NCBI RefSeq assembly: GCF_030813715.1
Contig: NZ_JAUSUZ010000001.1
Coordinates: 7,006,001-7,070,000, forward strand
Origin: Catenuloplanes indicus
GTDB taxonomy: Bacteria; Actinomycetota; Actinomycetes; Mycobacteriales; Micromonosporaceae
Length of the DNA stretch: 64,000 nt
Direction of reading: 5' to 3'
Position 1 is the stretch's first letter. Each line of letters opens with the position of its first letter. This document shows positions 1-64,000 of this stretch, one piece after another. The notes under the pieces are model-generated. The model had not been told where the DNA came from. It did not search any database and worked only from the letters and a program-made list of their open reading frames with translations. The position numbers were made by a program, and so were the translations under genes.

Positions 1-2
1 TG

Positions 3-761
3 ACCGACCGCGGCCTCATCCGGAGCGGTAACCAGGACTGTGCCTACGCCGGGCGCTACCTGGCGGCCGTCGCCGACGGCATGGGTGGCATGGCCGCCGG
101 CGAGGTGGCCAGCCAGCTGACCATCGAGGCAGTGCAACCCTTCGACGCGCTCATCGCCGACGAGCAGCAGGTCGAGGCGCTGCACGCGATGGTGGAGGCG
201 GCGAACGCGCGCATCCACGAGCACGTCTCGGCGAACCCGACGCTCCAGGGCATGGGCACCACGCTCACCGCGCTGCTCTTCTCCGGCACCCAGTTCGCGC
301 TGGTGCACGTCGGTGACTCCCGGGCGTACCTGCTGCGCGACGGCAAGCTGGTGCAGCTCACCCGCGACGACACGTACGTGCAGATGCTGGTGGACGAGGG
401 CGTGATCACCGAGGACGAGGCGACCGTGCACCCGCGCCGGTCCGTCGTCACCCAGGCGCTGCAGGGCGAGGCGGTCGCACCGGCGTACGCGAAGATCCCG
501 CCGCAGGCCGGCGACCGCTGGCTGCTCTGCTCCGACGGCCTGTCCGGCGTGGTGTCCGCGGAGACCATGGCGCAGACCATGTCCGACTACCCGGACATGC
601 AGGAGTGCGCGAAGCGGCTCATCGATCTCGCGCTGCGCGCCGGCGGGCCGGACAACATCACCGTGGTACTGGCCGAACTGGTCGACGACACGGCCGACCC
701 GGACCCGCAGGGAGCCACCTGCGCGTCCGAGCCGGCGACCCCCGCGGAAGCGGTGAGCTGA
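3..761 (+). CDS. PP2C-family serine/threonine protein phosphatase, 5' end outside window
   Basis: Metal-dependent phosphatase that should remove phosphate from Ser/Thr residues and counter eukaryotic-type kinases. The frame is open from base 3, so the true start lies left of the window; 252 residues are visible. Family motifs run in order: an N-terminal SGNQD segment, VADGMGG (residues 23-29 of the visible part, metal-binding Asp25), GMGTTLTAL, HVGDSRAYLL, a CSDGLSG metal site and GGPDNITVVL near the C-terminus. All usual metal-binding Asp positions are present, so it should be active. The tail after the domain is short and acidic with no membrane segment, so this is a soluble stand-alone phosphatase. 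In actinobacteria such genes often sit beside FHA, RodA, PBP and pkn genes, which would lie to the left. Confidence 0.93.
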   Translation, partial: TDRGLIRSGNQDCAYAGRYLAAVADGMGGMAAGEVASQLTIEAVQPFDALIADEQQVEALHAMVEAANARIHEHVSANPTLQGMGTTLTALLFSGTQFALVHVGDSRAYLLRDGKLVQLTRDDTYVQMLVDEGVITEDEATVHPRRSVVTQALQGEAVAPAYAKIPPQAGDRWLLCSDGLSGVVSAETMAQTMSDYPDMQECAKRLIDLALRAGGPDNITVVLAELVDDTADPDPQGATCASEPATPAEAVS

Positions 762-844
762 GACAACCCCGGCCGAATCGCGCGGGCGCGCGACCTGCGG
801 TAGGTTCTGACCGGTCGCGGAAAACCCCGCGCTGCCCCCGGTGA

Positions 845-3178
845 GTGGTGATGACCTCTACGCGCCTCGCGACGGCGATGCTGCCCCTCGGCGACGCCGC
901 ACCCACCCGCCCCCGGGCCCGGTTCGGCGCCGTCGCCGCCGGCACGCTCCTCGCCGTCGCGCTCGTCGTCGCGGTGAACAGTCTCGGCGTGCTGCCCGGC
1001 CGGGCCGGCGTCGCGCTGGACAATCTGGCGCAGCTCGCGGCCGGTACCGCCGCCGCGTTCTGCTGCCTGATCACCGCGCGCGGCCTGACCGGACCCGGCC
1101 GCGCCTGGCGCCGGCTGATCGGCGCCGGCATGATCGGCTGGTCGCTCGGCCAGGTCGTCTGGACCGTGCACCAGCTCTTCGGCGGCGCCTACCTGCCCGG
1201 CCCGGCCCCGGCCGAGCTCGGCTACATGGCGCTGCCGGTCTTCGCGCTCTGGGCGCTGCTGACCGTCACCGCGGTCTCACCGCGCCGCGTGCTCGGCCAC
1301 TCCCGGCACACCCGCGTGGTCGCGATGCTGGACGTGGTGGTCGTGCTCGGGTCCGTGGTCATGCTGTCCTGGGCGCCGATCCGCGCGGTGCTGCAGGGTG
1401 AGGGCCCGCCCGGCGCGATGGTCGCCGGCGTCGCCCACCTGGTGGTGGACGCGCTGCTCGGCGCGCTGCTCGGCCTGCTCCTGGTGCTTCGCCGGCCACC
1501 CCGCGCGCTGCGGGCACAACTGCTGCTGCTCGGCGGCGGCCTGCTCGCGCTGACCGTCTCGGACGGCTTCTACGCCTACCTGGTGGCCACGGACGCGCAC
1601 CGGATGACGCCGCTGCACAGCGCGGGCTGGGTGCTCGGCCCGGCGCTGATCGCACTGGCCGCGCTGGCCCGCGCACCCGAGGAACCGGCGGCCGAACAGG
1701 ACGACCTCGACCCGGTCCTGCTGCTGCTGCCGATCCTGCCGGTGGTCGCGACCGGCGTGACCATCGCGATCCGCACGCTGATCGGCCACCCGCTGACCTG
1801 GCCGGAGGTGGCGCTCGGCTGGCTCGGGCTGTTCCTGGTGATCGTTCGCCAGCTGGTGACCATCGTGGACAACCGCGCGCTGCTGCTGTCCGTCGCGGAG
1901 GCCCGGCGCCGGCTCGCCCACCAGGCCACGCACGACCCGCTGACCGGCCTGGCCAACCGCGAGCTGTTCGGCCGGCGGCTGAGCGCGGCCGTGGACGCGC
2001 ACCGAGAGGAGGGCCGCCCGGTCGCGCTGCTCTTCGTCGACCTGGACGACTTCAAGTTCGTCAACGACAGCTTCGGGCACGCGGCCGGCGACCGGATGCT
2101 GCAGGAGATCGCGGCCCGGCTGCAGCGCTGCGTGCGCTGCGACGACATGGTGGCCCGGCTCGGCGGCGACGAGTTCGCGGTGCTGCTGGAGGCCGACCCG
2201 GGCGCGCCCGGCCTGGTCGGGGAGCGGATCCTGGCCGCCGTCCGGGAACCGGTGCTGATCGACGGCAAGCCGGTGTCGGTCGCGGCCAGCGTCGGCGTGG
2301 TCGCGCCCGAACCGTACGACATCGGCCTCACCGGCGACGCGCTGCTGCGACGTGCCGACGCGGCCATGTACGCCGGCAAGCGACGCGGCAAGAACATCAT
2401 GGTCCGGTACGCCGGCACGCGCGACGGCGGCGGCGACGCCGACCTGCCCGGCCTGCTCGCCGAGGCGCTGGCCGCCGGTCCCGCCGCCTCCGGTTTCACG
2501 GTCCACTACCAGCCGATCGTGGACCTGCACGGCGACGCCGTCCTGGCCGTCGAGGCACTCGCCCGCTGGACCCACCCCGACCTCGGCGTGATCGGCCCGG
2601 ACGTCTTCGTCGCGGTCGCCGAACGCGCCGGCCTGGTCGCCGCGCTGGACGACTTCGTCCTCGACACCGCCGCCCGCGACGCCCGCGCTCTGGCCGCGCT
2701 GCACGGCCGCGACGTCGCCCTGCACGTGAACGTCTCCGCCGGCCGCCTCGGCCGCCCCGAGCTGGAGATCGCGGTCGCGGACGCGCTCCGCCGCCACCGG
2801 CTCCCCCCGGAACTGCTCATCCTGGAGATCACCGAAACCCGCCGGATCGCCGACCTGGACGCCGCCGTAGCCGCCGCCGCCCGCCTGGCCGCGATGGGCG
2901 TCCGCCTCGCCCTCGACGACTTCGGCACCGGCTTCAACTCCCTCGCCCAGCTGCACGCCCTCCCGATCGCCATCGTCAAACTCGACGCCACCCTGACGAC
3001 CGCGGACGACCGCTCCCGCGCCCTGGTCAGCTCCGTCCTGTCGATCTGCCGCGACATGGGCGCCTCGGTGATAGCCGAGGGCATCGAGGACACCCCCCAG
3101 GCCGCCACGCTGGCCGCCCTCGGCTGCCCCCTCGGCCAGGGCTACCTCTACGGCGCCCCGGCCCCCCTCCCGGCCTAG
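845..3178 (+). CDS. Membrane-bound GGDEF-EAL protein (cyclic di-GMP turnover)
   Basis: A 777-residue two-domain enzyme for making and/or breaking cyclic di-GMP. The N-terminal third (about residues 20-330) is a series of hydrophobic helices, likely a membrane sensor. The diguanylate cyclase domain has an intact GGDEF motif at residues 440-444, preceded by RCDD five residues upstream, the inhibitory I-site pattern. The C-terminal phosphodiesterase domain has EAL at 570-572, then EITET, LDDFGTGFNSL and VKLD, so its metal site also looks complete. Both halves look catalytically competent, so net direction cannot be read from sequence. The start could be the GTG at 845 or 848 or the ATG at 851. 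It appears to be a single-gene unit; the next 396 bp have no gene. A second protein of the same design lies at 41114-43459. Confidence 0.93.
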   Translation: MVMTSTRLATAMLPLGDAAPTRPRARFGAVAAGTLLAVALVVAVNSLGVLPGRAGVALDNLAQLAAGTAAAFCCLITARGLTGPGRAWRRLIGAGMIGWSLGQVVWTVHQLFGGAYLPGPAPAELGYMALPVFALWALLTVTAVSPRRVLGHSRHTRVVAMLDVVVVLGSVVMLSWAPIRAVLQGEGPPGAMVAGVAHLVVDALLGALLGLLLVLRRPPRALRAQLLLLGGGLLALTVSDGFYAYLVATDAHRMTPLHSAGWVLGPALIALAALARAPEEPAAEQDDLDPVLLLLPILPVVATGVTIAIRTLIGHPLTWPEVALGWLGLFLVIVRQLVTIVDNRALLLSVAEARRRLAHQATHDPLTGLANRELFGRRLSAAVDAHREEGRPVALLFVDLDDFKFVNDSFGHAAGDRMLQEIAARLQRCVRCDDMVARLGGDEFAVLLEADPGAPGLVGERILAAVREPVLIDGKPVSVAASVGVVAPEPYDIGLTGDALLRRADAAMYAGKRRGKNIMVRYAGTRDGGGDADLPGLLAEALAAGPAASGFTVHYQPIVDLHGDAVLAVEALARWTHPDLGVIGPDVFVAVAERAGLVAALDDFVLDTAARDARALAALHGRDVALHVNVSAGRLGRPELEIAVADALRRHRLPPELLILEITETRRIADLDAAVAAAARLAAMGVRLALDDFGTGFNSLAQLHALPIAIVKLDATLTTADDRSRALVSSVLSICRDMGASVIAEGIEDTPQAATLAALGCPLGQGYLYGAPAPLPA

Positions 3179-3574
3179 GTCCTGTATCGAAGTGGATGGC
3201 CGGGCTGCGGCGAGGCCCGGGCGCCGCCTGGCCGCACGTCGCAAAAGCCCACATACAACACCGGTATGAGGGCTTCCGCGCCGCACACCCGGACGACACC
3301 TGGACCACGCCTCGCTCCGACCCCACGTGCCACGCCACCGTCACTTCCGCGGCCGCCGGCCTTCCGGCGAAGGGATCTGCGCGGAGCGGCCCGCTGCGCG
3401 GAAAAGTCCGCTGTGCGCAAAGGCCCGCTGCGCGGGAAGATCCGCGCTGCATCGAAAAATGTTCGCTGCGCGTTGAAGCGTCCGGCGACGATGCCACCGG
3501 GGCCGCGGAAGAGCCCGTCACCGGGCACGTCGTGCCCGAGATATCACGATGAAGAACGCGGGGAAAGCCGCGTG
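3179..3574. other. 396-bp gene-free stretch between GGDEF-EAL gene and ohr
   Basis: No open frame here has a recognisable protein or a convincing ribosome site. The only structure I see is the degenerate 17-nt tandem repeat at 3391-3480. The flanking genes converge on this interval, yet I see no clear hairpin terminator in it. Confidence 0.6.
3391..3480. repeat. Degenerate tandem repeat, period about 17 nt
   Basis: Five adjacent units share a CCGCTGCGCGGAAAAG-like core: 3391-3407, 3408-3424 and 3425-3441 (17 nt each), then two looser copies at 3442-3461 and 3462-3480. Each unit alternates a GC-rich half (CGCTGCGCG) with a short A-rich half (GAAAA, CAAAG, GAAGA, GAAAAA, TGAAG). It lies in non-coding sequence between two convergent genes. 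Function is unknown. Confidence 0.7.
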
Positions 3575-3994
3575 TCAGACGTGGATGATCTCGACCGGGA
3601 TGTTGCCGCGGACTGCGTTGGAGTAGGGGCAGACCTGCTCGGCGGCGTCGGTGAGGGCCTTGGCGGCGGTGGCGTCGAGCGTGGGCAGCGAGACCTCGAG
3701 CGTGACCGTCAGGTTCAGGGCCGGGCGGTCGGTCGCGCGGACCAGGCCGACCTTCGCGTTGACCGTGGATGCGCCCAGGTCGAGCTTGTCCTTGCGGGCG
3801 ACCGTCCGCATCGCGGAGTGGAAGCAGGCCGCGAAACCGGCCGCGAACAGCTGCTCCGGGTTGGTCGCGCCGCCGGCGCCGCCGAGTTCCTTCGGGGCGG
3901 CGACCGGGAAGTCGATCAGGCCGTCGCTGGACGCGACCGCGCCGTTGCGCCCGTCGCCGGACGACGTCACCTCGGCGGTGTAGATGGCCGACAT
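3575..3994 (-). CDS. ohr: Organic hydroperoxide resistance protein (Ohr/OsmC family)
   Basis: Thiol peroxidase that reduces organic and fatty-acid hydroperoxides in the cytoplasm. The ATG at 3994 gives 139 residues, the usual Ohr length. The two reactive cysteines are in their family contexts: Cys57 in AACFHSAM (peroxidatic) and Cys122 in QVCPYSNA (resolving). An N-terminal Arg16 and a Glu47 just before the first Cys fit the Arg/Glu pair of the Ohr active site. The upstream regulator gene ends only 5 bp before this start, so ohrR-ohr is an operon. The frame could be extended upstream, but that would run into ohrR and adds only low-complexity residues. Confidence 0.95.
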   Translation of the reverse strand: MSAIYTAEVTSSGDGRNGAVASSDGLIDFPVAAPKELGGAGGATNPEQLFAAGFAACFHSAMRTVARKDKLDLGASTVNAKVGLVRATDRPALNLTVTLEVSLPTLDATAAKALTDAAEQVCPYSNAVRGNIPVEIIHV

Positions 3995-3999
3995 GTGCC

Positions 4000-4455
4000 T
4001 CACTCCTTCGTACCGTTGATGGTGTTGGTGATTTTTTCCAGGGTTCGGTGCAGCTGGACGTATTCGTCGAGCGAGATGCCGAGGCCGCCGGCGATCGTCA
4101 TCGGGACGGCCGCGCACTCGGTGCGCAGCTCGCGGCCCGCGTCGGTGAGCCGGATCTCGACCACGCGCTCGTCGGACGCGCGCCGCGCCCGGTGGATCAG
4201 CCCGGCCGTCTCGACGCGCTTGAGCATCGGCGAGAGCGTGCCGGAGTCGAGCCGCAGCGCCTCGCCCAGCTCCTTGACCGTGACGGCGTCGTCCGGCCGC
4301 TCCCAGAGCACCAGCAGCACCAGGTATTGCGGGTAGGTCAGGCCGACGCGGTCGAGCAGTGGCCGGTAGAGGTCGGTCACCGCGCGCGACGCCGAATAGA
4401 GCGCGAAGCAGAGCTGGTAGCGCAGGCCCATGCCGATCGCCGGATCATCCGTCAC
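4000..4455 (-). CDS. ohrR: MarR-family peroxide-sensing repressor OhrR
   Basis: DNA-binding repressor of the MarR family that controls ohr and is released when a cysteine is oxidised by organic hydroperoxides. The protein (151 residues from the GTG at 4455) has the diagnostic N-terminal Cys in YQLCFALYSA, then the winged-helix region with TVKELGEALRLDSGTLSPML and DERVVEIRLT in the wing. I prefer the GTG at 4455 over a TTG at 4476 because the TTG overlaps the predicted operator at 4474-4484. It is transcribed with ohr and presumably autoregulated. Confidence 0.93.
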   Translation of the reverse strand: MTDDPAIGMGLRYQLCFALYSASRAVTDLYRPLLDRVGLTYPQYLVLLVLWERPDDAVTVKELGEALRLDSGTLSPMLKRVETAGLIHRARRASDERVVEIRLTDAGRELRTECAAVPMTIAGGLGISLDEYVQLHRTLEKITNTINGTKE

Positions 4456-4473
4456 CGGACAGAGGCTAGTGCC

Positions 4474-4484
4474 CAATTAAATTG
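4474..4484. promoter_or_regulatory. Predicted OhrR operator (perfect inverted repeat)
   Basis: CAATT-A-AATTG is a perfect 5-bp inverted repeat around one central base. It is an AT-rich island in very GC-rich DNA and matches the core of known OhrR operators. It lies 18 bp upstream of the ohrR GTG and 39 bp upstream of the divergent gene at 4524, so repression of ohrR-ohr is expected and an effect on the divergent gene is possible. Confidence 0.75.
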
Positions 4485-4523
4485 TGCACAACCTAAAACC
4501 CCTTCGCGGGTACGCTGAGGCGG

Positions 4524-5126
4524 GTGAGCCACGTCGCAGGACTCCTGCTCGCCGCCGGCGCCGGCCGCCGCTACGGCATGCCGAAGGCGCTCGTCCCGCT
4601 GGACGGCGAGCTGCTGGTCGATCGCGCCGCTCGCACGCTCACCGCCGGCGGCTGCGACTCCGTGCTGGTCGTGCTCGGTGCGGCCGCGGCCGAGGTGCGC
4701 GCCCGGGCCGCGCTGACCGGCGCGGACGTGGTCGTCAACGACGACTGGCCGTCCGGCATGGGCTCGTCGCTGCGCGCCGGCCTGTCCGCGCTGGCCACCC
4801 GGCCCGAGGTGGACGCGGCGCTGGTGCTGCTGGTCGACCTGCCCGGCATGACCGCGGCCGGCGTGGCCCGGCTGGTCGCCGCGGGCGGCCGGGACGCGCT
4901 GGCGATGGGCGGCTACGGCGATCGGCGCGGCCACCCGGTGCTGCTCGGCCGTGACCACTGGGCCGGTGTGGCCGCGCTCGCGGACGGCGACGTCGGCGCC
5001 CGGCCCTACCTGCGCGCGCACCGGGACGCCGTGCGCGTGGTGCCGGTCGGCGACGTGGCGTCCGACGAGGACCTGGACGTCCCGGCGGTTTCCGGCACGC
5101 AAAATGAGGATCAAAGTGCTTCATGA
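4524..5126 (+). CDS. MobA/MocA-like nucleotidyltransferase
   Basis: Transfers a nucleotide to a cofactor or sugar phosphate; the closest match in pattern is the molybdenum-cofactor cytidylyltransferase group (MocA/MobA-like NTP transferase). The N-terminus has LLLAAGAGRRYGMPKAL, the nucleotide-binding loop with its Lys, then VLLVDLPGM, the D-x-P metal site. Length is 200 residues from a GTG at 4524. It directly precedes uraD-uraH-uricase. In actinobacteria such genes often accompany xanthine dehydrogenase, a molybdenum enzyme that feeds urate into this pathway; no xdh gene is seen here. The assignment to molybdopterin rather than another NTP acceptor is inferred from context. Confidence 0.82.
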   Translation: MSHVAGLLLAAGAGRRYGMPKALVPLDGELLVDRAARTLTAGGCDSVLVVLGAAAAEVRARAALTGADVVVNDDWPSGMGSSLRAGLSALATRPEVDAALVLLVDLPGMTAAGVARLVAAGGRDALAMGGYGDRRGHPVLLGRDHWAGVAALADGDVGARPYLRAHRDAVRVVPVGDVASDEDLDVPAVSGTQNEDQSAS

Positions 5127-5142
5127 TCGATGCCCGGGCTGA

Positions 5143-5649
5143 TTGACTGTCCCGGTGACGCTCGCCGAACTCAACGCACTGCCGGAGGACCGGGCGCGCG
5201 CGGAGCTGCGCACCTGCTGCGCCTCGACCCGGTGGGCGACCGAGGTGGCCGCGCGCCGCCCGTACCCGCGGCTCGAGGATCTCTTGAAGGTCGGCGACGC
5301 CGCGCTGGCCGTGCTGAGCTGGGACGACGTGCTGGAGGCGCTGGCCGCGCACCCGCGGATCGGGCAGCGCGTGACCGGTGCCGGCCGGGAGAGCGCCTGG
5401 TCGCGGCGGGAGCAGTCCGGCATGGACGCCGCGACCGACGACGTGCGCGCCGCGCTGGCCGAGGCGAACGCGGCGTACGAGGAACGGTTCGGGCACGTGT
5501 TCCTGATCTTCGCGAGCGGGCGGTCCGACGTGGAGATGCTGGCCGCGGCGCGGGAACGGCTCGGCAACGACGAGGCGGCCGAGCGGCGCGTGGTGCACGG
5601 CGAACTCACGAAGATCGTGCGGCTGCGGCTGGAGAGGCTGTTCGGATGA
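5143..5649 (+). CDS. uraD: OHCU decarboxylase
   Basis: Decarboxylates 2-oxo-4-hydroxy-4-carboxy-5-ureidoimidazoline to S-allantoin, the last step of urate oxidation. The 168-residue protein has the family's core AAHPRIGQR with the catalytic His, an N-terminal helical segment with ELRTCCASTRWATEV, and FLIFASGRS. I use the TTG at 5143; a GTG at 5155 is also possible. Its stop overlaps the start of uraH by four bases (5646-5649), so the two are translationally coupled. Confidence 0.93.
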   Translation: MTVPVTLAELNALPEDRARAELRTCCASTRWATEVAARRPYPRLEDLLKVGDAALAVLSWDDVLEALAAHPRIGQRVTGAGRESAWSRREQSGMDAATDDVRAALAEANAAYEERFGHVFLIFASGRSDVEMLAAARERLGNDEAAERRVVHGELTKIVRLRLERLFG

Positions 5650-5984
5650 TCGAGTACGCGAGCATCTCCACGCACATCCTGGACACCGTCTCCGGTGAGC
5701 CGGCCCGCGGCGTCTACGTGCGGCTGGAGCGGCGCGACGCGGACGGCTGGTCGATGATCGCGGAGGGGCACACCGACGACGACGGGCGGCTGCGCGAGTG
5801 GGCGCCGATCAACGCGTGGCAGGCGGGCGGCTACCGGCTGGTCTTCTACGTGGAGCCGTACCTGGGCGGGAACGCGTTCTTCCCGGAGATCACGGTCGCG
5901 TTCCACGTCCACGACCCGAAGCGGCACTACCACGTACCACTGCTGCTCAGCCCGTACGGATACACCACCTATCGAGGGAGCTGA
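5646..5984 (+). CDS. uraH: 5-hydroxyisourate hydrolase (transthyretin-like)
   Basis: Hydrolyses 5-hydroxyisourate, the product of uricase, to OHCU. The ATG at 5646 gives 112 residues, the normal size. It carries both signature ends: ISTHILDTVSGEPARGV at the N-terminus and the strongly conserved YGYTTYRGS C-terminus, where YRGS separates HIU hydrolases from vertebrate transthyretin. It overlaps uraD by 4 nt and is one base before the uricase GTG, so it is part of a tight operon in which enzyme order is the reverse of reaction order. Confidence 0.96.
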   Translation: MIEYASISTHILDTVSGEPARGVYVRLERRDADGWSMIAEGHTDDDGRLREWAPINAWQAGGYRLVFYVEPYLGGNAFFPEITVAFHVHDPKRHYHVPLLLSPYGYTTYRGS

Positions 5985-5985
5985 C

Positions 5986-6819
5986 GTGGGGATCGTGCTC
6001 GGGCCGAACCGATACGGCAAGGCGGAGACCCGGGTGGTGCGGGTGTCCCGGGGCGCGGACGGCACGCACGCGCTCACCGACCTGAACGTGAGCGTGGCGC
6101 TCTCCGGCGACCTCGAGGACACGCACCTGACCGGCGACAACGCGCACGTGCTGCCGACCGACACGCAGAAGAACACGGTGTACGCGTTCGCGAAGCAGCA
6201 CGGCATCGCGTCGCCGGAGGCGTTCGGGCTGCTGCTGGCGCGGCACTTCACGGCGTCCCAGGAGACGATCACGGGCGCGCGGGTGGAGATCGAGGAGTAC
6301 CCGTGGAACCGGCTCGGGCCGCACTCGTTCTCCCGGGACGGTTCGCTGGTCCGTACCGCGTCGGTGGAGGTCTCGGGTGCCACGGAAACCGTCTTCGGCG
6401 GGCTGGCCGGACTGACGCTGCTCAACTCGACGGACTCGGAGTTCTCCGGCTTCATCCGGGACGGCTACACCACGCTGGCCGAGACGTCGGACCGGATCCT
6501 GGCTACGGCGGTGGACGCGCGGTGGCGGTTCGCCGCTCCCGAGGCCGAGTTCAACGCGGTCTTCTCCGCTGCCCGGGACGCCATGATCGACGCGTTCACC
6601 GGGACCTACAGCTACTCGCTGCAACAGACGCTGTTCGCGATGGGCGAGGCCGTGCTGGAGGCCTGCCCGGATCTCACCGAGGTGCGGCTGCGGCTGCCGA
6701 ACAAGCACCACTTCGTGGTCGACTGCACGCCGTTCGGGCTGGACGCCACGCCCGAGGTGTTCCACGCGGACGACCGCCCGTACGGCCTGATCGAGGGCAC
6801 CGTCGTCCGGGAGGACTGA
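5986..6819 (+). CDS. Urate oxidase (uricase)
   Basis: Cofactor-free oxidase that converts urate and O2 to 5-hydroxyisourate and H2O2. The 277-residue protein matches the family through NRYGKAETRVVRV, HVLPTDTQKNTVYAF with the catalytic Lys/Thr region, ARVEIEEYPWNRL, and LPNKHHFVVD near the C-terminus. The GTG at 5986 follows the uraH stop by one base. As the source of H2O2 and the pathway entry, it sits last in the operon MobA-like-uraD-uraH-uricase. The later pathway genes alc and allB lie about 17 kb away at 23.2-25.6 kb. Confidence 0.96.
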   Translation: MGIVLGPNRYGKAETRVVRVSRGADGTHALTDLNVSVALSGDLEDTHLTGDNAHVLPTDTQKNTVYAFAKQHGIASPEAFGLLLARHFTASQETITGARVEIEEYPWNRLGPHSFSRDGSLVRTASVEVSGATETVFGGLAGLTLLNSTDSEFSGFIRDGYTTLAETSDRILATAVDARWRFAAPEAEFNAVFSAARDAMIDAFTGTYSYSLQQTLFAMGEAVLEACPDLTEVRLRLPNKHHFVVDCTPFGLDATPEVFHADDRPYGLIEGTVVRED

Positions 6820-6949
6820 TCCGGGGTCTCCCTGAGTCTGCGTCGGGGCCGGGCGGTGCGACGTGCGTCGCGTCCGGTGCCGTACAGCGGTGATATGACG
6901 CTCATGTGATGCGTTTTCCCTGTTCAGAGCGGGAATGAGCAGCATCTGA

Positions 6950-8635
<1,686 letters not shown>

Positions 8636-8662
8636 GGCGATTTCCCGGTACGGTCGGAAGTC

Positions 8663-9271
8663 GTGCACGACCTCGTGGACTGGCTCTCGACGCTGCCGCC
8701 GCTCGCCGTCGCCGCCGTCGTCATGCTCATCATCGGCGGGGAGAGCATGGGCATCCCGCTGCCCGGCGAGATCGCCATGGTCTCCGCCGCGCTCCTGTCC
8801 GTCAGCGCCGGTTTCAGCCCCTGGTACATCGCGGTCGGCGCCGCGGTCGGCGCGATCGTCGGCGACTCCATCGGATACGCCATCGGCCGTCGCGGCGGCC
8901 GGCCGCTGCTGATCCGGCTCGGCCGCCGCTTCCCCCGGCATCTCGGCCCGCCCCACCTGGCTCGCGCGGAAAGCGTGTTCGCCACGTGGGGCGTCTGGGC
9001 CGTCTTCTTCGGCCGCTTCGTCGCGCTGCTGCGCATCCTGGCCGGCCCACTCGCCGGCGCGCTGCACGTCCCGTACGGCAAATTCCTGGTCGCCAACGCC
9101 GCCGGCGGCCTCCTCTGGGCCTTCGGCACGGTATTTCTCATCGTCTGGATCGGCGAGGCCGCCGAACGCTACCTCCAGGACTTCGCCTGGGCCGCCCTCC
9201 TCTCGGGCCTGATCATCACGCTCGCCACCACAGCGTGGATCCGCCACCGCACCGAACGCGAACCCGCCTGA
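8663..9271 (+). CDS. DedA-family membrane protein
   Basis: Polytopic inner-membrane protein of the DedA/VTT family, which includes lipid scramblases and flippases for undecaprenyl phosphate and phospholipids. The 202-residue sequence has the family signature ESMGIPLPGEIAMVSAALL, then GDSIGYAIGRRGGRPLL and FFGRFVALLRILAGPLAG, where the acidic residue and the F-x-R-F-x-x-x-R-x-x-x-P-x-x-AG pattern are typical. Several transmembrane stretches are present, including a C-terminal one before a basic tail. The start is a GTG at 8663, 27 bp after the peptidase stop. Its substrate cannot be told from sequence. Confidence 0.93.
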   Translation: MHDLVDWLSTLPPLAVAAVVMLIIGGESMGIPLPGEIAMVSAALLSVSAGFSPWYIAVGAAVGAIVGDSIGYAIGRRGGRPLLIRLGRRFPRHLGPPHLARAESVFATWGVWAVFFGRFVALLRILAGPLAGALHVPYGKFLVANAAGGLLWAFGTVFLIVWIGEAAERYLQDFAWAALLSGLIITLATTAWIRHRTEREPA

Positions 9272-9484
9272 CCCTTTGTCTCACCCGCCACCCCGGCCTC
9301 GCTCCGGCACTTGATCTCGGTGCCTGGTTCTTGGTTCCGGCGCCTGGCCCTGGCCGACGACGACAATATGGTGAAATCTCGGGCACGGAGTGCCCGCTTC
9401 GCGGAGCAGGCAGCACCGAGCCGGTACGCGCAGCCGTGCGACACGGTTTCCGCGCATCATCGGCGCCGATTCGCGGTCGCGACG

Positions 9485-9985
9485 CTACGCGAACGTGTAG
9501 CGCGTCTGGGAATACGGTGCCTTCGTGAAGGCGAGAATCTTGGTCGGCGTGAGTTCGTAGACCGGGGCGGTGTTGCCGTGGCCGGGGTCGGTGAAGGCGC
9601 CGTCGCGGACGATGAAGGTCCAGTCCAGTTTCGACTGCCAGAGCGTGGTCAGGTGGGTGAGGAGGGGCTCGTCGCGGGTGACGGTGGCGGTGCCCTCGAT
9701 GATGACGTCGATGCCGGAGCGGTAGAGGCTGGTGCCGGTGGTGAGGGCGCACGCGGGGTTCGCGGCCAGGTTGACGGCCTTCTGTTCGCGGGCGCCGGTG
9801 CAGAAGTAGGCGCGGCCGTGCAGCCACATCGCGGGGAGCGGGGCCACGTGCGGGCGGCCGTCGGTACGGACCGTGGAGAGCCAGAACATCTCGGCGCCGG
9901 TGAGCACGCGCTCGGCGTCGGGCCAGGGGAGCGGGGCGGAGCCGGGCTCGCTGAATTCCGTGATGTGAGTGCCGGTGAGCGTCAT
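9485..9985 (-). CDS. PNPOx-like flavin/F420-type split-barrel protein
   Basis: Small protein of the pyridoxamine-5'-phosphate oxidase-like split-barrel fold, which in actinobacteria often binds FMN or F420 and reduces diverse substrates. From the ATG at 9985 it has 166 residues. Typical features are MFWLSTVRTDGRPHVAPLPAMW near the N-terminus, KAVNLAANPACALTTG, and a second half with DVIIEGTATVTRD. It stands alone, facing away from the formate dehydrogenase genes, with a 108-bp divergent gap. It is not true PdxH: the pyridoxine-specific C-terminus is missing. Substrate unknown. Confidence 0.82.
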   Translation of the reverse strand: MTLTGTHITEFSEPGSAPLPWPDAERVLTGAEMFWLSTVRTDGRPHVAPLPAMWLHGRAYFCTGAREQKAVNLAANPACALTTGTSLYRSGIDVIIEGTATVTRDEPLLTHLTTLWQSKLDWTFIVRDGAFTDPGHGNTAPVYELTPTKILAFTKAPYSQTRYTFA

Positions 9986-10093
9986 GCCTACCGTCCTACC
10001 GCCCGGGTACGACATTCTCGCGCCGAAAGGGTGGTTGCGACGCCAAGATCGGGGTAGACAGGACGCAGCCGAGCGAACCGGGAGGTGAGTGCC

Positions 10094-13000
10094 GTGGGCG
10101 TGAAGACCTTCATCGAGGGCTGGCCCGTGTGGCGGCAGCTCACCGGCACCGACCCGCTCGGGCGCGGGCTCGCGGCACAGTCGCGGCGGTCCAGGGAGCT
10201 GACCGCGCGCACCGAGACCGCAGACTCCGTGGCCAAGTCGGTCTGTCCCTACTGCGCGGTCGGTTGCGGCCAGCGCGTGTTCGTCAAGGACGGCCGGGTC
10301 ACCCAGATCGAGGGCGACCCGGACAGCCCGATCTCCCGCGGCCGCCTCTGCCCGAAGGGGTCGGCCAGCAAGAGCCTGGTCACGAACCCGGACCGGCAGC
10401 GCACCGTGCTCTACCGCCGGCCGTTCGGCACGGACTGGGAAGAGCTGAGCCTGGACACGGCGATGGAGATGATCGCCGACCGGGTGGTGGCCGCGCGCGA
10501 GCAGACCTGGGAGGACCGGGACTCCGACGGCCGCCCGCTGAACCGCACGCTCGGCATCGCGAGCCTGGGCGGCGCCACGCTGGACAACGAAGAGAACTAT
10601 CTGATCAAGAAGCTCTTCACCGCGATGGGCGCGATCCAGATCGAGAACCAGGCGCGCATTTGACACTCCGCCACCGTTCCCGGTCTGGGAACTTCTTTCG
10701 GCCGTGGCGGGGCCACCGGGTTCCAGCAGGACCTGGCCAACGCTGACTGCATCGTCATCCAGGGTTCGAACATGGCCGAGGCACACCCGGTCGGGTTCCA
10801 GTGGGTGATGGAGGCGAAGAAGCGCGGTGCGACGATCATCCACGTCGACCCGCGGTTCACCCGGACCAGCGCGATGGCGCACAAGCACGTGCCGATCCGG
10901 GCCGGTGCGGACATCGCGTTCCTCGGCGGCGTCGTGCGCTACATCCTGGACAACGAGCTCGACTTCCGGGAGTACGTGCTGGCGTACACGAACGCGGCCA
11001 CCATCGTGTCCGGCGACTTCCAGGACACCGAGGACCTGGACGGGTTCTTCTCCGGTTACGACCCGGAGCACAACGTCTACGACCAGACCAGCTGGGCGTA
11101 CGAGGGGCAGCGCGGCCAGGCGGACAGCGAGCACGAGGAGCACACGGAGCGGGAGACCGCGTCCGGGCTGCAGCAGGAGTCGCACGGCGATCCGATCCCG
11201 GGTGGGACGCGCCGGGACGAGACGCTGCAGGACCCGCGGTGCGTCTACCAGATCCTGAAGCGGCACTTCGCGCGCTACACGCCGGAGGTGGTGGAGAGCC
11301 TCACCGGCGTACCCCGGGCTGATTTCCTGAAGGTCTGCGAGGCGTGGACCCGGAACTCCGGCCGGGAGCGGACCACGGCGCTGGTCTACTCGGTCGGCTG
11401 GACGCAGCACAGCGTGGGCGTGCAGTACATCCGGACCGGCGCGATCATCCAGCTGCTGCTCGGCAACATGGGCCGGCCCGGCGGCGGGATCATGGCGCTC
11501 CGTGGGCACGCCAGCATCCAGGGGTCGACCGACATCCCGACGCTGTTCAACCTACTGCCCGGCTACCTGCCGATGCCGGTCGCGGGCAAGCACGACACGT
11601 TCGACGAGTGGATCGACAGCATCCGGCACCCGGGGCAGAAGGGCTTCTGGGCGAACGCGCGCGCGTACGCGGTCAACCTGCTCAAGGCGTACTGGGGCGA
11701 CGCGGCCACCGCGGAGAACGACTACGGGTTCGGCTGGATGCCCCGGCTGACCGGCGATCACGGTACGTACCAGCAGGTCCTGAACATGATCGACGGCAAG
11801 GTGAAGGGCTACTTCCTGCTCGGGCAGAACCCGGCGGTCGGCTCCGCGCACGGCAAGGCGCAGCGGCTCGGCATGGCGAACCTGGACTGGCTGGTCGTCC
11901 GCGACCTGTACGAGATCGAGAGCGCAACGTTCTGGAAGAACGGGCCCGAGGCCGAGACCGGGGAGATCACGCCGGAGACCTGCCGGACCGAGGTGTTTCT
12001 CATGCCGGCCGCCAGCCACGTGGAGAAGGAGGGCACGTTCACCCAGACGCAGCGCCTGCTCCAGTGGCGGGAGAAGGCGGTCGACCCACCGCAGGACTGC
12101 CGCTCCGAGCTGTGGTTCTTCTACCACCTGGGCCGGCTGGTCCGCTCACGCCTGGCGGGTTCCACGTTGCCCAGGGACCGCGGTCTGCTGGAGATGGCCT
12201 GGGACTACCCGGTGCACGGCGACGAGGCCGAGCCGAGCGCGGCCGACGTGCTCAAGGAGATCAACGGGTACGAGGTGGCGAGCGGCCGCCCGCTGTCCTC
12301 GTTCACCGAGATGAAGGACGACGGGAGCACGCTGGGCGGCTGCTGGATCTACACCGGCGTGTTCAAGGACGGCGTGAACCAGGCCGCCCGGCGCAAGCCG
12401 CGGTCCGAGCAGGACTACGTGGCGGCGGAGTGGGGCTGGGCCTGGCCGGCGAACCGGCGCACGCTCTACAACCGCGCGTCAGCGGACCCGTCCGGTGCGC
12501 CGTGGTCCGCCCGGAAGGCGTACGTCTGGTGGGACGCGGAGAAGGGCGAGTGGACCGGGCACGACGTGCCGGACTTCGAGAGGACGAAGCCGCCGTCGTA
12601 CCGGCCGCCGGAGGGCGCGGCCGGCGTGGACGCGATCGCGGGCGACGACGCGTTCATCATGCAGGGCGACGGGAAGGGCTGGCTGTTCGTGCCGAGCGGG
12701 CTCATCGACGGCCCGATGCCGACGCACTACGAGCCGGCCGAGTCGCCGATCCGCAACCCGCTGTACGGGCAGCAGGGCAACCCGACCCGGAAGATCTACG
12801 TACGCGCGGACAACGTGATCAACCCGAGCCCGCCGGAGCCGCACAGCGAGGTCTTCCCGTACATCTTCACGGTCAGCCGGCTCACCGAGCACCACACGGC
12901 CGGCGGCATGAGCCGCACGCTGCCGTACCTGGCGGAGCTGCAACCGGGCCTGTTCGTCGAGGTGTCACCGGCGCTGGCCGGCGAGCTCGGCCTGCGGCAC

Positions 13001-13354
13001 ATGGACTGGGCGCACCTGGTCACCGGGCGGTCCGCGGTGGAGGCCCGGGTGTTCGTCACCGACCGGCTGCGGCCGCTGCGTGTCGAGGGGCGGATCGTGC
13101 ACCAGATCTGGCTGCCGTACCACTTCGGCACGAACGGCGTGGTCACCGGCGACTCGACGAACGACCTGTTCGGCATCACGCTCGACCCGAACACGCTGAT
13201 CCAGGAAAGCAAGATCGGCACGTGCGATCTGGTGCCGGGGCGGCGTCCGAGGGGTCAGGCGCTGCTGTCCTACGTGGCCGCCTACCGGCGCCGCGCCGGC
13301 CTGACCGACGACCACGTGACGCCGATCCAGACGACTGGGGATGACGATGGGTAA
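10094..13354 (+). CDS. fdhA: Formate dehydrogenase alpha subunit, selenoprotein with in-frame UGA (Sec190)
   Basis: Molybdenum/tungsten bis-MGD enzyme that oxidises formate to CO2. Read through the TGA at 10661-10663 as selenocysteine, the frame is continuous for 1086 residues. Cys51, Cys54, Cys58 and Cys86 (VCPYCAVGC, RLCPKG) bind the proximal [4Fe-4S] cluster. Sec190 sits in the catalytic context QARI-U-HSATV of Sec-containing formate dehydrogenases, followed by FGRGGATGF. A SECIS hairpin follows the UGA, and selA, selB, selC and selD lie within 10 kb. GGGAGG at 10079-10084 favours GTG 10094 over GTG 10085. I see no twin-arginine signal peptide, so the enzyme probably acts on the cytoplasmic side. 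It overlaps fdhB by 14 nt. An acidic insertion with HEEHTERETASG lies around residues 350-370. Without Sec insertion only a 189-residue fragment would form. Confidence 0.95.
10661..10710 (+). promoter_or_regulatory. SECIS element with the recoded UGA codon
   Basis: Just after the UGA (10661-10663), GTTCCC (10676-10681) pairs with GGGAAC (10687-10692) and leaves the apical loop GGTCT, the same loop as in the classical enterobacterial fdhF SECIS. A lower stem CGCCAC (10669-10674) pairs with GTGGCG (10704-10709). The spacing from UGA to loop is 18 nt, in the expected range for SelB binding. The lower stem is asymmetric, with 11 unpaired bases on the 3' side. Confidence 0.9.
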
Positions 13355-14288
13355 CCTCTCCGGCCCGGGGAACAACAGCCTGTACGGTCCGCTGGATCCG
13401 GCGCCGGACGCGGGATATGCCGACGCGCCGCCGCGGATGGGGTTCTTCACCGACACCAGCGTGTGCATCGGCTGCAAGGCGTGCGAGGTGGCCTGCAAGG
13501 AATGGAACGGCGTGCCCGCGGACGGGTACGACCTGCTCGGCCAGTCCTTCGACAACACCGGCGGGCTGACCGCGAACTCGTGGCGGGCCGTGCACTTCAT
13601 CGAGCAGCCGATGCCGGCATCGGTGTCCGCGGTCGACGCGGCGCCCGCCGCCGCGCCCGCGCCGGCCGCGGTGGCGCTCGGCATGCCGGGCATCGGGCCG
13701 CCGGCCGGGGAGGCACGGCCGGACTTCCGCTGGCTGATGATGTCCAACGTCTGCAAGCACTGTACGCACGCGGCCTGCCTGGACGTGTGCCCGACCGGTG
13801 CGCTGTTCCGCACCGAGTACGGCACCGTGGTGGTGCAGGAGGACATCTGCAACGGCTGCGGCTACTGCATCCCGGCCTGCCCGTACGGCGTGGTCGACCA
13901 GCGCAAGGACGACGGCCGCGCGTGGAAGTGCACGCTCTGCTACGACCGGATCGGCGACGGGCTCACGCCCGCGTGCGCGCAAGCCTGCCCGACCGAGTCC
14001 ATCCAGTACGGCGAGCTGTCCGAGCTGCGGGAACGGGCGGCGGAACGGGTGGACGCGCTGCGCGCGGCGGGGGAGACGACCGCGCGGCTGTACGGGCACG
14101 ACGAGAACGACGGGGTCGGCGGCGACGGCGCGTTCTTCCTGCTGCTGGACGAACCCGAGGTGTACGGGCTGCCGCCGGACCCGGTCGTCACCACGCGCGA
14201 CCTGCCGGCGATGTGGAAGCGTGCGGGCGTGGCCGCACTGACGATGGTGGGAGCGGCGATAGTGGCGTTCGCGGGACGGTCGCGGTGA
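13341..14288 (+). CDS. fdhB: Formate dehydrogenase iron-sulfur (beta) subunit
   Basis: Electron-transfer subunit carrying about four [4Fe-4S] clusters from FdhA towards the membrane. In order I see SVCIGCKACEVACKEWNG, VCKHCTHAACLDVCPTGAL, ICNGCGYCIPACPYGVV and KCTLCYDRI with CAQACPTESI, the standard four-cluster ferredoxin layout of the FdnH/HybA group. Between the first and second clusters is an Ala/Pro-rich insertion of about 30 residues. The C-terminus ends in one hydrophobic helix (VAALTMVGAAIVAFAG), a likely membrane anchor. The ATG at 13341 overlaps fdhA; ATG 13347 is an alternative. The stop overlaps the next start by four bases. Confidence 0.95.
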   Translation: MTMGNLSGPGNNSLYGPLDPAPDAGYADAPPRMGFFTDTSVCIGCKACEVACKEWNGVPADGYDLLGQSFDNTGGLTANSWRAVHFIEQPMPASVSAVDAAPAAAPAPAAVALGMPGIGPPAGEARPDFRWLMMSNVCKHCTHAACLDVCPTGALFRTEYGTVVVQEDICNGCGYCIPACPYGVVDQRKDDGRAWKCTLCYDRIGDGLTPACAQACPTESIQYGELSELRERAAERVDALRAAGETTARLYGHDENDGVGGDGAFFLLLDEPEVYGLPPDPVVTTRDLPAMWKRAGVAALTMVGAAIVAFAGRSR

Positions 14289-15550
14289 GTACACCGTCCG
14301 GCATCCCGTCGCGGGACGGTGTCGGTAAGGCCGGGCAGGGGGTCGATCGGCGGGGTGAGCGGGACGTAGTGGGCCGGCCGGATTCACCCGGCCGACCGGG
14401 CCGCCGGGACAGGTCGCGGTCGCGGTCGCGGGAAGAGATCATGGTGCCGGAGGCCGAGTTCCGGTCGTACTACAACCGGCCGATCGTCAAGGCCGCGGTC
14501 TGGAAGCACGACATCGCCGCGTACCTGTTCACCGGCGGGCTCGCGGCCGGGTCCGCGCTGCTCGGCGCCGGTGGCGACCTCACCGGGCGGCCCGCGCTGC
14601 GCCGCGCCGGACGCCTTGCCGCGCTCGGTGCGATCGGCGCCAGCACGTACTTCCTGATCGCCGACCTCGGCCGGCCGGCGCGGTTCCACCACATGCTGCG
14701 GATCGCGCGGCCGACCTCGCCGATGTCGATGGGCACCTGGATCCTCTCCGCGTTCGGCGGCGCGGCCGGAGTGGCGGCCGCGGCCGAGATCGCCCCGGCG
14801 CTGCTGCCCGAACGCGGGCTGCTCGGGCTGGTCCGCCGCGCGATGCCGCTCACCGGCCGGGCGACCGGGATCGCCGCGGCGGCGGCCGCCCCGGCGCTCG
14901 CCACCTACACCGCGGTGCTGCTGGCGGACACGGCCACGCCGTCCTGGCACGAGGCGTACCCGGAACTGCCGTTCGTCTTCGGCGGCAGCGCGCTGGCCAG
15001 CGGGGCCGCGGTCGGGCTGATCGCGGCGCCGGTCGCACAGAACGGCCCGGCGGCGCGGCTCGCGGTCGCGGGCGCGGTCATCGAGCAGATCGCGGCGCAC
15101 CGGGTCGAGCACGGGATGGGACTGCTCAGCGAGCCGTACCGGCAGGGCCGGGCCGGGAAGCTGCTCAAGGTGAGCCGGGCGCTGACGATCGCGGGCGCGG
15201 TGGGCGCGGTGCTCGGCCGCCGTAGCCGGGTGGTGTCCGCGCTCTCCGGGGTCGCGCTGCTGGCGGCCTCGGCGGCGACCCGCTTCGGGATCTTCGACGG
15301 CGGCATCGCCTCGGCGCGGGATCCGAAGTACACGGTGATCCCGCAGCGCGCCCGGCTCGCGGACCGCACGGCGGGTTCCGGCGGCACCGGGGGTCTGGCC
15401 GGCGCAGGGAGTTCCGGCGTCACCGGCGCTTCGGCCGGGACGCCCGCGGCCGGCGGTATCGCGGTCACCGGCGGTGCGGTCCTCGGCGATCGCGGTGACG
15501 GCACCGCCGACGCCGCCGGCCACTCCGCCGATGACGACTCCGTGCGGTGA
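14285..15550 (+). CDS. NrfD/PsrC-like integral membrane subunit of formate dehydrogenase
   Basis: Quinone-reactive membrane subunit that would anchor FdhA-FdhB and pass electrons to the menaquinone pool. It starts at GTG 14285, overlapping the fdhB stop. After a basic, probably unstructured N-terminus (residues 1-50), the family core begins with VPEAEFRSYYNRPIVK and KHDIAAYLFTGGLAAGSALL, then multiple hydrophobic helices with LIADLGRPARFHHMLR, SPMSMGTWIL and a late RFGIFDGGIASARDPKYT. The last 65 or so residues are Gly/Ala/Ser-rich low complexity. The 421-residue length is slightly above the family norm because of both tails. A strong hairpin (15622-15662) ends this operon. Confidence 0.9.
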   Translation: MSTPSGIPSRDGVGKAGQGVDRRGERDVVGRPDSPGRPGRRDRSRSRSREEIMVPEAEFRSYYNRPIVKAAVWKHDIAAYLFTGGLAAGSALLGAGGDLTGRPALRRAGRLAALGAIGASTYFLIADLGRPARFHHMLRIARPTSPMSMGTWILSAFGGAAGVAAAAEIAPALLPERGLLGLVRRAMPLTGRATGIAAAAAAPALATYTAVLLADTATPSWHEAYPELPFVFGGSALASGAAVGLIAAPVAQNGPAARLAVAGAVIEQIAAHRVEHGMGLLSEPYRQGRAGKLLKVSRALTIAGAVGAVLGRRSRVVSALSGVALLAASAATRFGIFDGGIASARDPKYTVIPQRARLADRTAGSGGTGGLAGAGSSGVTGASAGTPAAGGIAVTGGAVLGDRGDGTADAAGHSADDDSVR

Positions 15551-15621
15551 CCACGACGCTCGCACCGGCCGGCTTCCGGACCGGGCCGGGTGCGCGCCCT
15601 CGGGGCCGCGGTCGGCGGATC

Positions 15622-15662
15622 GGCCTCGGCGGACCGTCCGGTGAGGGACGACCGCCGAGGCC
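15622..15662. terminator. Bidirectional terminator hairpin
   Basis: GGCCTCGGCGG (15622-15632) pairs perfectly over 11 bp with CCGCCGAGGCC (15652-15662). It lies between two convergent genes, the NrfD-like subunit and the DUF2382 gene, and should stop both transcripts. No T-run follows, as is common in actinobacteria. Confidence 0.75.
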
Positions 15663-15684
15663 TGATGACGCCTCCCTGAGACGG

Positions 15685-16389
15685 TCAGCGGCGGTTACGG
15701 TCCGGCAGGTCGGCCTCGATCCGTTCCTTGCGGACGCGCCCGCCGACCGTCTCCTCGTCCTGTACGGTCTCCGTGCCGAGACGGACCCGCTCGACCGGCA
15801 CCGCCTCCGTGCGCACCACCGGACGTTCCGCGTGCAGCGTCACCTCGTGCTCGGACTCGCTGATCGCCGGGCCGGCGAACGCGTCCTCCCGGTTCGCGTC
15901 CGTGATCGGCTCGCGTTCCAGGCGCACCTCCTCGCGCTGCACCGGCACGGTGGTCCGCACGTCCTCGGTGACCACGTACTTGCGCAGCCGTGCCGTACCG
16001 GTCGCGTGCCGTTCCGTATCCACGTGCAGACGTTCCTCGGAGCGGGTCATCGCGTGCCGGCCGGCGTTCTCACCGCCGGCGTAGTACGCGTACAGGCGCT
16101 GCACCTCGGACTGGTCGAGCGGCTCGTCGGCGTCGCTCTCCACCCGCGGCGCACCCTTGATCGTGGACTTGTCGAACGGCACGAACAGCTCCCCGTCGCG
16201 CAGTTCGGCCGCGCCGAGCGGGATCAGCGTGTCGCGCAGGCCGAACAGGCCGGTGCGCACGCTCACCCACTCGGCGCCGGTGCCGTCCGCGCCCGTCCAC
16301 ACCTGGTCCACGGTGCCGACGCGGTCACCGTCCCGGTCGAAGACGGTGCGGCCAGGAAGGGAGTTCCAGTGCTCGGACGTGATGCTCAT
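15685..16389 (-). CDS. PRC-barrel / DUF2382 stress-related protein
   Basis: 234-residue soluble protein with an N-terminal PRC-barrel (about residues 1-85; LPGRTVFDRDGDRVGTVDQVW) and a C-terminal DUF2382 region (about 120-225) rich in charged beta repeats such as EERLHVDTERHATGTARLRKYV and EEVRLEREPI, ending in VRKERIEADLP. These proteins are common in actinobacteria and cyanobacteria and tend to be stress-induced; no enzymatic role is known. It stands alone between two hairpins and is not obviously linked to selenium metabolism despite lying between fdh and selD. Confidence 0.85.
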   Translation of the reverse strand: MSITSEHWNSLPGRTVFDRDGDRVGTVDQVWTGADGTGAEWVSVRTGLFGLRDTLIPLGAAELRDGELFVPFDKSTIKGAPRVESDADEPLDQSEVQRLYAYYAGGENAGRHAMTRSEERLHVDTERHATGTARLRKYVVTEDVRTTVPVQREEVRLEREPITDANREDAFAGPAISESEHEVTLHAERPVVRTEAVPVERVRLGTETVQDEETVGGRVRKERIEADLPDRNRR

Positions 16390-16464
16390 GGTTCCTCCTC
16401 GTGTCGCGGTGCTGGGTGCTGCGATACCCGCGTCACACAGCGCGAGTCAGTCGGACACGAAAGG

Positions 16465-16493
16465 TGACATGAGTGAGCGGACCGCTCATGTCA
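16465..16493. terminator. Hairpin at the selD stop codon
   Basis: TGACATGAG (16465-16473) pairs perfectly with CTCATGTCA (16485-16493); an alternative inner stem GAGCGG-A-CCGCTC is also possible. The right arm includes the selD stop codon. It probably terminates selD, and it lies just upstream of the DUF2382 gene on the same strand. Confidence 0.6.
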
Positions 16494-17486
16494 ACGAACG
16501 ATCAGCGTACGTCCGTCCTGGTCAGCCGCGCGCAGCTCGCCGATCACGGGGTGACCCGGCACCTCGCCCGCGATCAGTAGACCGCCGGACGTCTGCGCGT
16601 CCGCGAGAAGCAGAAGTTCATCCTCGGGTACGCCGTCCGCGTCCAGATGCGGCCGGACCCAGTCCAGATTGCGCCGGGTGCCACCGCTGACGAACCCGTC
16701 CGCGAGCGCGGCCCGCGCGCCGTCCAGGTAGGGCACCGCGGACGCGTCCACGAACGCGGTCACGCCGCTGGCCCGCGCGAGTTTGTGCAGGTGGCCGAGC
16801 AGCCCGAAGCCGGTCACGTCGGTCGCGGCGACCGCACCGGCCGCCACCGCCGCGTCGGCCGCGTCCCGGTTCAGCGCGATCATCGCGGCCACCGCGTGCG
16901 GGAACACCTCACCGGTCGCCTTGTGCCGGCTGTTCAGCACGCCGATGCCGAGCGGCTTGGTCAGCGTCAGCGGCACGCCGGGCCGCCCCGCGTCGTTGCG
17001 CAACAGCCGGTCCGGGTCGACCAGGCCGGTCACCGCCATGCCGTACTTCGGCTCCGGGTCGTCGACGCTGTGCCCGCCCGCGACCGGGCACCCGGCCGAC
17101 CGGGCCACGTCCAGCCCCCCGCGCAGCACCTCCGCGGCCAGCTCCATCGGCAGCAGGTCACGCGGCCAGGCCAGCAGATTGATCGCGACGATCGGCGTGC
17201 CACCCATGGCGTACACGTCGGACAGCGCGTTCGCGGCCGCGATCCGCCCCCAGTCGTACGCGTCGTCCACCACCGGCGTGAAGAAGTCCGCCGTGGACAC
17301 CACCGCCCGGTCCGCCCCGATCCGGACCACCGCCGCGTCGTCCCCGTCGTCCAGCCCGACGATCAGCTCGCGCTCCGCGTCGTGCGGCGCACCGCGCAGC
17401 CCCGCGACCACCGTCTCCAGCTCACCCGGGGGAATCTTGCAGGCACAGCCACCGCCGTGCGCGTACCCAGTCAGACGTACCGTCAT
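16491..17486 (-). CDS. selD: Selenide, water dikinase (selenophosphate synthetase)
   Basis: Makes selenophosphate, the selenium donor for Sec-tRNA formation, from selenide and ATP. The 331-residue protein begins with YAHGGGCACKI, where Cys14 and Lys17 match the catalytic Cys/Lys pair; Cys rather than Sec is encoded, so SelD itself does not depend on the pathway. Further family motifs are GLDDGDDAAVV, VSTADFFTPVVDDAYDWG, NALSDVYAMGG, GGHSVDDPEPKYGMAVTG and ATDVTGFGLLGHL. The ATG at 17486 is 38 bp from the divergently transcribed tRNA-Sec gene, with selB and selA beyond, so the whole Sec machinery is grouped. Confidence 0.97.
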   Translation of the reverse strand: MTVRLTGYAHGGGCACKIPPGELETVVAGLRGAPHDAERELIVGLDDGDDAAVVRIGADRAVVSTADFFTPVVDDAYDWGRIAAANALSDVYAMGGTPIVAINLLAWPRDLLPMELAAEVLRGGLDVARSAGCPVAGGHSVDDPEPKYGMAVTGLVDPDRLLRNDAGRPGVPLTLTKPLGIGVLNSRHKATGEVFPHAVAAMIALNRDAADAAVAAGAVAATDVTGFGLLGHLHKLARASGVTAFVDASAVPYLDGARAALADGFVSGGTRRNLDWVRPHLDADGVPEDELLLLADAQTSGGLLIAGEVPGHPVIGELRAADQDGRTLIVR

Positions 17487-17524
17487 GATCCGACTCTCGC
17501 ACGCCCCTTGCTAGGCTGCTCGCC

Positions 17525-17617
17525 GAAGGCGATCGAGTGGCTGGTGCCCTCCCCGATCTTCAAAATCGGTGTGACCGAGTCTCTCGGTCAGGCGGGTTCG
17601 ATTCCCGTCCGCCTTCG
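17525..17617 (+). tRNA. selC: tRNA-Sec (anticodon UCA)
   Basis: The 93-nt gene folds as selenocysteine tRNA. The anticodon stem CCGAT/ATCGG holds loop CTTCAAA with anticodon TCA at 17560-17562. The extra-long variable arm GACCGAG-TCT-CTCGGTC has a perfect 7-bp stem, and the T arm is GCGGG-TTCGATT-CCCGT. The acceptor stem GAAGGCG pairs with CGCCTTC; the eighth pair of the expected long stem would be an A-C mismatch, unless the stem is shifted. G73 is followed by CTCA, so CCA is not encoded. It is on the strand opposite selD and selB; the selB stop codon begins two bases after its end. Confidence 0.94.
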
Positions 17618-17618
17618 C

Positions 17619-19367
17619 TCACATCATCTCCCGGCTGTTGTCCGGGAGCCGGCGCGTGATGCCCGCGCGGTCGAGCAGTTCCAGGAGCGGGACCGCGACG
17701 CGGCGGCTGCAGCCGAGGGCTCGGCGGGCCTCGCTGACGGTGAACGGGCTCGGCAGGGAGGTCAGCACGTGGCCGGCCCGGTCGAGCGCGTCCGGGAGCA
17801 GGAAGACGTTGTCGGCCACCCGGAGCAGGAGGCCGGCGCGGACCGCGGCGGCGGCCTCGCGCCGGCCCAGGCCGACCTCGGTCAGGCGGGCGGCCTCGGG
17901 CGCGGCGAACGGGGTGTCGCGCAGGTCGTCGCGGATGGTGGCGACCATGCGGGCCAGCCTCGGTGGAACGCCGGAGCCGGCGGCGACCACGCGACCGTCG
18001 CGGTAGGACAGCGGGGGAGTGACCAGGGCCTCGACCAGCGCGATGTCGGGCAGGCCGAGGCGGTGGCGGAGTGCCTCGGCGGGAGCACCGGGCTCCAGCG
18101 GGTGTTCCGTCGCGTACGTGGTGGCCGCGTCGGCCAGCCGGGCGCCGAGCGCGGACCAGTGCGCGGGGTCGGCCAGCCAGTCGCCGGTGACCGGGGCGAT
18201 CGTCACCGGGACGCCCATCCGGCGCAGGTCGTCGCGCCGGATCAGGGCGCGGCGGCGCAGCTCGTCGTGCTCGTCCGGGACGCCGGTCACGGCGGCCAGC
18301 ACGGCGGCGCGGGCGGCGGCGGCACCGCGCCGGCCGAGCGCGGGCGGGGCCACGTCGAGCACGGTGGCGCCGCCGAGCACGCGCGGGCCGGACCGGCCGG
18401 GGTCGCGCAGCAGCACCCGGTCGCCGAGGTGCAGCGGCAGCGGGCGGGTGAGGCGCAGGCGCAGCGTGTCCGGGCCGAGCGGGCGGACACGGGCCACGAC
18501 GGCGGCGGAGCCGACGTGCACGGTGACGGACGGGGGCAGATCGGCGACCGGGAACCCGTCCAGGCGCAGGTCCAGTTCCGTGGTCGGCGCGTAGGCACCG
18601 GGCGTGAGCAGCACGGTGCCGCGGCCGGCGGCGTCCCGGTCGACGCCGCGCAGGTTGATCGCGACGCGCGCCACCGGGCCGACCCGCTCGGCGGTCCGGC
18701 CGAGTGACTGGAGGCCGCGCACCCGTACCGGGCGGCCGTCCAGGCTGAGTTCGTCGCCGACGTGCAGCCGGCCGGTGCCGAGCGTGCCGGTGACCACGGT
18801 GCCGGCGCCGCGCACGGTGAAGGCGCGGTCCACCCAGAGCCGTACCGGTGCGGTGGGGTCCGGCTCCGGCAGCGCGGCGACCAGGGCGTCCAGCGCGCCG
18901 CGCAGCTCGGGGATGCCGAGACCGGTGGTGCCGCTGACCGCGACGACCGGGACGCGGCCGAGCGACGTGCGCGCGACGCGGTCGAGCGCGTCGGCGATCA
19001 CGGGCTCCGGCGGGGCCAGGTCAGCGCGGGTCACGCAGAGCAGCCCGTGCCGTACGCCGAGCGCGTCCAGCGCGGCCAGGTGCTCCTCGGACTGCGGCAT
19101 CCAGCCGCCGTCCGCCGCGACGACCAGCATCGCGGCCGGGACCGGGCCGATCCCGGCCAGCATGTTCGGGACGAACCGTTCGTGGCCGGGCACGTCCACG
19201 AACGCCACGGTCTCGCCGGACGGCAGCCCGGTCCAGGCGAAACCGAGGTCGATGGTCATGCCGCGCCGCCGCTCCTCGGCCCAGCGGTCCGGCTCCATCC
19301 CGGTCAGCGCGCGGACCAGCGTGGACTTGCCGTGGTCGACGTGCCCGGCGGTCGCTACGACATGCAT
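17619..19367 (-). CDS. selB: Selenocysteine-specific translation elongation factor SelB
   Basis: GTPase that delivers Sec-tRNA to UGA codons next to a SECIS hairpin. From ATG 19367 it has 582 residues. The G domain shows GHVDHGKST (residues 8-16), RRRGMTIDLGFAW, DVPGHERFVPNML and TRAD for the guanine-specificity loop. EF-Tu-like beta-barrel domains follow, and the C-terminal third is a run of winged-helix domains that bind SECIS RNA, ending with ARRALGCSRRVAVPLLELLDR. Its start overlaps the selA stop by 13 nt, so selA and selB form one operon. Its RNA partner is the hairpin at 10669-10709. Confidence 0.97.
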   Translation of the reverse strand: MHVVATAGHVDHGKSTLVRALTGMEPDRWAEERRRGMTIDLGFAWTGLPSGETVAFVDVPGHERFVPNMLAGIGPVPAAMLVVAADGGWMPQSEEHLAALDALGVRHGLLCVTRADLAPPEPVIADALDRVARTSLGRVPVVAVSGTTGLGIPELRGALDALVAALPEPDPTAPVRLWVDRAFTVRGAGTVVTGTLGTGRLHVGDELSLDGRPVRVRGLQSLGRTAERVGPVARVAINLRGVDRDAAGRGTVLLTPGAYAPTTELDLRLDGFPVADLPPSVTVHVGSAAVVARVRPLGPDTLRLRLTRPLPLHLGDRVLLRDPGRSGPRVLGGATVLDVAPPALGRRGAAAARAAVLAAVTGVPDEHDELRRRALIRRDDLRRMGVPVTIAPVTGDWLADPAHWSALGARLADAATTYATEHPLEPGAPAEALRHRLGLPDIALVEALVTPPLSYRDGRVVAAGSGVPPRLARMVATIRDDLRDTPFAAPEAARLTEVGLGRREAAAAVRAGLLLRVADNVFLLPDALDRAGHVLTSLPSPFTVSEARRALGCSRRVAVPLLELLDRAGITRRLPDNSREMM

Positions 19368-20632
19368 GCGGTGTGCAGCTCCGGATCGCGTTCCACCGGT
19401 ACACAGCGCAGGTCCAGCAGCAGCCGGCCGCGTTCGACCCGCCCGAGCACCGCGGGGTCGCCGAGCCGCAGCCGGCGCGCGTACGTCTCGGGCAGCGCGA
19501 CCGCCCAGGACGGCAGCGTGTGGCCGGGGGCGCCACCGCCGCCGACGACCGCCTCGGTGGCGACTGGCACCGCGTCGACGCCGTCCGCCCGCAGCTTCCC
19601 GGCCAGCGCCTCCGCCCTGGCTCGCAGCGCGGCCGGCTCCTCGTCCAGCGCGGCCAGCACGGGCACGGCCGGGTCGCGCAGCGTCGCCTCCAGCGCGGCC
19701 AGCGTCAGCTTGTCCACCCGCAGCGCCCGTGCCAGTGGGTGCCGCCGCAGCCGTTCCACGGTCGCCGCGTCGCCGAGCAACAGTCCGGCCTGCGGCCCGC
19801 CGAGCAGCTTGTCGCCACTCGCGGTCACCAGCGTCGCGCCCGCGGCCAGCGCCGTCGCCGCGTCCGGCTCGTCCGGCAGCCCCGGGTGCGGCGTCAGCAG
19901 CCCGGACCCGATGTCGGCCACCACCGGAACCCCGAGACCCGACAGATCCTCCACGGGTACGGCCGAGGTGAACCCCTGAACCACGAAGTTCGACGGGTGC
20001 ACCTTCAGCACGAACCCCGTGTCCGGCCCGATCGCGCCCGCGTAGTCGGCCGCGGTCGTCCGGTTCGTCGTCCCGACCTCCCGCAGCCGGGCGCCGGTGC
20101 TGACCAGCAGGTCCGGCAGGCGGAACCCGTCGCCGATCTCCACCATCTCGCCGCGGCTGACCACGATCTCGCGCCCGGCGGCCAGCGCGGTCGCGGCCAG
20201 CACCAGCGCGGCGGCCCCGTTGTTGACCACGTGCACGCCACCGGCGCCCGGCACCGCGGCCGCTAGCGCCGCCATCGCGGTCCGCCCGCGCCGGGCCCGC
20301 CGCCCGTCCGCCAGATCGAGTTCCACGTCCGTGTACCCGGCCGCCTCCACCACCGCGCTGACGGCATCCGCGGACAGCGGCGCCCGGCCGAGGTTCGTGT
20401 GCACGATGACGCCGGTTGCGTTGATCACCGGCCGCATGCCCGCGGCGGGCAGCGCGCCGACCGCGGCCGCGATCACGTCCTCCGGCGCGATCTCGCCGCG
20501 CCGGGCCCGCTCCTGCGCGGCCACGACCGCGCTCTTCACCGCACCACGCCCGAGCCGCGCACCCGCGGCCACCAGCCGCGGATCGGCCAGCGCCGTGTCG
20601 GTCCGCGGAATCCGCCGCCGGAAGTCGGTCAT
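19355..20632 (-). CDS. selA: L-seryl-tRNA(Sec) selenium transferase
   Basis: PLP enzyme that converts Ser-tRNA(Sec) to Sec-tRNA(Sec) using selenophosphate. The 425-residue protein has INATGVIVHTNLGRAPLS in the N-terminal region, VNNGAAALVL, GEMVEIGDGFRLPDL, EVGTTNRT, KVHPSNFVVQGFT and the PLP lysine Lys275 in SGDKLLGGPQAG. It is the first gene of selA-selB. Use of SelA rather than PSTK/SepSecS is the bacterial route. It is divergent from the CAP gene at 20784, and the 151-bp gap must carry both promoters. Confidence 0.97.
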   Translation of the reverse strand: MTDFRRRIPRTDTALADPRLVAAGARLGRGAVKSAVVAAQERARRGEIAPEDVIAAAVGALPAAGMRPVINATGVIVHTNLGRAPLSADAVSAVVEAAGYTDVELDLADGRRARRGRTAMAALAAAVPGAGGVHVVNNGAAALVLAATALAAGREIVVSRGEMVEIGDGFRLPDLLVSTGARLREVGTTNRTTAADYAGAIGPDTGFVLKVHPSNFVVQGFTSAVPVEDLSGLGVPVVADIGSGLLTPHPGLPDEPDAATALAAGATLVTASGDKLLGGPQAGLLLGDAATVERLRRHPLARALRVDKLTLAALEATLRDPAVPVLAALDEEPAALRARAEALAGKLRADGVDAVPVATEAVVGGGGAPGHTLPSWAVALPETYARRLRLGDPAVLGRVERGRLLLDLRCVPVERDPELHTACMS

Positions 20633-20673
20633 GCTCCCGACCGTAGTACAGCGCCGACTGGCGGCAACCCGGC

Positions 20674-20719
20674 GGATACCGAGGGCTTACGGGAGGGCAC
20701 CCGGTCGATTCGTCAGCCG
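20674..20719 (+). promoter_or_regulatory. 46-bp leader element, copy 1
   Basis: This 46-bp non-coding block is identical, in inverted orientation, to 31650-31695, in front of a paralogous CAP gene. It ends 64 bp before the TTG start. The sequence between it and the gene has diverged, and the coding copies differ too, so full identity here suggests a selected promoter, operator or leader RNA. I could not match it to a known riboswitch. Confidence 0.6.
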
Positions 20720-20783
20720 CCGGGCGGGCACGCCGAATGAACAGGTGCAAGCGCAACACCCCGCCGACAGGAAAGAGTTACTC

Positions 20784-21272
20784 TTGCGCCGCTTCGCCAG
20801 CCGGGTCGTCCTCGCCGTTCTCGCTCCCGCCGCCGCCCTCGGCATGACGCTCGTCGCTCCCGCGGCCCCCGCGTCCGCAGCCGTGGCGACGACGGCGCTC
20901 GAGGCGCAGGTCGTCACGTTGACGAACGAGGCCCGGGTGAAGGCCGGTTGCAAGAAGCTGACCGTCAATGCCAACCTGACGCAGGCCGCGCAGGCGTTCT
21001 CGAAGGACATGGCGGACAAGAACTACTTCTCCCACACCGGTAAGGACGGCTCGAACTTCGTGACCCGTGCGAAGCGGGCGGGGTTCAAGAAGACCGCGAC
21101 GGGCGAGAACATCGCGTGGGGTTACAAGGACGCGCAGGGTGTGGTGAAGGGCTGGATGAACAGCCCGGGTCACCGGAAGAACATCCTGAACTGCAAGTCG
21201 ACCCTGATCGGTGTCGGTGCGGCCCGTAACGCCAAGGGTGTCGTGTACTGGACCCAGGAGTTCGGCAAGTAA
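20784..21272 (+). CDS. Secreted CAP-domain (SCP/PR-1-like) protein, copy 1
   Basis: Small exported protein of the CAP superfamily. Start TTG 20784 follows GGAAAGAG; the first 33 or so residues form a signal peptide (RRFASRVVLAVLAPAAALGM, cleavage near ASA). The mature part has the CAP core NEARVKAGCKKLTVN, YFSHTGKDGSNFV, GENIAWGYKD, GWMNSPGHRKNILN and YWTQEFG, with the His and Glu of the CAP cavity. Length is 162 residues. Such proteins are linked to cell-wall or lipid interactions, but activity is unproven. Residues 31-162 are nearly the same as the copy at 31097-31585. An IS element sits in its terminator. Confidence 0.9.
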   Translation: MRRFASRVVLAVLAPAAALGMTLVAPAAPASAAVATTALEAQVVTLTNEARVKAGCKKLTVNANLTQAAQAFSKDMADKNYFSHTGKDGSNFVTRAKRAGFKKTATGENIAWGYKDAQGVVKGWMNSPGHRKNILNCKSTLIGVGAARNAKGVVYWTQEFGK

Positions 21273-21283
21273 TGCGCACAAAA

Positions 21284-21294
21284 GGCCCGAGGCG
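21284..21294 (+). terminator. Left arm of the CAP copy 1 terminator, split by the IS
   Basis: GGCCCGAGGCG here would pair with CGCCCCGGGCC at 22598-22608, which is followed by TTTT. Removing the IS and one CGG copy restores a compact hairpin like the intact terminator of CAP copy 2. The insertion lies exactly in the loop. Confidence 0.8.
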
Positions 21295-21295
21295 G

Positions 21296-22593
21296 CTTGG
21301 GTTCTAGCAGTCGTCGCAACACCCCAGTTCAGGGGATGCGATGGACTTCGAGATCCGGGATCGGTCGGTTGTTCAGGGCCGTCGGCGTCTGACCCGCGAG
21401 CGTGAGGTTTATCTTGCGCTCGTGGGTCAGGGTGTCGGAACAGCGGAAGCGTGCAGGATCGTCGGGATCAACATCCGGACCGGCCGGCGGTGGCGTAACG
21501 GCCGGAACCCGACCGGCCGAAACGTCGGCGCGGCGCCGATCACGGCCGTGACGGCGCCGTCGGTGCGAGGCCGGTTCCTCAACGAGGACGAGCGTGTGTA
21601 TATCGCCGATCGGCATCGTGAGCAGGTCACGGTCCGGCAGATCGCCGTCGAACTGGACCGTGACCCGGCGACGATCAGCCGTGAGCTACGACGTAACGCG
21701 CATCCGGTCAGTGGGGACTACCGGCCCCATGCGGCGCAGGCGCGTGCCGAGGCGCGCCGTTCGCGTCCGAAGATCAGCAAGATCGCTGCTAATCCTGCAC
21801 TGCGCCAGGCCGTTCAGGACGGGCTGGACCTCAGGTGGAGCCCTGAACAGATCGTGCGACGCTTGCGGCGGGACTTTCCTGAGCGCCCGGAGCTGCACGT
21901 GACGCACGAGACGATCTACCAGGCCCTCTACGTCCAAGGCCGCGGTGAACTGCGTCGCGAGCTGACCAAGGCGCTGCGTACCGGCCGCGCGATGCGTCGC
22001 CCTCGCCGTCAGACGCAGCAGCGCACACCCCGGATGGCCACCGAGATGGTCATGATCAGCGAACGCCCCGCCGAGATCGAGGATCGAGCCGTGCCAGGTC
22101 ACTGGGAAGGCGACCTGATCATCGGTAAGGACAACCGCTCCGCGATCGGCACCCTGGTCGAACGCCACACCCGCTACGTCATGCTCGTGCACCTGCCGGC
22201 CGGCCGCACCGCAGACCTCGTCCGTGACGCCCTGACCGCCACCATCGGCCGCCTGCCCACGCACCTACGCCGTTCGCTGACCTGGGATCAAGGCATCGAG
22301 ATGAGCCTGCACCAGCAGTTCACCATCGCCACCGACACCCCGGTCTACTTTTGCGACCCGCACTCACCCTGGCAACGCGGCAGCAACGAGAACACCAACG
22401 GCCTGCTACGCCAATACTTCCCGAAAAGCACCGACCTGTCCGTCCACGACCGCGACCATCTCGACACTGTCGCCGCCGAACTCAACGGACGCCCACGCAA
22501 AACGCTCGGCTGGGACACCCCAGCCGAGCGCTTCGCTAAACTCCTGGCCGAAACCAGCTGACCACTGTGTTGCGACGACCCCTGGAATCCGCC
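21296..22593 (+). mobile_element. IS30-family insertion sequence (1298 bp)
   Basis: The element has imperfect terminal inverted repeats, best seen as 21299-21322 against 22567-22590 (20 of 24 bases match), and one transposase gene. CGG occurs on both sides (21293-21295 and 22594-22596), a likely 3-bp target duplication. Removing the element plus one CGG gives a sequence colinear with the terminator of the paralogous CAP gene at 31062-31090. Exact ends could shift by a few bases. Confidence 0.88.
21341..22561 (+). CDS. IS30-family transposase
   Basis: DDE transposase of 406 residues. It has an N-terminal helix-turn-helix region with RRRLTREREVYLALV and TVRQIAVELDRDPATISREL, typical of IS30, and a C-terminal catalytic core with PGHWEGDLIIG (first Asp), SLTWDQGIEM (second Asp) and WQRGSNENTNGLLRQYFPK (Glu region). 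The gene fills almost all of the element, with no frameshift or stop, so it may still be mobile. Its GC content and start context do not stand out from the host, which fits an actinobacterial origin. Confidence 0.95.
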   Translation: MDFEIRDRSVVQGRRRLTREREVYLALVGQGVGTAEACRIVGINIRTGRRWRNGRNPTGRNVGAAPITAVTAPSVRGRFLNEDERVYIADRHREQVTVRQIAVELDRDPATISRELRRNAHPVSGDYRPHAAQARAEARRSRPKISKIAANPALRQAVQDGLDLRWSPEQIVRRLRRDFPERPELHVTHETIYQALYVQGRGELRRELTKALRTGRAMRRPRRQTQQRTPRMATEMVMISERPAEIEDRAVPGHWEGDLIIGKDNRSAIGTLVERHTRYVMLVHLPAGRTADLVRDALTATIGRLPTHLRRSLTWDQGIEMSLHQQFTIATDTPVYFCDPHSPWQRGSNENTNGLLRQYFPKSTDLSVHDRDHLDTVAAELNGRPRKTLGWDTPAERFAKLLAETS

Positions 22594-22597
22594 CGGA

Positions 22598-22612
22598 CGC
22601 CCCGGGCCTTTT
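22598..22612 (+). terminator. Right arm and T-run of the CAP copy 1 terminator
   Basis: CGCCCCGGGCC (22598-22608) plus TTTT is the other half of the hairpin split by the IS. Alone it cannot form the original stem with the CAP transcript nearby. It may now be brought together only if the whole IS is transcribed. Confidence 0.75.
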
Positions 22613-22619
22613 CGCTTTC

Positions 22620-23168
22620 TCAGCCCTCGGAGGCGGTGAGTTCCTGTGCCGGCTCCGGGAAGCCGTAGCGGGCCGCGTGTTCCGGGTTCGCCGGGTCGAT
22701 GAGGCGGATGCCCTCGGCCGCGAGGCGCTCGTTGATCTTGTCGAGGTTCTCGCGGACCAGCTCGGCCTCCTCGTCCGTGGTCTTGCCCCGGTGCGGCTTG
22801 CCGGCGTGCTCCATGGTCGCGTAGTCGAGCTTGTCCGCCGGGGCCTTGCGGGCCGTCTTCGGCGGCTTGACCCGCTCCGCGGTCTTCAGCACGTCGGCCA
22901 TCGGCGTGCCGGTGGCGAGCGCGTCGAACTCGCTGGCGTTGAGCGTGACCCGCCGGGCCTCGCCGTCGCCGTGCGCGTCGAAGATGTCCACCACCACCAC
23001 GTCCAGCGCGGCGTCGTCGATGCTCTCCACCTCGGCGGGGAGCGCCTCCAGCTGCACCGGCCCGGTCATCAGGTCGGGGTGCTCGAGCACGACGATGCGC
23101 ACCACATCAGCGTCGTCGCCGATGACGGCGCCGCTGAAGTCGGACACGTGGACGGTCTTCTTACCCAT
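22620..23168 (-). CDS. Hypothetical cytoplasmic protein, 182 aa
   Basis: I do not recognise this family. The protein opens with MGKKTVHVSDFSGAVIGDDA, then an acidic, beta-rich half including VVVVDIFDAHGDGEARRVTLN, a basic linker near residues 100-125 (VKPPKTARKAPADKLDYATM) and a helical C-terminus with EEAELVRENLDKINERLAAEG. There is no signal peptide, membrane segment or obvious catalytic motif. AAGGAG lies just upstream of the ATG at 23168. Codon use looks native. The upstream gap to alc is 72 bp and contains a 7-bp dyad. It could be a small structural or regulatory protein; no function is proposed. Confidence 0.75.
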   Translation of the reverse strand: MGKKTVHVSDFSGAVIGDDADVVRIVVLEHPDLMTGPVQLEALPAEVESIDDAALDVVVVDIFDAHGDGEARRVTLNASEFDALATGTPMADVLKTAERVKPPKTARKAPADKLDYATMEHAGKPHRGKTTDEEAELVRENLDKINERLAAEGIRLIDPANPEHAARYGFPEPAQELTASEG

Positions 23169-23192
23169 AGGGTGAGCTGCTCCTTCAATCGG

Positions 23193-23207
23193 CCGTGTGG
23201 CACACGG
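23193..23207. promoter_or_regulatory. Inverted repeat upstream of the 182-aa gene
   Basis: CCGTGTG-G-CACACGG is a perfect 7-bp dyad around one base, 25 bp upstream of the ATG at 23168 and 33 bp past the alc stop. It is too short-looped for an ordinary RNA hairpin, so an operator is more likely than a terminator. Confidence 0.4.
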
Positions 23208-23240
23208 ACCCTGAGAACCTACCCGACAGGCGTACGAAAC

Positions 23241-24254
23241 TCAGAAGTGCCGCTCCGCCAGGCGCCGCCGCTGCTTCTCGGACATGCTGCCCCACAGCCG
23301 CAGCCGGGCCACGCCGCCGTCCGGGTACACGTCGAGTCGCACATGCGTCACCTTGGGCGCGTCGCTGACCGCGAACCGGTGCCGGGTGTCCGGCTGCGCG
23401 CGGGTCCGCGGCAGCAGCTCGACCCAGTCGCCGGGCGTGTCCAGCGAGCGTGCGTCGGGAATCCCGCGCAGGCGGAACTCGCCGGGCGCGTTGCCCTTGA
23501 AGTGTGACGTGTCGATCTCGGCGAGCTGGATCCGGCCCGGCACGCCGAGCCGGACCAGCACCCAGTCGTTGCCGTCGTCGCGGCGCCGGGACGTCTCCCA
23601 GCCCTCGCCCATCGACCGGGCCAGGCCGGGGAGCAGCATCTTCGGTGCGGAGCCGTAGAACATGTTGCTGCACGCGGTCACCGTGCCGCCGTTCTCGGCC
23701 GCGGCCAGGTCGAACACCTCGGGCAGCAGCGCCGGGTCGGGGACCGCCTCGCCGTGCACGCGCAGCCGGGCGACACCGCCGTCCGGGTAGATCCGCAGCC
23801 GGACGTGGGTCCAGACCCGGTCGTCGGCGTGCACCCGGAACGTGTTCCGGGTGTCGCCCTTGAGCGCGGACCGGGGCAGGACCGGCGTCCACGACGCGGC
23901 CAGCAGCTCGTCCGGCGACGGGTACCCGGGCAGCCGGGTCGCCTCGACGGACGCGGCCGGCGGGTAGTTGCCGGTGAAGAACGCGGTGTCGATCACCACG
24001 CCGTGGATCACGCCGGGCGCGCCGAGCCGGACGACGGCCAGGTCATGGTCGTCGCCGGTGCCGCGCGGGCGGCGGCGCCGGGTCTCCCAGCCGTCGTAGA
24101 GCTGGCCGCGCGCGCCGAAGCTCTGCGGCGTGAACGCGGGCGCGTGGTCGTTGATCAGGTCGGCCGCGAACGCGAAGAACTCGTCGCTGGCGTACATCAC
24201 GCCGCCGCCGAACGCGCGCGCGGCCAGGTCGGGCATCTGCTGCCAGTCGGTCAT
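23241..24254 (-). CDS. alc: Allantoicase
   Basis: Hydrolyses allantoate to ureidoglycolate and urea. The 337-residue protein has the two related halves of the family: [17 protein letters not shown] with [14 protein letters not shown] in the first and [16 protein letters not shown] with [11 protein letters not shown] in the second. Each half ends with the matched stretches [16 protein letters not shown] and [16 protein letters not shown]. The internal repeat is diagnostic. The ATG at 24254 overlaps the allB stop by four bases. It is the last gene of the aceB-DUF6986-allB-alc operon and continues the urate route started at 5.1-6.8 kb. Confidence 0.95.
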
Positions 24255-25567
24255 GCCGCACCCCGCTCCAGCAGACGCCCGTTCGGCTCGCCGACCGTGG
24301 GTATGCCGCGCAGCCAGCTGCCCAGCACCACCCCGGTCAGGACCCGGTCGTGGTACGGCGAGACCGGGTGGCGGTGCTGCAGGCGATTGACGTCGACGCG
24401 CTGGGTGGTGTCCGGGTCGAAGACGACCAGGTCCGCGTCCGCGCCGGCGGCCAGCCGGCCCTTCGTGTCCAGGCCGGCGAGCGCGGCCGGGCCGGACGCC
24501 ATCCAGCGAACCACGTCGCTCAGCGAATGGCCGCGCTCCCGGGCCTGGGTCCAGATGATCGGCAGGCCGAGCTGCAGCGACGCGATCCCGCCCCAGGCCG
24601 CGGCGAAGTCGCCGGTGTCCGTGCGTTTGAGCTCCGGCGTGCACGGCGAGTGGTCGGAGACGATCAGGTCGATCACGCCGTCCGCGAGCGCGGCCCAGAG
24701 CGCGTCCCGGTTGCCGGCGTCCCGGATCGGCGGGCAGCACTTGAACTGCGTCGCGCCGTCCGGGACCTCCTCCGCGGTCAGCGTCAGGTAGTGCGGGCAG
24801 GTCTCGGCCGTGATCCGTACCCTCTCGGCCTTGGCCGCCGCGATCAGCGGCACCGCCTCGGACGAGGAGAGGTGCAGGATGTGTGCGCGTGCGCCGGTCT
24901 TCCGGGCGGCCGCGACGACGCGTGCGATCGCGGTGTTCTCCGCGCTGCGCGGCCGGGACGCGACGAAGTCGGCGTAGCTGGCGGAGGATTCGTGGCCGGC
25001 CACCAGATCCGGGTCCTCCGCGTGCACCAGGAACAGCGCGTCGACGGCCCGGAACGCCTCGGTCAGCTCGGCGGGTGACAACGGCGGGAATTCCGGCACA
25101 CCGGAGTCGATCAGGAACGCCTTGAAGCCGAACACACCCGCGTCGCGCATCGGCGCGAGGTCCTTGACGTTGCCCGGCACCGCGCCGCCCCAGAAGCCGA
25201 CGTCCACCTGGATCTGCCCGGCCGCGGCCTTCCGCTTGACGGCCAGCGCGTCCGCGGTGGTGGTCGGCGGCAGCGAGTTCAGCGGCATGTCGACGATCGT
25301 GGTGACGCCACCGGCCGCGGCGGCCCGGGTCGCGCTGGCGAACCCCTCCCACTCGGTCCGGCCGGGCTCGTTGACGTGCACGTGTGTGTCCACCAGGCCG
25401 GGCAGCAGCGCGAGCTTGCCCAGGTCCTCCTCGCGGTCCGCGCGCAGCGGCGCGTCATAGGCCGCGATCCGGGCGATCCGGCCGTCCCGCACCGCGATCG
25501 CGGCCGGCCGTTCGCCGTCCGGGGTGATGGCCCGCCGGGACCGGACGACCAGGTCGAAATCCGTCAC
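24251..25567 (-). CDS. allB: Allantoinase
   Basis: Metal-dependent amidohydrolase that opens the hydantoin ring of allantoin to give allantoate. The 438-residue protein has [11 protein letters not shown] (first metal pair), [10 protein letters not shown] with the Lys normally carboxylated to bridge the metals, [17 protein letters not shown], and [13 protein letters not shown] with the last metal Asp. GTG 25567 is preceded by AAGGAGG at good spacing. It is translationally coupled to alc. The 63-bp gap to the upstream DUF6986 gene is compatible with one transcript. Confidence 0.95.
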
Positions 25568-25630
25568 ATCCGCCTCCTTGGTACTGAGGTGGTCTCGGAC
25601 CCGGGATCGGCGTTGATCACAGGGTGGGGG

Positions 25631-26806
25631 TCACAGGCCGGCGAGCCGGTCCTCGGTGAAGCCGCCGAGTTCGTCGTCGTCGAGTGCGCCGCAGCGTAGT
25701 CCGCGCAGCAGGAACCCGGCCAGCGCGCGGGCGGTGGCCGGTTCGTCCAGGATGCCGGTGTCGCGGCGGTCCAGGTAGGCGGTGAGTCGGTCGCGGGCCG
25801 CGGCGGCGCCGTCCCGGAAGAACGCGTAGGTGGCCGCGAACCGGGTCGGCAGTTGCGCCGGGTGCAGATCCCAGCCCTGGTAGAAGCCGCGTTCCAGCGA
25901 GCGCCGGACCAGTCGCGCGTGCAGCGCCCAGGCCTCGGCGATCCGGTCGTCCGTGCCGACCGGCAGCACGTTGGTCGACCCGTCGGACAGCCGCACGCCG
26001 GTGCCGGCGGCCGCGACCTGCATGACCGCCTTCGCATGGTCCGCGGCCGGATGCTCCATGCTCTGGTAGGCCGCGCCGATGCCGCAGGCCGCGCTGTAGT
26101 CGTAGGTGCCGTAGTGCAGGCCGGTGCAGCGGCCGTCCGCCGCGGTGATCATCCGGGCGACCGTGGCGGTGCCGTCCGCGCCCAGGATCGCGGTCGGCGT
26201 CTCGATCTGAATCTCGAACCGCAGCGCGATGCCGTAGGCCGCGTCCAGCCGCCCGCACACGGCCGCGAACGCGGCGACCTGCGCCGGATCGCTCACCTTG
26301 GGCAGCGTGATCACGAAGTTCACCGGGAGTTCCGCCGCGCCGGCGAACCAGCGATCAAGAAATACGTCGAGGGTACGGAGAGAGCGCCGCCGCGTGTGCG
26401 CCTCCATCGACTTGATCCGCAGGCCGACGAACGGGGTGCTCCGCTCGGCGGCGCTCAACGCCGTGGCGGCGGCCTCGGCGGCCGCGTCCTCCTCGTCGTC
26501 GGCGCGGATGCCGTACCCGTCCTCGAAGTCGATTCTCAGGTCCTCGATCGGCTCCGCGGCGAGCTTGGCGGTGACGCGTGCGTGCAGGTGCTCCGGGTAC
26601 GGCAGCGCGGGAGCGGTCTCCAGGGCCGCGCGCGCGAGGCCACCCCACTCCGAGACCAGGTTCTGGTGGAACCGGTCGGCCGGCACGTAGACCGTGTGCA
26701 CCGGCTGCCGGCCGTGCCGGTCGCCCGGATAGCGCGTGCTGAGGTGCGTGTCCACGGCCGCGAGCCGCGCGTCCAGCTCCGCGTGGATCCCCGGGTCCAG
26801 TCGCAT
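25631..26806 (-). CDS. DUF6986 / HpcH-HpaI aldolase-like protein
   Basis: 391-residue protein of the citrate lyase beta / HpcH-HpaI TIM-barrel superfamily. The barrel signature is visible in LRIDFEDGYGIR (metal-binding acid), VGLRIKSMEAHTRR, FVITLPKVSD, RFEIQIETPTAIL and LHYGTYDYSA. It fits between aceB (3 bp gap) and allB (63 bp) and is thus embedded in the allantoin-to-glyoxylate operon. These enzymes form or break C-C bonds next to carboxylates, so glyoxylate or a ureidoglycolate-derived acid is a plausible substrate. No ureidoglycolate lyase gene is seen, so a role at that step is possible but unproven. Confidence 0.8.
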   Translation of the reverse strand: MRLDPGIHAELDARLAAVDTHLSTRYPGDRHGRQPVHTVYVPADRFHQNLVSEWGGLARAALETAPALPYPEHLHARVTAKLAAEPIEDLRIDFEDGYGIRADDEEDAAAEAAATALSAAERSTPFVGLRIKSMEAHTRRRSLRTLDVFLDRWFAGAAELPVNFVITLPKVSDPAQVAAFAAVCGRLDAAYGIALRFEIQIETPTAILGADGTATVARMITAADGRCTGLHYGTYDYSAACGIGAAYQSMEHPAADHAKAVMQVAAAGTGVRLSDGSTNVLPVGTDDRIAEAWALHARLVRRSLERGFYQGWDLHPAQLPTRFAATYAFFRDGAAAARDRLTAYLDRRDTGILDEPATARALAGFLLRGLRCGALDDDELGGFTEDRLAGL

Positions 26807-26809
26807 GCG

Positions 26810-28351
26810 CTAGTCGATCAGCTCGTAGGCCGGCACGGTCAGGAAGTTCGCGAAGTCGTCCGCGAGCGCGACCCGTTCGAAGAGCCCGCGCGCGTCGCCG
26901 AAGCGGCTGCGCCGGAATCCGTCCTCGCCGAGCTGTTCCCGGACCTCGGCCAGCACCTCGTCCTCCAGCCGGCGCACCAGCTCGGACGTGATCGGGGTGC
27001 CCTCCTCGGTCCGTACCCCCTGGTGGATCCACTGCCAGATCTGGGAGCGGGAGATCTCCGCGGTGGCCGCGTCCTCCATCAGGTCGTGGATGCCGACCGC
27101 GCCGTTGCCGCGCAGCCACGCCTCCAGGTAGCGCAGCGCCACCTCGACGTTGCCGCGCACGCCCGCGTCCGTCACGCTGCCCGGTGTCGCCGCGATGTTC
27201 AGCAGGTCGTCCGCGGTGACGTGCACCTCCGGGCGCTGCCGGGTCACCTGGTTCGGGCCGTCCCGCAGCGTGGCGTCGAAGATCTCCCGGCACACCGGCA
27301 CCAGGTCCGGGTGGGCGACCCACGAGCCGTCGAAGCCGTCCCGGGCCTCACGTTCCTTGTCCTCCCGCACCTTGCCGATCGCGACCGCGTTGACCTCCGG
27401 GTCGCGGCGGCTCGGGATGAACGCGGCCATCCCGCCCATCGCGAACGCGCCGCGCCGGTGGCACGTGGCGACCAGCAGTTCGGTGTAGGCGCGCATGAAC
27501 GGCGCGGTCATCGTCACGGCCGCGCGGTCCGGCAGCGTCACCCGGAAGTACTTGATGATGCTGAACAGGTAGTCCCAGCGGCCCGCGTTCAGCCCGGACG
27601 CGTGGTCGCGCAGCTCGTGCAGGATCTCGTCCATCTCGAACGCGGCCGGGATCGTCTCGATCAGCACGGTCGCGCGGATCGTGCCGCGCGGGATGCCGAG
27701 GTGGTCCTGCGCGTAGTTGAAGACGTCGTTCCAGAGCCGCGCCTCCAGGTGCGACTCCATCTTGGGCAGGTAGAAGTACGGTCCGGAGCCGCGCTCGATC
27801 AGCTCCTGCGCGTTGTGGAAGAAGTACAGCCCGAAGTCGACCAGCGCGCCCACGCCGGGTGTGCCGTCGCCCCAGGTGAGGTGCCGCTCGTCCAGGTGCC
27901 AGCCGCGCGGCCGGACCACGATCGTCGGGTACGGCCCCGGGCCCAGCTCGTAGTGCTTGCCCTCCGGCGAGTCGAACGTGATCGTCCGGCGCACCGCCTC
28001 GTACAGGTTGACCTGCCCGCCGATCACGTTCGCCCAGTGCGGCGTGTTCGCGTCCTCCAGGTCGGCCAGCCACACCTTCGCACCGGAGTTCATCGCGTTG
28101 ATCGTCATCTTGCGCTCGGTCGGGCCGGTGATCTCCACCCGGCGGTCGGTGAGGTCGGCCGGTGCGGCCGGGACCGTCCACGCGCCCTCCCGCACGTCCA
28201 CGGTCTCCGGCAGGAAGTCCAGCCGGCCAGTGCGGGCGGCCTCGGCCCGGCGCAGCGCGCGCAGTGCGAGCAGCTCGTCCCGCCGCGCCGCGAAGTGCCG
28301 GTGCAGGTCCGCGACGAACTCCCGGGCCTCGGGCGTGAGGATCTCGGTCAT
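26810..28351 (-). CDS. aceB: Malate synthase A
   Basis: Condenses glyoxylate with acetyl-CoA to give malate, routing purine-derived glyoxylate into the TCA cycle. From ATG 28351, preceded by GGAGGGG, it has 513 residues, normal for form A. Family motifs include [67 protein letters not shown] and the downstream [11 protein letters not shown]. It heads the operon aceB-DUF6986-allB-alc, so expression is probably tied to purine or allantoin use rather than to acetate growth; no isocitrate lyase is adjacent. Confidence 0.96.
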
Positions 28352-28365
28352 TACCCCTCCAGGCG

Positions 28366-28650
28366 TCAACGGTATACCGAAATGATCACTGCCAGGAGTG
28401 CCACCACTACGGCGGCGAGCGCGAAAGCGATCAGCAGATGGCGGGCGTCCGCGCTCGGCTGCGCCTCCGCGGGGAGGTCACTCGTGAGGTGGCCCAGGTC
28501 ACCGTGGGTGCGTGCGGCCAGCACCGCGTCGACCCGGGTGGTGAATTCGTCCAGGGACAGGCGCCCGGCCGCGGTGTGCCGCTCGAGGTCGGCGACAACG
28601 CGCTGCCGGTCCGCGTCCGATGCGCGTAGCCGGGGGTCGGTCACCGGCAC
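28366..28650 (-). CDS. DUF1707-domain membrane protein
   Basis: 94-residue protein with the actinobacterial DUF1707 pattern at its N-terminus: [18 protein letters not shown], then [20 protein letters not shown] and [10 protein letters not shown]. One transmembrane helix near the C-terminus ([20 protein letters not shown]) would leave the domain in the cytoplasm. The start may be GTG 28650 or GTG 28644. It lies 14 bp upstream of aceB on the same strand, but a functional link is doubtful because such genes are found in many settings. Confidence 0.85.
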
Positions 28651-28743
28651 AGACTACGCAACTTTCCGACCCCCGGAACACGTCTTCTTCGATGTACCCT
28701 CAGCCAACTCATCATCGGCCTACTTCCGGCCTTGGAGGACTCA

Positions 28744-29619
28744 GTGTCGAACTCCCCAGGCGGGTTGCTCATCATCGAGCGGCTGCTGCGCGACCGGGAC
28801 GGCGTGTGGCGGCAGATCATCGACGAGCGGCAGCTCGGCTCGATCAGCCTCCAGATGCTGGCGAGCTCCTCGCTCAGCTTCGCGCTCTACGGCGTCGTGC
28901 TCGGCGCCTCGCACAGCTGGGTCCAGGCCGCCTCGTCGTTCGTGAAGCTGCCGCTGCTGTTCCTCGCCACGCTGGCCATCTGCCTGCCCACGCTCTACCT
29001 GTTCAACCTGGTCTTCGGCGCGCGGCTGTCGGTCATGCAGGCGGTCACGCTGATCCTGGTGCCGATCACGGTCACCGCGGTGCTCACGCTGGCGTTCGCG
29101 CCGATTAGCCTGTTCTTCCTGATCACGTCGAACAGCTACTCGTTCTTCAAGCTGCTCAACGTGGCGATCCTGGTGCTGACCGCGATCGTCGGGCTGCGGT
29201 TCCTGACCGCGGGGATGACCGCGTTCAACGAGCACCAGCTCAAGCTCGCGCTGGTCGCCTCCGCGGTGGAGAAGGAGCCCGCGCCGGAGCCCGCGCCGGC
29301 GCTCGTGGGCGCGAACGGGGCCGCGGCCGCTCCGGTGCCGGCCGGGCCCACCGGCGACGGCGTGCTCGCGGTCGGCTGGGAGCCGTACGCACAGCCGCGC
29401 CGGCCGTCCGCCGCGGACCTGCCGCCCGGGCAGCGGCCGGCCAGCATGACACTGCTCTACATCTGGATCGGCCTGTTCGGCTTCGTCGGCACCCAGCTGG
29501 CGTGGACGCTGCGCCCGTTCTTCGGCAGCCCGGACGAGCCGTTCGCGGTGTTCCGCGACGTGAACGGCACGTTCTACGCGGACATTCTGACCACGATCGG
29601 CCGTCTGATCGCCGGTTGA
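28744..29619 (+). CDS. Yip1-like multi-spanning membrane protein
   Basis: 291 residues starting at GTG 28744 behind a GGAGG at 28734-28738. Residues 30-170 hold about four hydrophobic helices, including SISLQMLASSSLSFALYGVV, LPLLFLATLAICLPTLYLFN and VTLILVPITVTAVLTLAFAP, followed by an Ala/Pro-rich cytoplasmic stretch (about 180-235) and a last helix LLYIWIGLFGFVGTQLAW. The pattern resembles Yip1/actinobacterial integral membrane proteins with no known reaction. It is 85 bp from the HtrA-like gene and may be co-transcribed with it. Confidence 0.65.
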   Translation: MSNSPGGLLIIERLLRDRDGVWRQIIDERQLGSISLQMLASSSLSFALYGVVLGASHSWVQAASSFVKLPLLFLATLAICLPTLYLFNLVFGARLSVMQAVTLILVPITVTAVLTLAFAPISLFFLITSNSYSFFKLLNVAILVLTAIVGLRFLTAGMTAFNEHQLKLALVASAVEKEPAPEPAPALVGANGAAAAPVPAGPTGDGVLAVGWEPYAQPRRPSAADLPPGQRPASMTLLYIWIGLFGFVGTQLAWTLRPFFGSPDEPFAVFRDVNGTFYADILTTIGRLIAG

Positions 29620-29704
29620 GAATCTTTCACCGGTCACGGTGAGCCGTTTCGCGTTTCTCTCCGTATCTACCCCCGACGGGGTGGGACGAACCGTGGAGGC
29701 GCAG

Positions 29705-30847
29705 ATGGCATCGCTGGGGCGAGACGACACGGACTCGCAGAGCTGGCGGCGTCCGGTCTCCTACGGCAGCTACGACTACGAGCCGACCGGACGGCCCGGC
29801 CGCCGGCGGGCTCCCGAGCACGACGAGTACGCATCGCCGGCGCCGTTCACCGCGTACGGCACCAGCGGTGCGTACCCGACCTACAACGACGGCTCGGACC
29901 CGTACGCCGGCTTCTCCGGCGCGTCCGGGCCGGCGGTCGCCACCTCCACGTACCGCGCACCAGCCGCTGCGGCTGCTCCGGTGGCTCCGGCCGCTCCGGC
30001 CTGGGAGGCGCCCGCGGACCCGTGGGCGACCGTCGGCTACGAACCGGCCCCGACACGCGCCGCCCGCCGCCGCGATGCCGACAGCCCGCGCCGCGGTCCC
30101 CGGTTCATGCTGGCCGGCGCGCTGATCGTGGCCGTCGCGGCCGGGGCCGGCACCGCCGGAGCCTGGTACGGCGCGAACCGCGTCGGCGTCGCCAACCAGG
30201 CCGGCAACTCCACCAGCACCCAGCTGGTCGGCGCGGACGGCGAACTCACCAGCACCGCCGAGCAGGTGCTGACCGGCGTGGTCTCGATCGAGGTCCGCAC
30301 CGACGACGGCGCGTCCTCCGGCTCCGGGTTCGTCATCGACGACGCCCAGCACATCATCACGAACAACCACGTGGTCGAGGGCGCCAGCCGGGTCACGGTC
30401 AGCGGCCAGGACGGCGAGAGCCTGGACGCCGACGTGATCGGCACCGACCCCGGCATGGACATCGCGGTACTGCGCATCGCCCCGTCCGACACGCTCGAGC
30501 CGCTGCCGATGGGCAAGTCCAGCACGCTGCGCGTCGGCGAGACCGTCCTCGCGGTCGGCGCCCCGCTCGGCCTCTCCGGCAGCGTCACCTCCGGCATCGT
30601 CAGCGCCGTCGACCGCCGCGTCCGCCTCGGCGGCGAGGGCGCCACCCGCCAGTCCGCGGTCCAGACCGACGCCTCCATCAACCCGGGCAACTCCGGCGGC
30701 CCACTGGTCAACTCGGCCGGCGAGGTGATCGGCGTCAACACCGCCATCGCCACGCTCGAGGGCGGCGGCTCGATCGGCATCGGCTTCGCCATCCCGATCG
30801 AACGCGCCGCCGAGGTGGCACAGGCGCTGATCGCGGCCGAGGGCTGA
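29705..30847 (+). CDS. Membrane-anchored HtrA-like trypsin-family serine protease lacking PDZ
   Basis: 380-residue S1C protease for handling misfolded exported proteins. I choose ATG 29705, behind GGAGG. Residues 1-130 are a Tyr/Pro/Ala-rich cytoplasmic tail, then a single transmembrane helix (about 134-155, FMLAGALIVAVAAGAGTAGA). The outside part is a complete trypsin-like domain with His in ITNNHVVEGA, Asp in GMDIAVLRI and Ser in NPGNSGGPL. The protein ends soon after the protease domain with IGIGFAIPIERAAEVAQ, so the usual PDZ domain is absent. Substrate gating must work differently from DegP. Confidence 0.92.
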   Translation: MASLGRDDTDSQSWRRPVSYGSYDYEPTGRPGRRRAPEHDEYASPAPFTAYGTSGAYPTYNDGSDPYAGFSGASGPAVATSTYRAPAAAAAPVAPAAPAWEAPADPWATVGYEPAPTRAARRRDADSPRRGPRFMLAGALIVAVAAGAGTAGAWYGANRVGVANQAGNSTSTQLVGADGELTSTAEQVLTGVVSIEVRTDDGASSGSGFVIDDAQHIITNNHVVEGASRVTVSGQDGESLDADVIGTDPGMDIAVLRIAPSDTLEPLPMGKSSTLRVGETVLAVGAPLGLSGSVTSGIVSAVDRRVRLGGEGATRQSAVQTDASINPGNSGGPLVNSAGEVIGVNTAIATLEGGGSIGIGFAIPIERAAEVAQALIAAEG

Positions 30848-31061
30848 CAGGCTTCAAAGCTGTTTTCCGGCTTCCGGCGTGGTGCGGCCCGCATGCTCCC
30901 GCGGGCACCGGCCCGGCCCGGTCTGGAGGCCCGGCCCGGATACTTCGCGCTGGCCGCCGCGCTGTTGCCGGCCCGCGCCGCCGCTGCGGGCCGCAATGGC
31001 GTCCCTCCCTCAGCGTTCGCTCCACCAGCGCTAGATTCACGCGTTCCTCAACGTGAGCCGG

Positions 31062-31090
31062 AAAAGCCCGAGGCGGACGCCCCGGGCCTT
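31062..31090 (-). terminator. Intact terminator of CAP copy 2
   Basis: CGCCCCGGGC and GCCCGAGGCG (31078-31087 and 31066-31075) form the stem, and a T-run follows on the minus strand at 31062-31065. It is the undisturbed equivalent of the hairpin that the IS30 element splits at 21284-22612. Confidence 0.8.
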
Positions 31091-31096
31091 TCCCTG

Positions 31097-31585
31097 TTAC
31101 TTGCCGAACTCCTGGGTCCAGTACACGACACCCTTGGCGTTACGGGCCGCACCGACACCGATCAGGGTCGACTTGCAGTTCAGGATGTTCTTCCGGTGAC
31201 CCGGGCTGTTCATCCAGCCCTTCACCACACCCTGCGCGTCCTTGTAACCCCACGCGATGTTCTCGCCCATCGCGGTCTTGGCGAAACCGGCTCGCTTCGC
31301 CCGCTGCACGAAGTTGCTGCCGTCCTTGCCCGTGTGACTGAAAAAGCCCTGCTGCGCCATGTCCGTGGAAAACGCCTGCGCTGCCTTGGTCAGGTTGGCG
31401 TTCACGGTCAGCTTCTTGCAGCCGGCCTTCACCCGGGCCTCGTTCGTCAGCGCCACGACCTGCGACTCCAGCGTCGTCGTCGCGACAGCGGCCGACGCGG
31501 AGGCCGCGGGGGCGACGAGCGTCATGCCGAGGGCGGCGGCGGGAGCGAGAACGGCGAGGACGACCCGGCTGGCGAAGCGGCGCAA
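31097..31585 (-). CDS. Secreted CAP-domain (SCP/PR-1-like) protein, copy 2
   Basis: Paralogue of the gene at 20784-21272, in opposite orientation 10 kb away. Both are 162 residues and start at TTG. By eye about a dozen residues differ, mostly in the middle (DMAQQGFFSH here, DMADKNYFSH there); the signal peptide and the last 55 residues are nearly the same. It keeps the CAP motifs GENIAWGYKD and YWTQEFG. The shared 46-bp leader element lies at 31650-31695. It is separate from the beta-helix gene upstream, whose stop lies 125 bp before its start. Confidence 0.9.
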   Translation of the reverse strand: MRRFASRVVLAVLAPAAALGMTLVAPAASASAAVATTTLESQVVALTNEARVKAGCKKLTVNANLTKAAQAFSTDMAQQGFFSHTGKDGSNFVQRAKRAGFAKTAMGENIAWGYKDAQGVVKGWMNSPGHRKNILNCKSTLIGVGAARNAKGVVYWTQEFGK

Positions 31586-31649
31586 GAAACTCTCATCTCT
31601 GTCAGTGGGGTGCTGCGCTTACACCCGTTCATTCGGCCGCACGCCCGGA

Positions 31650-31695
31650 CGGCTGACGAATCGACCGGGTGCCCTCCCGTAAGCCCTCGGTATCC
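31650..31695 (-). promoter_or_regulatory. 46-bp leader element, copy 2
   Basis: Exact inverted copy of 20674-20719. It ends 64 bp before the TTG start of CAP copy 2, the same spacing as in copy 1, and begins 14 bp after the stop of the upstream gene. Conserved spacing supports a promoter or 5' leader role. Confidence 0.6.
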
Positions 31696-31709
31696 ACCGA
31701 GTTGCGCGG

Positions 31710-33623
31710 CTACGTACGGCGCAGGGAGCGGGTCAGCGCGGCCGCGATCGTGGTGGCCAGGATCCAGCCGGCCGCGATCAGCGCGTAGGAGAGCCACTGG
31801 TACGCCCCGGCCGGCAGGAACGCGGTCTGCTGGCCGAAGTCGACCAGCGGGAGCAGCAGGTCGAGCGTGTAGATCACGGCGTGGAACGCGGGTGCCTCGT
31901 CCGGCTTCGCGGCGCGCGGTGGGTGCGCCGAGTACGCGGCCGTACCGGCACCGAGCAGCACCAGCAGCCAGAGCGCAGCCAGCAGCGGGCGGTAGCCGTA
32001 CCCGACCGTGACGTCCTGGAGCACGCCCCAGACCCGGGCCGGCCAGCCGGCGGTACGGGTCCGTGCCCGCTGCCGGGTGAGCAGCACCGCGCGCGCCGCG
32101 TCGTCGTCGCCCTGGGCGCGGAGCACGGACGCGAGCTGCTCGTACGGCTGCCGGTGCGCCTCGGCCGGGTCGCGGGCCAGCCACGCCCGCCGGTCCGTCT
32201 CGGTGGCCGGCGGCTCGAGCGTCTCGTACGTGAGCCCGGTCAGGTGCAGCGCCTCCGGCCAGGTCGCCGGGTCGTCGCGCAGTAGACCGACGCGGGCGTG
32301 GCGCAGGTCGACCGGGCCGGTCACCGCGGTCGTGCGCATCCGCAGCTCGGGCACTTGCAGCCGCCACAGCCGCAGCGCGAACGGCGCGCTCGGCCGGACG
32401 TCCGCCGGATCCGGCGACGCGGTCAGCGTGGCCGTGTCCAGGCAGAGGACGCTGCCGATCCGGCTGCCGGAGACCTGCACCTGCCCGACGGCCGAGAAAC
32501 CGTCGCACAGGTTCACCGTGTTGCTCGCCACCACGCCGTTCAGGTTGAGCGCGACGCCACCCGGGTTGGTCAGCGAGGCGCCGTTGAAGCTCGCCGGGCC
32601 GTTCAGCACCGAGTCCTCCAGCCCGACCCGGCCGTCTGCCACGATCCGGCGCGCGTCCAGCGTGCCCTGCAGCGTCATCCACTCGGCGCGCAGCGCGGCG
32701 CCGCCCGGGTTCGACAACCGGGCGCCGCGCAGCGTGAACGTGCGGCTGATCTCCGCGTGCGCGGCCCGGATCTCGCCGGTCGCGGTGAACGCGCCGCCGA
32801 GGAAGAGCCCGCCGGCCAGCGTGGCCGCGTCCAGCCGCAGCGCGACCCGGCCCGGGTTCGTCATGGTGGCGTCCGTGAAGCTGACCGCGCCGGTGATCCG
32901 GGCGTGCCACATCCGCAGCTCGCCGTCGAACATCGCGCCGCGGGCGAAGACTCCGCCCTCGACCACCAGGCTGTCCGCGCCGAGCACGCCCCGGGCGGCC
33001 GCGAGGAGCGCGTTCGGCTCGTCGATGCGTTCCGGGGCGGACGGCGCGACGCACCGCGCCCGGTCCAGGTCGACGTCACCGGAGATCCGTCCCTGGGACA
33101 CGACGATCAGGCCCTCGATGTCCGCGCGGCCGGCCGCCAGGTCGCCGCCGATCGTGATCCGTTCCGCCTGTAGCGCGATGCCCGCGGAGCGCACGCGCGC
33201 CCGGTCCAGCACCAGGCCGCCGCTGATCCGGGCGCCGGGCATCCGCAACTCGCCGTCGACCCGCGCGCCGTTCAGCTTGAGGTGCCCCTCCACGATCACG
33301 TTCGACGCGTGCAGGCCGGGCAGCGTGCACCGGGCGAAGCTGATGAAACCGAGCCGCGCCCAGTTGATCACGGGCATCCGCTCGAACTCGCAGTCATCCA
33401 GGATGATCGGCGCGTCCACCTGCGCGAACCGCAGCGAGAACTCGCCGGTGATCCGTGCGCCGGACAGACGGAGCGAGGCCCTGGCCCCGGGCGCCGGCGC
33501 CTGAGCGCCGAGCAGCAACCGGGTCAGGACCTCGCCGCTGACCTCGCGTTCCCCGTCCGGGCCGGCCGTGACCGGCGTACCCGTGGGGAAGGCCTCCCAG
33601 AGACGTCGTTCGAGCGTGTTCAC
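31710..33623 (-). CDS. Beta-helix (pentapeptide-like) membrane protein
   Basis: 637-residue protein from GTG 33623. Residues 50-440 are a long series of short beta-strand turns of the type xLRLSGARITGEFSLR, GHLKLNGARVDGELRMPGAR and LRGARLSNPGGAALRAEWM, which suggests a right-handed beta-helix. Near the C-terminus are a helical segment (EAHRQPYEQLASVLRAQGDD), one hydrophobic helix (PLLAALWLLVLLGAGTAAYS), a loop with DFGQQTAFLPAG and a final helix. Similar Streptomyces genes are labelled membrane-associated oxidoreductase, but I see no cofactor motif to support that. Function unknown; the helix could be a cytoplasmic sensor or scaffold. The start is uncertain. Confidence 0.7.
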   Translation of the reverse strand: MNTLERRLWEAFPTGTPVTAGPDGEREVSGEVLTRLLLGAQAPAPGARASLRLSGARITGEFSLRFAQVDAPIILDDCEFERMPVINWARLGFISFARCTLPGLHASNVIVEGHLKLNGARVDGELRMPGARISGGLVLDRARVRSAGIALQAERITIGGDLAAGRADIEGLIVVSQGRISGDVDLDRARCVAPSAPERIDEPNALLAAARGVLGADSLVVEGGVFARGAMFDGELRMWHARITGAVSFTDATMTNPGRVALRLDAATLAGGLFLGGAFTATGEIRAAHAEISRTFTLRGARLSNPGGAALRAEWMTLQGTLDARRIVADGRVGLEDSVLNGPASFNGASLTNPGGVALNLNGVVASNTVNLCDGFSAVGQVQVSGSRIGSVLCLDTATLTASPDPADVRPSAPFALRLWRLQVPELRMRTTAVTGPVDLRHARVGLLRDDPATWPEALHLTGLTYETLEPPATETDRRAWLARDPAEAHRQPYEQLASVLRAQGDDDAARAVLLTRQRARTRTAGWPARVWGVLQDVTVGYGYRPLLAALWLLVLLGAGTAAYSAHPPRAAKPDEAPAFHAVIYTLDLLLPLVDFGQQTAFLPAGAYQWLSYALIAAGWILATTIAAALTRSLRRT

Positions 33624-33651
33624 ACACTCATGATCGTCGCTGGGGGCAAAT

Positions 33652-34650
33652 CTAGACGATCGACATGTGTACGTGGTCCTCGTGCGTACTGTCGCCGGAG
33701 TAGGCACTCCAGCCCGTCGCCGGGAACCACACCATCTGGTTCCAGATCACGTAGAGGATGCCGAGCCGGTCGGCGTTGCGGACCAGGAACGCCATCAGGT
33801 CGTTGCCGTACTTCAGCTCGTCGTCGGTGTCCCAGACCGAGAAGCCGCTGTTCTGCAGCGACCAGTCGCAGGCACGCCCCTTGGGATGCTCCCAGATGTC
33901 ACCGGTACGGAAACACCCGACGAACCGGTTGAAGCCGGCCTTCTTCACCTCGTTGTACGCGTGCAGCGTGCGTGGCGTCAGGCAGCCGCTGGTGGTCGGG
34001 TCGTCCTGGGTGCAGGACTCGGCCGGCCATCCGCTGTTCGCGCCCGGCCCCGGTGCCGCGATCGGCGAGGTGGCGGTGACCAGGCCCCGCGTGGTGACGT
34101 TGCCGCCGACCAGGGTGAGCGCCTTCTCCGCCTCCTTCTTCTGCTTGTCGATCGCGGCGAGCGCCTTCTGCTCCGACGCCACCTCGGCGTCCAGCTCGGC
34201 CTTGGCCCGGTCGATCGTGTCGCGGGCCTCAAGGAACTCGTGCAGCTTCGCGTCGTTGTGCGCGGCCAGCTCGTTCAGCGAGGTCATCCGGCTGATGAAG
34301 CCGGTCGGGTCGGCGCTGCCCAGCATCAGGCTCGGGCCGGTCAGCCGGCCCTGGCGGTACTGCTGGGAGGCCATCTCGCCGACCTGCTTGGTGAGCCGGT
34401 CCACGTCGGCCTGGGCCGCGTCGAGCTGCTTGGTGATCTCGGCCTGCTTCTTCTTCGACGCGTCCAGCACGGCCTTGGCCTCGAGGTACCGCTTACCCGT
34501 GGACTCCAGAACGTCACCCAGAGTGGCGTTACCGCCGGCGTCCGGGTTGTTCGGCGCCGCGCTCGCGGGGGAGAGCGGTGCGGTCAGCAGCGCCACCGCG
34601 GTGGCGGCCGCGGCGACCGCTGCGGCACATCGACGACCGAGTGGGGTCAT
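33652..34650 (-). CDS. Secreted coiled-coil protein with M15-like peptidase domain
   Basis: 332-residue exported protein probably acting on peptidoglycan. The ATG at 34650 begins a signal peptide (RRCAAAVAAAATAVALLTAP) with cleavage near ASA. Residues 45-200 are a long coiled coil (AKAVLDASKKKQAEITKQLD onwards), as in PcsB/RipA-type proteins. The C-terminal 130 residues carry EHPKGRACDWS and HEDHVHMS, the H-x6-D and H-x-H zinc pattern of M15-like D,D-peptidases, with four Cys that may form disulfides. The coiled coil is normally paired with NlpC/P60 or M23 domains, so an M15-like partner is less common. The peptidase class is inferred from the metal pattern. Confidence 0.8.
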   Translation of the reverse strand: MTPLGRRCAAAVAAAATAVALLTAPLSPASAAPNNPDAGGNATLGDVLESTGKRYLEAKAVLDASKKKQAEITKQLDAAQADVDRLTKQVGEMASQQYRQGRLTGPSLMLGSADPTGFISRMTSLNELAAHNDAKLHEFLEARDTIDRAKAELDAEVASEQKALAAIDKQKKEAEKALTLVGGNVTTRGLVTATSPIAAPGPGANSGWPAESCTQDDPTTSGCLTPRTLHAYNEVKKAGFNRFVGCFRTGDIWEHPKGRACDWSLQNSGFSVWDTDDELKYGNDLMAFLVRNADRLGILYVIWNQMVWFPATGWSAYSGDSTHEDHVHMSIV

Positions 34651-34894
34651 CAGAACGGATTCCTCTCGTCGTGCTGGGAAGCTCTCGTCGGCGGCGGTGA
34701 TGATCCGCCTTTCCCTGGGACTTACGGAGTCGGGGGCGCGGCGGTTCGATGTCGCCGGGCCCACGCGGAGAGCGTCACGGCAAAGAAGGGTACGTCAACC
34801 TTCGGACGAATGCTTAGGTCAGGGCACGTGCCCACGCACCGTGACCGGGAAATAGGCGGTGTGCTCCGGCCGTACCGGATAGCGTGTCCCGTCT

Positions 34895-35640
34895 ATGCGA
34901 ACCGAACGATTCAGAGAGTGTCTGACTGCGGACGCGGCGCGTCTGCGCGAGGCGATCGTCGCGGCGGCGCCCGCACCGGTGCCGACCTGTCCCGGCTGGA
35001 CCGTGACCGAGCTGGCCGACCACGTGACCCAGGTCTACCGGCACAAGACCGTGGTGCTGCGCACCGGCGCGTTCCCGGAGGAGCTGCCGCCGGCCCCGGC
35101 GGGCGGCGTGCTCGACCGCTACGACGCCGCGTACGCGGAGCTGGTGGCCGAGCTGGCCGCGCGCGATCCCGGCGAGACCGTGCCGACCTGGTACCCGCCG
35201 GATCAGACCGTCGGTTTCTGGGCCCGGCGGATGGCACACGAGACCGTGATTCACCGGGTGGACGGCGAGTTGGCGGCCGGGCTGCCGCGCGCCCGGATCC
35301 CGGCGGACCTGGCGGTCGACGGCGTTGACGAGGTGCTGGTCCGCTTCCTGGACCACGGCTCCCGGCACTGGCCGGACGACTTCGCGACGCGCTGACGACG
35401 CTGGACGGCCGGACGGTCCGGGTGTTCACGACCGCCGGTGGGTCCTGGTGCGTCCGCCTCGCACCGGACGCCGTGACCGTCACCACCGGCGAGCCGGACG
35501 CGGACGCCACGGTCTCCGGTGACCCGGTCGACGTGCTGCTCTGGCTGTGGCGCCGCGGGGGCGCGGGCAACCTGAGCACCACCGGCGACGCCGCGCTGAT
35601 CGCGGTGCTGCACGACCTGATGGCCAAGCCCACGCTCTAG
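34895..35640 (+). pseudogene. MDMPI-family (mycothiol-dependent maleylpyruvate isomerase-like) gene with a frameshift
   Basis: The first frame (34895-35395) has the DinB-like MDMPI N-terminus: PTCPGWTVTELADHVTQVYR and WARRMAHETVIHRVDGE with the metal His residues. It stops just after WPDDFA. The second half continues in another frame up to 35640 with TLDGRTVRVFTTAGGSW and GDPVDVLLWLWRRGGAGNLS, the normal C-terminal domain. A single missing G in TTCGCGACGCG near 35386-35390 would explain the break. As written it gives a truncated 166-aa protein. Either a real loss of function or a sequencing error in a G/C run is possible. Confidence 0.85.
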
Positions 35641-35657
35641 CTCCGGGGACCAAGGGG

Positions 35658-35710
35658 CCGCCCGCCCCGGCACCCGTCGAGAATCGGCGCGCGGGGTGCG
35701 GGGCGGGCGG
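35658..35710. terminator. Large GC hairpin between convergent genes
   Basis: CCGCCCGCCCC (35658-35668) pairs with GGGGCGGGCGG (35700-35710), and after a one-base bulge GCACCC (35670-35675) pairs with GGGTGC (35694-35699). It separates the MDMPI gene from the convergent PspC gene and should act in both directions. Confidence 0.7.
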
Positions 35711-35734
35711 GTCCCGGCCGGTGCGGCCGGGAGG

Positions 35735-35977
35735 TCAGATGCCCGGCGTGGCCGGGTGGAGGTCGTCGGCCTCGTTCGGCATCAGGATCCAGAGCATCGG
35801 GTAGATCAGCAGCTGGCTGCCCGGGACCGCCAGCAGCACCAGCACGAACAGCAGCCGTGCGACGTTGGCGTCCAGGCCGAAGCGCCGGCCGAGCCCGGCG
35901 CAGACACCGGCCAGCAAGCGGCCCTCACGCGGCCGGACCAGGCCCTGACTGCGGAAATGGGTGTGCACGCTAGCCAT
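35735..35977 (-). CDS. PspC-domain membrane protein
   Basis: 80-residue protein from ATG 35977 behind GAGGAG. It has the PspC signature RLLAGVCAGLGRRFGLDANVARLLFVLVLL followed by a second hydrophobic stretch (SQLLIYPMLWILMP), about two membrane helices in all. PspC proteins belong to envelope-stress responses; stand-alone short forms are common in actinobacteria. It is a single-gene unit set between two hairpins. Confidence 0.9.
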   Translation of the reverse strand: MASVHTHFRSQGLVRPREGRLLAGVCAGLGRRFGLDANVARLLFVLVLLAVPGSQLLIYPMLWILMPNEADDLHPATPGI

Positions 35978-36036
35978 TCTCGGATCACTCCTCTGTCGTC
36001 CTGCTTCCTGACTCCAGAGTCCTCGGATCCGCACAC

Positions 36037-36078
36037 CACGACATCGGGGAACGGCCCGACCCGTTCCCCGATGTCGTG
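36037..36078. terminator. Perfect 18-bp hairpin ending the flavin operon
   Basis: The 18-base arms 36037-36054 and 36061-36078 are exact reverse complements around a 6-nt loop. The hairpin follows the FMN reductase stop by nine bases on the minus strand, so it is the terminator of the LLM-reductase operon. Confidence 0.8.
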
Positions 36079-36086
36079 TCTCAGGG

Positions 36087-36701
36087 TCAACCCAGAAGCT
36101 GGTCGAACGACGGCGCCGACTCGAACGGGTCGACGACGGTGACCGGCTCGCGCGCCGCGATCAGCGCGGCCAGCTCGCCGGCCGCGCGGTCGATGCGCTG
36201 CGCCAGGCCCTGGTGCGCCTTGCCGCCGCCGCTGCCCCAGTCCTCCGAGGCCGCGTAGACGCCGGTCGGCACGACCACCGAGCGCAGGTAGGCGAAGAGC
36301 GGCCGGACCGCGTGCTCCAGTACCAGCGAGTGGCGCGGCGTGCCGCCGGTCGCGCCGATCAGCACCGGCTTGCCGGCCAGCGCCTCCTCCTCGACCACGT
36401 CGAAGAACGACTTGAACAGGCCGCTGTACGACGCGCGGAACGTCGGCGTGACCGCGATCAGTCCGTCCGCCGCCGCGACCGCGTCCAGCACCTCGCGCAG
36501 CGCGGTCGGTGCGAAGCCGGTCAGCGTGTTGTTGACCACGTCGTGCGCGTGGTCGCGCAGCTCGATCGTGCGCACCTCCACCTCCTCGCCGCGAGCCCGC
36601 AGCTCACGGGCGGTCGCGGTGGCGAGGTGGTCGGCGAGCAGCCGGCTGGACGACGGCTGGCTCAGTCCGGCGCTGACCACGAACAGTCTCCGGGTGCTCA
36701 T
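36087..36701 (-). CDS. NAD(P)H-dependent FMN reductase (CE1759-like)
   Basis: Flavodoxin-fold reductase, 204 residues, that should supply reduced FMN to its partner monooxygenase. The N-terminus FVVSAGLSQPSSSRLLADHL is the phosphate-binding loop of NADPH-dependent FMN reductases; further on are VTPTFRASYSGLFKSFFD and KPVLIGATGGTPRHSLVLEH, the flavin ring-binding loops. Its ATG at 36701 overlaps the stop of the upstream LLM gene by four bases. This reductase-oxygenase pair is a recurrent actinobacterial two-component unit. Confidence 0.9.
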   Translation of the reverse strand: MSTRRLFVVSAGLSQPSSSRLLADHLATATARELRARGEEVEVRTIELRDHAHDVVNNTLTGFAPTALREVLDAVAAADGLIAVTPTFRASYSGLFKSFFDVVEEEALAGKPVLIGATGGTPRHSLVLEHAVRPLFAYLRSVVVPTGVYAASEDWGSGGGKAHQGLAQRIDRAAGELAALIAAREPVTVVDPFESAPSFDQLLG

Positions 36702-37807
36702 GCCTGCGCCTCCGCCAGGACGTCCTTGGACGCGGCGGCGGCGACCAGCGACGCGTGCGTGGGTGCGTCCGGGATGTGCGCCGGGCGGCCGATCGCGAAC
36801 TCCTTGCGCAGCACCGGCAGCACCTCCTCGCCGAGCAGGTCGAGCTGCTCCAGCACGGTCTTCAGCGGCAGCCCGGCGTGGTCGATGAGCAGCATCATCC
36901 GCTGGAAGTCGCCGAAGTGCGTCCGGTAGCTGAGCAGCCGCTCGATGACCTGCTGCGGGCTGCCCACGGTCAGCGGCGTCTCCCGGCTGAAGTCCTCCAG
37001 CGTCGGGCCGTGGCCGTAGACCGGCGCGTTGTCGAAGTACGGCCGGAACTCGTCGATCGCGTCCTGCGAGTTCTTCCGCATGAAGATCTGCCCGCCGACG
37101 CCGACGATCGCCTGGTCCTCCGCGCCGTGGCCGTAGTGCGCGAACCGCTTCCGGTAGAACTCGATCATGCGCTTGGAGTGGTCGAACGGCCAGAAGATGC
37201 CGTTGTGCAGGAAGCCGTCACCGTAGTAGGCGGCCTGCTCGGCGATCTCCGGGCTGCGGATCGAGCCGTGCCAGACGAACGGCGGCACCCCGTCCAGCGG
37301 GCGTGGCGTGGACGTGAAGCCCTGGAGCGGCGTGCGGAACTTGCCCTCCCAGTCCACGACGTCCTCGCGCCACAGCCGGCGCAGCAGCCCGTAGTTCTCG
37401 ATCGCCAGCGGGATGCCGGTGCGGATGTCCTGGCCGAACCACGGGTAGACCGGGCCGGTGTTGCCGCGGCCCATCAGCAGGTCCACCCGGCCGTCCGCCA
37501 GGTGCTGCAGCATCGCGTAGTCCTCGGCGATCTTCACCGGGTCGTTCGTGGTGATCAGCGTGGTCGCGGTGGAGAGGATGATCTTCTCCGTCTTCGCCGC
37601 GATCCAGCCGAGCATGGTGGTCGGTGACGACGGCACGAACGGATGGTTGTGGTGTTCACCGGTCGCGAAGACGTCGAGCCCGACCTCCTCCGCCTTCAGC
37701 GCGATCTGCATCATCGCCTTGATGCGCTCGTTCTCCGTGGGGGTCCGCCCGTTCGTCGGGTCGGTGGTCACGTCGCCCACGGAAAAGATCCCGAACTGCA
37801 TTGGCAT
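36698..37807 (-). CDS. LLM-class flavin-dependent oxidoreductase (CE1758-like)
   Basis: 369-residue luciferase-like monooxygenase using FMNH2 from the coupled reductase. It begins MQFGIFSVGD, then shows LDVFATGEHHNHPF, KIILSTATTLITTNDP, GRVDLLMGRGNTGPVYPWFG and TVGSPQQVIERLLSY, the usual TIM-barrel landmarks. The RBS GGAGGCGGG precedes ATG 37807; ATG 37801 is also possible. The natural substrate is unknown. An AT-rich region upstream (near 37840-37860) probably holds the promoter. Confidence 0.92.
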   Translation of the reverse strand: MPMQFGIFSVGDVTTDPTNGRTPTENERIKAMMQIALKAEEVGLDVFATGEHHNHPFVPSSPTTMLGWIAAKTEKIILSTATTLITTNDPVKIAEDYAMLQHLADGRVDLLMGRGNTGPVYPWFGQDIRTGIPLAIENYGLLRRLWREDVVDWEGKFRTPLQGFTSTPRPLDGVPPFVWHGSIRSPEIAEQAAYYGDGFLHNGIFWPFDHSKRMIEFYRKRFAHYGHGAEDQAIVGVGGQIFMRKNSQDAIDEFRPYFDNAPVYGHGPTLEDFSRETPLTVGSPQQVIERLLSYRTHFGDFQRMMLLIDHAGLPLKTVLEQLDLLGEEVLPVLRKEFAIGRPAHIPDAPTHASLVAAAASKDVLAEAQA

Positions 37808-37994
37808 TGGTCCCGCCTCCGTCGTACCGCTGATTCGTTCAAATCTTAACTATTACGTCGGCAAGTAACCAGGCCTGGTCCCGCACTATTCCGCCGCCGG
37901 CCGCGCTCACCGAGACGCGGCTCACTCCCGCTCAAGATCATCGAAGGTGCGAGGTGCCCGCTCCGCGTCCGAGTCCGCGCGGAGCCGGCTTCCG

Positions 37995-38231
37995 TCACCT
38001 CCGTAGCGGCAGGGCGGACACGCGCAGGTAGATCTCGCGCACCGCGCCCGCGTCCGTCGGCGCGCGGCGGCAGAGGCCGCGCACCCGTACCCACAGCTCG
38101 CCGTCGAGCGTCACCCGTTCCAGGATCTGCTCCACGATGATCATCAGCTGACCCACGCCGAACTTGTAGTCCTGCTCCTTCAGCGTGAGCTCGTCGCCCG
38201 GCCGCAGCCGGGGCCTCGGACTGCCGGTCAC
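37995..38231 (-). CDS. Hypothetical small protein, 78 aa
   Basis: I do not recognise this protein. From GTG 38231 it reads TGSPRPRLRPGDELTLKEQD, then YKFGVGQLMIIVEQILERV, LDGELWVRVRGLCRR and AREIYLRVSALPLRR-like basic C-terminal residues. It looks like a small beta-rich domain with one hydrophobic strand-helix, no signal peptide and no catalytic motif. It is divergent from the kinase-like gene at 38413, with 181 bp between them. The frame extends further upstream but the added residues look non-coding. Start and reality are moderately supported. Confidence 0.5.
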   Translation of the reverse strand: MTGSPRPRLRPGDELTLKEQDYKFGVGQLMIIVEQILERVTLDGELWVRVRGLCRRAPTDAGAVREIYLRVSALPLRR

Positions 38232-38412
38232 CGGACCGCCCCCGAAGGTGCGGCCGGTGTCTTCCGATGATGCATGACGACGCTCCCTCGATCCGATGTA
38301 GAGGGCGGCGCCGTCCAGGTGGTGGGGCCATCCTGCCGGAACCGTGCGGGTCCCGGAGCCCGGAAACCCCGATCGGCTGATCACTCGTGCGAGTGGGATA
38401 GGTTCCTCGGTC

Positions 38413-39633
38413 ATGTCCCGCGTCGTGACGCTCGTGCTCGTCGACCCCACCGGTGCCGTGCTCGGTGCGCTCCCGCCGTACGAGGTGCCGATGCCCTGGT
38501 GGCAGGAGGTCGCCGACGTGGTGGACGGCGCCCGGCAGCACTACGGCGTGGACGTCACCGTGCTGCGGCTGCTCCGCGCGTCCCGCGACCGGCCGCACGG
38601 CGGCGAGGTGGTCTACGCGGCGGAGCTGCGCGGCCCCGGAACGCCGTCCATCGTGGACGCGGACGGGGCCGACGTCGCGGCCCTGACCCCGCACGCGCGG
38701 CGGGCGCCGTGGGCCGAGGCCGGCGGGCCCGGCGCGACCACGGCCTGGGCCGCGGACCGGCTGGCGGCGCGCGGCCGGCTCGTGGTCCGCACCCGCCAGC
38801 AGCGCACCTGGAACCTCTCCGCGATCTGGCGGGTGGAGACCGTGTCCGCGGACGGCGGCGGGCCCGGTCCGGTCGACATCACGCGCGACCCGGCCTGGAT
38901 CAAGCAGGTGCCGCCGTTCTTCGCGCACGAGGCCGCGGTGCTGCGCTGGCTCGGCCGCGCGCTGCCCGGCGCCGCCCCGGAGCTGCTGGACGCGGCGGCA
39001 CCGGGCCGGCTGCTGCTCGCGCACGTGCCGGGCACCGAGCTGTACGAGGCCGGCGCCGCGGAGCGCGACGAGCTCGCCGCCCGCATGCACCGGATCCAGC
39101 TGCGGGCCGCCGCGGACCTGGACCGGCTGCTCGCGGACGGCCTGCCGGACCTGCGCGGGCACCGGCTCGCCGACCGGATCCGGGTGGTGCTGGCCGCGTA
39201 CGCGCCGGACGACCCGGCGCTGACCGCGCTCGCGGACGGTCTGGACGCGCGGCTGGCCGCGGTCGCGGCATGCGCGCTGCCGGACACGCTGGTCCACGGC
39301 GACCTGCACCCGGGCAACGCGATCGGCCGGCCCGGCGCCCGGGTGATCATCGACTGGGGTGACGCGTTCGCCGGGCACCCCGCGTTCGACATCCTGCGGC
39401 TGACCGACGGCGTGCCGGAGGCGCCCGAGTTGATCGCGTCGTGGGCAGCGCGCTGGCGGGCGGACGTGCCCGGCTCCGACCCCGAGCACGCGGTCGCGCT
39501 GCTGGCACCGGTCGCGGCGCTGCGCAACGCGGCCGTCTACGCCGGGTTCCTGGACCGGATCGAGCCGTCCGAGGCGCCGTTCCACGCAGCCGACGTGCCG
39601 TTCTGGCTGGACGCCGCGCGTGCCCTACGGTGA
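38413..39633 (+). CDS. Aminoglycoside-phosphotransferase-like (APH) family protein
   Basis: 406-residue protein whose C-terminal 230 residues are a kinase-like APH fold: LVHGDLHPGNAIG (catalytic loop, Asp and Asn) and VIIDWGDAFAGHPAFDILRL (metal-binding Asp). The first 150 residues (TLVLVDPTGAVLGALPPYEV, then VTVLRLLRAS) look like an added alpha/beta domain, faintly Nudix-like but without a Nudix box. Substrates of such stand-alone APH proteins are varied (sugars, antibiotics, small metabolites) and cannot be fixed here. The ATG at 38413 lies in the divergent region with the 78-aa gene. The next gene starts 4 bp after its stop. Confidence 0.85.
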   Translation: MSRVVTLVLVDPTGAVLGALPPYEVPMPWWQEVADVVDGARQHYGVDVTVLRLLRASRDRPHGGEVVYAAELRGPGTPSIVDADGADVAALTPHARRAPWAEAGGPGATTAWAADRLAARGRLVVRTRQQRTWNLSAIWRVETVSADGGGPGPVDITRDPAWIKQVPPFFAHEAAVLRWLGRALPGAAPELLDAAAPGRLLLAHVPGTELYEAGAAERDELAARMHRIQLRAAADLDRLLADGLPDLRGHRLADRIRVVLAAYAPDDPALTALADGLDARLAAVAACALPDTLVHGDLHPGNAIGRPGARVIIDWGDAFAGHPAFDILRLTDGVPEAPELIASWAARWRADVPGSDPEHAVALLAPVAALRNAAVYAGFLDRIEPSEAPFHAADVPFWLDAARALR

Positions 39634-39637
39634 GTGA

Positions 39638-40729
39638 ATGACGTCGATCGATCGATACCTGGCGGAGCTGCACACGTCCGGCGTGCTGACCGATGCCGCG
39701 CTGGCGCGGGCGTTCCGGGCGGTGCCCCGGGAGATCTTCGTGGCCGCGGGCTTCCGCGGTCCGGACGGCGGCTGGACCACCGCGGACGACCCCGGCTTCC
39801 AGGACGCGGTCTACCGCAACGCCGCGCTGGTCACGAAGGTGCACGGCGGCGAGCCGGTCAGCTCGTCCAGCCAGCCGTCGCTGATGGCGCAGATGCTGAC
39901 CGCGCTGGACGTCGCGCCCGGCCACCGGGTGCTGGAGATCGGCGCCGGCACCGGCTACAACGCGGCGCTGCTGGCCGCCCTCGGCGCGGACGTGACCACC
40001 GTCGAGGTGCAGGAGGACGTGGCCGCCGCGGCCGGGGCGGCGCTGGCCCGGGCCGGTGTCACCGGCGCGCGGGTCCGCCGAGCGGACGGCTGGGACGGCG
40101 CGCCCGACCTCGCGCCGTTCGACCGGATCATCGTCACGGTCGGCGTCGCCGGCTTCTCCGCGGCCTGGTGGGAGCAGCTGACCGCGGACGGCGTGGTGGT
40201 GGCGCCGGTCGCGCACGGTGGGCTGCAGCCGGTGATGACGGTCCGGCGGACGCCGGACGGCCCGCGGACCCGGGTGCTGTGCCCGGCCGGCTTCATGACC
40301 GCGGCGGGCCCGCTGTTCGCCCGGCACCCCGGCTCGCACCCGCCGCCGGTGCTTCCGCCGCTGCCGGCCGAGCTGCCGCCCGTACCCTCGACGGTTCTGG
40401 ATCTTGATCTTCGGGTCTATCACGACCTGTGGTTCGCGGCCGCGGCCCAGGACCGGCGGGTGACCTCGGTGCCGGCGCTGCTCGCCGACCATCTGGGCGG
40501 GCTGGCGCTGTTCGAGCCGGGATCGCTGGCCATTATGCTGCCGGACGGCCGGATCCGCCCGCACGGCCCGGACGGGGAGCGGCTGGCGAGCGACCTCGCG
40601 GCGCTGGCGGCCGGCTGGCAGGCGGCCGGATCGCCGCCGCTGAGCGCATGGTCGGTCACGCTGGCGCCCGGCGGCGACCCGGCGCACCCGATCTGGTTGC
40701 CCGCCGGGTTCGCCGTGACGGCCGGTTAG
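39638..40729 (+). CDS. Protein-L-isoaspartate O-methyltransferase-like SAM methyltransferase
   Basis: 363-residue protein with a PCMT-like fold: AFRAVPREIFVAAGFR near the N-terminus, SSSQPSLMAQML with the substrate-binding region, and RVLEIGAGTGYNAALLAAL for SAM binding, followed by FDRIIVTVGVAGF. The last 150 residues, after GPLFARHPGS, are an extension not found in the 210-residue classical enzyme; such long forms occur in actinobacteria, often beside lanthipeptide or other peptide genes, though none is seen here. It follows the APH-like gene by 4 bp, so they are probably one operon. Its stop overlaps the broken gene on the other strand. Confidence 0.85.
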   Translation: MTSIDRYLAELHTSGVLTDAALARAFRAVPREIFVAAGFRGPDGGWTTADDPGFQDAVYRNAALVTKVHGGEPVSSSSQPSLMAQMLTALDVAPGHRVLEIGAGTGYNAALLAALGADVTTVEVQEDVAAAAGAALARAGVTGARVRRADGWDGAPDLAPFDRIIVTVGVAGFSAAWWEQLTADGVVVAPVAHGGLQPVMTVRRTPDGPRTRVLCPAGFMTAAGPLFARHPGSHPPPVLPPLPAELPPVPSTVLDLDLRVYHDLWFAAAAQDRRVTSVPALLADHLGGLALFEPGSLAIMLPDGRIRPHGPDGERLASDLAALAAGWQAAGSPPLSAWSVTLAPGGDPAHPIWLPAGFAVTAG

Positions 40730-41032
40730 CCGCCGGCCGCCCGCTTCTTCAGCTCCTCCTCGCGGTGCCGCAGGTCCGCCTCCCACCTGTTCAGCAGGTC
40801 CTCGTCCTCGCGGCGGGACTTCTGCGGGCTGCGCAGGAAGGCCGATCATCGTCCGGTGCGAGCGGGCGGGCGCTCCGTCCCCGCAGAAACCGCTGCCCGG
40901 GCGCCACGCACCGGCGGAACCGGCCACCGGCCTCCGCGGGCGGCCGGCCACGAACCGGGCGATCGCGCAGATCGGGGTCACGAGCAGGATCAGGGAGACA
41001 CGCCGGAAGAACCGGACCGTACGGACAGAACC
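40726..41032 (-). pseudogene. Broken small membrane/coiled-coil gene
   Basis: On the minus strand, one frame reads VRFFRRVSLILLVTPICAIA and RFVAGRPRR (a membrane helix with a basic end, from about 41014 down to 40905). A different frame between 40845 and 40726 reads FLRSPQKSRREDEDLLNRWE followed by ADLRHREEELKKRAAGG and a stop. Together they look like one small protein: N-terminal helix, flexible linker, charged C-terminal helix. A small deletion near 40840-40852 could have put the parts out of frame. Neither part alone is a normal gene. The family is not named. Confidence 0.6.
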
Positions 41033-41113
41033 TCAGGCCGGGGCGGTCCCGAATTGCTCATCTGGGACGTTTCCCGGTCGATGGCGAGACGAGGACCTTT
41101 CGAGGAGGCCGCG

Positions 41114-43459
41114 ATGGAGCGGGGCGGAGCGGCCGGTGTGCCGGGGCTGCGGCCGTCACCGTTGCTCGTCGCGGCCACGCTGATCGCGCTCTGGTCCGTC
41201 GTCTGGTTCGTGGTTACGCTGGTGCACCCGTTCACGCCCGCGTTCGCCGGCTGGCTGGCCACGCCGGTGCAGCCGCTGCTCGGCGCGGCCGCCGCCTGGC
41301 AGGCCGCGGGCGCCGACGGTCAGGGTCCGACCGCGCAACGGTTCTGGCAGCGCTTCGGGCTGGCGTCCGCACTGGCCGGGATCGCCGCGGCCAGCAACGC
41401 CTCGGACTGGCTCACCGCACCACGGCACCCGCCGCCGGCCGCTCCGCTGACGGTCTCGCTGCACCTGGTCGGCGGCGTCCTCACGCTGTGGGCGCTGCTC
41501 GGCCTGCCGGTCGAACGCGCTCGCCGGGCCGGGTTGCGCTTCGCCATGGACATGACGATCGTGCTGCTCGCCACCGGTCTGTTCCTCTGGTACGGCGTGC
41601 TGCGCCACGCGGACGGCGGCCCGCTGTCGTTCACCGGGTCCACGCTCCCGCTGGTGCTCGGCGCGGTCGCGGTGACCGCGCTGGTCGCGTTCGCCAAGCT
41701 CGCGGTCGGCGGCGTGGACGGCGTCGACCTGGCCGCGACGCACCTGCTCGGCGCCGCGTTCGTCAGCGGGCTCGCGACCGGCGCGCTGCACCCGCTGCTG
41801 GGCGACCGCGCCGGTCTGCACCCGGAGCAGCTCGCGCTCCCGGTCACGTACCTCCTGGTGATCCTCGCGGCTGACCGGCAGCGGCGCGCCGCCGGCGTGA
41901 CGGGACCGGAACAGACCCGGCGCGAGTCGTTCAGCACCGTGCCGTACGTCGCGGTCGGCGCCACCGGCGTGCTGCTCGTCGCGGTCAGCTGGCGCGACCC
42001 GGTGGCCGGTGTGATCGCGGTGGTCGCGATGGTGCTGACCGGCATCGTGATCGCCCGGCAGCTGCTCGCGCTGGCCGAGAACGGCCGCCTGCTCACCCGG
42101 GTCGACGCCAGCCTCCAGGAGCTGCGCCGGGTGCAGGACGAGCTGACCACGCAGGCCACCCACGACGGGCTCACCGGCCTGGCGAACCGGGCCCTGTTCG
42201 AGCGCCGCTCGCGCGAGGCGATGGGCGAGCTGACCGGTGACCAGGTCCTGCACGTCGCGCTGATCGACCTGGACGACTTCAAGGGCGTCAACGACCGGCT
42301 CGGCCACGCGGTGGGTGACGCGCTGCTGGCCGTGGTCGCGGAACGCCTGCAGCGGTGCGTCCGGTCCGGCGACACGGTCGCCCGGCTCGGCGGCGACGAG
42401 TTCGCGATGATCCTCGAGCACGCCACGCCGGAGAGCGCGACCACGGTGATGACCCGGGTCGCCGAGGTGCTCGGCGAGCCGATCTCCGCACACGGTCACG
42501 ACCTGCTGGTCCGCGCCAGCGTGGGACTGGCCCAGGCCGGCGTCGGCGACACCCCGGACGAACTGCTGCGCCGCGCGGACGTGGCGATGTACGCGGCGAA
42601 GGCGGCCGGCAAGGGGCGCTACGCGCACTACAGCACCGACCTGGACGCGCACCAGGCCGCGGACGCCCGGCTCGCCGCGGACCTGCAACAGGCCATCGAC
42701 TCGGCGCAGTTCGACCTGCTCTACCAGCCCATCGTGCGGCTCGCGGACGGCCGCTGGACCGGCGCCGAGGCGCTGGTCCGCTGGCGGCACCCGGCCCGCG
42801 GCCTGATCAGCCCGGAGGAGTTCCTGGCCACCGCGGAACGCACCGGCCTGATCGTGCCGCTCGGCGACTGGGTGCTGCGTGCGGCCTGCGCGCAGGCGGT
42901 CCGATGGCGCGCGCTGTTCGGCGACGACGCGCCGGTGATCGGCATCAACGTCTCCGACCGGCAGCTGCGGGAGACCGGGTTCGCGTCCCGGGTGACCGAG
43001 CTGCTGCACGCGGCGGCGCTGCCGGCGGCCGCGCTGTCGGTGGAGATCACCGAGGCGACCGCGCTGGGCGGCGGGTCGGCCATCGCGATGGTGGGTGAGT
43101 TGCGCCGGTGCGGGATCCGGGTGACGCTGGACGACTTCGGGGCCGGGGCGTCGTCGCTGGATCTGCTGCGCCGGGCGCCGGTGCAGGGGCTGAAGATCGA
43201 CAAGGCGTTCGTCCGCAACATCGACGGCGAGGCGTCGTCGCAGGAGGTGGTCATCTCGGCGGCGATGGTGCGGATCGCGGCCGGGTTGCAGCTGACCGCG
43301 TCGGCGGCCGGCGTGGAGACCGCGGCGCAGGCGGCCGCGCTACGCGACATGGGCTACCTGTCCGCACAGGGCTACCACTTCGCGCCACCGCTCACGGCGG
43401 ACGAGTTCACCCGCCACCTGACGGCGTCCCCGCGGGCCACCTCGGTGCCGTCCGGCTGA
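41114..43459 (+). CDS. Membrane-bound GGDEF-EAL protein (second copy of this type)
   Basis: 781-residue protein with the same layout as the one at 845-3178. ATG 41114 follows GAGGAGG. Residues 15-310 form about eight hydrophobic helices. The GGDEF motif is at 426-430, with RSGD five residues before it as an I-site. EAL is at 552-554, followed by EITEA, LDDFGAGASSL and GLKIDKAF. Both catalytic cores look intact. It is a single-gene unit, convergent with the DUF1684 gene. The two proteins differ in their sensor halves and so probably answer to different signals. Confidence 0.93.
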   Translation: MERGGAAGVPGLRPSPLLVAATLIALWSVVWFVVTLVHPFTPAFAGWLATPVQPLLGAAAAWQAAGADGQGPTAQRFWQRFGLASALAGIAAASNASDWLTAPRHPPPAAPLTVSLHLVGGVLTLWALLGLPVERARRAGLRFAMDMTIVLLATGLFLWYGVLRHADGGPLSFTGSTLPLVLGAVAVTALVAFAKLAVGGVDGVDLAATHLLGAAFVSGLATGALHPLLGDRAGLHPEQLALPVTYLLVILAADRQRRAAGVTGPEQTRRESFSTVPYVAVGATGVLLVAVSWRDPVAGVIAVVAMVLTGIVIARQLLALAENGRLLTRVDASLQELRRVQDELTTQATHDGLTGLANRALFERRSREAMGELTGDQVLHVALIDLDDFKGVNDRLGHAVGDALLAVVAERLQRCVRSGDTVARLGGDEFAMILEHATPESATTVMTRVAEVLGEPISAHGHDLLVRASVGLAQAGVGDTPDELLRRADVAMYAAKAAGKGRYAHYSTDLDAHQAADARLAADLQQAIDSAQFDLLYQPIVRLADGRWTGAEALVRWRHPARGLISPEEFLATAERTGLIVPLGDWVLRAACAQAVRWRALFGDDAPVIGINVSDRQLRETGFASRVTELLHAAALPAAALSVEITEATALGGGSAIAMVGELRRCGIRVTLDDFGAGASSLDLLRRAPVQGLKIDKAFVRNIDGEASSQEVVISAAMVRIAAGLQLTASAAGVETAAQAAALRDMGYLSAQGYHFAPPLTADEFTRHLTASPRATSVPSG

Positions 43460-43465
43460 CCGGCC

Positions 43466-44056
43466 TCAGCGGTAGTTCAGCTCACCGGCCCGGACGGCGG
43501 CCGCCAGGCGATTCTCCGGCGGTGCGAGCGGGCAGGCCCAGCGGTCGTCGTAGACGCAGGACGGGTTGTACGCGTAGTTGAAGTCCAGGCGCACGGCGGA
43601 ACCGTCCAGCAGCGTCAGGCCGCGGCCGAACGTGCCCTTCACCGTGTCGGTCAGGTACCGGCCGGCGCCGTACGTCTCACCCGGTGCTGTCGCGTCCCGG
43701 AACGGCAGGAAGATCCCACCGCCGTATGCGGAGATCCAGAACAGCGTCAGGTCACCCCAGGGCGTCTCCGCGATCCCGATCCGGCGGTACGAGATGGTCC
43801 CGTCCGGCCCGCCCGTGTCGATCTCCAGAGGTGGGCCGGGCGGCGCCTCCCGCACCGGGCAGTCGGCGGCGAACGCCGGGTCCGGCGGGAAGTACCGCAA
43901 ACCGGTGAACGACGCGCGGTCCACGATCGGGGACTGCGGGTGGGTGCGGAAGAGGTCGTCACGGGCGGCGCGGAAGCCGGCGAGGTCGAGATCGGAGAGG
44001 TGCATCGCGGCGACCCGCTGTCGCCAGTCCGCCAGGTCCAGCAAGTCCATGATCAT
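43466..44056 (-). CDS. DUF1684-domain protein
   Basis: 196-residue cytoplasmic protein of the DUF1684 family. Recognisable parts are FRAARDDLFRTHPQSPI, FTGLRYFPPDPAF, and the conserved C-terminal block FLPFRDATAPGETYGAGRYL and LDFNYAYNPSCVYDDRWACP. The last block, with NPSC-x-Y, is the hallmark; the biochemical role is unknown. The start is ATG 44056 or ATG 44050. It is divergent from the MarR gene at 44115 with only 58 bp between them, so that regulator may control it. Confidence 0.88.
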   Translation of the reverse strand: MIMDLLDLADWRQRVAAMHLSDLDLAGFRAARDDLFRTHPQSPIVDRASFTGLRYFPPDPAFAADCPVREAPPGPPLEIDTGGPDGTISYRRIGIAETPWGDLTLFWISAYGGGIFLPFRDATAPGETYGAGRYLTDTVKGTFGRGLTLLDGSAVRLDFNYAYNPSCVYDDRWACPLAPPENRLAAAVRAGELNYR

Positions 44057-44114
44057 AACCGTACCCCGGCTCGGGGTGTTGGTTGTTCAGATTTTAAAGA
44101 GTTAGGCTGGCCGG

Positions 44115-44576
44115 GTGAGCGAGACGCTTCCGCTGAACGCCGCCGAACTGCGCGCCTGGCGCGCGGTGATCGACGGCAGTTGGCACCTCCAGACCCGGCT
44201 CGATGACGAGCTGCGGGCGGATACCGGGCTCAGTATGGCGGACTATCACGTGCTGGTGCTGCTCAGCGAGGCGCCGCAGCGACGGCTGCGGATGGGCGAG
44301 ATCGCAAGCCGGCTGGTCTTCTCGCCGAGCCGGCTGACCTATCAGATCTCGGCGATGGAGAAGCGCGGGCTGGTGCGGCGGCAACCGTGCCCGGACGATC
44401 GCCGGGGGAGTGAGGCGGTGCTCACCGAGGACGGGCTAGGCGCGCTGCGAACCGCGGCGGCCGGGCACCTGACGGCGGTGCGCCGCTATCTGGTCGACGA
44501 CCTAGACGAGACCGAGGCCGCGGTGCTGACCCGGGTCTTCACCCGGCTTCAGGCGAGACTGCGGGACAACGGGTAG
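44115..44576 (+). CDS. MarR-family transcriptional regulator
   Basis: 153-residue winged-helix regulator. It has the N-terminal dimer helix (LRAWRAVIDGSWHLQTRLDD), the recognition region RMGEIASRLVFSPSRLTYQI, the wing DDRRGSEAVLTEDG and a C-terminal dimer helix. It lacks the N-terminal Cys of OhrR, so it probably binds an aromatic or other small ligand. The intergenic DNA towards DUF1684 is AT-rich, the expected operator region. A bidirectional hairpin follows. Confidence 0.92.
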   Translation: MSETLPLNAAELRAWRAVIDGSWHLQTRLDDELRADTGLSMADYHVLVLLSEAPQRRLRMGEIASRLVFSPSRLTYQISAMEKRGLVRRQPCPDDRRGSEAVLTEDGLGALRTAAAGHLTAVRRYLVDDLDETEAAVLTRVFTRLQARLRDNG

Positions 44577-44582
44577 ACGTGG

Positions 44583-44603
44583 GCGCCGCACCGCGTGCGG
44601 CGC
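44583..44603. terminator. Bidirectional terminator hairpin
   Basis: GCGCCGCAC (44583-44591) pairs perfectly with GTGCGGCGC (44595-44603) around a 3-nt loop, between the MarR gene and the small membrane gene on the other strand. Confidence 0.75.
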
Positions 44604-44627
44604 GCCTTCCCGTCCGTCGCAAGCCGG

Positions 44628-44753
44628 TCAGCCGACGATCAGGTACATCGCGGCGGTGCCCAGCGACACCATGAGTGCCATCGCGATGAGCAGCGGGCGC
44701 TCGGAGTCGACCTCGGGGGTGGTGGTCTCGGTGGTGGCGGCTTCGGTGGTCAT
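44628..44753 (-). CDS. 41-residue single-pass membrane microprotein
   Basis: ATG 44753 is preceded by GGAGAG at ideal spacing. The protein begins MTTEAATTETTTPEVDSERP, a Thr/Glu-rich soluble head, followed by one hydrophobic helix LLIAMALMVSLGTAAMYLIV ending in G and a stop. It is separated from its neighbours by a terminator and its own upstream gap, so it has its own transcript. I know of no named family. Candidates are a membrane-complex subunit, a regulator of a transporter or a toxin-like peptide; none is supported beyond topology. Confidence 0.65.
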   Translation of the reverse strand: MTTEAATTETTTPEVDSERPLLIAMALMVSLGTAAMYLIVG

Positions 44754-44878
44754 GGTCTCTCCTTCAGGACCCGGCTGCGTCCATAACGGTAGGGCGCGGC
44801 CGGTGGGCGGTGATCCTGGTTTCGTGCCAGGGGGTGGCGGGGGATTACCGGGGCGTCGTAGAGCTCGGAGGTAGCCGC

Positions 44879-46420
44879 GTGGACGTCGAGGAGTGGTTTC
44901 TCACCGAACGGGAACGAGGCAACCCGTCCAGCGCTATACCCACCTGGACCACCGGCAACCTCGCAGAACCACTTGTTCACGGAGATTCATACTTCGATCG
45001 CCTCGTGACGGAAGTGGAGACGCTGGGGGCGGGCGACCACCTGTTCTTCACGGACTGGCGCGGTGACCCGGACGAGCGCCTCCGGCCGGCCGGGCCGACC
45101 GTGGCGGAGCTGTTCTCGGCCGCGGCCCGGCGCGGAGTGATCGTCAAGGGGCTTATGTGGCGTTCCCACCTGGACAAGCTGCAGTACTCCGAGGAGGAGA
45201 ACCGGCACCTCGGCGAGTCCGTCGCGGACGCGGGCGGTGAGGTGCTGCTGGACCAGCGGGTCCGGCGCGGCGGCTCGCACCATCAGAAACTGGTGGTGAT
45301 CCGCCGTCCGGGCACGCCGGAGCGGGACGTGGCGTTCGCCGGCGGCATCGACCTCTGCCACAGCCGCCGGGACACGGCCGCGCACGACGGGGACCCCCAG
45401 GCGGTACGGATGTCGACGCGCTACGGCGCGCGCCCGCCCTGGCACGACGTGCAGCTGATGCTGCGCGGGCCGGTGGTGGGCGCGCTCGACCTGACGTTCC
45501 GGGAGCGCTGGTCCGACCCGCACCCACTCGACTCGCGCAGCCTGCTGGCCTGGGCGCGGGACCTGACCGCCGGCGCCGACCTGCACGCGGACACGCTGCC
45601 CGATCCGCTGCCGGACCCGCCGGAGTGCGGCCCGCACGCGGTCCAGGTCCTGCGCACCTATCCCGACCTGTCGTTCGACCGGGGCTACCCGTTCGCGCCG
45701 GACGGTGAGCGGACCATCGCTCGCGGCTACACCAAGGCGATCCGCCGCGCGCGGCAGCTGATCTACCTGGAGGACCAGTACCTCTGGTCCGCCGAGGTCG
45801 CCGCACTGTTCGCGGACGCGCTCCGGGACAACCCCGATCTGCACCTGGTCGCGGTCGTGCCGCGGCACCCGGACGTGGACGGCGCGCTCGCGCTGCCGCC
45901 GAACCTGGTCGGCCGCGCCCAGGCGATCGAGGTCTGCCGGCGGGCCGGCGGCGACCGCGTGCACGTCTTCGACGTGGAGAACCACGCCGGTGACCCGGTC
46001 TACGTGCACGCCAAGGTGTGCGTCACCGACGACACCTGGGCCAGCATCGGCAGCGACAACTTCAACCGCCGCTCCTGGACCCACGACAGCGAGCTGTCCT
46101 GTGCGGTGCTCGACCTGGACGGTACGTTCGCCCGGGATCTGCGGCTGACGCTGTGGCGGGAACACCTGGACCGCGACGACGGCGACGACGCCGACCTGAT
46201 CGACCCGGCCTCCGCGATCAAGGTGATCACCGAGGCCGCGCAGCGCCTCGACGACTGGCACGCCGGCGGCCGGACCGGACCGCGCCCGCCGGGCCGGTTG
46301 CGCCCGCACACGCCGGAGCGGCTGGGGCCGCTCACCAAGGCGTGGGCGCTGCCGGCGTACCACCTGATCTACGACCCGGACGGCCGCCCGCTGCGGGACC
46401 GCCGGGCGAACACCTGGTGA
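44879..46420 (+). CDS. Phospholipase D-family protein
   Basis: 513-residue enzyme with two HKD half-sites: GGSHHQKLVVIRR (His/Lys) with FAGGIDLCHSRRD after it, and VYVHAKVCVTDD with WASIGSDNFNRRS after it. The pattern WLEDQY-like IYLEDQYLWS between them is typical of bacterial PLD and cardiolipin-synthase-like enzymes. GTG 44879 follows a GGAGG. There is no signal peptide, so it is probably cytoplasmic or membrane-peripheral and acts in phospholipid exchange or hydrolysis. It is convergent with the TetR gene, only 5 bp apart. Confidence 0.9.
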   Translation: MDVEEWFLTERERGNPSSAIPTWTTGNLAEPLVHGDSYFDRLVTEVETLGAGDHLFFTDWRGDPDERLRPAGPTVAELFSAAARRGVIVKGLMWRSHLDKLQYSEEENRHLGESVADAGGEVLLDQRVRRGGSHHQKLVVIRRPGTPERDVAFAGGIDLCHSRRDTAAHDGDPQAVRMSTRYGARPPWHDVQLMLRGPVVGALDLTFRERWSDPHPLDSRSLLAWARDLTAGADLHADTLPDPLPDPPECGPHAVQVLRTYPDLSFDRGYPFAPDGERTIARGYTKAIRRARQLIYLEDQYLWSAEVAALFADALRDNPDLHLVAVVPRHPDVDGALALPPNLVGRAQAIEVCRRAGGDRVHVFDVENHAGDPVYVHAKVCVTDDTWASIGSDNFNRRSWTHDSELSCAVLDLDGTFARDLRLTLWREHLDRDDGDDADLIDPASAIKVITEAAQRLDDWHAGGRTGPRPPGRLRPHTPERLGPLTKAWALPAYHLIYDPDGRPLRDRRANTW

Positions 46421-46425
46421 CCGGC

Positions 46426-47091
46426 TCAGGCCGCTGAGCCGGTCCTTCGGGCGGTGAGGCCGTCGACGAGGACGTCCAGCGCGTCGTCGATGGTGGACTC
46501 CCGCTGTGCGTCGGTCATCGGCGCCAGCAGGTCGAGGAACATGGTGGCCAGTCCGTGCACGGTGGCCCAGTGCGCGATGACCGCCGGGCCGAGGTCCTCC
46601 GGGCGCAGGCTCCCGGTCTCGATGAGCCGGGTGAGCGCGCGCAGCAGGAACGAGTCCGGCTCGCGCCGGTCGCCCGCGATCCGGACGTCCTCGGGGGTGC
46701 CGGGGATGCGCAGGCCGACCGGGCTGCCGCCCATCGCGGTCCGGAACAGACCCGGTTCGTCGAGTGCGAAGCGGATGTAGGACCGGCCGACCTCGCGCAG
46801 GTACGCCTTCGCCGCCGCGCGCGGATCGGCGGGCGCGGCCGCGTCCACCGCGTCGAGGTGCCGGCCCATCGCCTCGCCCATCTCGCTCTGCGCCTGGAGC
46901 GTGACCGCGGACCTCAGCGCGGCGAGCGTCTTGAAGTGACCGTACGCGGAGTTGGGCGCGACACCGACGAGCCGGGTGACCTCGCGCAGCACGACCGCCT
47001 GCGGGCCGCCCTTCCGGGCCAGGCCGATCCCCGCGGTGACCAGGGCGGCGCGCAGATCGCCGTGATGGTACGTGGTCCGCTTCTCCGGCAT
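46426..47091 (-). CDS. TetR/AcrR-family regulator with WHG-type C-terminus
   Basis: 221-residue regulator. The N-terminal HTH runs HHGDLRAALVTAGIGLARKG then VLREVTRLVGVAPNSAYGHF. The C-terminal ligand domain has YLREVGRSYIRFALDEPGLF and IAHWATVHGLATMFLDLL, a WHG-type pattern. It is divergent from the DUF2306 membrane gene with a shared 77-bp region holding a canonical promoter, so it likely represses that gene and itself. Confidence 0.92.
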   Translation of the reverse strand: MPEKRTTYHHGDLRAALVTAGIGLARKGGPQAVVLREVTRLVGVAPNSAYGHFKTLAALRSAVTLQAQSEMGEAMGRHLDAVDAAAPADPRAAAKAYLREVGRSYIRFALDEPGLFRTAMGGSPVGLRIPGTPEDVRIAGDRREPDSFLLRALTRLIETGSLRPEDLGPAVIAHWATVHGLATMFLDLLAPMTDAQRESTIDDALDVLVDGLTARRTGSAA

Positions 47092-47100
47092 TCAGAGATC

Positions 47101-47129
47101 TTGACACACCCGGCGGCGGGACCAATACT
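47101..47129 (+). promoter_or_regulatory. Sigma-70-type promoter for the DUF2306 gene
   Basis: TTGACA (47101-47106), a 17-bp spacer and AATACT (47124-47129) lie upstream of GTG 47169. The spacing is ideal and TTGACA is a rare motif in this GC-rich DNA. The TetR protein encoded divergently probably binds here. Confidence 0.65.
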
Positions 47130-47168
47130 CACACTGTCCAGATCCGCGGTAATGAAAGTTGGTTCCCC

Positions 47169-47918
47169 GTGACGCCAACGGTTGTCCCCCGGCCGCCCGC
47201 ATCCCGGCGACGGCGCGGCAGACGTGTCAGCTGGACCCTCGTGGCGCTGTTGTCGCTCGCGGTGGCCGGGTACTTCGTCGGTCAGTACATGACCGGAACG
47301 CTGGACGAGCTGGCCGCGAAGGAGGTCGGGCTCGCCACGACCTACGCGCCGCAGCCGTTCTGGGTCGAGATCGTGTTCTACGTGCACATCGTCTCGGCCG
47401 GGCTGGCGCTGGCGGTCGGGCCGTTCCAGTTCGTCAGGGCGATGCGCCGCCGTTTCCCGGTCGCACACCGGTGGGCGGGCCGCGTCTACCTGGTCTCGAT
47501 CGCGTTCGCGGCGCCGTCCGGGCTGGTGATGGCGTTCTACAGCTCCGCCGCGTTCGTCGGGCTGTTCGGGTTCGGCACGCTCGCGGTCCTCTGGGGATGG
47601 ACGACCTGGCACGGGTACCGGGCGATCCGCGCGCGGGACATCGCCGGCCACCAGGCGTGGATGATCCGCAGCTTCGCGCTGACCTTCGCCGCGCCCACGC
47701 TCCGGCTGTGGTTCGGCCTGCTGATCGGCGTGCAGCTGCTGATGGGCCGGGCCTCGGAGATCAGCGTGGACGAGATCACCGGCATCGCGTACGCCGCGGT
47801 CCCGTTCCTCTGCTGGATGCCGAACATCGTGGTGGCCGAACTGATGATCCGCCGCCGCAACCTGCCCGGCCTGCGCTTCTCCCCGTCACCGACGTCCCCG
47901 CGGGCGGTCGCCGCGTGA
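47169..47918 (+). CDS. DUF2306 integral membrane protein
   Basis: 249 residues from GTG 47169, with about seven hydrophobic helices. Typical DUF2306 features are FYVHIVSAGLALAVGPFQFV, RRRFPVAHRWAGRVYLVSI, GHQAWMIRSFALTFAAPTLR and WMPNIVVAELMIRRR. Conserved His and Arg residues in the helices suggest haem or quinone contact, but no function is established. Its stop is one base from the end of the convergent CATRA-like gene. Regulation by the divergent TetR protein is likely. Confidence 0.88.
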   Translation: MTPTVVPRPPASRRRRGRRVSWTLVALLSLAVAGYFVGQYMTGTLDELAAKEVGLATTYAPQPFWVEIVFYVHIVSAGLALAVGPFQFVRAMRRRFPVAHRWAGRVYLVSIAFAAPSGLVMAFYSSAAFVGLFGFGTLAVLWGWTTWHGYRAIRARDIAGHQAWMIRSFALTFAAPTLRLWFGLLIGVQLLMGRASEISVDEITGIAYAAVPFLCWMPNIVVAELMIRRRNLPGLRFSPSPTSPRAVAA

Positions 47919-47919
47919 C

Positions 47920-49677
47920 CTACTTCGGTGTCCAGAGCCAGGCGCGCGCCTTGTAAGACTTGATCATGACGGGCGTCTCGGTGAAGTCGGCCGCGTCGAG
48001 GCGCGCGTTGCCATCGGCGACCGTGTGCGGGTAGAGGCGGTCGGAGATCAGCGCGGCCAGCAGCAGCGCCGGGTCCGCCTCCAGCACGGTGCGCAGCGCG
48101 GCGCTGTCGACCAGCCGGTTCGTCTCGATGATCGTGGAGTCGGAGTAGCCGAGCGCGGCCGGCCGGATCTTGCCGAGCGACGCACCCATCCGCAGCCGCA
48201 GCGGCGTGGCGTACCGGTCGCGCTCCGCCCGCAACGCGACGGCGGTGCCGTGCAGCAGGTGGGCGAGCGCGCGCGGCAGGTCGATGTTGGCGGGCAGGAT
48301 GACGCTGATGCCGTCGCCGGCGACCTGACGGTCCGTGTCGGTCAGCGCAAGACTCATCTCACCCAGCGCCTCGGTGACCACGTGCAGGATGCGGCGCTGC
48401 ATCAGGTCCCGCCCGTCCGCGTCGTTCGCGCTGTAGCCGACCGCGTCGACCGTGAACATCATCCGCAGCGCGTGCCGCGGCGACCCCGGCCGGGACGGCT
48501 GCGGCACCTCGGCCACCGGATCGGGTGCGGCCGGCCACGGGCCGGCGGACGAGCCGGCCGTCGGTGCGTCCCAGCGCGCCGGATCCGGCGGGGCCGTGCG
48601 GGAGCCGGCGGACGATCCGCCTGAGGTGGCCGGCCGCTCGGGCGCCGGATCGGACGCGGCCGGCCACGGGCCGGCCGGCGGAGTACCACCGGGAGGTGCG
48701 GACGCCGGCGCCGCGGGCGCGCGCCGCAGGTTCTCCAGCGCGGTCGACGCGTCGTCCAGTTGCCGGGTCAGCCAGTGGCCGAAGCGGCGGTCGTCGGTGA
48801 CCGGGTCCAGCCCGCCGTCCCCGCGTGACCGGGCTGCCGCCGCGGCCTCGGAGAGTTCCCGCAGCGAGCCGGCCGCGATGCCGAGCATCCCGCTCAACCG
48901 CGCGGCCTCGGCCGCGAGGCGGGCCCGGTCGATGCCGGGCTCGCGCATCGAGCCGATCCGGCGCTGGTCGCCGGTCCAGATCCGGTAGAGGTAGCGCAGT
49001 ACCCCGGCGTGCCTCAGGTAGCGGGCCAGCGGCGGCAGCTCGTCCTCGCCGGCCCCCCAGGTGAGCGCGGTCAGGTTCGCCTCCGGCCCGGTGACCACCA
49101 GCCGGCGTTCCCGGCGGGTGTCCTGGCGCGGCGACAGCTCCCATCCGCAGGCGTGGTCGCCGAACCGGATGCGGTCGTCCTGCCAGCCGGTCTGCGTGGC
49201 GAACTGGGGCAGCGCGGCCCGGTCCGGCGGACGGTCCGGGTGTGCCGAGGGCGCCCGGTAGACGCGGGCGGTGCCGATCAGCGCGTCGACGCCACCGGCC
49301 GCGGCGTCGTCCAGCCAGCGGTCCATCTCCACCCAGCCGGCGTCGTCGCCGCCGGTCAGGACCGCGGAGAGGACGAGCACGTCCCGGTCGCGGCGCAGAA
49401 TCGCGCGAAACCCGCCGCCCGCCGGCCCGAAGCCGCCATCGCGGGACCGCTCGGCCGGCCGGAGACCGTCGCCGGGCCGTTCCCGGGCGGCGATCGCGGC
49501 GACGCGCGGGCCGCCGCGCCAGTCGCTCGGCATGATCCGCAGTGGGGAGCCGGGGACCCGCGCGTCCATGCCCAGCACGTCGCCGCAGGCGGCCCAGAGC
49601 AGCTGGATCTGGTGCCGGGCAAGGGGCGCGGCCGGGCCGTCGAGCGGCGCGAAGGCGTGCAGGACCAGTGAGGTCAC
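47920..49677 (-). CDS. CATRA-like protein with C-terminal class III nucleotidyl cyclase-like domain
   Basis: 585-residue soluble protein. Residues 1-240, beginning LVLHAFAPLDGPAAPLARHQ then LLWAACGDVLGMD, resemble the CATRA N-terminal domain of actinobacterial conflict systems (from memory of the family, not a search). After a helical stretch and a Pro/Ala linker (about 320-400, with a repeated GPWPAA), residues 405-580 look like a class III adenylyl/guanylyl cyclase: TVDAVGYS with Asp411, RQVAGDGISVILP with Asp455 (the two metal positions), RLRMGASLG and a downstream NRLVDS. The usual Asn four residues before the catalytic Arg is Ile, so activity may be altered. It is divergent from a Pycsar-type effector and a Crp-like gene. 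Confidence 0.7.
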   Translation of the reverse strand: MTSLVLHAFAPLDGPAAPLARHQIQLLWAACGDVLGMDARVPGSPLRIMPSDWRGGPRVAAIAARERPGDGLRPAERSRDGGFGPAGGGFRAILRRDRDVLVLSAVLTGGDDAGWVEMDRWLDDAAAGGVDALIGTARVYRAPSAHPDRPPDRAALPQFATQTGWQDDRIRFGDHACGWELSPRQDTRRERRLVVTGPEANLTALTWGAGEDELPPLARYLRHAGVLRYLYRIWTGDQRRIGSMREPGIDRARLAAEAARLSGMLGIAAGSLRELSEAAAAARSRGDGGLDPVTDDRRFGHWLTRQLDDASTALENLRRAPAAPASAPPGGTPPAGPWPAASDPAPERPATSGGSSAGSRTAPPDPARWDAPTAGSSAGPWPAAPDPVAEVPQPSRPGSPRHALRMMFTVDAVGYSANDADGRDLMQRRILHVVTEALGEMSLALTDTDRQVAGDGISVILPANIDLPRALAHLLHGTAVALRAERDRYATPLRLRMGASLGKIRPAALGYSDSTIIETNRLVDSAALRTVLEADPALLLAALISDRLYPHTVADGNARLDAADFTETPVMIKSYKARAWLWTPK

Positions 49678-49712
49678 GGATCCACTCTAGGCAGCGGCAC
49701 GGCCGGAAGCGC

Positions 49713-49728
49713 CTACCCGAACGGGTAG
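49713..49728. promoter_or_regulatory. Inverted repeat between the cyclase-like gene and the effector
   Basis: CTACCCG-AA-CGGGTAG is a perfect 7-bp dyad, 36 bp upstream of the cyclase-like start and 104 bp upstream of the effector start. It is a candidate operator for divergent control, possibly by the Crp-like protein encoded at 50339. Confidence 0.5.
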
Positions 49729-49831
49729 CGGTGATCGCCGCATGCGACTTGTGTCACCAAAAGGCTACGGATCGTACTGGATCCCGGATTTTTAGCAGGT
49801 CCGGAACGCGACCCGGACGCAGGATCGAGGC

Positions 49832-50317
49832 ATGACACGGACGATGGAGCCACCGGAGGTGGCGTTCACCTGGCGGCTGCACGCCGGGCTGGAGTCGATG
49901 GCGGCCCGCGCGGACGCGAAGGCCGGAATTCTGCTGGCGCACCAGGGCGGCGCGTTCGTCCTGGGTGTCACGGCGATCCAGGTCGACCACGGCGGCTGGA
50001 TCATCGGTCCGGCGATGGCGCTGGTGGTGGCCGCGATGGGCGTGGCGATCGCGGTGATAGTGCCGAGTCTGCGGCCGAGGAACCGGGTGGAGGCGGACGG
50101 GGACTTCGTCTACTTCGGCCACCTGCGGGAATGGCATCCGCCGACGCTGGCGGAGCGGATCGAGGCACTGAGCAAGGAGGACGAGATCGCCATGGTCACC
50201 CGGCAGTTGGTTACACTGAGCCGGATCAACTGGCGCAAACACCGGCTCTTGCAGATCTCCCTCAGCCTGACCGTTTCCGCGATGAGCGTCGGGGCCGCGG
50301 CCGTGACACTCCTCTAG
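49832..50317 (+). CDS. Pycsar-type transmembrane effector (PycTM-like)
   Basis: 161-residue membrane protein. After a short N-terminal helix (FTWRLHAGLESMAARADAKA) there are two transmembrane helices near 33-50 and 55-80 (IIGPAMALVVAAMGVAIAVI), a cytoplasmic loop with YFGHLREWHP, then RQLVTLSRINWRKHRLLQIS and a last helix. The A-D-x-KAG-x-LL start and the LSRI-x-x-x-K-x-RLL motif before the final helix are the pattern of PycTM effectors, which damage the membrane when they bind a cyclic nucleotide. The Crp-like gene follows 21 bp later, and the cyclase-like gene is divergent. Family assignment is by motif recall. Confidence 0.72.
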   Translation: MTRTMEPPEVAFTWRLHAGLESMAARADAKAGILLAHQGGAFVLGVTAIQVDHGGWIIGPAMALVVAAMGVAIAVIVPSLRPRNRVEADGDFVYFGHLREWHPPTLAERIEALSKEDEIAMVTRQLVTLSRINWRKHRLLQISLSLTVSAMSVGAAAVTLL

Positions 50318-50338
50318 AGAGCGCACGCCGGAGGATCC

Positions 50339-51031
50339 GTGGACCATGAATTCCCGTACCCGGAGTGGGGTCCCGGCACGTTCCTCGCCCAGCTGGCTCC
50401 GGAGCTGGTCGCGGAGCTGCTCGCGCTCGGCGTGCGGCGCCGGTTCGAGGCGGGGCAGGTGCTCATCCGGCAGGGCGCTCGCGGCACCCATGTGGAGCTG
50501 CTGCTGCTCGGCTTCGTCAAGGTGACCACGCTGGCCGGTGACGCGGACACGCTGCTGTCCATCCGCATGCCCGGTGAACTGCTCGGCGAGACCGCGGTGC
50601 TGACCGGCGCGCCGCGCAACGCGACCGTCACCGCGTGCGGGCGAGTGATCTCCGTGGTGCTGCCCGGTCCGGTGTTCGAAGGATTCCTGCGCCGCCGGCC
50701 GGACGCGATGCGCCTGGTCACCGCGTCGGTCGTGGGCCAGCTCCAGTTCGCCAACCGGCGGCGGACCGACTTCGGGGCGTACCCGGCGCACATCCGGCTG
50801 GCCCGCGTGCTGATCGAGATCGCGGACGGCTGCGGCCGGTCCCGCCCGGACGGCAGCGTCGAGATCGGAGTGACGCTCAGCCAGCCCGAACTCGCCACGA
50901 TGATCGGCATCGCGCAGGCCACGGTGCAGAAGGCGATGCAGGAACTGCGCGGCAAGGGGCTGATCGAGACCGGCTACCGCCGGCTGGTGGTCTGCGACCT
51001 CCCGGCGCTGCGCGCGATGACGAACGTCTGA
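50339..51031 (+). CDS. Crp/Fnr-family regulator with cyclic-nucleotide pocket
   Basis: 230-residue regulator. The N-terminal jelly roll (about 15-125) includes RRRFEAGQVLIRQGARGTHV and a phosphate-binding cassette GELLGETAVLTGAPRNATVT, with the Glu and Arg expected to hold a cyclic nucleotide. A dimer helix and a C-terminal winged helix follow (TLSQPELATMIGIAQATVQK, LRGKGLIETGYRRLVV). GTG 50339 follows a GGAGG. There are no FNR-type Cys residues. It likely shares a transcript with the effector and may sense the product of the cyclase-like protein, either to control this locus or to sequester the signal. Confidence 0.9.
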   Translation: MDHEFPYPEWGPGTFLAQLAPELVAELLALGVRRRFEAGQVLIRQGARGTHVELLLLGFVKVTTLAGDADTLLSIRMPGELLGETAVLTGAPRNATVTACGRVISVVLPGPVFEGFLRRRPDAMRLVTASVVGQLQFANRRRTDFGAYPAHIRLARVLIEIADGCGRSRPDGSVEIGVTLSQPELATMIGIAQATVQKAMQELRGKGLIETGYRRLVVCDLPALRAMTNV

Positions 51032-51134
51032 ATTCTCCCGGACCCCCTATTTCTACCTGGTTGCTCCCCGCGCCCGGCCGCACGATCAGAGGCACACGCA
51101 CCTCACGTGTGACCGTTACGAGGGGGAGACAACG

Positions 51135-52415
51135 ATGACGGGAATGTTCGGCCGAGATCGCGAACATCGCGCGATCTCGGCTCTGCTGCGCCGGGGCGGG
51201 GAGGGCCCGGCCGCGGTGGTGATCGAGAGCCCGCCCGGCGGTGGCCGGACGCGGCTCCTGGCGGAGATCGGGGCCGGTGCGCGCGCGGCCGGCCGTACGG
51301 TCCTGCGACTGCCGGCCGGTCCGGTCGACGCGGCCGGGCTGGACCGGCAGCTCGCGTCCGCGGCGGCCCGGCCCGCCGGTGACGGCCCGGCGCCGCTGCT
51401 GATCGACGATCCGCAGTGGACCGACCCGGCGGTGGCGGTGGCGCTCGCGGGCGCCCGCCGCACCGCGCGGGTGCTGCCGATCCTGGCCCGCCGGGCCGGC
51501 ACCCGGCTGCCCGGGCTGGACCCGCTCGACCTGGCACGGGTGCTGCACGTACCGCTGGGCCCGCTCGGTCCGGACGCGACCGCCGCGGTGCTGGCGGCGC
51601 TGTTCGGCGCCGAGCCGGACGCGGCGTTGCGCGGGATGGCGGCCGTGGCGGGCGGCCTGCCCGGCCCGCTGATCGAGCTGGCCCGCGGCCTGCGGGACGA
51701 GCGTCTGGCCGTGGTGGAGGGCGGGCACGCGACGCTGCGTGACCTGCGGCTCCCCGCGGTGGTCCGGGACCGGATCGGGCACCGGGTCGGCCTGCTCACG
51801 CCGGTGGCGCGGCATCTGGTGCAGGTCGCGACCACCCTGGACGAGGAGTTCGGCCTGCGCGAGGTGGCCGGTCTGCTCGGCGGCCCGGCCGCGGCGCTGC
51901 TGCCGGCCGTCGACGAGGCGCTCACCGCGGGGCTGCTGGCCGGCCGCGGCGAGCGGCTGTCCTTCGCGCACGACCTGGTCCGCGCGGAGGTGACGAGGAC
52001 GATTCCCCGGGCGGTACGGGTGGCGCTGCACGACGAGGCCACCTGCCTCGACCGGGGGGCGCCCGGCGGCTTCCGGACCCGGCCTCCGATGACCGGCGGG
52101 CCGCGTACCGCGCTGGCGGACCTGCACCGGGACACGGCGCGACCCGGTCATGCCCGCCCGCCGGTGCAGCGCACGCGGCTCGCCGGTGACCGGTTCCGGC
52201 CGGCGGCGGGCCCGGCGGTGTCCGGGCTGAGCGAGCGGGAGCGCGAGATAGCGCTGCTGGTCGCGACCGGGCTGACCAACGCCGCGATCGCCTCGAAGAT
52301 CGAGTTGTCCCCGCACACCGTCAACTACCACCTGCGCCAGATCTTCCGGAAGCTCGGCATCGCCTCCCGCGCCGAGCTGGCCGCGCTGATCTCCGGCGAC
52401 GACGGGCCACGCTGA
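51135..52415 (+). CDS. Short LuxR/LAL-type regulator with a degenerate ATPase
   Basis: 426-residue protein with an N-terminal AAA-like domain (GRDREHRAISALLRRGG, IESPPGGGRTRLL, LLIDDPQWTDP) and a C-terminal LuxR HTH (GLSEREREIALLVATGLTN, IASKIELSPHTVNYHLRQIF). The Walker A Lys is Arg here (GGGRT), so nucleotide hydrolysis may be lost. The long helical repeat region of classical LAL regulators (about 900 aa) is missing, replaced by a 100-residue linker. RBS GAGGGGGA precedes ATG 51135. It borders the biosynthetic cluster and may be one of its regulators. Confidence 0.88.
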   Translation: MTGMFGRDREHRAISALLRRGGEGPAAVVIESPPGGGRTRLLAEIGAGARAAGRTVLRLPAGPVDAAGLDRQLASAAARPAGDGPAPLLIDDPQWTDPAVAVALAGARRTARVLPILARRAGTRLPGLDPLDLARVLHVPLGPLGPDATAAVLAALFGAEPDAALRGMAAVAGGLPGPLIELARGLRDERLAVVEGGHATLRDLRLPAVVRDRIGHRVGLLTPVARHLVQVATTLDEEFGLREVAGLLGGPAAALLPAVDEALTAGLLAGRGERLSFAHDLVRAEVTRTIPRAVRVALHDEATCLDRGAPGGFRTRPPMTGGPRTALADLHRDTARPGHARPPVQRTRLAGDRFRPAAGPAVSGLSEREREIALLVATGLTNAAIASKIELSPHTVNYHLRQIFRKLGIASRAELAALISGDDGPR

Positions 52416-52440
52416 TCCGCGGGGTCCCCACCACGAGGAA

Positions 52441-52469
52441 CGCCGCGATCCCGCCCCCGGATCGCGGCG
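52441..52469. terminator. Bidirectional terminator hairpin
   Basis: CGCCGCGATCC (52441-52451) pairs perfectly with GGATCGCGGCG (52459-52469) around a 7-nt loop. It sits between the convergent LuxR gene and the isochorismatase gene and ends just before the latter's stop codon, marking the left edge of the minus-strand biosynthetic operon. Confidence 0.8.
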
Positions 52470-52470
52470 C

Positions 52471-53112
52471 TCACCCTTCGTCCAGCGCGGCGAGCAGGCG
52501 GTCGGTGACCGGCGTGACCGCGAAACGGCGTGCGGCGAAGGCGAGCGCGGCCCGGTGCTCGTCCGGGGTGAAGTCCGCGACCGCGTCCGCGACCAGGAAC
52601 GGCGCGATGTCCCGGGTGAACGCGTCCGCGGCAGTGAACAGACAGCCCAGATGCGCGAAGACACCGCAGACGATCAACTGGTCCCGCCCGGCCGCGGCCA
52701 GTCGCGCGGCCAGGCCGGTGCCGTGGAACGCGCTCCACCGGGTCTTGCGGATCACCACGTCGCCGGCCCGCGGTGCGAGCGCCGGATCGATGTCCCGGTC
52801 CTCCGGCACCGCCCGCATGCCCGGGCCCCACAGGTCGTGCAGCAGGCCGCGGTCCGCGCGCGTGGCGCCGCCGGGCTGCGCGCTGTAGAACACCGGCATG
52901 CCGTGCCGGCCGGCGGCGTCCCGTACCCGCGCGATGTTGGTCAGCAGCGTCGTGGTGGGTGAGCTGCCGGCGGGCAGCGCGCGGGTGAAGAACCGCTGCA
53001 TGTCGTGGATGAGCAGCGCCGCACGGCGCGGATCGGGCCGCCAGGACGGCCCGCCGGCCGGCCGGTCGAGATCTTGCGGCATCGGGTACGGCGTGATCGC
53101 CGGGATCGGCAT
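52471..53112 (-). CDS. PhzD-like isochorismatase (ADIC hydrolase)
   Basis: 213-residue hydrolase predicted to remove pyruvate from 2-amino-2-deoxyisochorismate to give 2,3-dihydro-3-hydroxyanthranilate (DHHA). It starts MPIPAITPYPMPQDLDRP and has LLIHDMQRFFT (catalytic Asp), VIRKTRWSAFHGT (catalytic Lys) and VCGVFAHLGCLFTAADAF, all very like PhzD. Isochorismate as substrate is the alternative, but the chorismate enzyme of the cluster is PhzE-like, which supports ADIC. It is the last gene of the minus-strand operon, 11 bp after the dehydrogenase stop. Confidence 0.9.
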   Translation of the reverse strand: MPIPAITPYPMPQDLDRPAGGPSWRPDPRRAALLIHDMQRFFTRALPAGSSPTTTLLTNIARVRDAAGRHGMPVFYSAQPGGATRADRGLLHDLWGPGMRAVPEDRDIDPALAPRAGDVVIRKTRWSAFHGTGLAARLAAAGRDQLIVCGVFAHLGCLFTAADAFTRDIAPFLVADAVADFTPDEHRAALAFAARRFAVTPVTDRLLAALDEG

Positions 53113-53123
53113 CGGAGCTCCCT

Positions 53124-53852
53124 TCAGGCGCGCAGTGCGGCGCCACCGTCCACGTAGAGGTCGTGCATGGTCACGTGCCGGGCGCGGTCGGAGACCAGGA
53201 ACGCGACCGCGTCCGCGACGTCCGACGGCGACGCGACCCGGCCGAGCGGGATGCCGGTCCGGAACGCATCGGCGGACCCGGCGATCGCACCGGCCGGTGT
53301 GGAGCCGAGCGCGCGCAGCATGCCGGTGTCGGTCGAGCCCGGGGCGACCACGTTGCACCGCACGCCACTCCCGGCCAGCTCAAGCCCGAGGCAGCGGGTG
53401 AAGTGCGCGGCCGCGGCCTTCGCGGCCGCATAGGCGGCCAGATGCATCCGGGGTACGCCGGCCGCGTTCGAGCCCACGGTGACGATCACGCCGGTGCGGC
53501 GGGCGGCCATCCGGCGGCCGACCGCGCGGCTGACGTGGAAGACACCGGTCGCGTTGACCGCGAAGACCTCGGCCCAGTCCGCGTCGCTGGTCTCCAGCAC
53601 CGGCCCGGCGCACAGCACCCCGGCCACGTTGACCAGGATCGCGATCGGGCCGACGGTCGCCTCCACGTCGGCGACCAGCCGCTCGACGGCGCCGGCGTCC
53701 CGGACGTCGAGCGGCCGATGGTGCCCGGCACCGTGCAGGTCGGCGCCGATGACCGTGGCGCCGTCCGCGGTCAACGCCCGGACCACGGCTCGCCCGATGC
53801 CACCGGCCGCGCCGGTGACCAATGCGATCCGCCCGGCCAGCGGACCGGTCAT
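53124..53852 (-). CDS. EntA-like SDR, predicted DHHA dehydrogenase
   Basis: 242-residue short-chain dehydrogenase. It has [16 protein letters not shown] (NAD binding), [31 protein letters not shown] with the Tyr-x-x-x-Lys site, and [18 protein letters not shown], all like 2,3-dihydro-2,3-dihydroxybenzoate dehydrogenase (EntA/DhbA). With the PhzD-like enzyme beside it, the likely reaction is NAD-dependent oxidation of DHHA to 3-hydroxyanthranilate. Its ATG at 53852 overlaps the monooxygenase stop by four bases. Confidence 0.9.
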
Positions 53853-55003
53853 GACGTCGCTCCGGCCGACGCGTCGTAGCCGTAGAGCCAGTCGCGGTCC
53901 GGGGGAGTGGCCAGGCGGCGGTCGCGGCGGCGCTGCCGCACGCCGTCCGGCAGGTGGTGTTCGGCGTCGGCCACGCGGATCGCGGTCGCGATCCGGTGGG
54001 CCCGCGCGCCGCGCACCGAGTCGTACCGTTCCAGCGGCGCCCGTCCGCTCAGGCAGCCGGCCAGCGCCACCGCGTCCTCCAGCGCCTGCGACGCTCCCTG
54101 TGCCAGCCACGGCAGCGCCGGGTGCGCGGCGTCGCCGAGCAGCACCAGCCCGCCCCGATGCCGGCGCGGCACCGGCGCGCCCGCGTAGAGCGGCCACACC
54201 CGGCCCCGGCCCGCGGCCGCGGAGAGCAGCGCGCGGACCGAGCCGCACCACTCCGCGTACCCCATGATCAGGCGTTCCCGCGGCACCGCGGGGGACCGGG
54301 CCGGCGCGGTGGCCACGACGTTGACCATGCGACCGCCGCGGACCGGGTAGGCGACGCAGTGCCGGCCCGGACCGAGCCAGACGCGCACCCGGTGCGGCCG
54401 GACCAGATGCGCCGGCAGGTCGTCCGCCGGGACCACGGCCCGGTACGCGACGTGCCCGGAGAAGCGCGGCCCGAGCCCGCCGTCGCCGCCGAGCACGCCA
54501 CGCAGCGCGGAGTGCACACCGTCCGCGCCGATGACCAGGTCCGCGGCGTACTCGCCGCCGTCCGCGAAGCGCAGCCGCACGCCGTCCCGCCCGACCGACG
54601 CGCCGACGCAGCGACGGCCGAGGAACAGCCCGGCGCCGCCGCCGGTGTCCACCGCGGACAGCAGCGCGGCGGACAGCTCGCCCCGGGTGAGCGCGAGATA
54701 CGGCACGCCGTACCGGGCCTCCGCGTCGTCCAGCGCGGTGCGGCCGATCAGCGAGTTGTCCCGCCAGCGGCGCAGCTCGACCGCGTCCGGCCGGACCGTG
54801 CTGTCCGGGTGCGGCAGCGCGCCGACCTCGCGTAGCGCGCGGGCGCCGTTCGGGGTGATCTGGATGCCGAGCCCGACCCCGGACAGGCCGGGGTGGTCAC
54901 GGCGGTCGAAGACGTCGCAGCGCAGTCCGGCCCGGGCCAGCGCGGCGGCCGCGGCCAGCCCGCCGATCCCGGCGCCGACCACGGCGATCCGTGGCTGGTG
55001 CAT
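53849..55003 (-). CDS. FAD-dependent aromatic hydroxylase
   Basis: 384-residue group A flavoprotein monooxygenase of the salicylate or 3-hydroxybenzoate hydroxylase type. Visible motifs are [20 protein letters not shown] (FAD dinucleotide fold), [12 protein letters not shown] (the DG motif) and [20 protein letters not shown] with LEDAVAL (the GD motif). It should hydroxylate an aromatic pathway intermediate with NAD(P)H and O2. It lies between the EntA-like dehydrogenase (4-nt overlap) and the ligase gene (8 bp), so it is part of the operon. Which ring position is hydroxylated cannot be told. Confidence 0.9.
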
Positions 55004-55011
55004 GGTTCCTC

Positions 55012-56286
55012 CTAGTAGTAGGACAGCGCCCTGGCCCAGTCCTCGTCCGGGCCGAAGAGCGCGCGTGGCTTGACCACGTCCGGCGCGGCGGTGAGCACGT
55101 GGTGCGGGACCAGGCCGCCGGGCGGCAGCGCGGTGACGTCCGCGGGCACGCCGTACCGGCTCCGGATCGCGCCGGCCAGCGCGTCCGCGGCGGACCGGTC
55201 CGCCTCCAGCTCCACGACCAGCCGGTCCGGCAGCGCGCGGGCACGCCAGAACAGCACGCCGGGCAGCGCGAGGACCAGCTCCTCCAGGTCACCCGGGGTG
55301 ACGGTGACGCCCGCGACCCGGTGCCCGGCCGCACCCCGGCCCAGCACGCGTACGGCCGGCAGTGCCCACCCGCACGCGCACGGCTCGTCCGACACCTCGA
55401 CCAGGTCCTCGGTGTCGTAGCGCAGCAGCGGCATCGCCTCGCGGTAGAGCGGCGTGACCACCAGGTGCCCGCGCCCGGCCGGTGCGGCGTGTCCGGTCAC
55501 CGGGTCGCGGACCTCGAAGATCGCCCGGTCCGCCCACAGGTGCAGGCGGCCGGCCGGGCACTCACCGGCCAGGCTGCCGCACTCGGTCGCGCCGTACTCC
55601 TCGACGACCGTGGTGTTCCAGAGGCGCGCGATCCGGGCCCGTCTGGCCGGGCCGAGCGGTTCGCCGCCGACGAACAGCGCGCGCAGCGCCGGGAAGTCGC
55701 GGGCCGGCTCCAGCCCGGCCGCGTGCGCGGCGGCGGCCCAGAACAGCGTGTCGGTCGGCATCGACCAGGTGAGCGTGACGCGCAGGTCGCGCAACACCCG
55801 GACCACCCGCGCGTACGGCATCGCGGTCGACCGGTTGTCGGCCGGCACCACGGTCGCACCGCGCATGCGGGCCGCTGCCTGCGCCAGATGCCCCGTGATC
55901 ATCAGCGCGTACGGCGTGCGGACCAGGAACGTGTCCGTGTCCCGGATGCCGACCCACTTGCGCGCGTACCGTTCCGCCAGGTCCAGCCAGTCGTGCTCGG
56001 TGTAGTACGACGAGGTGGGCGTGCCGGTGGTGCCGCTCGACTCGTGGTACGTGGCCAGCCGCCGCCGGTCCACCGCGAGCAGCCCGAACGGGTACGCGTC
56101 GCGCAGGTCCGCCTTGGTGGTGAACGGCAGCGCCGCCAGCCCGGCCCGGTCCACCGGCACGCCACCCCGCGCGCGGTAGAACGGCGAGCGCGCCGCCGCC
56201 GCGAGCGTCTCCGGCAGCCGCGCGTCCTGCACTGCGGTCAGCCCGTCCGGGTCCGTCCAGTCGCCGATCTCCGGCCGGTCAGACAT
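55012..56286 (-). CDS. PaaK-like AMP-forming acyl/aryl ligase
   Basis: 424-residue adenylate-forming enzyme of the phenylacetate-CoA ligase group. It has the phosphate loop YHESSGTTGTPTSSYY, MITGHLAQAAARMRGATVVP, LFVGGEPLGPARRARI, VVEEYGATECGSLAG and LLRYDTEDLVEV with a Cys pair (ACGW). It should activate an aryl acid such as 3-hydroxyanthranilate or 3-amino-4-hydroxybenzoate as adenylate or CoA ester. In known benzoxazole pathways an AMP ligase and an amidohydrolase cooperate to join two aminophenol acids; the amidohydrolase gene overlaps this one. No carrier protein is seen nearby. Confidence 0.88.
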   Translation of the reverse strand: MSDRPEIGDWTDPDGLTAVQDARLPETLAAAARSPFYRARGGVPVDRAGLAALPFTTKADLRDAYPFGLLAVDRRRLATYHESSGTTGTPTSSYYTEHDWLDLAERYARKWVGIRDTDTFLVRTPYALMITGHLAQAAARMRGATVVPADNRSTAMPYARVVRVLRDLRVTLTWSMPTDTLFWAAAAHAAGLEPARDFPALRALFVGGEPLGPARRARIARLWNTTVVEEYGATECGSLAGECPAGRLHLWADRAIFEVRDPVTGHAAPAGRGHLVVTPLYREAMPLLRYDTEDLVEVSDEPCACGWALPAVRVLGRGAAGHRVAGVTVTPGDLEELVLALPGVLFWRARALPDRLVVELEADRSAADALAGAIRSRYGVPADVTALPPGGLVPHHVLTAAPDVVKPRALFGPDEDWARALSYY

Positions 56287-57037
56287 GGGCCAGCTCCTCG
56301 AGGCGAAGCAGCCGGGTCGCGTTGTCCACGGCGACCGCGCGCCGGTCCGCCACGGTCAGGCCGAGCGCGCCGAGCTTGGTCACCTCCACCCGCGGGTCCT
56401 GCAGCGGATATTCCGTGCCGAACAGCACCCGGTGCGCGCCCAGCCGGCGGACCGCGAGCCGGGCCACCGCGGTGTACGCGCCGGACGTCTCGGCCAGCAC
56501 GTTCGGCAGCGCGGCCAGCCGGTGCAGCCCGTCGGTGTCCAGGCCGTTGCCGCCGCAGTGGCCGAAGACGAACGTGGTGGCCGGCCGGGTCACGGCCAGC
56601 GCGGCCAGGTCCTCCGCGCGGGCGCCCGGCCGGCCGAGGCAGACCACGTAGACCGGGTGACCGACGTCCGCCGCGATCCGGGCCAGCGCGGCCACGCCCG
56701 GCTCGCCGAGCGTGAAGCCGTGCACTGCCGGGGAGATCTCCAGGCCGCGGAAGCCGGCGGCCGCGCGGCGGTACTCGTCCGGGCCGCGGCGCGGGTCGGC
56801 GAAGTAGAACGGGACGAGCCGGCCACCGGACGCGGCGGCCGCCCGGCGTACCCCCTCGTTGTCGGGTCTCGTCGCGGAGCGGCCGCCCTGGCTGAGCTGG
56901 CGGGAGAGCCGGTCGATGCCGACCACGCCGCCGGCGCTCACCGCGGCGGTTCCGATGCCGGCCCGGTCCATGGCCGCGAGCAGCGCGGACGGCTCGCCGG
57001 GGCCGGGCGTCAGACGCGCGTGGAAGTCGATGATCAT
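56279..57037 (-). CDS. Amidohydrolase-2-family protein, possible benzoxazole-forming enzyme
   Basis: 252-residue TIM-barrel protein. It shows MIIDFHARLTPG, EISPAVHGFTLGE, FVFGHCGGNGLDT and LFGTEYPLQDPRVE. The family's first metal motif is usually D-x-H-x-H; here it reads DFHAR, and the usual GSD near the C-terminus reads GTE, so the metal site is altered and may be lost. Proteins of this family, paired with an AMP ligase, close the oxazole ring in several benzoxazole pathways, which fits the location directly behind the ligase gene (8-nt overlap). The reaction is inferred from context. Confidence 0.75.
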   Translation of the reverse strand: MIIDFHARLTPGPGEPSALLAAMDRAGIGTAAVSAGGVVGIDRLSRQLSQGGRSATRPDNEGVRRAAAASGGRLVPFYFADPRRGPDEYRRAAAGFRGLEISPAVHGFTLGEPGVAALARIAADVGHPVYVVCLGRPGARAEDLAALAVTRPATTFVFGHCGGNGLDTDGLHRLAALPNVLAETSGAYTAVARLAVRRLGAHRVLFGTEYPLQDPRVEVTKLGALGLTVADRRAVAVDNATRLLRLEELAHV

Positions 57038-58098
57038 TGTTCCACGCAGGTCTCGTCGATCGGGTAGCCGACGTGCCGGTCCGCGTCCGGCAGACAGCCG
57101 AGGATCTCGTCGCCCGGGCGCAGCGCGGTCGAGTTGAGCACCGCGCCGCCGGGGCCGAGCACCCGCACGTGCCAGTCGTCCTGCACGATCAGGTTGACCG
57201 GCTCGCCGCCGGGCGCGACCGCGTCGATGGAGAGCAGCGGCCGCGTCTCGATCTTGATGCGTCCCACCGTGACCGGGCGGGTCCGGCCGTCCGCGCTCAC
57301 CGCCAGCACCCGCCCGCCGGCCCGCAGCTCGCTCAGGTACGCGGTCCGCTCAGCGGAGACCAGCGTGTACGACATGATCGCGCCCGCGTTCACCCGGAAC
57401 GGCCGAGTCGGCATGTACGGCAGCGGGTGCGTCTCGCTGGCGCAGAGCACCAGCCCGCGCGACCGGGACCCGATCAGGATGCCCTCGTCCGGCCGCAGCA
57501 TGGTGCAGGTGTCCACACAGGCACGGTCACCGGGCCCGGCGTGGGTGACCGCGGTGACCCGCAGCGGTACCAGCGGCAGTTCGGCCGTGGGCGTGCGCAC
57601 CGCGGCACGCAGCCGGGTCGCGTCGCCGACCCGCGCCGGGGCCAGCAGCACGCCGTGCGGGCCGTGTTCCAGCACCGCGTGCTGCACGGCCGCGTCCTGC
57701 GGGTCGGCGGCGACGGTCACGATCGTGCCGGCCGCACCGGCGGCCGAGGCGAGCACGATCTCCAGCGGGATGTAGGTGGGGTCGGCGAAGCGCAGCAGCG
57801 TGTAGGCGTCCCGGGCCGCGCTCGCGCACGCCACCGCGAGTGTCTCCGGGCCGGTGACCTCGACGTACCGGCCCCAGCGGGGCCCGGTACCCGGCGGTTC
57901 ACCGGTCGTGACGATCACATCGGCGGTCTGCTCCGGGTCGTCGGTGATCAGCACCCGGAGCACGGTCGGCGGCAGCGTCGCCAGCAGGTCCGGGTCGTCG
58001 GAGACGATCGCGTCCAGGCCCTGGTGCAGCGCCTCCTCGCAGATCTCCTTGGTCAGGTCGCCGGTCGCCCGAACGTCCAGCCAGCACTGGGTCATCAT
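57034..58098 (-). CDS. 3-dehydroquinate synthase II / GriH-like enzyme
   Basis: 354-residue protein of the archaeal-type DHQ synthase II family. It starts with TQCWLDVRATGDLTKEICEE, then TYIPLEIVLASAAGAAGTIV, GDRACVDTCTMLRPDEGIL with GSRSRGLVLCASETHPLPYM, FRVNAGAIMSYTLV and the late TRPLLSIDAV-type segment. In actinobacterial gene clusters such proteins (GriH type) convert the amino-heptulosonate made by a GriI-type aldolase into 3-amino-4-hydroxybenzoate. The GriI-like gene is 19 bp upstream. Starts at ATG 58098 or 58095. A role in making dehydroquinate is less likely for an actinobacterium. Confidence 0.92.
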   Translation of the reverse strand: MMTQCWLDVRATGDLTKEICEEALHQGLDAIVSDDPDLLATLPPTVLRVLITDDPEQTADVIVTTGEPPGTGPRWGRYVEVTGPETLAVACASAARDAYTLLRFADPTYIPLEIVLASAAGAAGTIVTVAADPQDAAVQHAVLEHGPHGVLLAPARVGDATRLRAAVRTPTAELPLVPLRVTAVTHAGPGDRACVDTCTMLRPDEGILIGSRSRGLVLCASETHPLPYMPTRPFRVNAGAIMSYTLVSAERTAYLSELRAGGRVLAVSADGRTRPVTVGRIKIETRPLLSIDAVAPGGEPVNLIVQDDWHVRVLGPGGAVLNSTALRPGDEILGCLPDADRHVGYPIDETCVEQ

Positions 58099-58117
58099 GG
58101 TTCCCTTCTTCGGAGGG

Positions 58118-58909
58118 TCAGAGCAGCGCCGGTACGCGCTGGTCGTGGACGAGGGCGGCGACGGATCGGGTCATCGCGCCCGGGTCCGGCGCCTCGAAGA
58201 TCAGCCGGCCGACGGCGGCGCCCGCGGCACCGGACCGCAGTGCGGTGCCCAGGTGCTCCAGGACCGCGGTGGCGCCGCCGTCGGTCGTGCCGCCCGCGGC
58301 CAGCACCGGGATCGGGCAGGCCGCGGTGATCCGGGCGATCTGGGCGGCGTCGGCCGGCAGCGCTGTCTTGACCAGGTCCGCGCCGATCTCGGCCGCCACC
58401 GTTACCGCGTGGGCCACCAGGTCCGGGTCGCGCCCGTCGCGGATGCCCGGCCCGCGCGGGTAGATCATGGCGAGCAGCGGCAGTCCCCACCGGTCGCAGG
58501 CGTCCGCGACCGAGGCCAGGTCGGCGAGCTGCCGCGCCTCGGTCGGCGACCCGGCGTTGACGTGCACGCTGACGCCGTCCGCGCCCAGCCGCAGCGCCTC
58601 CTCGACGCCGGTGACCAGCACCTTCGCGTCCGGGTCGGGCGCGATGCCGGTGCTGGCGCTCAGATGCACGATCAGCGACAGACCCCGGAACCAGCCGGTA
58701 CGGACGTGCCGCAGCGCGCCCTTGTGCAGCACCACCGCGTCCGCGCCGTGGTGCGCGGCCGCCCGCAGCAGCGGGTCCAGCCGGCCGTCCCGGACGATCG
58801 GGCCCGCGCCGATCGGGTGGTCCAGCGCCACCACCAGCAGTCCCCGGTCGCCGTGCCGGTGCAATCGCTCCCGGCGCATCCGCCGGGCGAACGTCTCATT
58901 CACCGGCAT
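58118..58909 (-). CDS. GriI-like class I aldolase (2-amino-4,5-dihydroxy-6-one-heptanoate-7-phosphate synthase)
   Basis: 263-residue TIM-barrel aldolase related to archaeal ADH synthase. It begins MPVNETFARRMRRERLHRH, the same opening as its relatives, then LLVVALDHPIGAGPI, VVLHKGALRHV with a Lys, VSVHVNAGSPTEARQL, LLAMIYPRGPGI and GADLVKTALP with the Schiff-base Lys. GriI-type enzymes join aspartate semialdehyde and dihydroxyacetone phosphate, which the GriH-like enzyme then cyclises to 3-amino-4-hydroxybenzoate. It is the first gene of the minus-strand operon running to the PhzD-like gene. ATG 58909 is preferred to an ATG at 58939. Confidence 0.92.
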   Translation of the reverse strand: MPVNETFARRMRRERLHRHGDRGLLVVALDHPIGAGPIVRDGRLDPLLRAAAHHGADAVVLHKGALRHVRTGWFRGLSLIVHLSASTGIAPDPDAKVLVTGVEEALRLGADGVSVHVNAGSPTEARQLADLASVADACDRWGLPLLAMIYPRGPGIRDGRDPDLVAHAVTVAAEIGADLVKTALPADAAQIARITAACPIPVLAAGGTTDGGATAVLEHLGTALRSGAAGAAVGRLIFEAPDPGAMTRSVAALVHDQRVPALL

Positions 58910-59129
58910 GGTGCACCGACCTGGGAATTGCAAATCCACATCGCTTCTCCAAAGCGTCCGTTCAGCCCTTTCACCGAGGACGCTAGGTTCCGGCGCGGCG
59001 CGGTCCCACTACCTCTCCGAGCAGCCCGTTGCCCGGTCGGGTAGTTGTCCGCCGGAATGGCGCGGTGGCACGGTTTCCCCGGAATCCGCACCCATTTACG
59101 CATCTGATTGCAAAATTGAGGGGGAGATC
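58910..59129. promoter_or_regulatory. Divergent promoter region of the biosynthetic operons
   Basis: This 220-bp gap separates the minus-strand operon (GriI-like to PhzD-like) from the plus-strand PhzE-like gene. It is noticeably less GC-rich than its surroundings, with AT-rich patches near 58920-58960 and 59090-59115. It must hold both start sites, so it is the most likely target of the LAL regulators. I see no clear dyad. Confidence 0.55.
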
Positions 59130-61019
59130 GTGACCGCACCGCTGCGTACCGGCCCGGAGCCGCTCACCGCCGCGCGGGCCCGGGCCGTGCTGCGGGACGG
59201 CGTGCCCGCGTTCGCGGTGCTGCGCCGCGGCGACGGCCCGGTGGAGGTGCTGGTCGGCGACGTGCACGAGCACGCGCTGATCGCGGATCTGCCGCTGCCG
59301 CCGCCGGACGCCCCCGGCACCGGGCCGGACCTGGTGGCCGTGCTGCCCTACCGGCAGATCGCCGAGCGCGGGCTGGCCTGTGTGGACGACGGCGTGCCGC
59401 TGCTGGCCATGCCGGTCCGCGCCGCCGGCCGGCTGACCACGGCCGAGGCGCTGGCCGCGCTGCCGGACGACCGGGTGCCGCTGACCGGCGGCGGGTTCGA
59501 CGTCTCCGACCGGGCGTACGCGGACGCGGTCCGCCGCGTGGTGACCGGCGCGATCGGCCGGGGCGCCGGCTCCAACGTGGTGCTGCGCCGCCGCTACCGG
59601 GCCGTGGCGCCGGACTGGTCGGCCCGCGCCGCGCTCGCGGTCCTCGGCCGGCTGCTGCGCGCGGAGACCGGCGCGTACTGGACGTTCCTGTTCCACGGCG
59701 GCGGGCGCACGCTGATCGGCGCGTCCCCGGAGTGCCACGTGCGGCTGGCGGACGGGCGTGCCACCATGCACCCGATCAGTGGCACCTACCGCTACCCGCC
59801 CGGCGGCCCGACCGAGGAGGGCCTGCGCGCGTTCCTGGCCGACCGCAAGGAGTCGGAGGAACTGCTGATGGTCGCGGACGAGGAGCTGAAGATCATGGCG
59901 CGGGCCTGCGCCGGGCCGCGGCTGACCGGGCCGTACCTGCGCCCGATGTCACGGCTGGCGCACACCGAGTACCTGGTGACCGGCCCGGCCCGGCTCGGCG
60001 CCCGCGACCTGCTGCGCGAGACGCTACCCGCGCCGACGGTGACCGGCAGCCCGGTGCCGAGCGCGTGCCGGGTGATCGCGGCGCACGAGCGGGACGGGCG
60101 CGGTTACTACGCCGGCGCGATCGCGCTGGCCGGGCGCGCGGGCGGCCGGCGCACGCTCGACTCAGCGCTGCTGATCCGCACCGCGGACGTGGACCCGCGC
60201 GGCCACGTCGAGATCTCCGCGGGCGCCACGCTGGTCCGGCACAGCGACCCGGCCGTGGAGGCGGCGGAGACCCGGGTGAAGGCGTCCGCGCTGCTGGCCG
60301 CGTTCTCCGGCACCGTCGCCCCGGCCCGGCCGGTGCCCTTGCCGCCGCTGCCGGCCGGGCTCCTGAGCGCGCGGAACGCGGGACTGTCCCGGTTCTGGCG
60401 CGGCGCACCGGTACGGCCGGCGGGCGAGCTGGCCGGCCGGCGCGCGGTGATCGTCGACGCGGAGGACGGCTTCACCGCGATGCTGGCGGAACTGGCCCGC
60501 GCGCTCGGCCTCGCGGTGCGCGTGACCCCGCTGACCACGTACCGTCCGGGGCTCGAAGATCTTGTGATTCTCGGCCCCGGGCCGGGTGACCCGCGCGACC
60601 TTGCCGACCCGCGGATCGCCCGGCTCCGCGCGCTGGCCGGGGAACTGGTCGCGTCGCGCGCGCCCACGCTCGCGGTCTGCCTCGGTCACCAGGCGGTCGC
60701 GGCCACGCTCGGCCTGCCGATCCGCGCACTGCCCCGGCCGGAACAGGGCGTGCAGCGCGTGGTGCGGCTGGACGGCCGGCCGGAGCGGGTCGGCTTCTAC
60801 AACACGTTCGCGGCGCTGTCCGGCGTGGACGCGATCGACTGCCCGCTCACCGGCGACCGGGTCGGCGTGCTCCGCGACCCGGCCACCGGCGTGGTGCACG
60901 GCCTGGCCAAACCCGCGCTGCGTACGGTCCAGTTCCATGTGGAGTCGCTGCTGACCGAGAACGGCCCGGCCGTCCTTCGCCGCCTGATGACCGCATGCTT
61001 TTCACCGGCAATTGTGTAA
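59130..61019 (+). CDS. PhzE-like 2-amino-2-deoxyisochorismate (ADIC) synthase
   Basis: 629-residue fusion of a chorismate-using domain (about 1-410) and a glutamine amidotransferase domain (about 430-629). The first has LIGASPECHVRLADG, MHPISGTYRYPPGGPTEEGL, FLADRKESEELLMVADEELK and MSRLAHTEYLVTGP, closely like PhzE and distinct from plain TrpE. The second has VILGPGPGDPRDL and the Cys nucleophile in LAVCLGHQAVA. It makes ADIC from chorismate and glutamine ammonia, feeding the PhzD-like and EntA-like enzymes encoded on the other strand. GTG 59130 follows GGGGGAG. Phenazine genes phzF, A, B and G are absent. Confidence 0.95.
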   Translation: MTAPLRTGPEPLTAARARAVLRDGVPAFAVLRRGDGPVEVLVGDVHEHALIADLPLPPPDAPGTGPDLVAVLPYRQIAERGLACVDDGVPLLAMPVRAAGRLTTAEALAALPDDRVPLTGGGFDVSDRAYADAVRRVVTGAIGRGAGSNVVLRRRYRAVAPDWSARAALAVLGRLLRAETGAYWTFLFHGGGRTLIGASPECHVRLADGRATMHPISGTYRYPPGGPTEEGLRAFLADRKESEELLMVADEELKIMARACAGPRLTGPYLRPMSRLAHTEYLVTGPARLGARDLLRETLPAPTVTGSPVPSACRVIAAHERDGRGYYAGAIALAGRAGGRRTLDSALLIRTADVDPRGHVEISAGATLVRHSDPAVEAAETRVKASALLAAFSGTVAPARPVPLPPLPAGLLSARNAGLSRFWRGAPVRPAGELAGRRAVIVDAEDGFTAMLAELARALGLAVRVTPLTTYRPGLEDLVILGPGPGDPRDLADPRIARLRALAGELVASRAPTLAVCLGHQAVAATLGLPIRALPRPEQGVQRVVRLDGRPERVGFYNTFAALSGVDAIDCPLTGDRVGVLRDPATGVVHGLAKPALRTVQFHVESLLTENGPAVLRRLMTACFSPAIV

Positions 61020-61171
61020 TGTGGCGGAACCGTTTGCCGCGTATTCCCTTCCGTACGGCGGGAGATCGCCCGATAGTCGTTCGGCCGGGCCACCCGAAAG
61101 GGTGTTCTCGGTCGCGCGCGCGATCGCCCACAATCGGCACCGAATGCGCCGGGGGTCCGGGACGGAGCACG

Positions 61172-63862
61172 ATGCAGACTGATGACCTGATCGGCCGGGA
61201 GCGGGAGTGGGCCGCGCTGGCCCGTGCGGTCGCGGCCACGGCCGGTGGCCGGGGCGGCTGCGTGGTGCTGTCCGGCCCGCCCGGCATCGGCAAGTCGCAC
61301 CTGGCCCACCGGGCCGCCCGGGTGGCCGGCCGGGCGGGGCTGATCGTGGCGTACCGGGCCGCGATGGAGGTGGACCGGACCGCGCCGCTGTTCAGCCTGG
61401 CCGGTGCGCTGGCGAAGGCGGACGTGCCGGAGCTGGCCTGGCTGCGCGGCGAGCGGCCGGAGCAGTCCACGCCGGAGCGGCTGGGCCGGGTGCTGGACGA
61501 TCTCGCGGCGGACCGGCCGTTGCTGGTGATCGTCGACGACGCGCAGTGGATGGACGAGTTCAGTGTGCTGGCCGTGCGCACACTGGTGCCCCGGCTGGCC
61601 TCGTCCGCGGTCCGGTGGCTGTTCGTGCGCCGGCCGGGCACCGGTGGCGCGGCCGGGGACGCGCTGGACGATCTGGTCACGCTGGGCGCGGAGGAGATCG
61701 TGGTCGGCCCGCTGGCCGAGGCGGACGTGGAGCGGCTCTGCGCCGAGTGCGTGGGCGTGCCGGTGGACGCGACCGTGCTGGCCCAGGCCGACCGGTGCGG
61801 CGGCAACCCGCTGTGGATCACGTCTCTGCTGGCCGGCATGCGGGCGGAGGGCCAGCTCGCGGTGGTCGGCGGGCGGGCCACGCTGCGCGGCGGCGACGTG
61901 CCGACCAGCTTCATCGGCGCGGCACAGCAGCGGCTGCGCGGCATGCCGCCGGAGGCCCGGCTGCTGCTGCGCGCCGGGTCGGTGTTCGCCCGCCCGTTCC
62001 GGCTCGGCGAGGCCGCGGCACTGCTGGCCCAGTCGGAGGAGTCGCTGTGGGCGTTCGCCGAGGACGACGTCACGGACGGCATGCTGGTCCCGGCCGGTGA
62101 CGCGTTCGCGTTCGAGCACGACATGCTGCGCGAGGTCGTCTACAACACGATCCCCGGGCCGCTGCGGGACGGCCTGCACCGTAAGGCCGCGGCCGTGATC
62201 AGCGCGTCCGGCGGGCTGCCGACCGAGGTCGCGGACCACCTGATGAAGGCCGGCCCGGCCACCGCGGCGGACCAGGCCGAGCTGCTGCGTACCGCGGCGG
62301 CCGGGATCGCCGCGCTCGCGCCCGGCGCGGCCGCGAACCTCTACCTGCACGCGGTCGGCGGGTTCGGCCCGCTGGACCCGCGCCGGGCCGCGTTCACCGC
62401 GGAGGCGGTGCCGCTGCTGGCCTCGGCCGGCCGGCTGGACGAGGCCCGGCGGCACGGCGAGGCCGCGTTCCGTTCCGGGCTGGACGCGACCACCGCGGCC
62501 CGGCTCTGCCTCGGGCTGGCCGAGGCCTGCAAACACGCCGGCCGCAACGACGAGGCGGTCGACTACACCAGCCGCGGGCTGTCCCGAGGCGGCGTCGCGC
62601 CGGACGTCCGGGCGAGGCTCTGCGCCGTCCGGGCGCACGCGCTCTTCTACGAGGGCGAGCTGAGCGAGGCGGACCGGGCCGGCGCGGAGGCACACACGAT
62701 CGGCGCGGACCCGGGCGCCGCCGTGTTCGGCCTGACCGCACGCTCGCTGGTCGCGGCCGCGCAGGGCCGGCTCGCCGACGCACTCGCGCACGCGCGGACC
62801 GCGGTCGCGCTGGCCGACGACGCCGGTGGCGAGGCCGTGCACCGGCACCCGCAGATCTGGCTCGGCAGCGCACTGACCATGGTGGACCGGCCGGACGAGG
62901 CCGAGCGGGTGCTGCGCGCCGGCCGGGCGGAGTCCACGCTGCTCGGCACCGGCTGGTCCGGGCCGCTCTGGCACTACTACGAGGCCGGGCTGCTGGCCGC
63001 CCGCGGCGACCTGCCGGACGCGATCGGCACCGCCGCGGCCGGCGTCGAACTGGCCGAGCAGCAGGCCGTGTGGCAGCTGACGGTGCCGCTGCTCGGCACG
63101 CTGATCCGGCTCAGCCTGCTCCGCGGCGACCCGGCCGGCGCGCGTGGCTACGCGGAGAAGATGCGCGAGCGGACCCGGACCGGGATCACCGCCGCGCCGG
63201 AGGACGTGCTCTGGCCGGAGGCGCTGCTGGCCTGGCAGGAGGACGGCCCGGAACCGGCCGTCTCCCACCTCCGCCCGCTCTACCAGCAGATCGAGGACCG
63301 GCCGGTGCTGATCGGCCAGGACCCGGGCGCCGCGGCCGTGCTGGTCCGGATCGCCATCGCGGCCGGCCGCACCGAGCTGGCCGAGGCCGTGGTCCGCGCG
63401 GCCCGCGCGCTCGCCGGCCGCAACCCGGACCTGCCGTCGCTGGCCGGCGCGGCCGCGCACGCGGAAGGGTTGCTGCGCGGCGACGTCACGCTGCTCCGCG
63501 AGGCGGTCGGCCGGTTCCGGCAGGGACCGCGGCGGCTCGCGCTCGCGGCCGCGCTGGACGACCTGGCCGCGCTGGACAAGAAGCCGGGTGCCGCGGCCGA
63601 GGCCGCCGAGCTGCGCGAGGCCTGCGGCGCCGCGGCGGTGCCCCGGCAGCGGCGCAACGGCAGCCGCACCGACCTGACCCCGACCGAGCTGCGCGTCGCG
63701 GCCCAGGTCGCCCGCGGCCGGCGCAACCGGGAGATAGCGGCGGAACTGTTCGTGTCCCCGCACACGGTCGACACCCACCTGCGGCACATCTACGCGAAGC
63801 TCAACATCAACAACCGGCCCGCGCTGGCCACCTGGTACACCAACCATCACGTGAACACGTGA
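61172..63862 (+). CDS. Full-length LAL-family LuxR regulator
   Basis: 896-residue regulator with an intact ATPase domain (LVVLSGPPGIGKSHLAHRAA-like Walker A with GKS, and LLVIVDDAQWMDEFSVLAVR as Walker B), a long helical TPR-like middle (about 330-800) and a C-terminal LuxR HTH (LTPTELRVAAQVARGRRNRE, IAAELFVSPHTVDTHLRHIY). ATG 61172 follows GGAG. Such large ATP-binding regulators often activate antibiotic clusters, so this is the best candidate for the pathway-specific activator. It lies between PhzE-like and the flavoprotein gene that runs off the right edge. Confidence 0.93.
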   Translation: MQTDDLIGREREWAALARAVAATAGGRGGCVVLSGPPGIGKSHLAHRAARVAGRAGLIVAYRAAMEVDRTAPLFSLAGALAKADVPELAWLRGERPEQSTPERLGRVLDDLAADRPLLVIVDDAQWMDEFSVLAVRTLVPRLASSAVRWLFVRRPGTGGAAGDALDDLVTLGAEEIVVGPLAEADVERLCAECVGVPVDATVLAQADRCGGNPLWITSLLAGMRAEGQLAVVGGRATLRGGDVPTSFIGAAQQRLRGMPPEARLLLRAGSVFARPFRLGEAAALLAQSEESLWAFAEDDVTDGMLVPAGDAFAFEHDMLREVVYNTIPGPLRDGLHRKAAAVISASGGLPTEVADHLMKAGPATAADQAELLRTAAAGIAALAPGAAANLYLHAVGGFGPLDPRRAAFTAEAVPLLASAGRLDEARRHGEAAFRSGLDATTAARLCLGLAEACKHAGRNDEAVDYTSRGLSRGGVAPDVRARLCAVRAHALFYEGELSEADRAGAEAHTIGADPGAAVFGLTARSLVAAAQGRLADALAHARTAVALADDAGGEAVHRHPQIWLGSALTMVDRPDEAERVLRAGRAESTLLGTGWSGPLWHYYEAGLLAARGDLPDAIGTAAAGVELAEQQAVWQLTVPLLGTLIRLSLLRGDPAGARGYAEKMRERTRTGITAAPEDVLWPEALLAWQEDGPEPAVSHLRPLYQQIEDRPVLIGQDPGAAAVLVRIAIAAGRTELAEAVVRAARALAGRNPDLPSLAGAAAHAEGLLRGDVTLLREAVGRFRQGPRRLALAAALDDLAALDKKPGAAAEAAELREACGAAAVPRQRRNGSRTDLTPTELRVAAQVARGRRNREIAAELFVSPHTVDTHLRHIYAKLNINNRPALATWYTNHHVNT

Positions 63863-63939
63863 TGTAACCCGTACTCCGCCTGGCGAAGGATGGCCCTCGG
63901 TGGTGAGGTCGCCGAACAAGGGGGAACGGGGCGGGGCGC

Positions 63940-64000
63940 GTGACCGTGCAAGCAGGCAGGATTCCGGTGCTCATCGTCGGAGCGGGCCCGGTGGGCGCGG
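63940..64000 (+). CDS. FAD-dependent monooxygenase, 3' end outside window
   Basis: Only the first 20 codons are present. From GTG 63940 (or GTG 63946) the protein reads TVQAGRIPVLIVGAGPVGA, the start of a Rossmann FAD-binding fold (G-x-G-x-x-G). A GGGGGAACGGGG stretch upstream can serve as ribosome site. It belongs to the group A hydroxylase type and would be a second tailoring oxygenase of the cluster. Confidence 0.8.
   Translation, partial: MTVQAGRIPVLIVGAGPVGA

Follow-up and report, generated by a model that had tools for sequence, protein, structure and literature searches.

A conserved gene cluster of Catenuloplanes indicus joining two aminohydroxybenzoate routes, probably for an unfarnesylated dibenzodiazepinone core

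Several products built from aminohydroxybenzoates provide a frame for the locus described here. The anticancer compound diazepinomicin is a dibenzodiazepinone; bagremycin is an ester, the type of product formed by the bagremycin and ferroverdin clusters, which are not known to contain 3-hydroxyanthranilate (3-HAA) genes; and the ligase/amidohydrolase pairs NatL2/NatAM and ClxA/ClxD form benzoxazoles. For diazepinomicin, the published account derives ring A from 3-HAA, merely speculates that ring B comes from 3-amino-5-hydroxybenzoate, and gives HMG-CoA synthase, prenyltransferase and histidine kinase as the order orf10-orf11-orf12 (PMC3871700). A Streptomyces cluster with little homology to the Micromonospora one is described as using the same 3,5-isomer, and 2-amino-6-hydroxybenzoquinone is named as the ring-B unit (PMC6524458). 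In the work on limazepine, the ADIC and DHHA steps were assayed in vitro and the final oxidation was inferred, and orf33, 19, 27 and 26 of the diazepinomicin cluster are given as homologues of lim3-6 (PMC5958127). The closoxazole clusters of Clostridium cavendishii (clx) and Pyxidicoccus fallax (pfx) contain GriI/GriH-type genes, AMP ligases and an amidohydrolase, the five genes described including no 3-HAA genes and no flavoprotein, and the similarity of NatAM to ClxD is put at 18.4% (PMC12118335). Benzoxazole clusters include those of nataxazole, A33853, microechmycin and AJI9561; 3-HAA genes, as in the present locus, occur in the A33853 and microechmycin (mich) clusters, the five mich genes described as conserved being without 3-amino-4-hydroxybenzoate (3,4-AHBA) genes (PMC9864271).

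We analyzed a stretch of 64,000 bases of C. indicus (bases 7006001-7070000 of contig 1, genome 9.25 Mb; hereafter the window), with sequence taken for a further 41 kb past its right end. Seven genes run leftward from 58939 to 52471 in the order GRII, GRIH, AMH, LIG, FMO1, SDR and ICM (Table 1), neighbouring genes overlapping or lying apart by no more than ~20 bases. PHZE is divergent from them across a gap which, from its gene borders, is presumed to hold a bidirectional promoter, and to its right lie, in order, a LAL regulator, FMO2 and a conserved 206 aa protein. All genes named in the preliminary description are present as judged by Pfam, NCBIfam and solved-structure relatives, and the sequence beyond 64000, which it had proposed to check, carries FMO2 on to 65589 and then the 206 aa protein; its "one operon", however, does not hold, since PHZE is divergent and the regulator stands behind it. 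The LuxR-family gene at the other end is the probable left edge of the cluster, and 22 fetched loci, counting duplicate copies of one genome, hold a homologue of it (>150 bits). Because the same order recurs in several genera, the arrangement is not due to chance, and these genes form a genuine conserved unit.

Table 1. Positions (window numbering), assignments and supporting matches of the cluster features
Feature	Position	Strand	Length	Assignment	Basis
LuxR	51135-52415	+		LuxR-family regulator, convergent with the seven-gene run	Pfam GerE
ICM	52471-53112	-	213 aa	PhzD-like isochorismatase, predicted ADIC to DHHA	Pfam Isochorismatase; 3r77
SDR	53124-53852	-	242 aa	DhbA/EntA/Lim4-like dehydrogenase, predicted DHHA to 3-HAA	NCBIfam; 8sbv/2fwm
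FMO1	53849-55003	-	384 aa	class A flavin monooxygenase	solved relatives, NCBIfam
LIG	55012-56286	-	424 aa	PaaK-like aryl-acid AMP ligase	BagE/FevW model; AjiA1
AMH	56279-57037	-	252 aa	Amidohydro_2 protein, HxR instead of HxH	Pfam, motif table
GRIH	57034-58098	-	354 aa	GriH/BagC-like 3-amino-4-hydroxybenzoate synthase, DHQS-II family	
GRII	58118-58939	-	at most 273 aa	GriI/BagB-like class I aldolase	NCBIfam/Pfam models
Intergenic	58940-59129	.	190 bases	divergent intergenic region	GRII/PHZE gene borders
PHZE	59130-61019	+	629 aa	PhzE-like ADIC synthase, TrpE-TrpG fusion	3r74, Pfam
LAL	61172-63862	+	896 aa	LAL-type LuxR regulator	Pfam AAA_16 + GerE
FMO2	63940-65589 (63940-64000 in the window)	+	549 aa	RebC/RdmE-like flavin monooxygenase	Pfam FAD_binding_3, Rng_hyd_C
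Conserved protein	65586-66206 (outside the window, after FMO2)		206 aa		without Pfam match

Three genes account for a predicted route to 3-HAA. PHZE, which starts at a GTG codon preceded by a GGGGGAG motif, has the PhzE-type 3r74 as its best solved relative (563 bits); ICM matched 3r77 (215 bits), PhzD 1nf9 (210) and the isochorismatase 2fq1 (191); and SDR, with 8sbv and 2fwm as its best solved relatives, scored 292 bits against the NCBIfam model of 2,3-dihydro-2,3-dihydroxybenzoate dehydrogenase, under the cut-off of 312. As judged from these matches, PHZE, ICM and SDR are the chorismate/DHHA route to 3-HAA, in agreement with the PhzE-, PhzD- and EntA-like assignment originally made. Every one of 37 genomes gave a match to kynureninase, a possible mark of tryptophan as the 3-HAA source, at E 1e-20, with 35 scoring above the cut-off; presence of this enzyme is therefore uninformative on tryptophan supply for clusters without 3-HAA genes.

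The GriI/GriH-like pair, originally predicted to give 3,4-AHBA from aspartate semialdehyde and DHAP, passes the broader family models and scores below the cut-offs of the BagB/BagC models. GRII scored 280 bits against the 2-amino-3,7-dideoxyheptulosonate synthase subfamily (cut-off 241) and 316 against BagB/FevI (cut-off 500); GRIH scored 477 bits against the 3-dehydroquinate synthase II family (cut-off 375) and 437 against BagC/FevH (cut-off 750), with no solved relative at E 0.01. The DhnA-type aldolase adjoins the DHQS-II gene in the window, and each of the 75 fetched GRIH regions gave matches to both. No aspartokinase was found among the window's cluster genes. The AMP ligase and the amidohydrolase are likewise present as first described, LIG matching the BagE/FevW model at 510 bits, again below its cut-off (800), so that all three matches to the bagremycin/ferroverdin models (BagB, BagC, BagE/FevI, FevH, FevW) are subthreshold. 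The nearest solved relative of LIG is AjiA1 (6siw/6wuq; 524 bits, 59% identity), which we take to come from the biosynthesis of the benzoxazole AJI9561. It is the only ligase among the window's cluster genes, where a second one of the ClxC/PfxA type is absent.

Two flavin monooxygenases, left unweighed in the preliminary description, belong to the cluster, FMO2 lying mostly past the window. FMO1 is closest among solved proteins to tropone 2-monooxygenase (195 bits), followed by 4-hydroxybenzoate decarboxylase 8gsm (178), 6-hydroxynicotinate 3-monooxygenase (151) and decarboxylative vanillate 1-hydroxylase (145); a further relative, 4bjy, is titled a probable salicylate monooxygenase and is presumably a 3-hydroxybenzoate 6-hydroxylase. 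The best NCBIfam model is 3-hydroxybenzoate 6-monooxygenase, at 214 bits against a cut-off of 459. Three of these nearest solved relatives are decarboxylating hydroxylases, two by title and 6-hydroxynicotinate 3-monooxygenase by its known reaction, tropone 2-monooxygenase and 3-hydroxybenzoate 6-monooxygenase being presumably non-decarboxylating. Because 3,4-AHBA resembles the substrates 4-hydroxybenzoate and vanillate but carries an amino group, we propose an oxidative decarboxylation and would guess, by analogy, that FMO1 is a decarboxylating ipso-hydroxylase of the 3-amino-4-hydroxybenzoyl ring. FMO2 matched RebC at 171 bits.

The first motif of the window AMH reads DFHAR, i.e., HxR, in place of the metal-binding HxH form found in L168, L170 and others (L and G numbers denote loci and genomes). 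Its AF2 model (pLDDT 96.5) led Foldseek to the orthobenzoate decarboxylase/ACMSD barrel. All rows of the motif table keep two histidines, taken as strand-5 and strand-6 ligands, and all except L203 carry Glu where Asp is expected for the amidohydrolase family; of further rows, two read DFRVR and one is truncated. The Arg would be expected to disable metal binding. Given the ACMSD-type fold, AMH could also act as a non-oxidative decarboxylase; we prefer to assign carboxyl removal to FMO1.

The motif divides the relatives. With duplicate ligases and loci without any ligase of 350 aa or more removed, and L162, L202, L174, L166 and L128-L130 retained, FMO1 accompanied 63 of 66 HxR loci (window included; the exceptions are L166, L189 and L200) versus 0 of 8 HxH loci, and PHZE 49 of 66 versus 0 of 8, gene absences at L168 and L202 counting for less because these lie close to contig ends. 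On the ligase tree the association of HxR with FMO1 is a single phylogenetic split (1 independent pair) and therefore represents one evolutionary event rather than many. An HxH AMH with a homologous ligase is encoded in Nocardiopsis lucentensis DSM 44048 (L168), a nocarbenzoxazole producer (PMC9231205), and is a candidate nocarbenzoxazole locus only; there and in Nocardiopsis sp. JB363 (L170) an aldehyde-dehydrogenase-family gene adjoins. HxH would, on this pattern, mark benzoxazole formers.

In the ligase tree (91 rows), a 79-row group (SH-aLRT 99) holds 65 of the 66 HxR loci (window included), the prenyltransferase-locus ligases and no HxH locus; the remaining HxR ligase, L162, falls outside beside HxH L202, both on long branches. 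Within the group, the Micromonospora chalcea type falls in a 21-row clade (99) and the window in one of 55 rows (97). A second tree and the independent-pairs test were run without L162, L202, L174, L166 and the outgroup L128-L130. AjiA1, when added, was placed inside the HxR group, paired with the long-branched L189, so the group may track 3-HAA as acyl donor, a suggestion from the tree which fits both diazepinone and benzoxazole readings. An apparent AMH-LIG fusion in L105 was set aside, its AMH end being out of frame in what looks like a frameshift.

The cluster family is frequent in Micromonosporaceae. A search of 350 genomes of the family detected GRIH in 71, that of the window among them, and 75 regions were fetched, one per GRIH site except the window's, with four more around further ligase matches. 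AMH, LIG, FMO1, SDR, ICM and PHZE occurred all together in 23 of the 75 GRIH regions; 15 held a partial 3-HAA set, 19 held LIG with AMH, FMO1 or both and zero 3-HAA genes, and 18 held GRII and GRIH with neither LIG nor AMH over threshold, these absences being weak for regions that stop at contig ends. PhzE and PhzD were present without an SDR match in 8 of 75, the same-genus G001 is without PhzD, and 10 LAL-bearing loci keep LIG and FMO1 while missing AMH and the 3-HAA genes. Searching named genomes with the AMH alignment gave 66 loci, 27 of which have all three 3-HAA genes at the thresholds we set; all 27 also have GRIH and LIG, and 25 have FMO1. A plasmid collection yielded no AMH match and 13 remote GRIH matches.

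M. chalcea DSM 43026 (L141) and further loci carry the same eight enzymes in an identical order, and the window shares the order GRII-GRIH-AMH-LIG-FMO1-SDR-ICM with divergent PHZE with loci that bear a prenyltransferase. Nine of the 30 genomes searched encode a member of the ABBA prenyltransferase family PF11468; in eight of these it lies ~7-12 kb from GRIH, and in the ninth (G034) ~0.87 Mb away. In M. chalcea DSM 43026, HMG-CoA synthase, prenyltransferase and histidine kinase stand in a row, a polyprenyl synthetase and a diphosphomevalonate decarboxylase lie near the prenyltransferase, and the mevalonate genes are clustered. From the prenyltransferase, the gene order and the published numbering, we infer that M. 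chalcea-type loci are diazepinomicin-type. Six genes separate PHZE from SDR-ICM in M. chalcea, where an aspartokinase is inserted before GRII, as in similar loci; orf19 would then correspond to PHZE, orf20-25 to aspartokinase, GRII, GRIH, AMH, LIG and FMO1, and orf26-27 to SDR and ICM. In G311, the aspartokinase exceeds its NCBIfam cut-off (396 versus 376 bits) and GRIH reaches 620 bits against the BagC/FevH model (cut-off 750), and no DegT-type (3,5-AHBA-synthase-type) match was found near the clusters of G328 and G311. By the orf mapping, ring B of diazepinomicin would be built from 3,4-AHBA, which suggests this acid in place of the printed 3,5-isomer. Among the matches listed from the open-licence literature, nothing was found that deals with prenyl-free relatives or names 3,4-AHBA as the source of ring B.

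Compared with the diazepinomicin (ECO-4601) cluster of Micromonospora, for which M. chalcea L141/L207/L208 and similar loci, themselves identified by the reasoning above, stand in, the window agrees in PhzE, PhzD, SDR, the GriI/GriH pair, the HxR AMH, the ligase, FMO1 and their order. It differs in lacking an ABBA prenyltransferase match and an aspartokinase among the cluster genes, and in having the LAL regulator, the conserved 206 aa protein and a different FMO2 (35-38% identity to the best match in those named prenyltransferase-type loci that have one). At E 1e-5, PF11468 gave 0 matches in the window genome and in 4 others of its genus, and it was absent from G325 and G257, though their ligases fall in the prenyltransferase-type clade. 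With no ABBA prenyltransferase match in its genome, the window's product is evidently not diazepinomicin.

We consider it probable (roughly 0.65), from gene content, order, homology and co-occurrence, that the cluster makes a diazepinomicin-type dibenzodiazepinone core that is left unfarnesylated. A dibenzodiazepinone built from 3-HAA and 3,4-AHBA is in our best reading the most economical product, the catalysis and the order of steps being proposed from homology. PhzE, PhzD and SDR would convert chorismate to 3-HAA, and GRII and GRIH would make 3,4-AHBA from aspartate semialdehyde and DHAP. LIG would adenylate one acid, probably 3-HAA, and couple it to the amino-phenol portion of either 3,4-AHBA or the compound formed by oxidation of 3,4-AHBA. 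FMO1 would replace the carboxyl of the 3,4-AHBA ring by a hydroxyl through oxidative decarboxylation, and FMO2 would add one further hydroxyl, bringing ring B to the level of 2-amino-6-hydroxybenzoquinone. Condensation of the 3-HAA amine with a ring-B carbonyl would close the seven-membered ring; AMH, whose HxR lacks the usual HxH metal pair, may aid this condensation or an ester-to-amide shift. The expected core would be a trihydroxydibenzodiazepinone, C13H10N2O4, with a computed [M+H]+ of 259.0713.

The two starter routes, the joining ligase and the hybrid scaffold of the preliminary description survive, both routes sharing one locus, but its "probably a benzoxazole" is not supported: loci with published diazepinomicin features share the eight enzymes in order, and AMH has HxR, not HxH. 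It had named, as telling against its reading, an already characterised cluster that has these genes but another product; the diazepinomicin-type loci largely amount to this, as far as our identification of them goes. The main rival is still a mixed benzoxazole, in which LIG would join 3-HAA to 3,4-AHBA, AMH would close the oxazole and the flavoproteins would decorate it. AjiA1 is the nearest solved relative of LIG and sits inside its tree group, and the HxH homologue in the nocarbenzoxazole producer means that the AMH family may well include benzoxazole formers; closoxazole pathways, moreover, combine GriI/GriH-type genes, AMP ligases and an amidohydrolase, although by description their loci have two AMP ligases and the window cluster one (PMC12118335). 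Since the same AMH and ligase occur in loci with diazepinomicin marks, and since a decarboxylase-like FMO1 would be superfluous for making a simple mixed benzoxazole acid, we regard this product as unlikely.

A linear or otherwise cyclised product with no diazepine, such as an aminoquinone, a phenoxazinone, or the amide or ester after oxidative decarboxylation, seems less likely again. The 10 LAL-bearing loci and L076, which keep LIG, FMO1, GRII and GRIH but no longer have AMH or the 3-HAA genes, probably do make another product, and the BagE/FevW synthetase model belongs to the LIG family as well; the window, however, retains the full 3-HAA route and AMH, like the prenyltransferase-bearing loci. 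That the two routes are adjacent by chance and serve independent products, with 3-HAA going into other pathways and 3,4-AHBA into this one, is very improbable. It is common (18 of 75 regions) for GRII and GRIH to occur while both LIG and AMH stay below threshold, but in the window a single gene run serves both routes, with SDR and PhzD placed after LIG and FMO1, and 23 of 75 regions hold all six partner genes.

Beyond the single locus, we tentatively propose, at slightly less than even odds, an uncharacterised but widespread family of unprenylated dibenzodiazepinones, spread over Micromonosporaceae and other actinomycetes, in which an AMH with a His-to-Arg exchange of a metal ligand closes a diazepinone rather than an oxazole, together with an origin of ring B of diazepinomicin itself from 3,4-AHBA by oxidative decarboxylation. 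If so, the origin of diazepinomicin ring B would become directly testable, and HxH versus HxR could serve as the proposed one-residue marker separating benzoxazole formers from diazepinone formers. The core machinery would also be common and often prenyl-free, with all six partner genes in 23 of the 75 GRIH regions fetched from the window's family and a prenyltransferase beside the cluster in only 8 of the 30 genomes searched.

The kynureninase scores of the genomes compared fell into two classes, at about 390–400 bits versus about 250–265 bits. Among the six genomes whose loci keep the amidohydrolase and lack the genes for 3-hydroxyanthranilate synthesis (L068, L069, L071, L074, L079 and L091), five carry a kynureninase of the higher class and the sixth one of the lower, whereas only 1 of 11 genomes with neither the amidohydrolase nor these genes has the higher-scoring enzyme, the other ten falling in the lower class. 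These counts, which ignore kinship, are suggestive of the amidohydrolase accompanying 3-hydroxyanthranilate supply. Ten of these eleven genomes hold loci (L070, L072, L077, L078, L084, L088–L090, L092 and L093) that retain the GriI- and GriH-like enzymes, the AMP ligase, the flavin monooxygenase FMO1 and the LAL-type LuxR regulator; in the ligase tree they form a single clade together with L076, the locus of the eleventh, and constitute a derived branch.

No match to the DhbA/EntA-like SDR was found in the regions of eight relatives, of the Dactylosporangium and Phytohabitans types, that have PhzE and PhzD (L057, L059–L061, L064, L075, L085 and L100), so DHHA is either oxidised elsewhere or itself used. 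In L053, from the window's own genus, PhzD is absent from the operon (around 5000), where the SDR is followed directly by the LuxR gene; the remaining core genes are present.

Elsewhere the window holds a selenocysteine island, and about 2.8 kb left of the operon end lies a CATRA-N/CATRA-C gene.

Other features of the window
Feature	Position
Selenocysteine island	16491-20632
AIR-synthase-family gene, probably SelD	16491-17486
tRNA-Sec	17525-17618
SelA	19355-20632
Gene of the caspase and TPR associated family (CATRA-N/CATRA-C protein)	47920-49677

Amidohydrolase homologues also occur in non-actinomycete genomes or MAGs, namely a gammaproteobacterium, Pseudobacteriovorax and Bdellovibrionaceae (L162, L198 and L202), and two of these three loci contain the GriH-like enzyme and the ligase. 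Both amidohydrolase subfamilies were observed in a single region of Nocardiopsis sp. JB363 (NZ_FRFF01000131.1, 117918-160239; L170 and L189), where the HxH copy neighbours a ligase, an aldehyde-dehydrogenase-family gene and an alcohol dehydrogenase, and the HxR copy neighbours PhzE, the SDR and PhzD. This region is a side-by-side natural test of the HxH versus HxR subfamilies.
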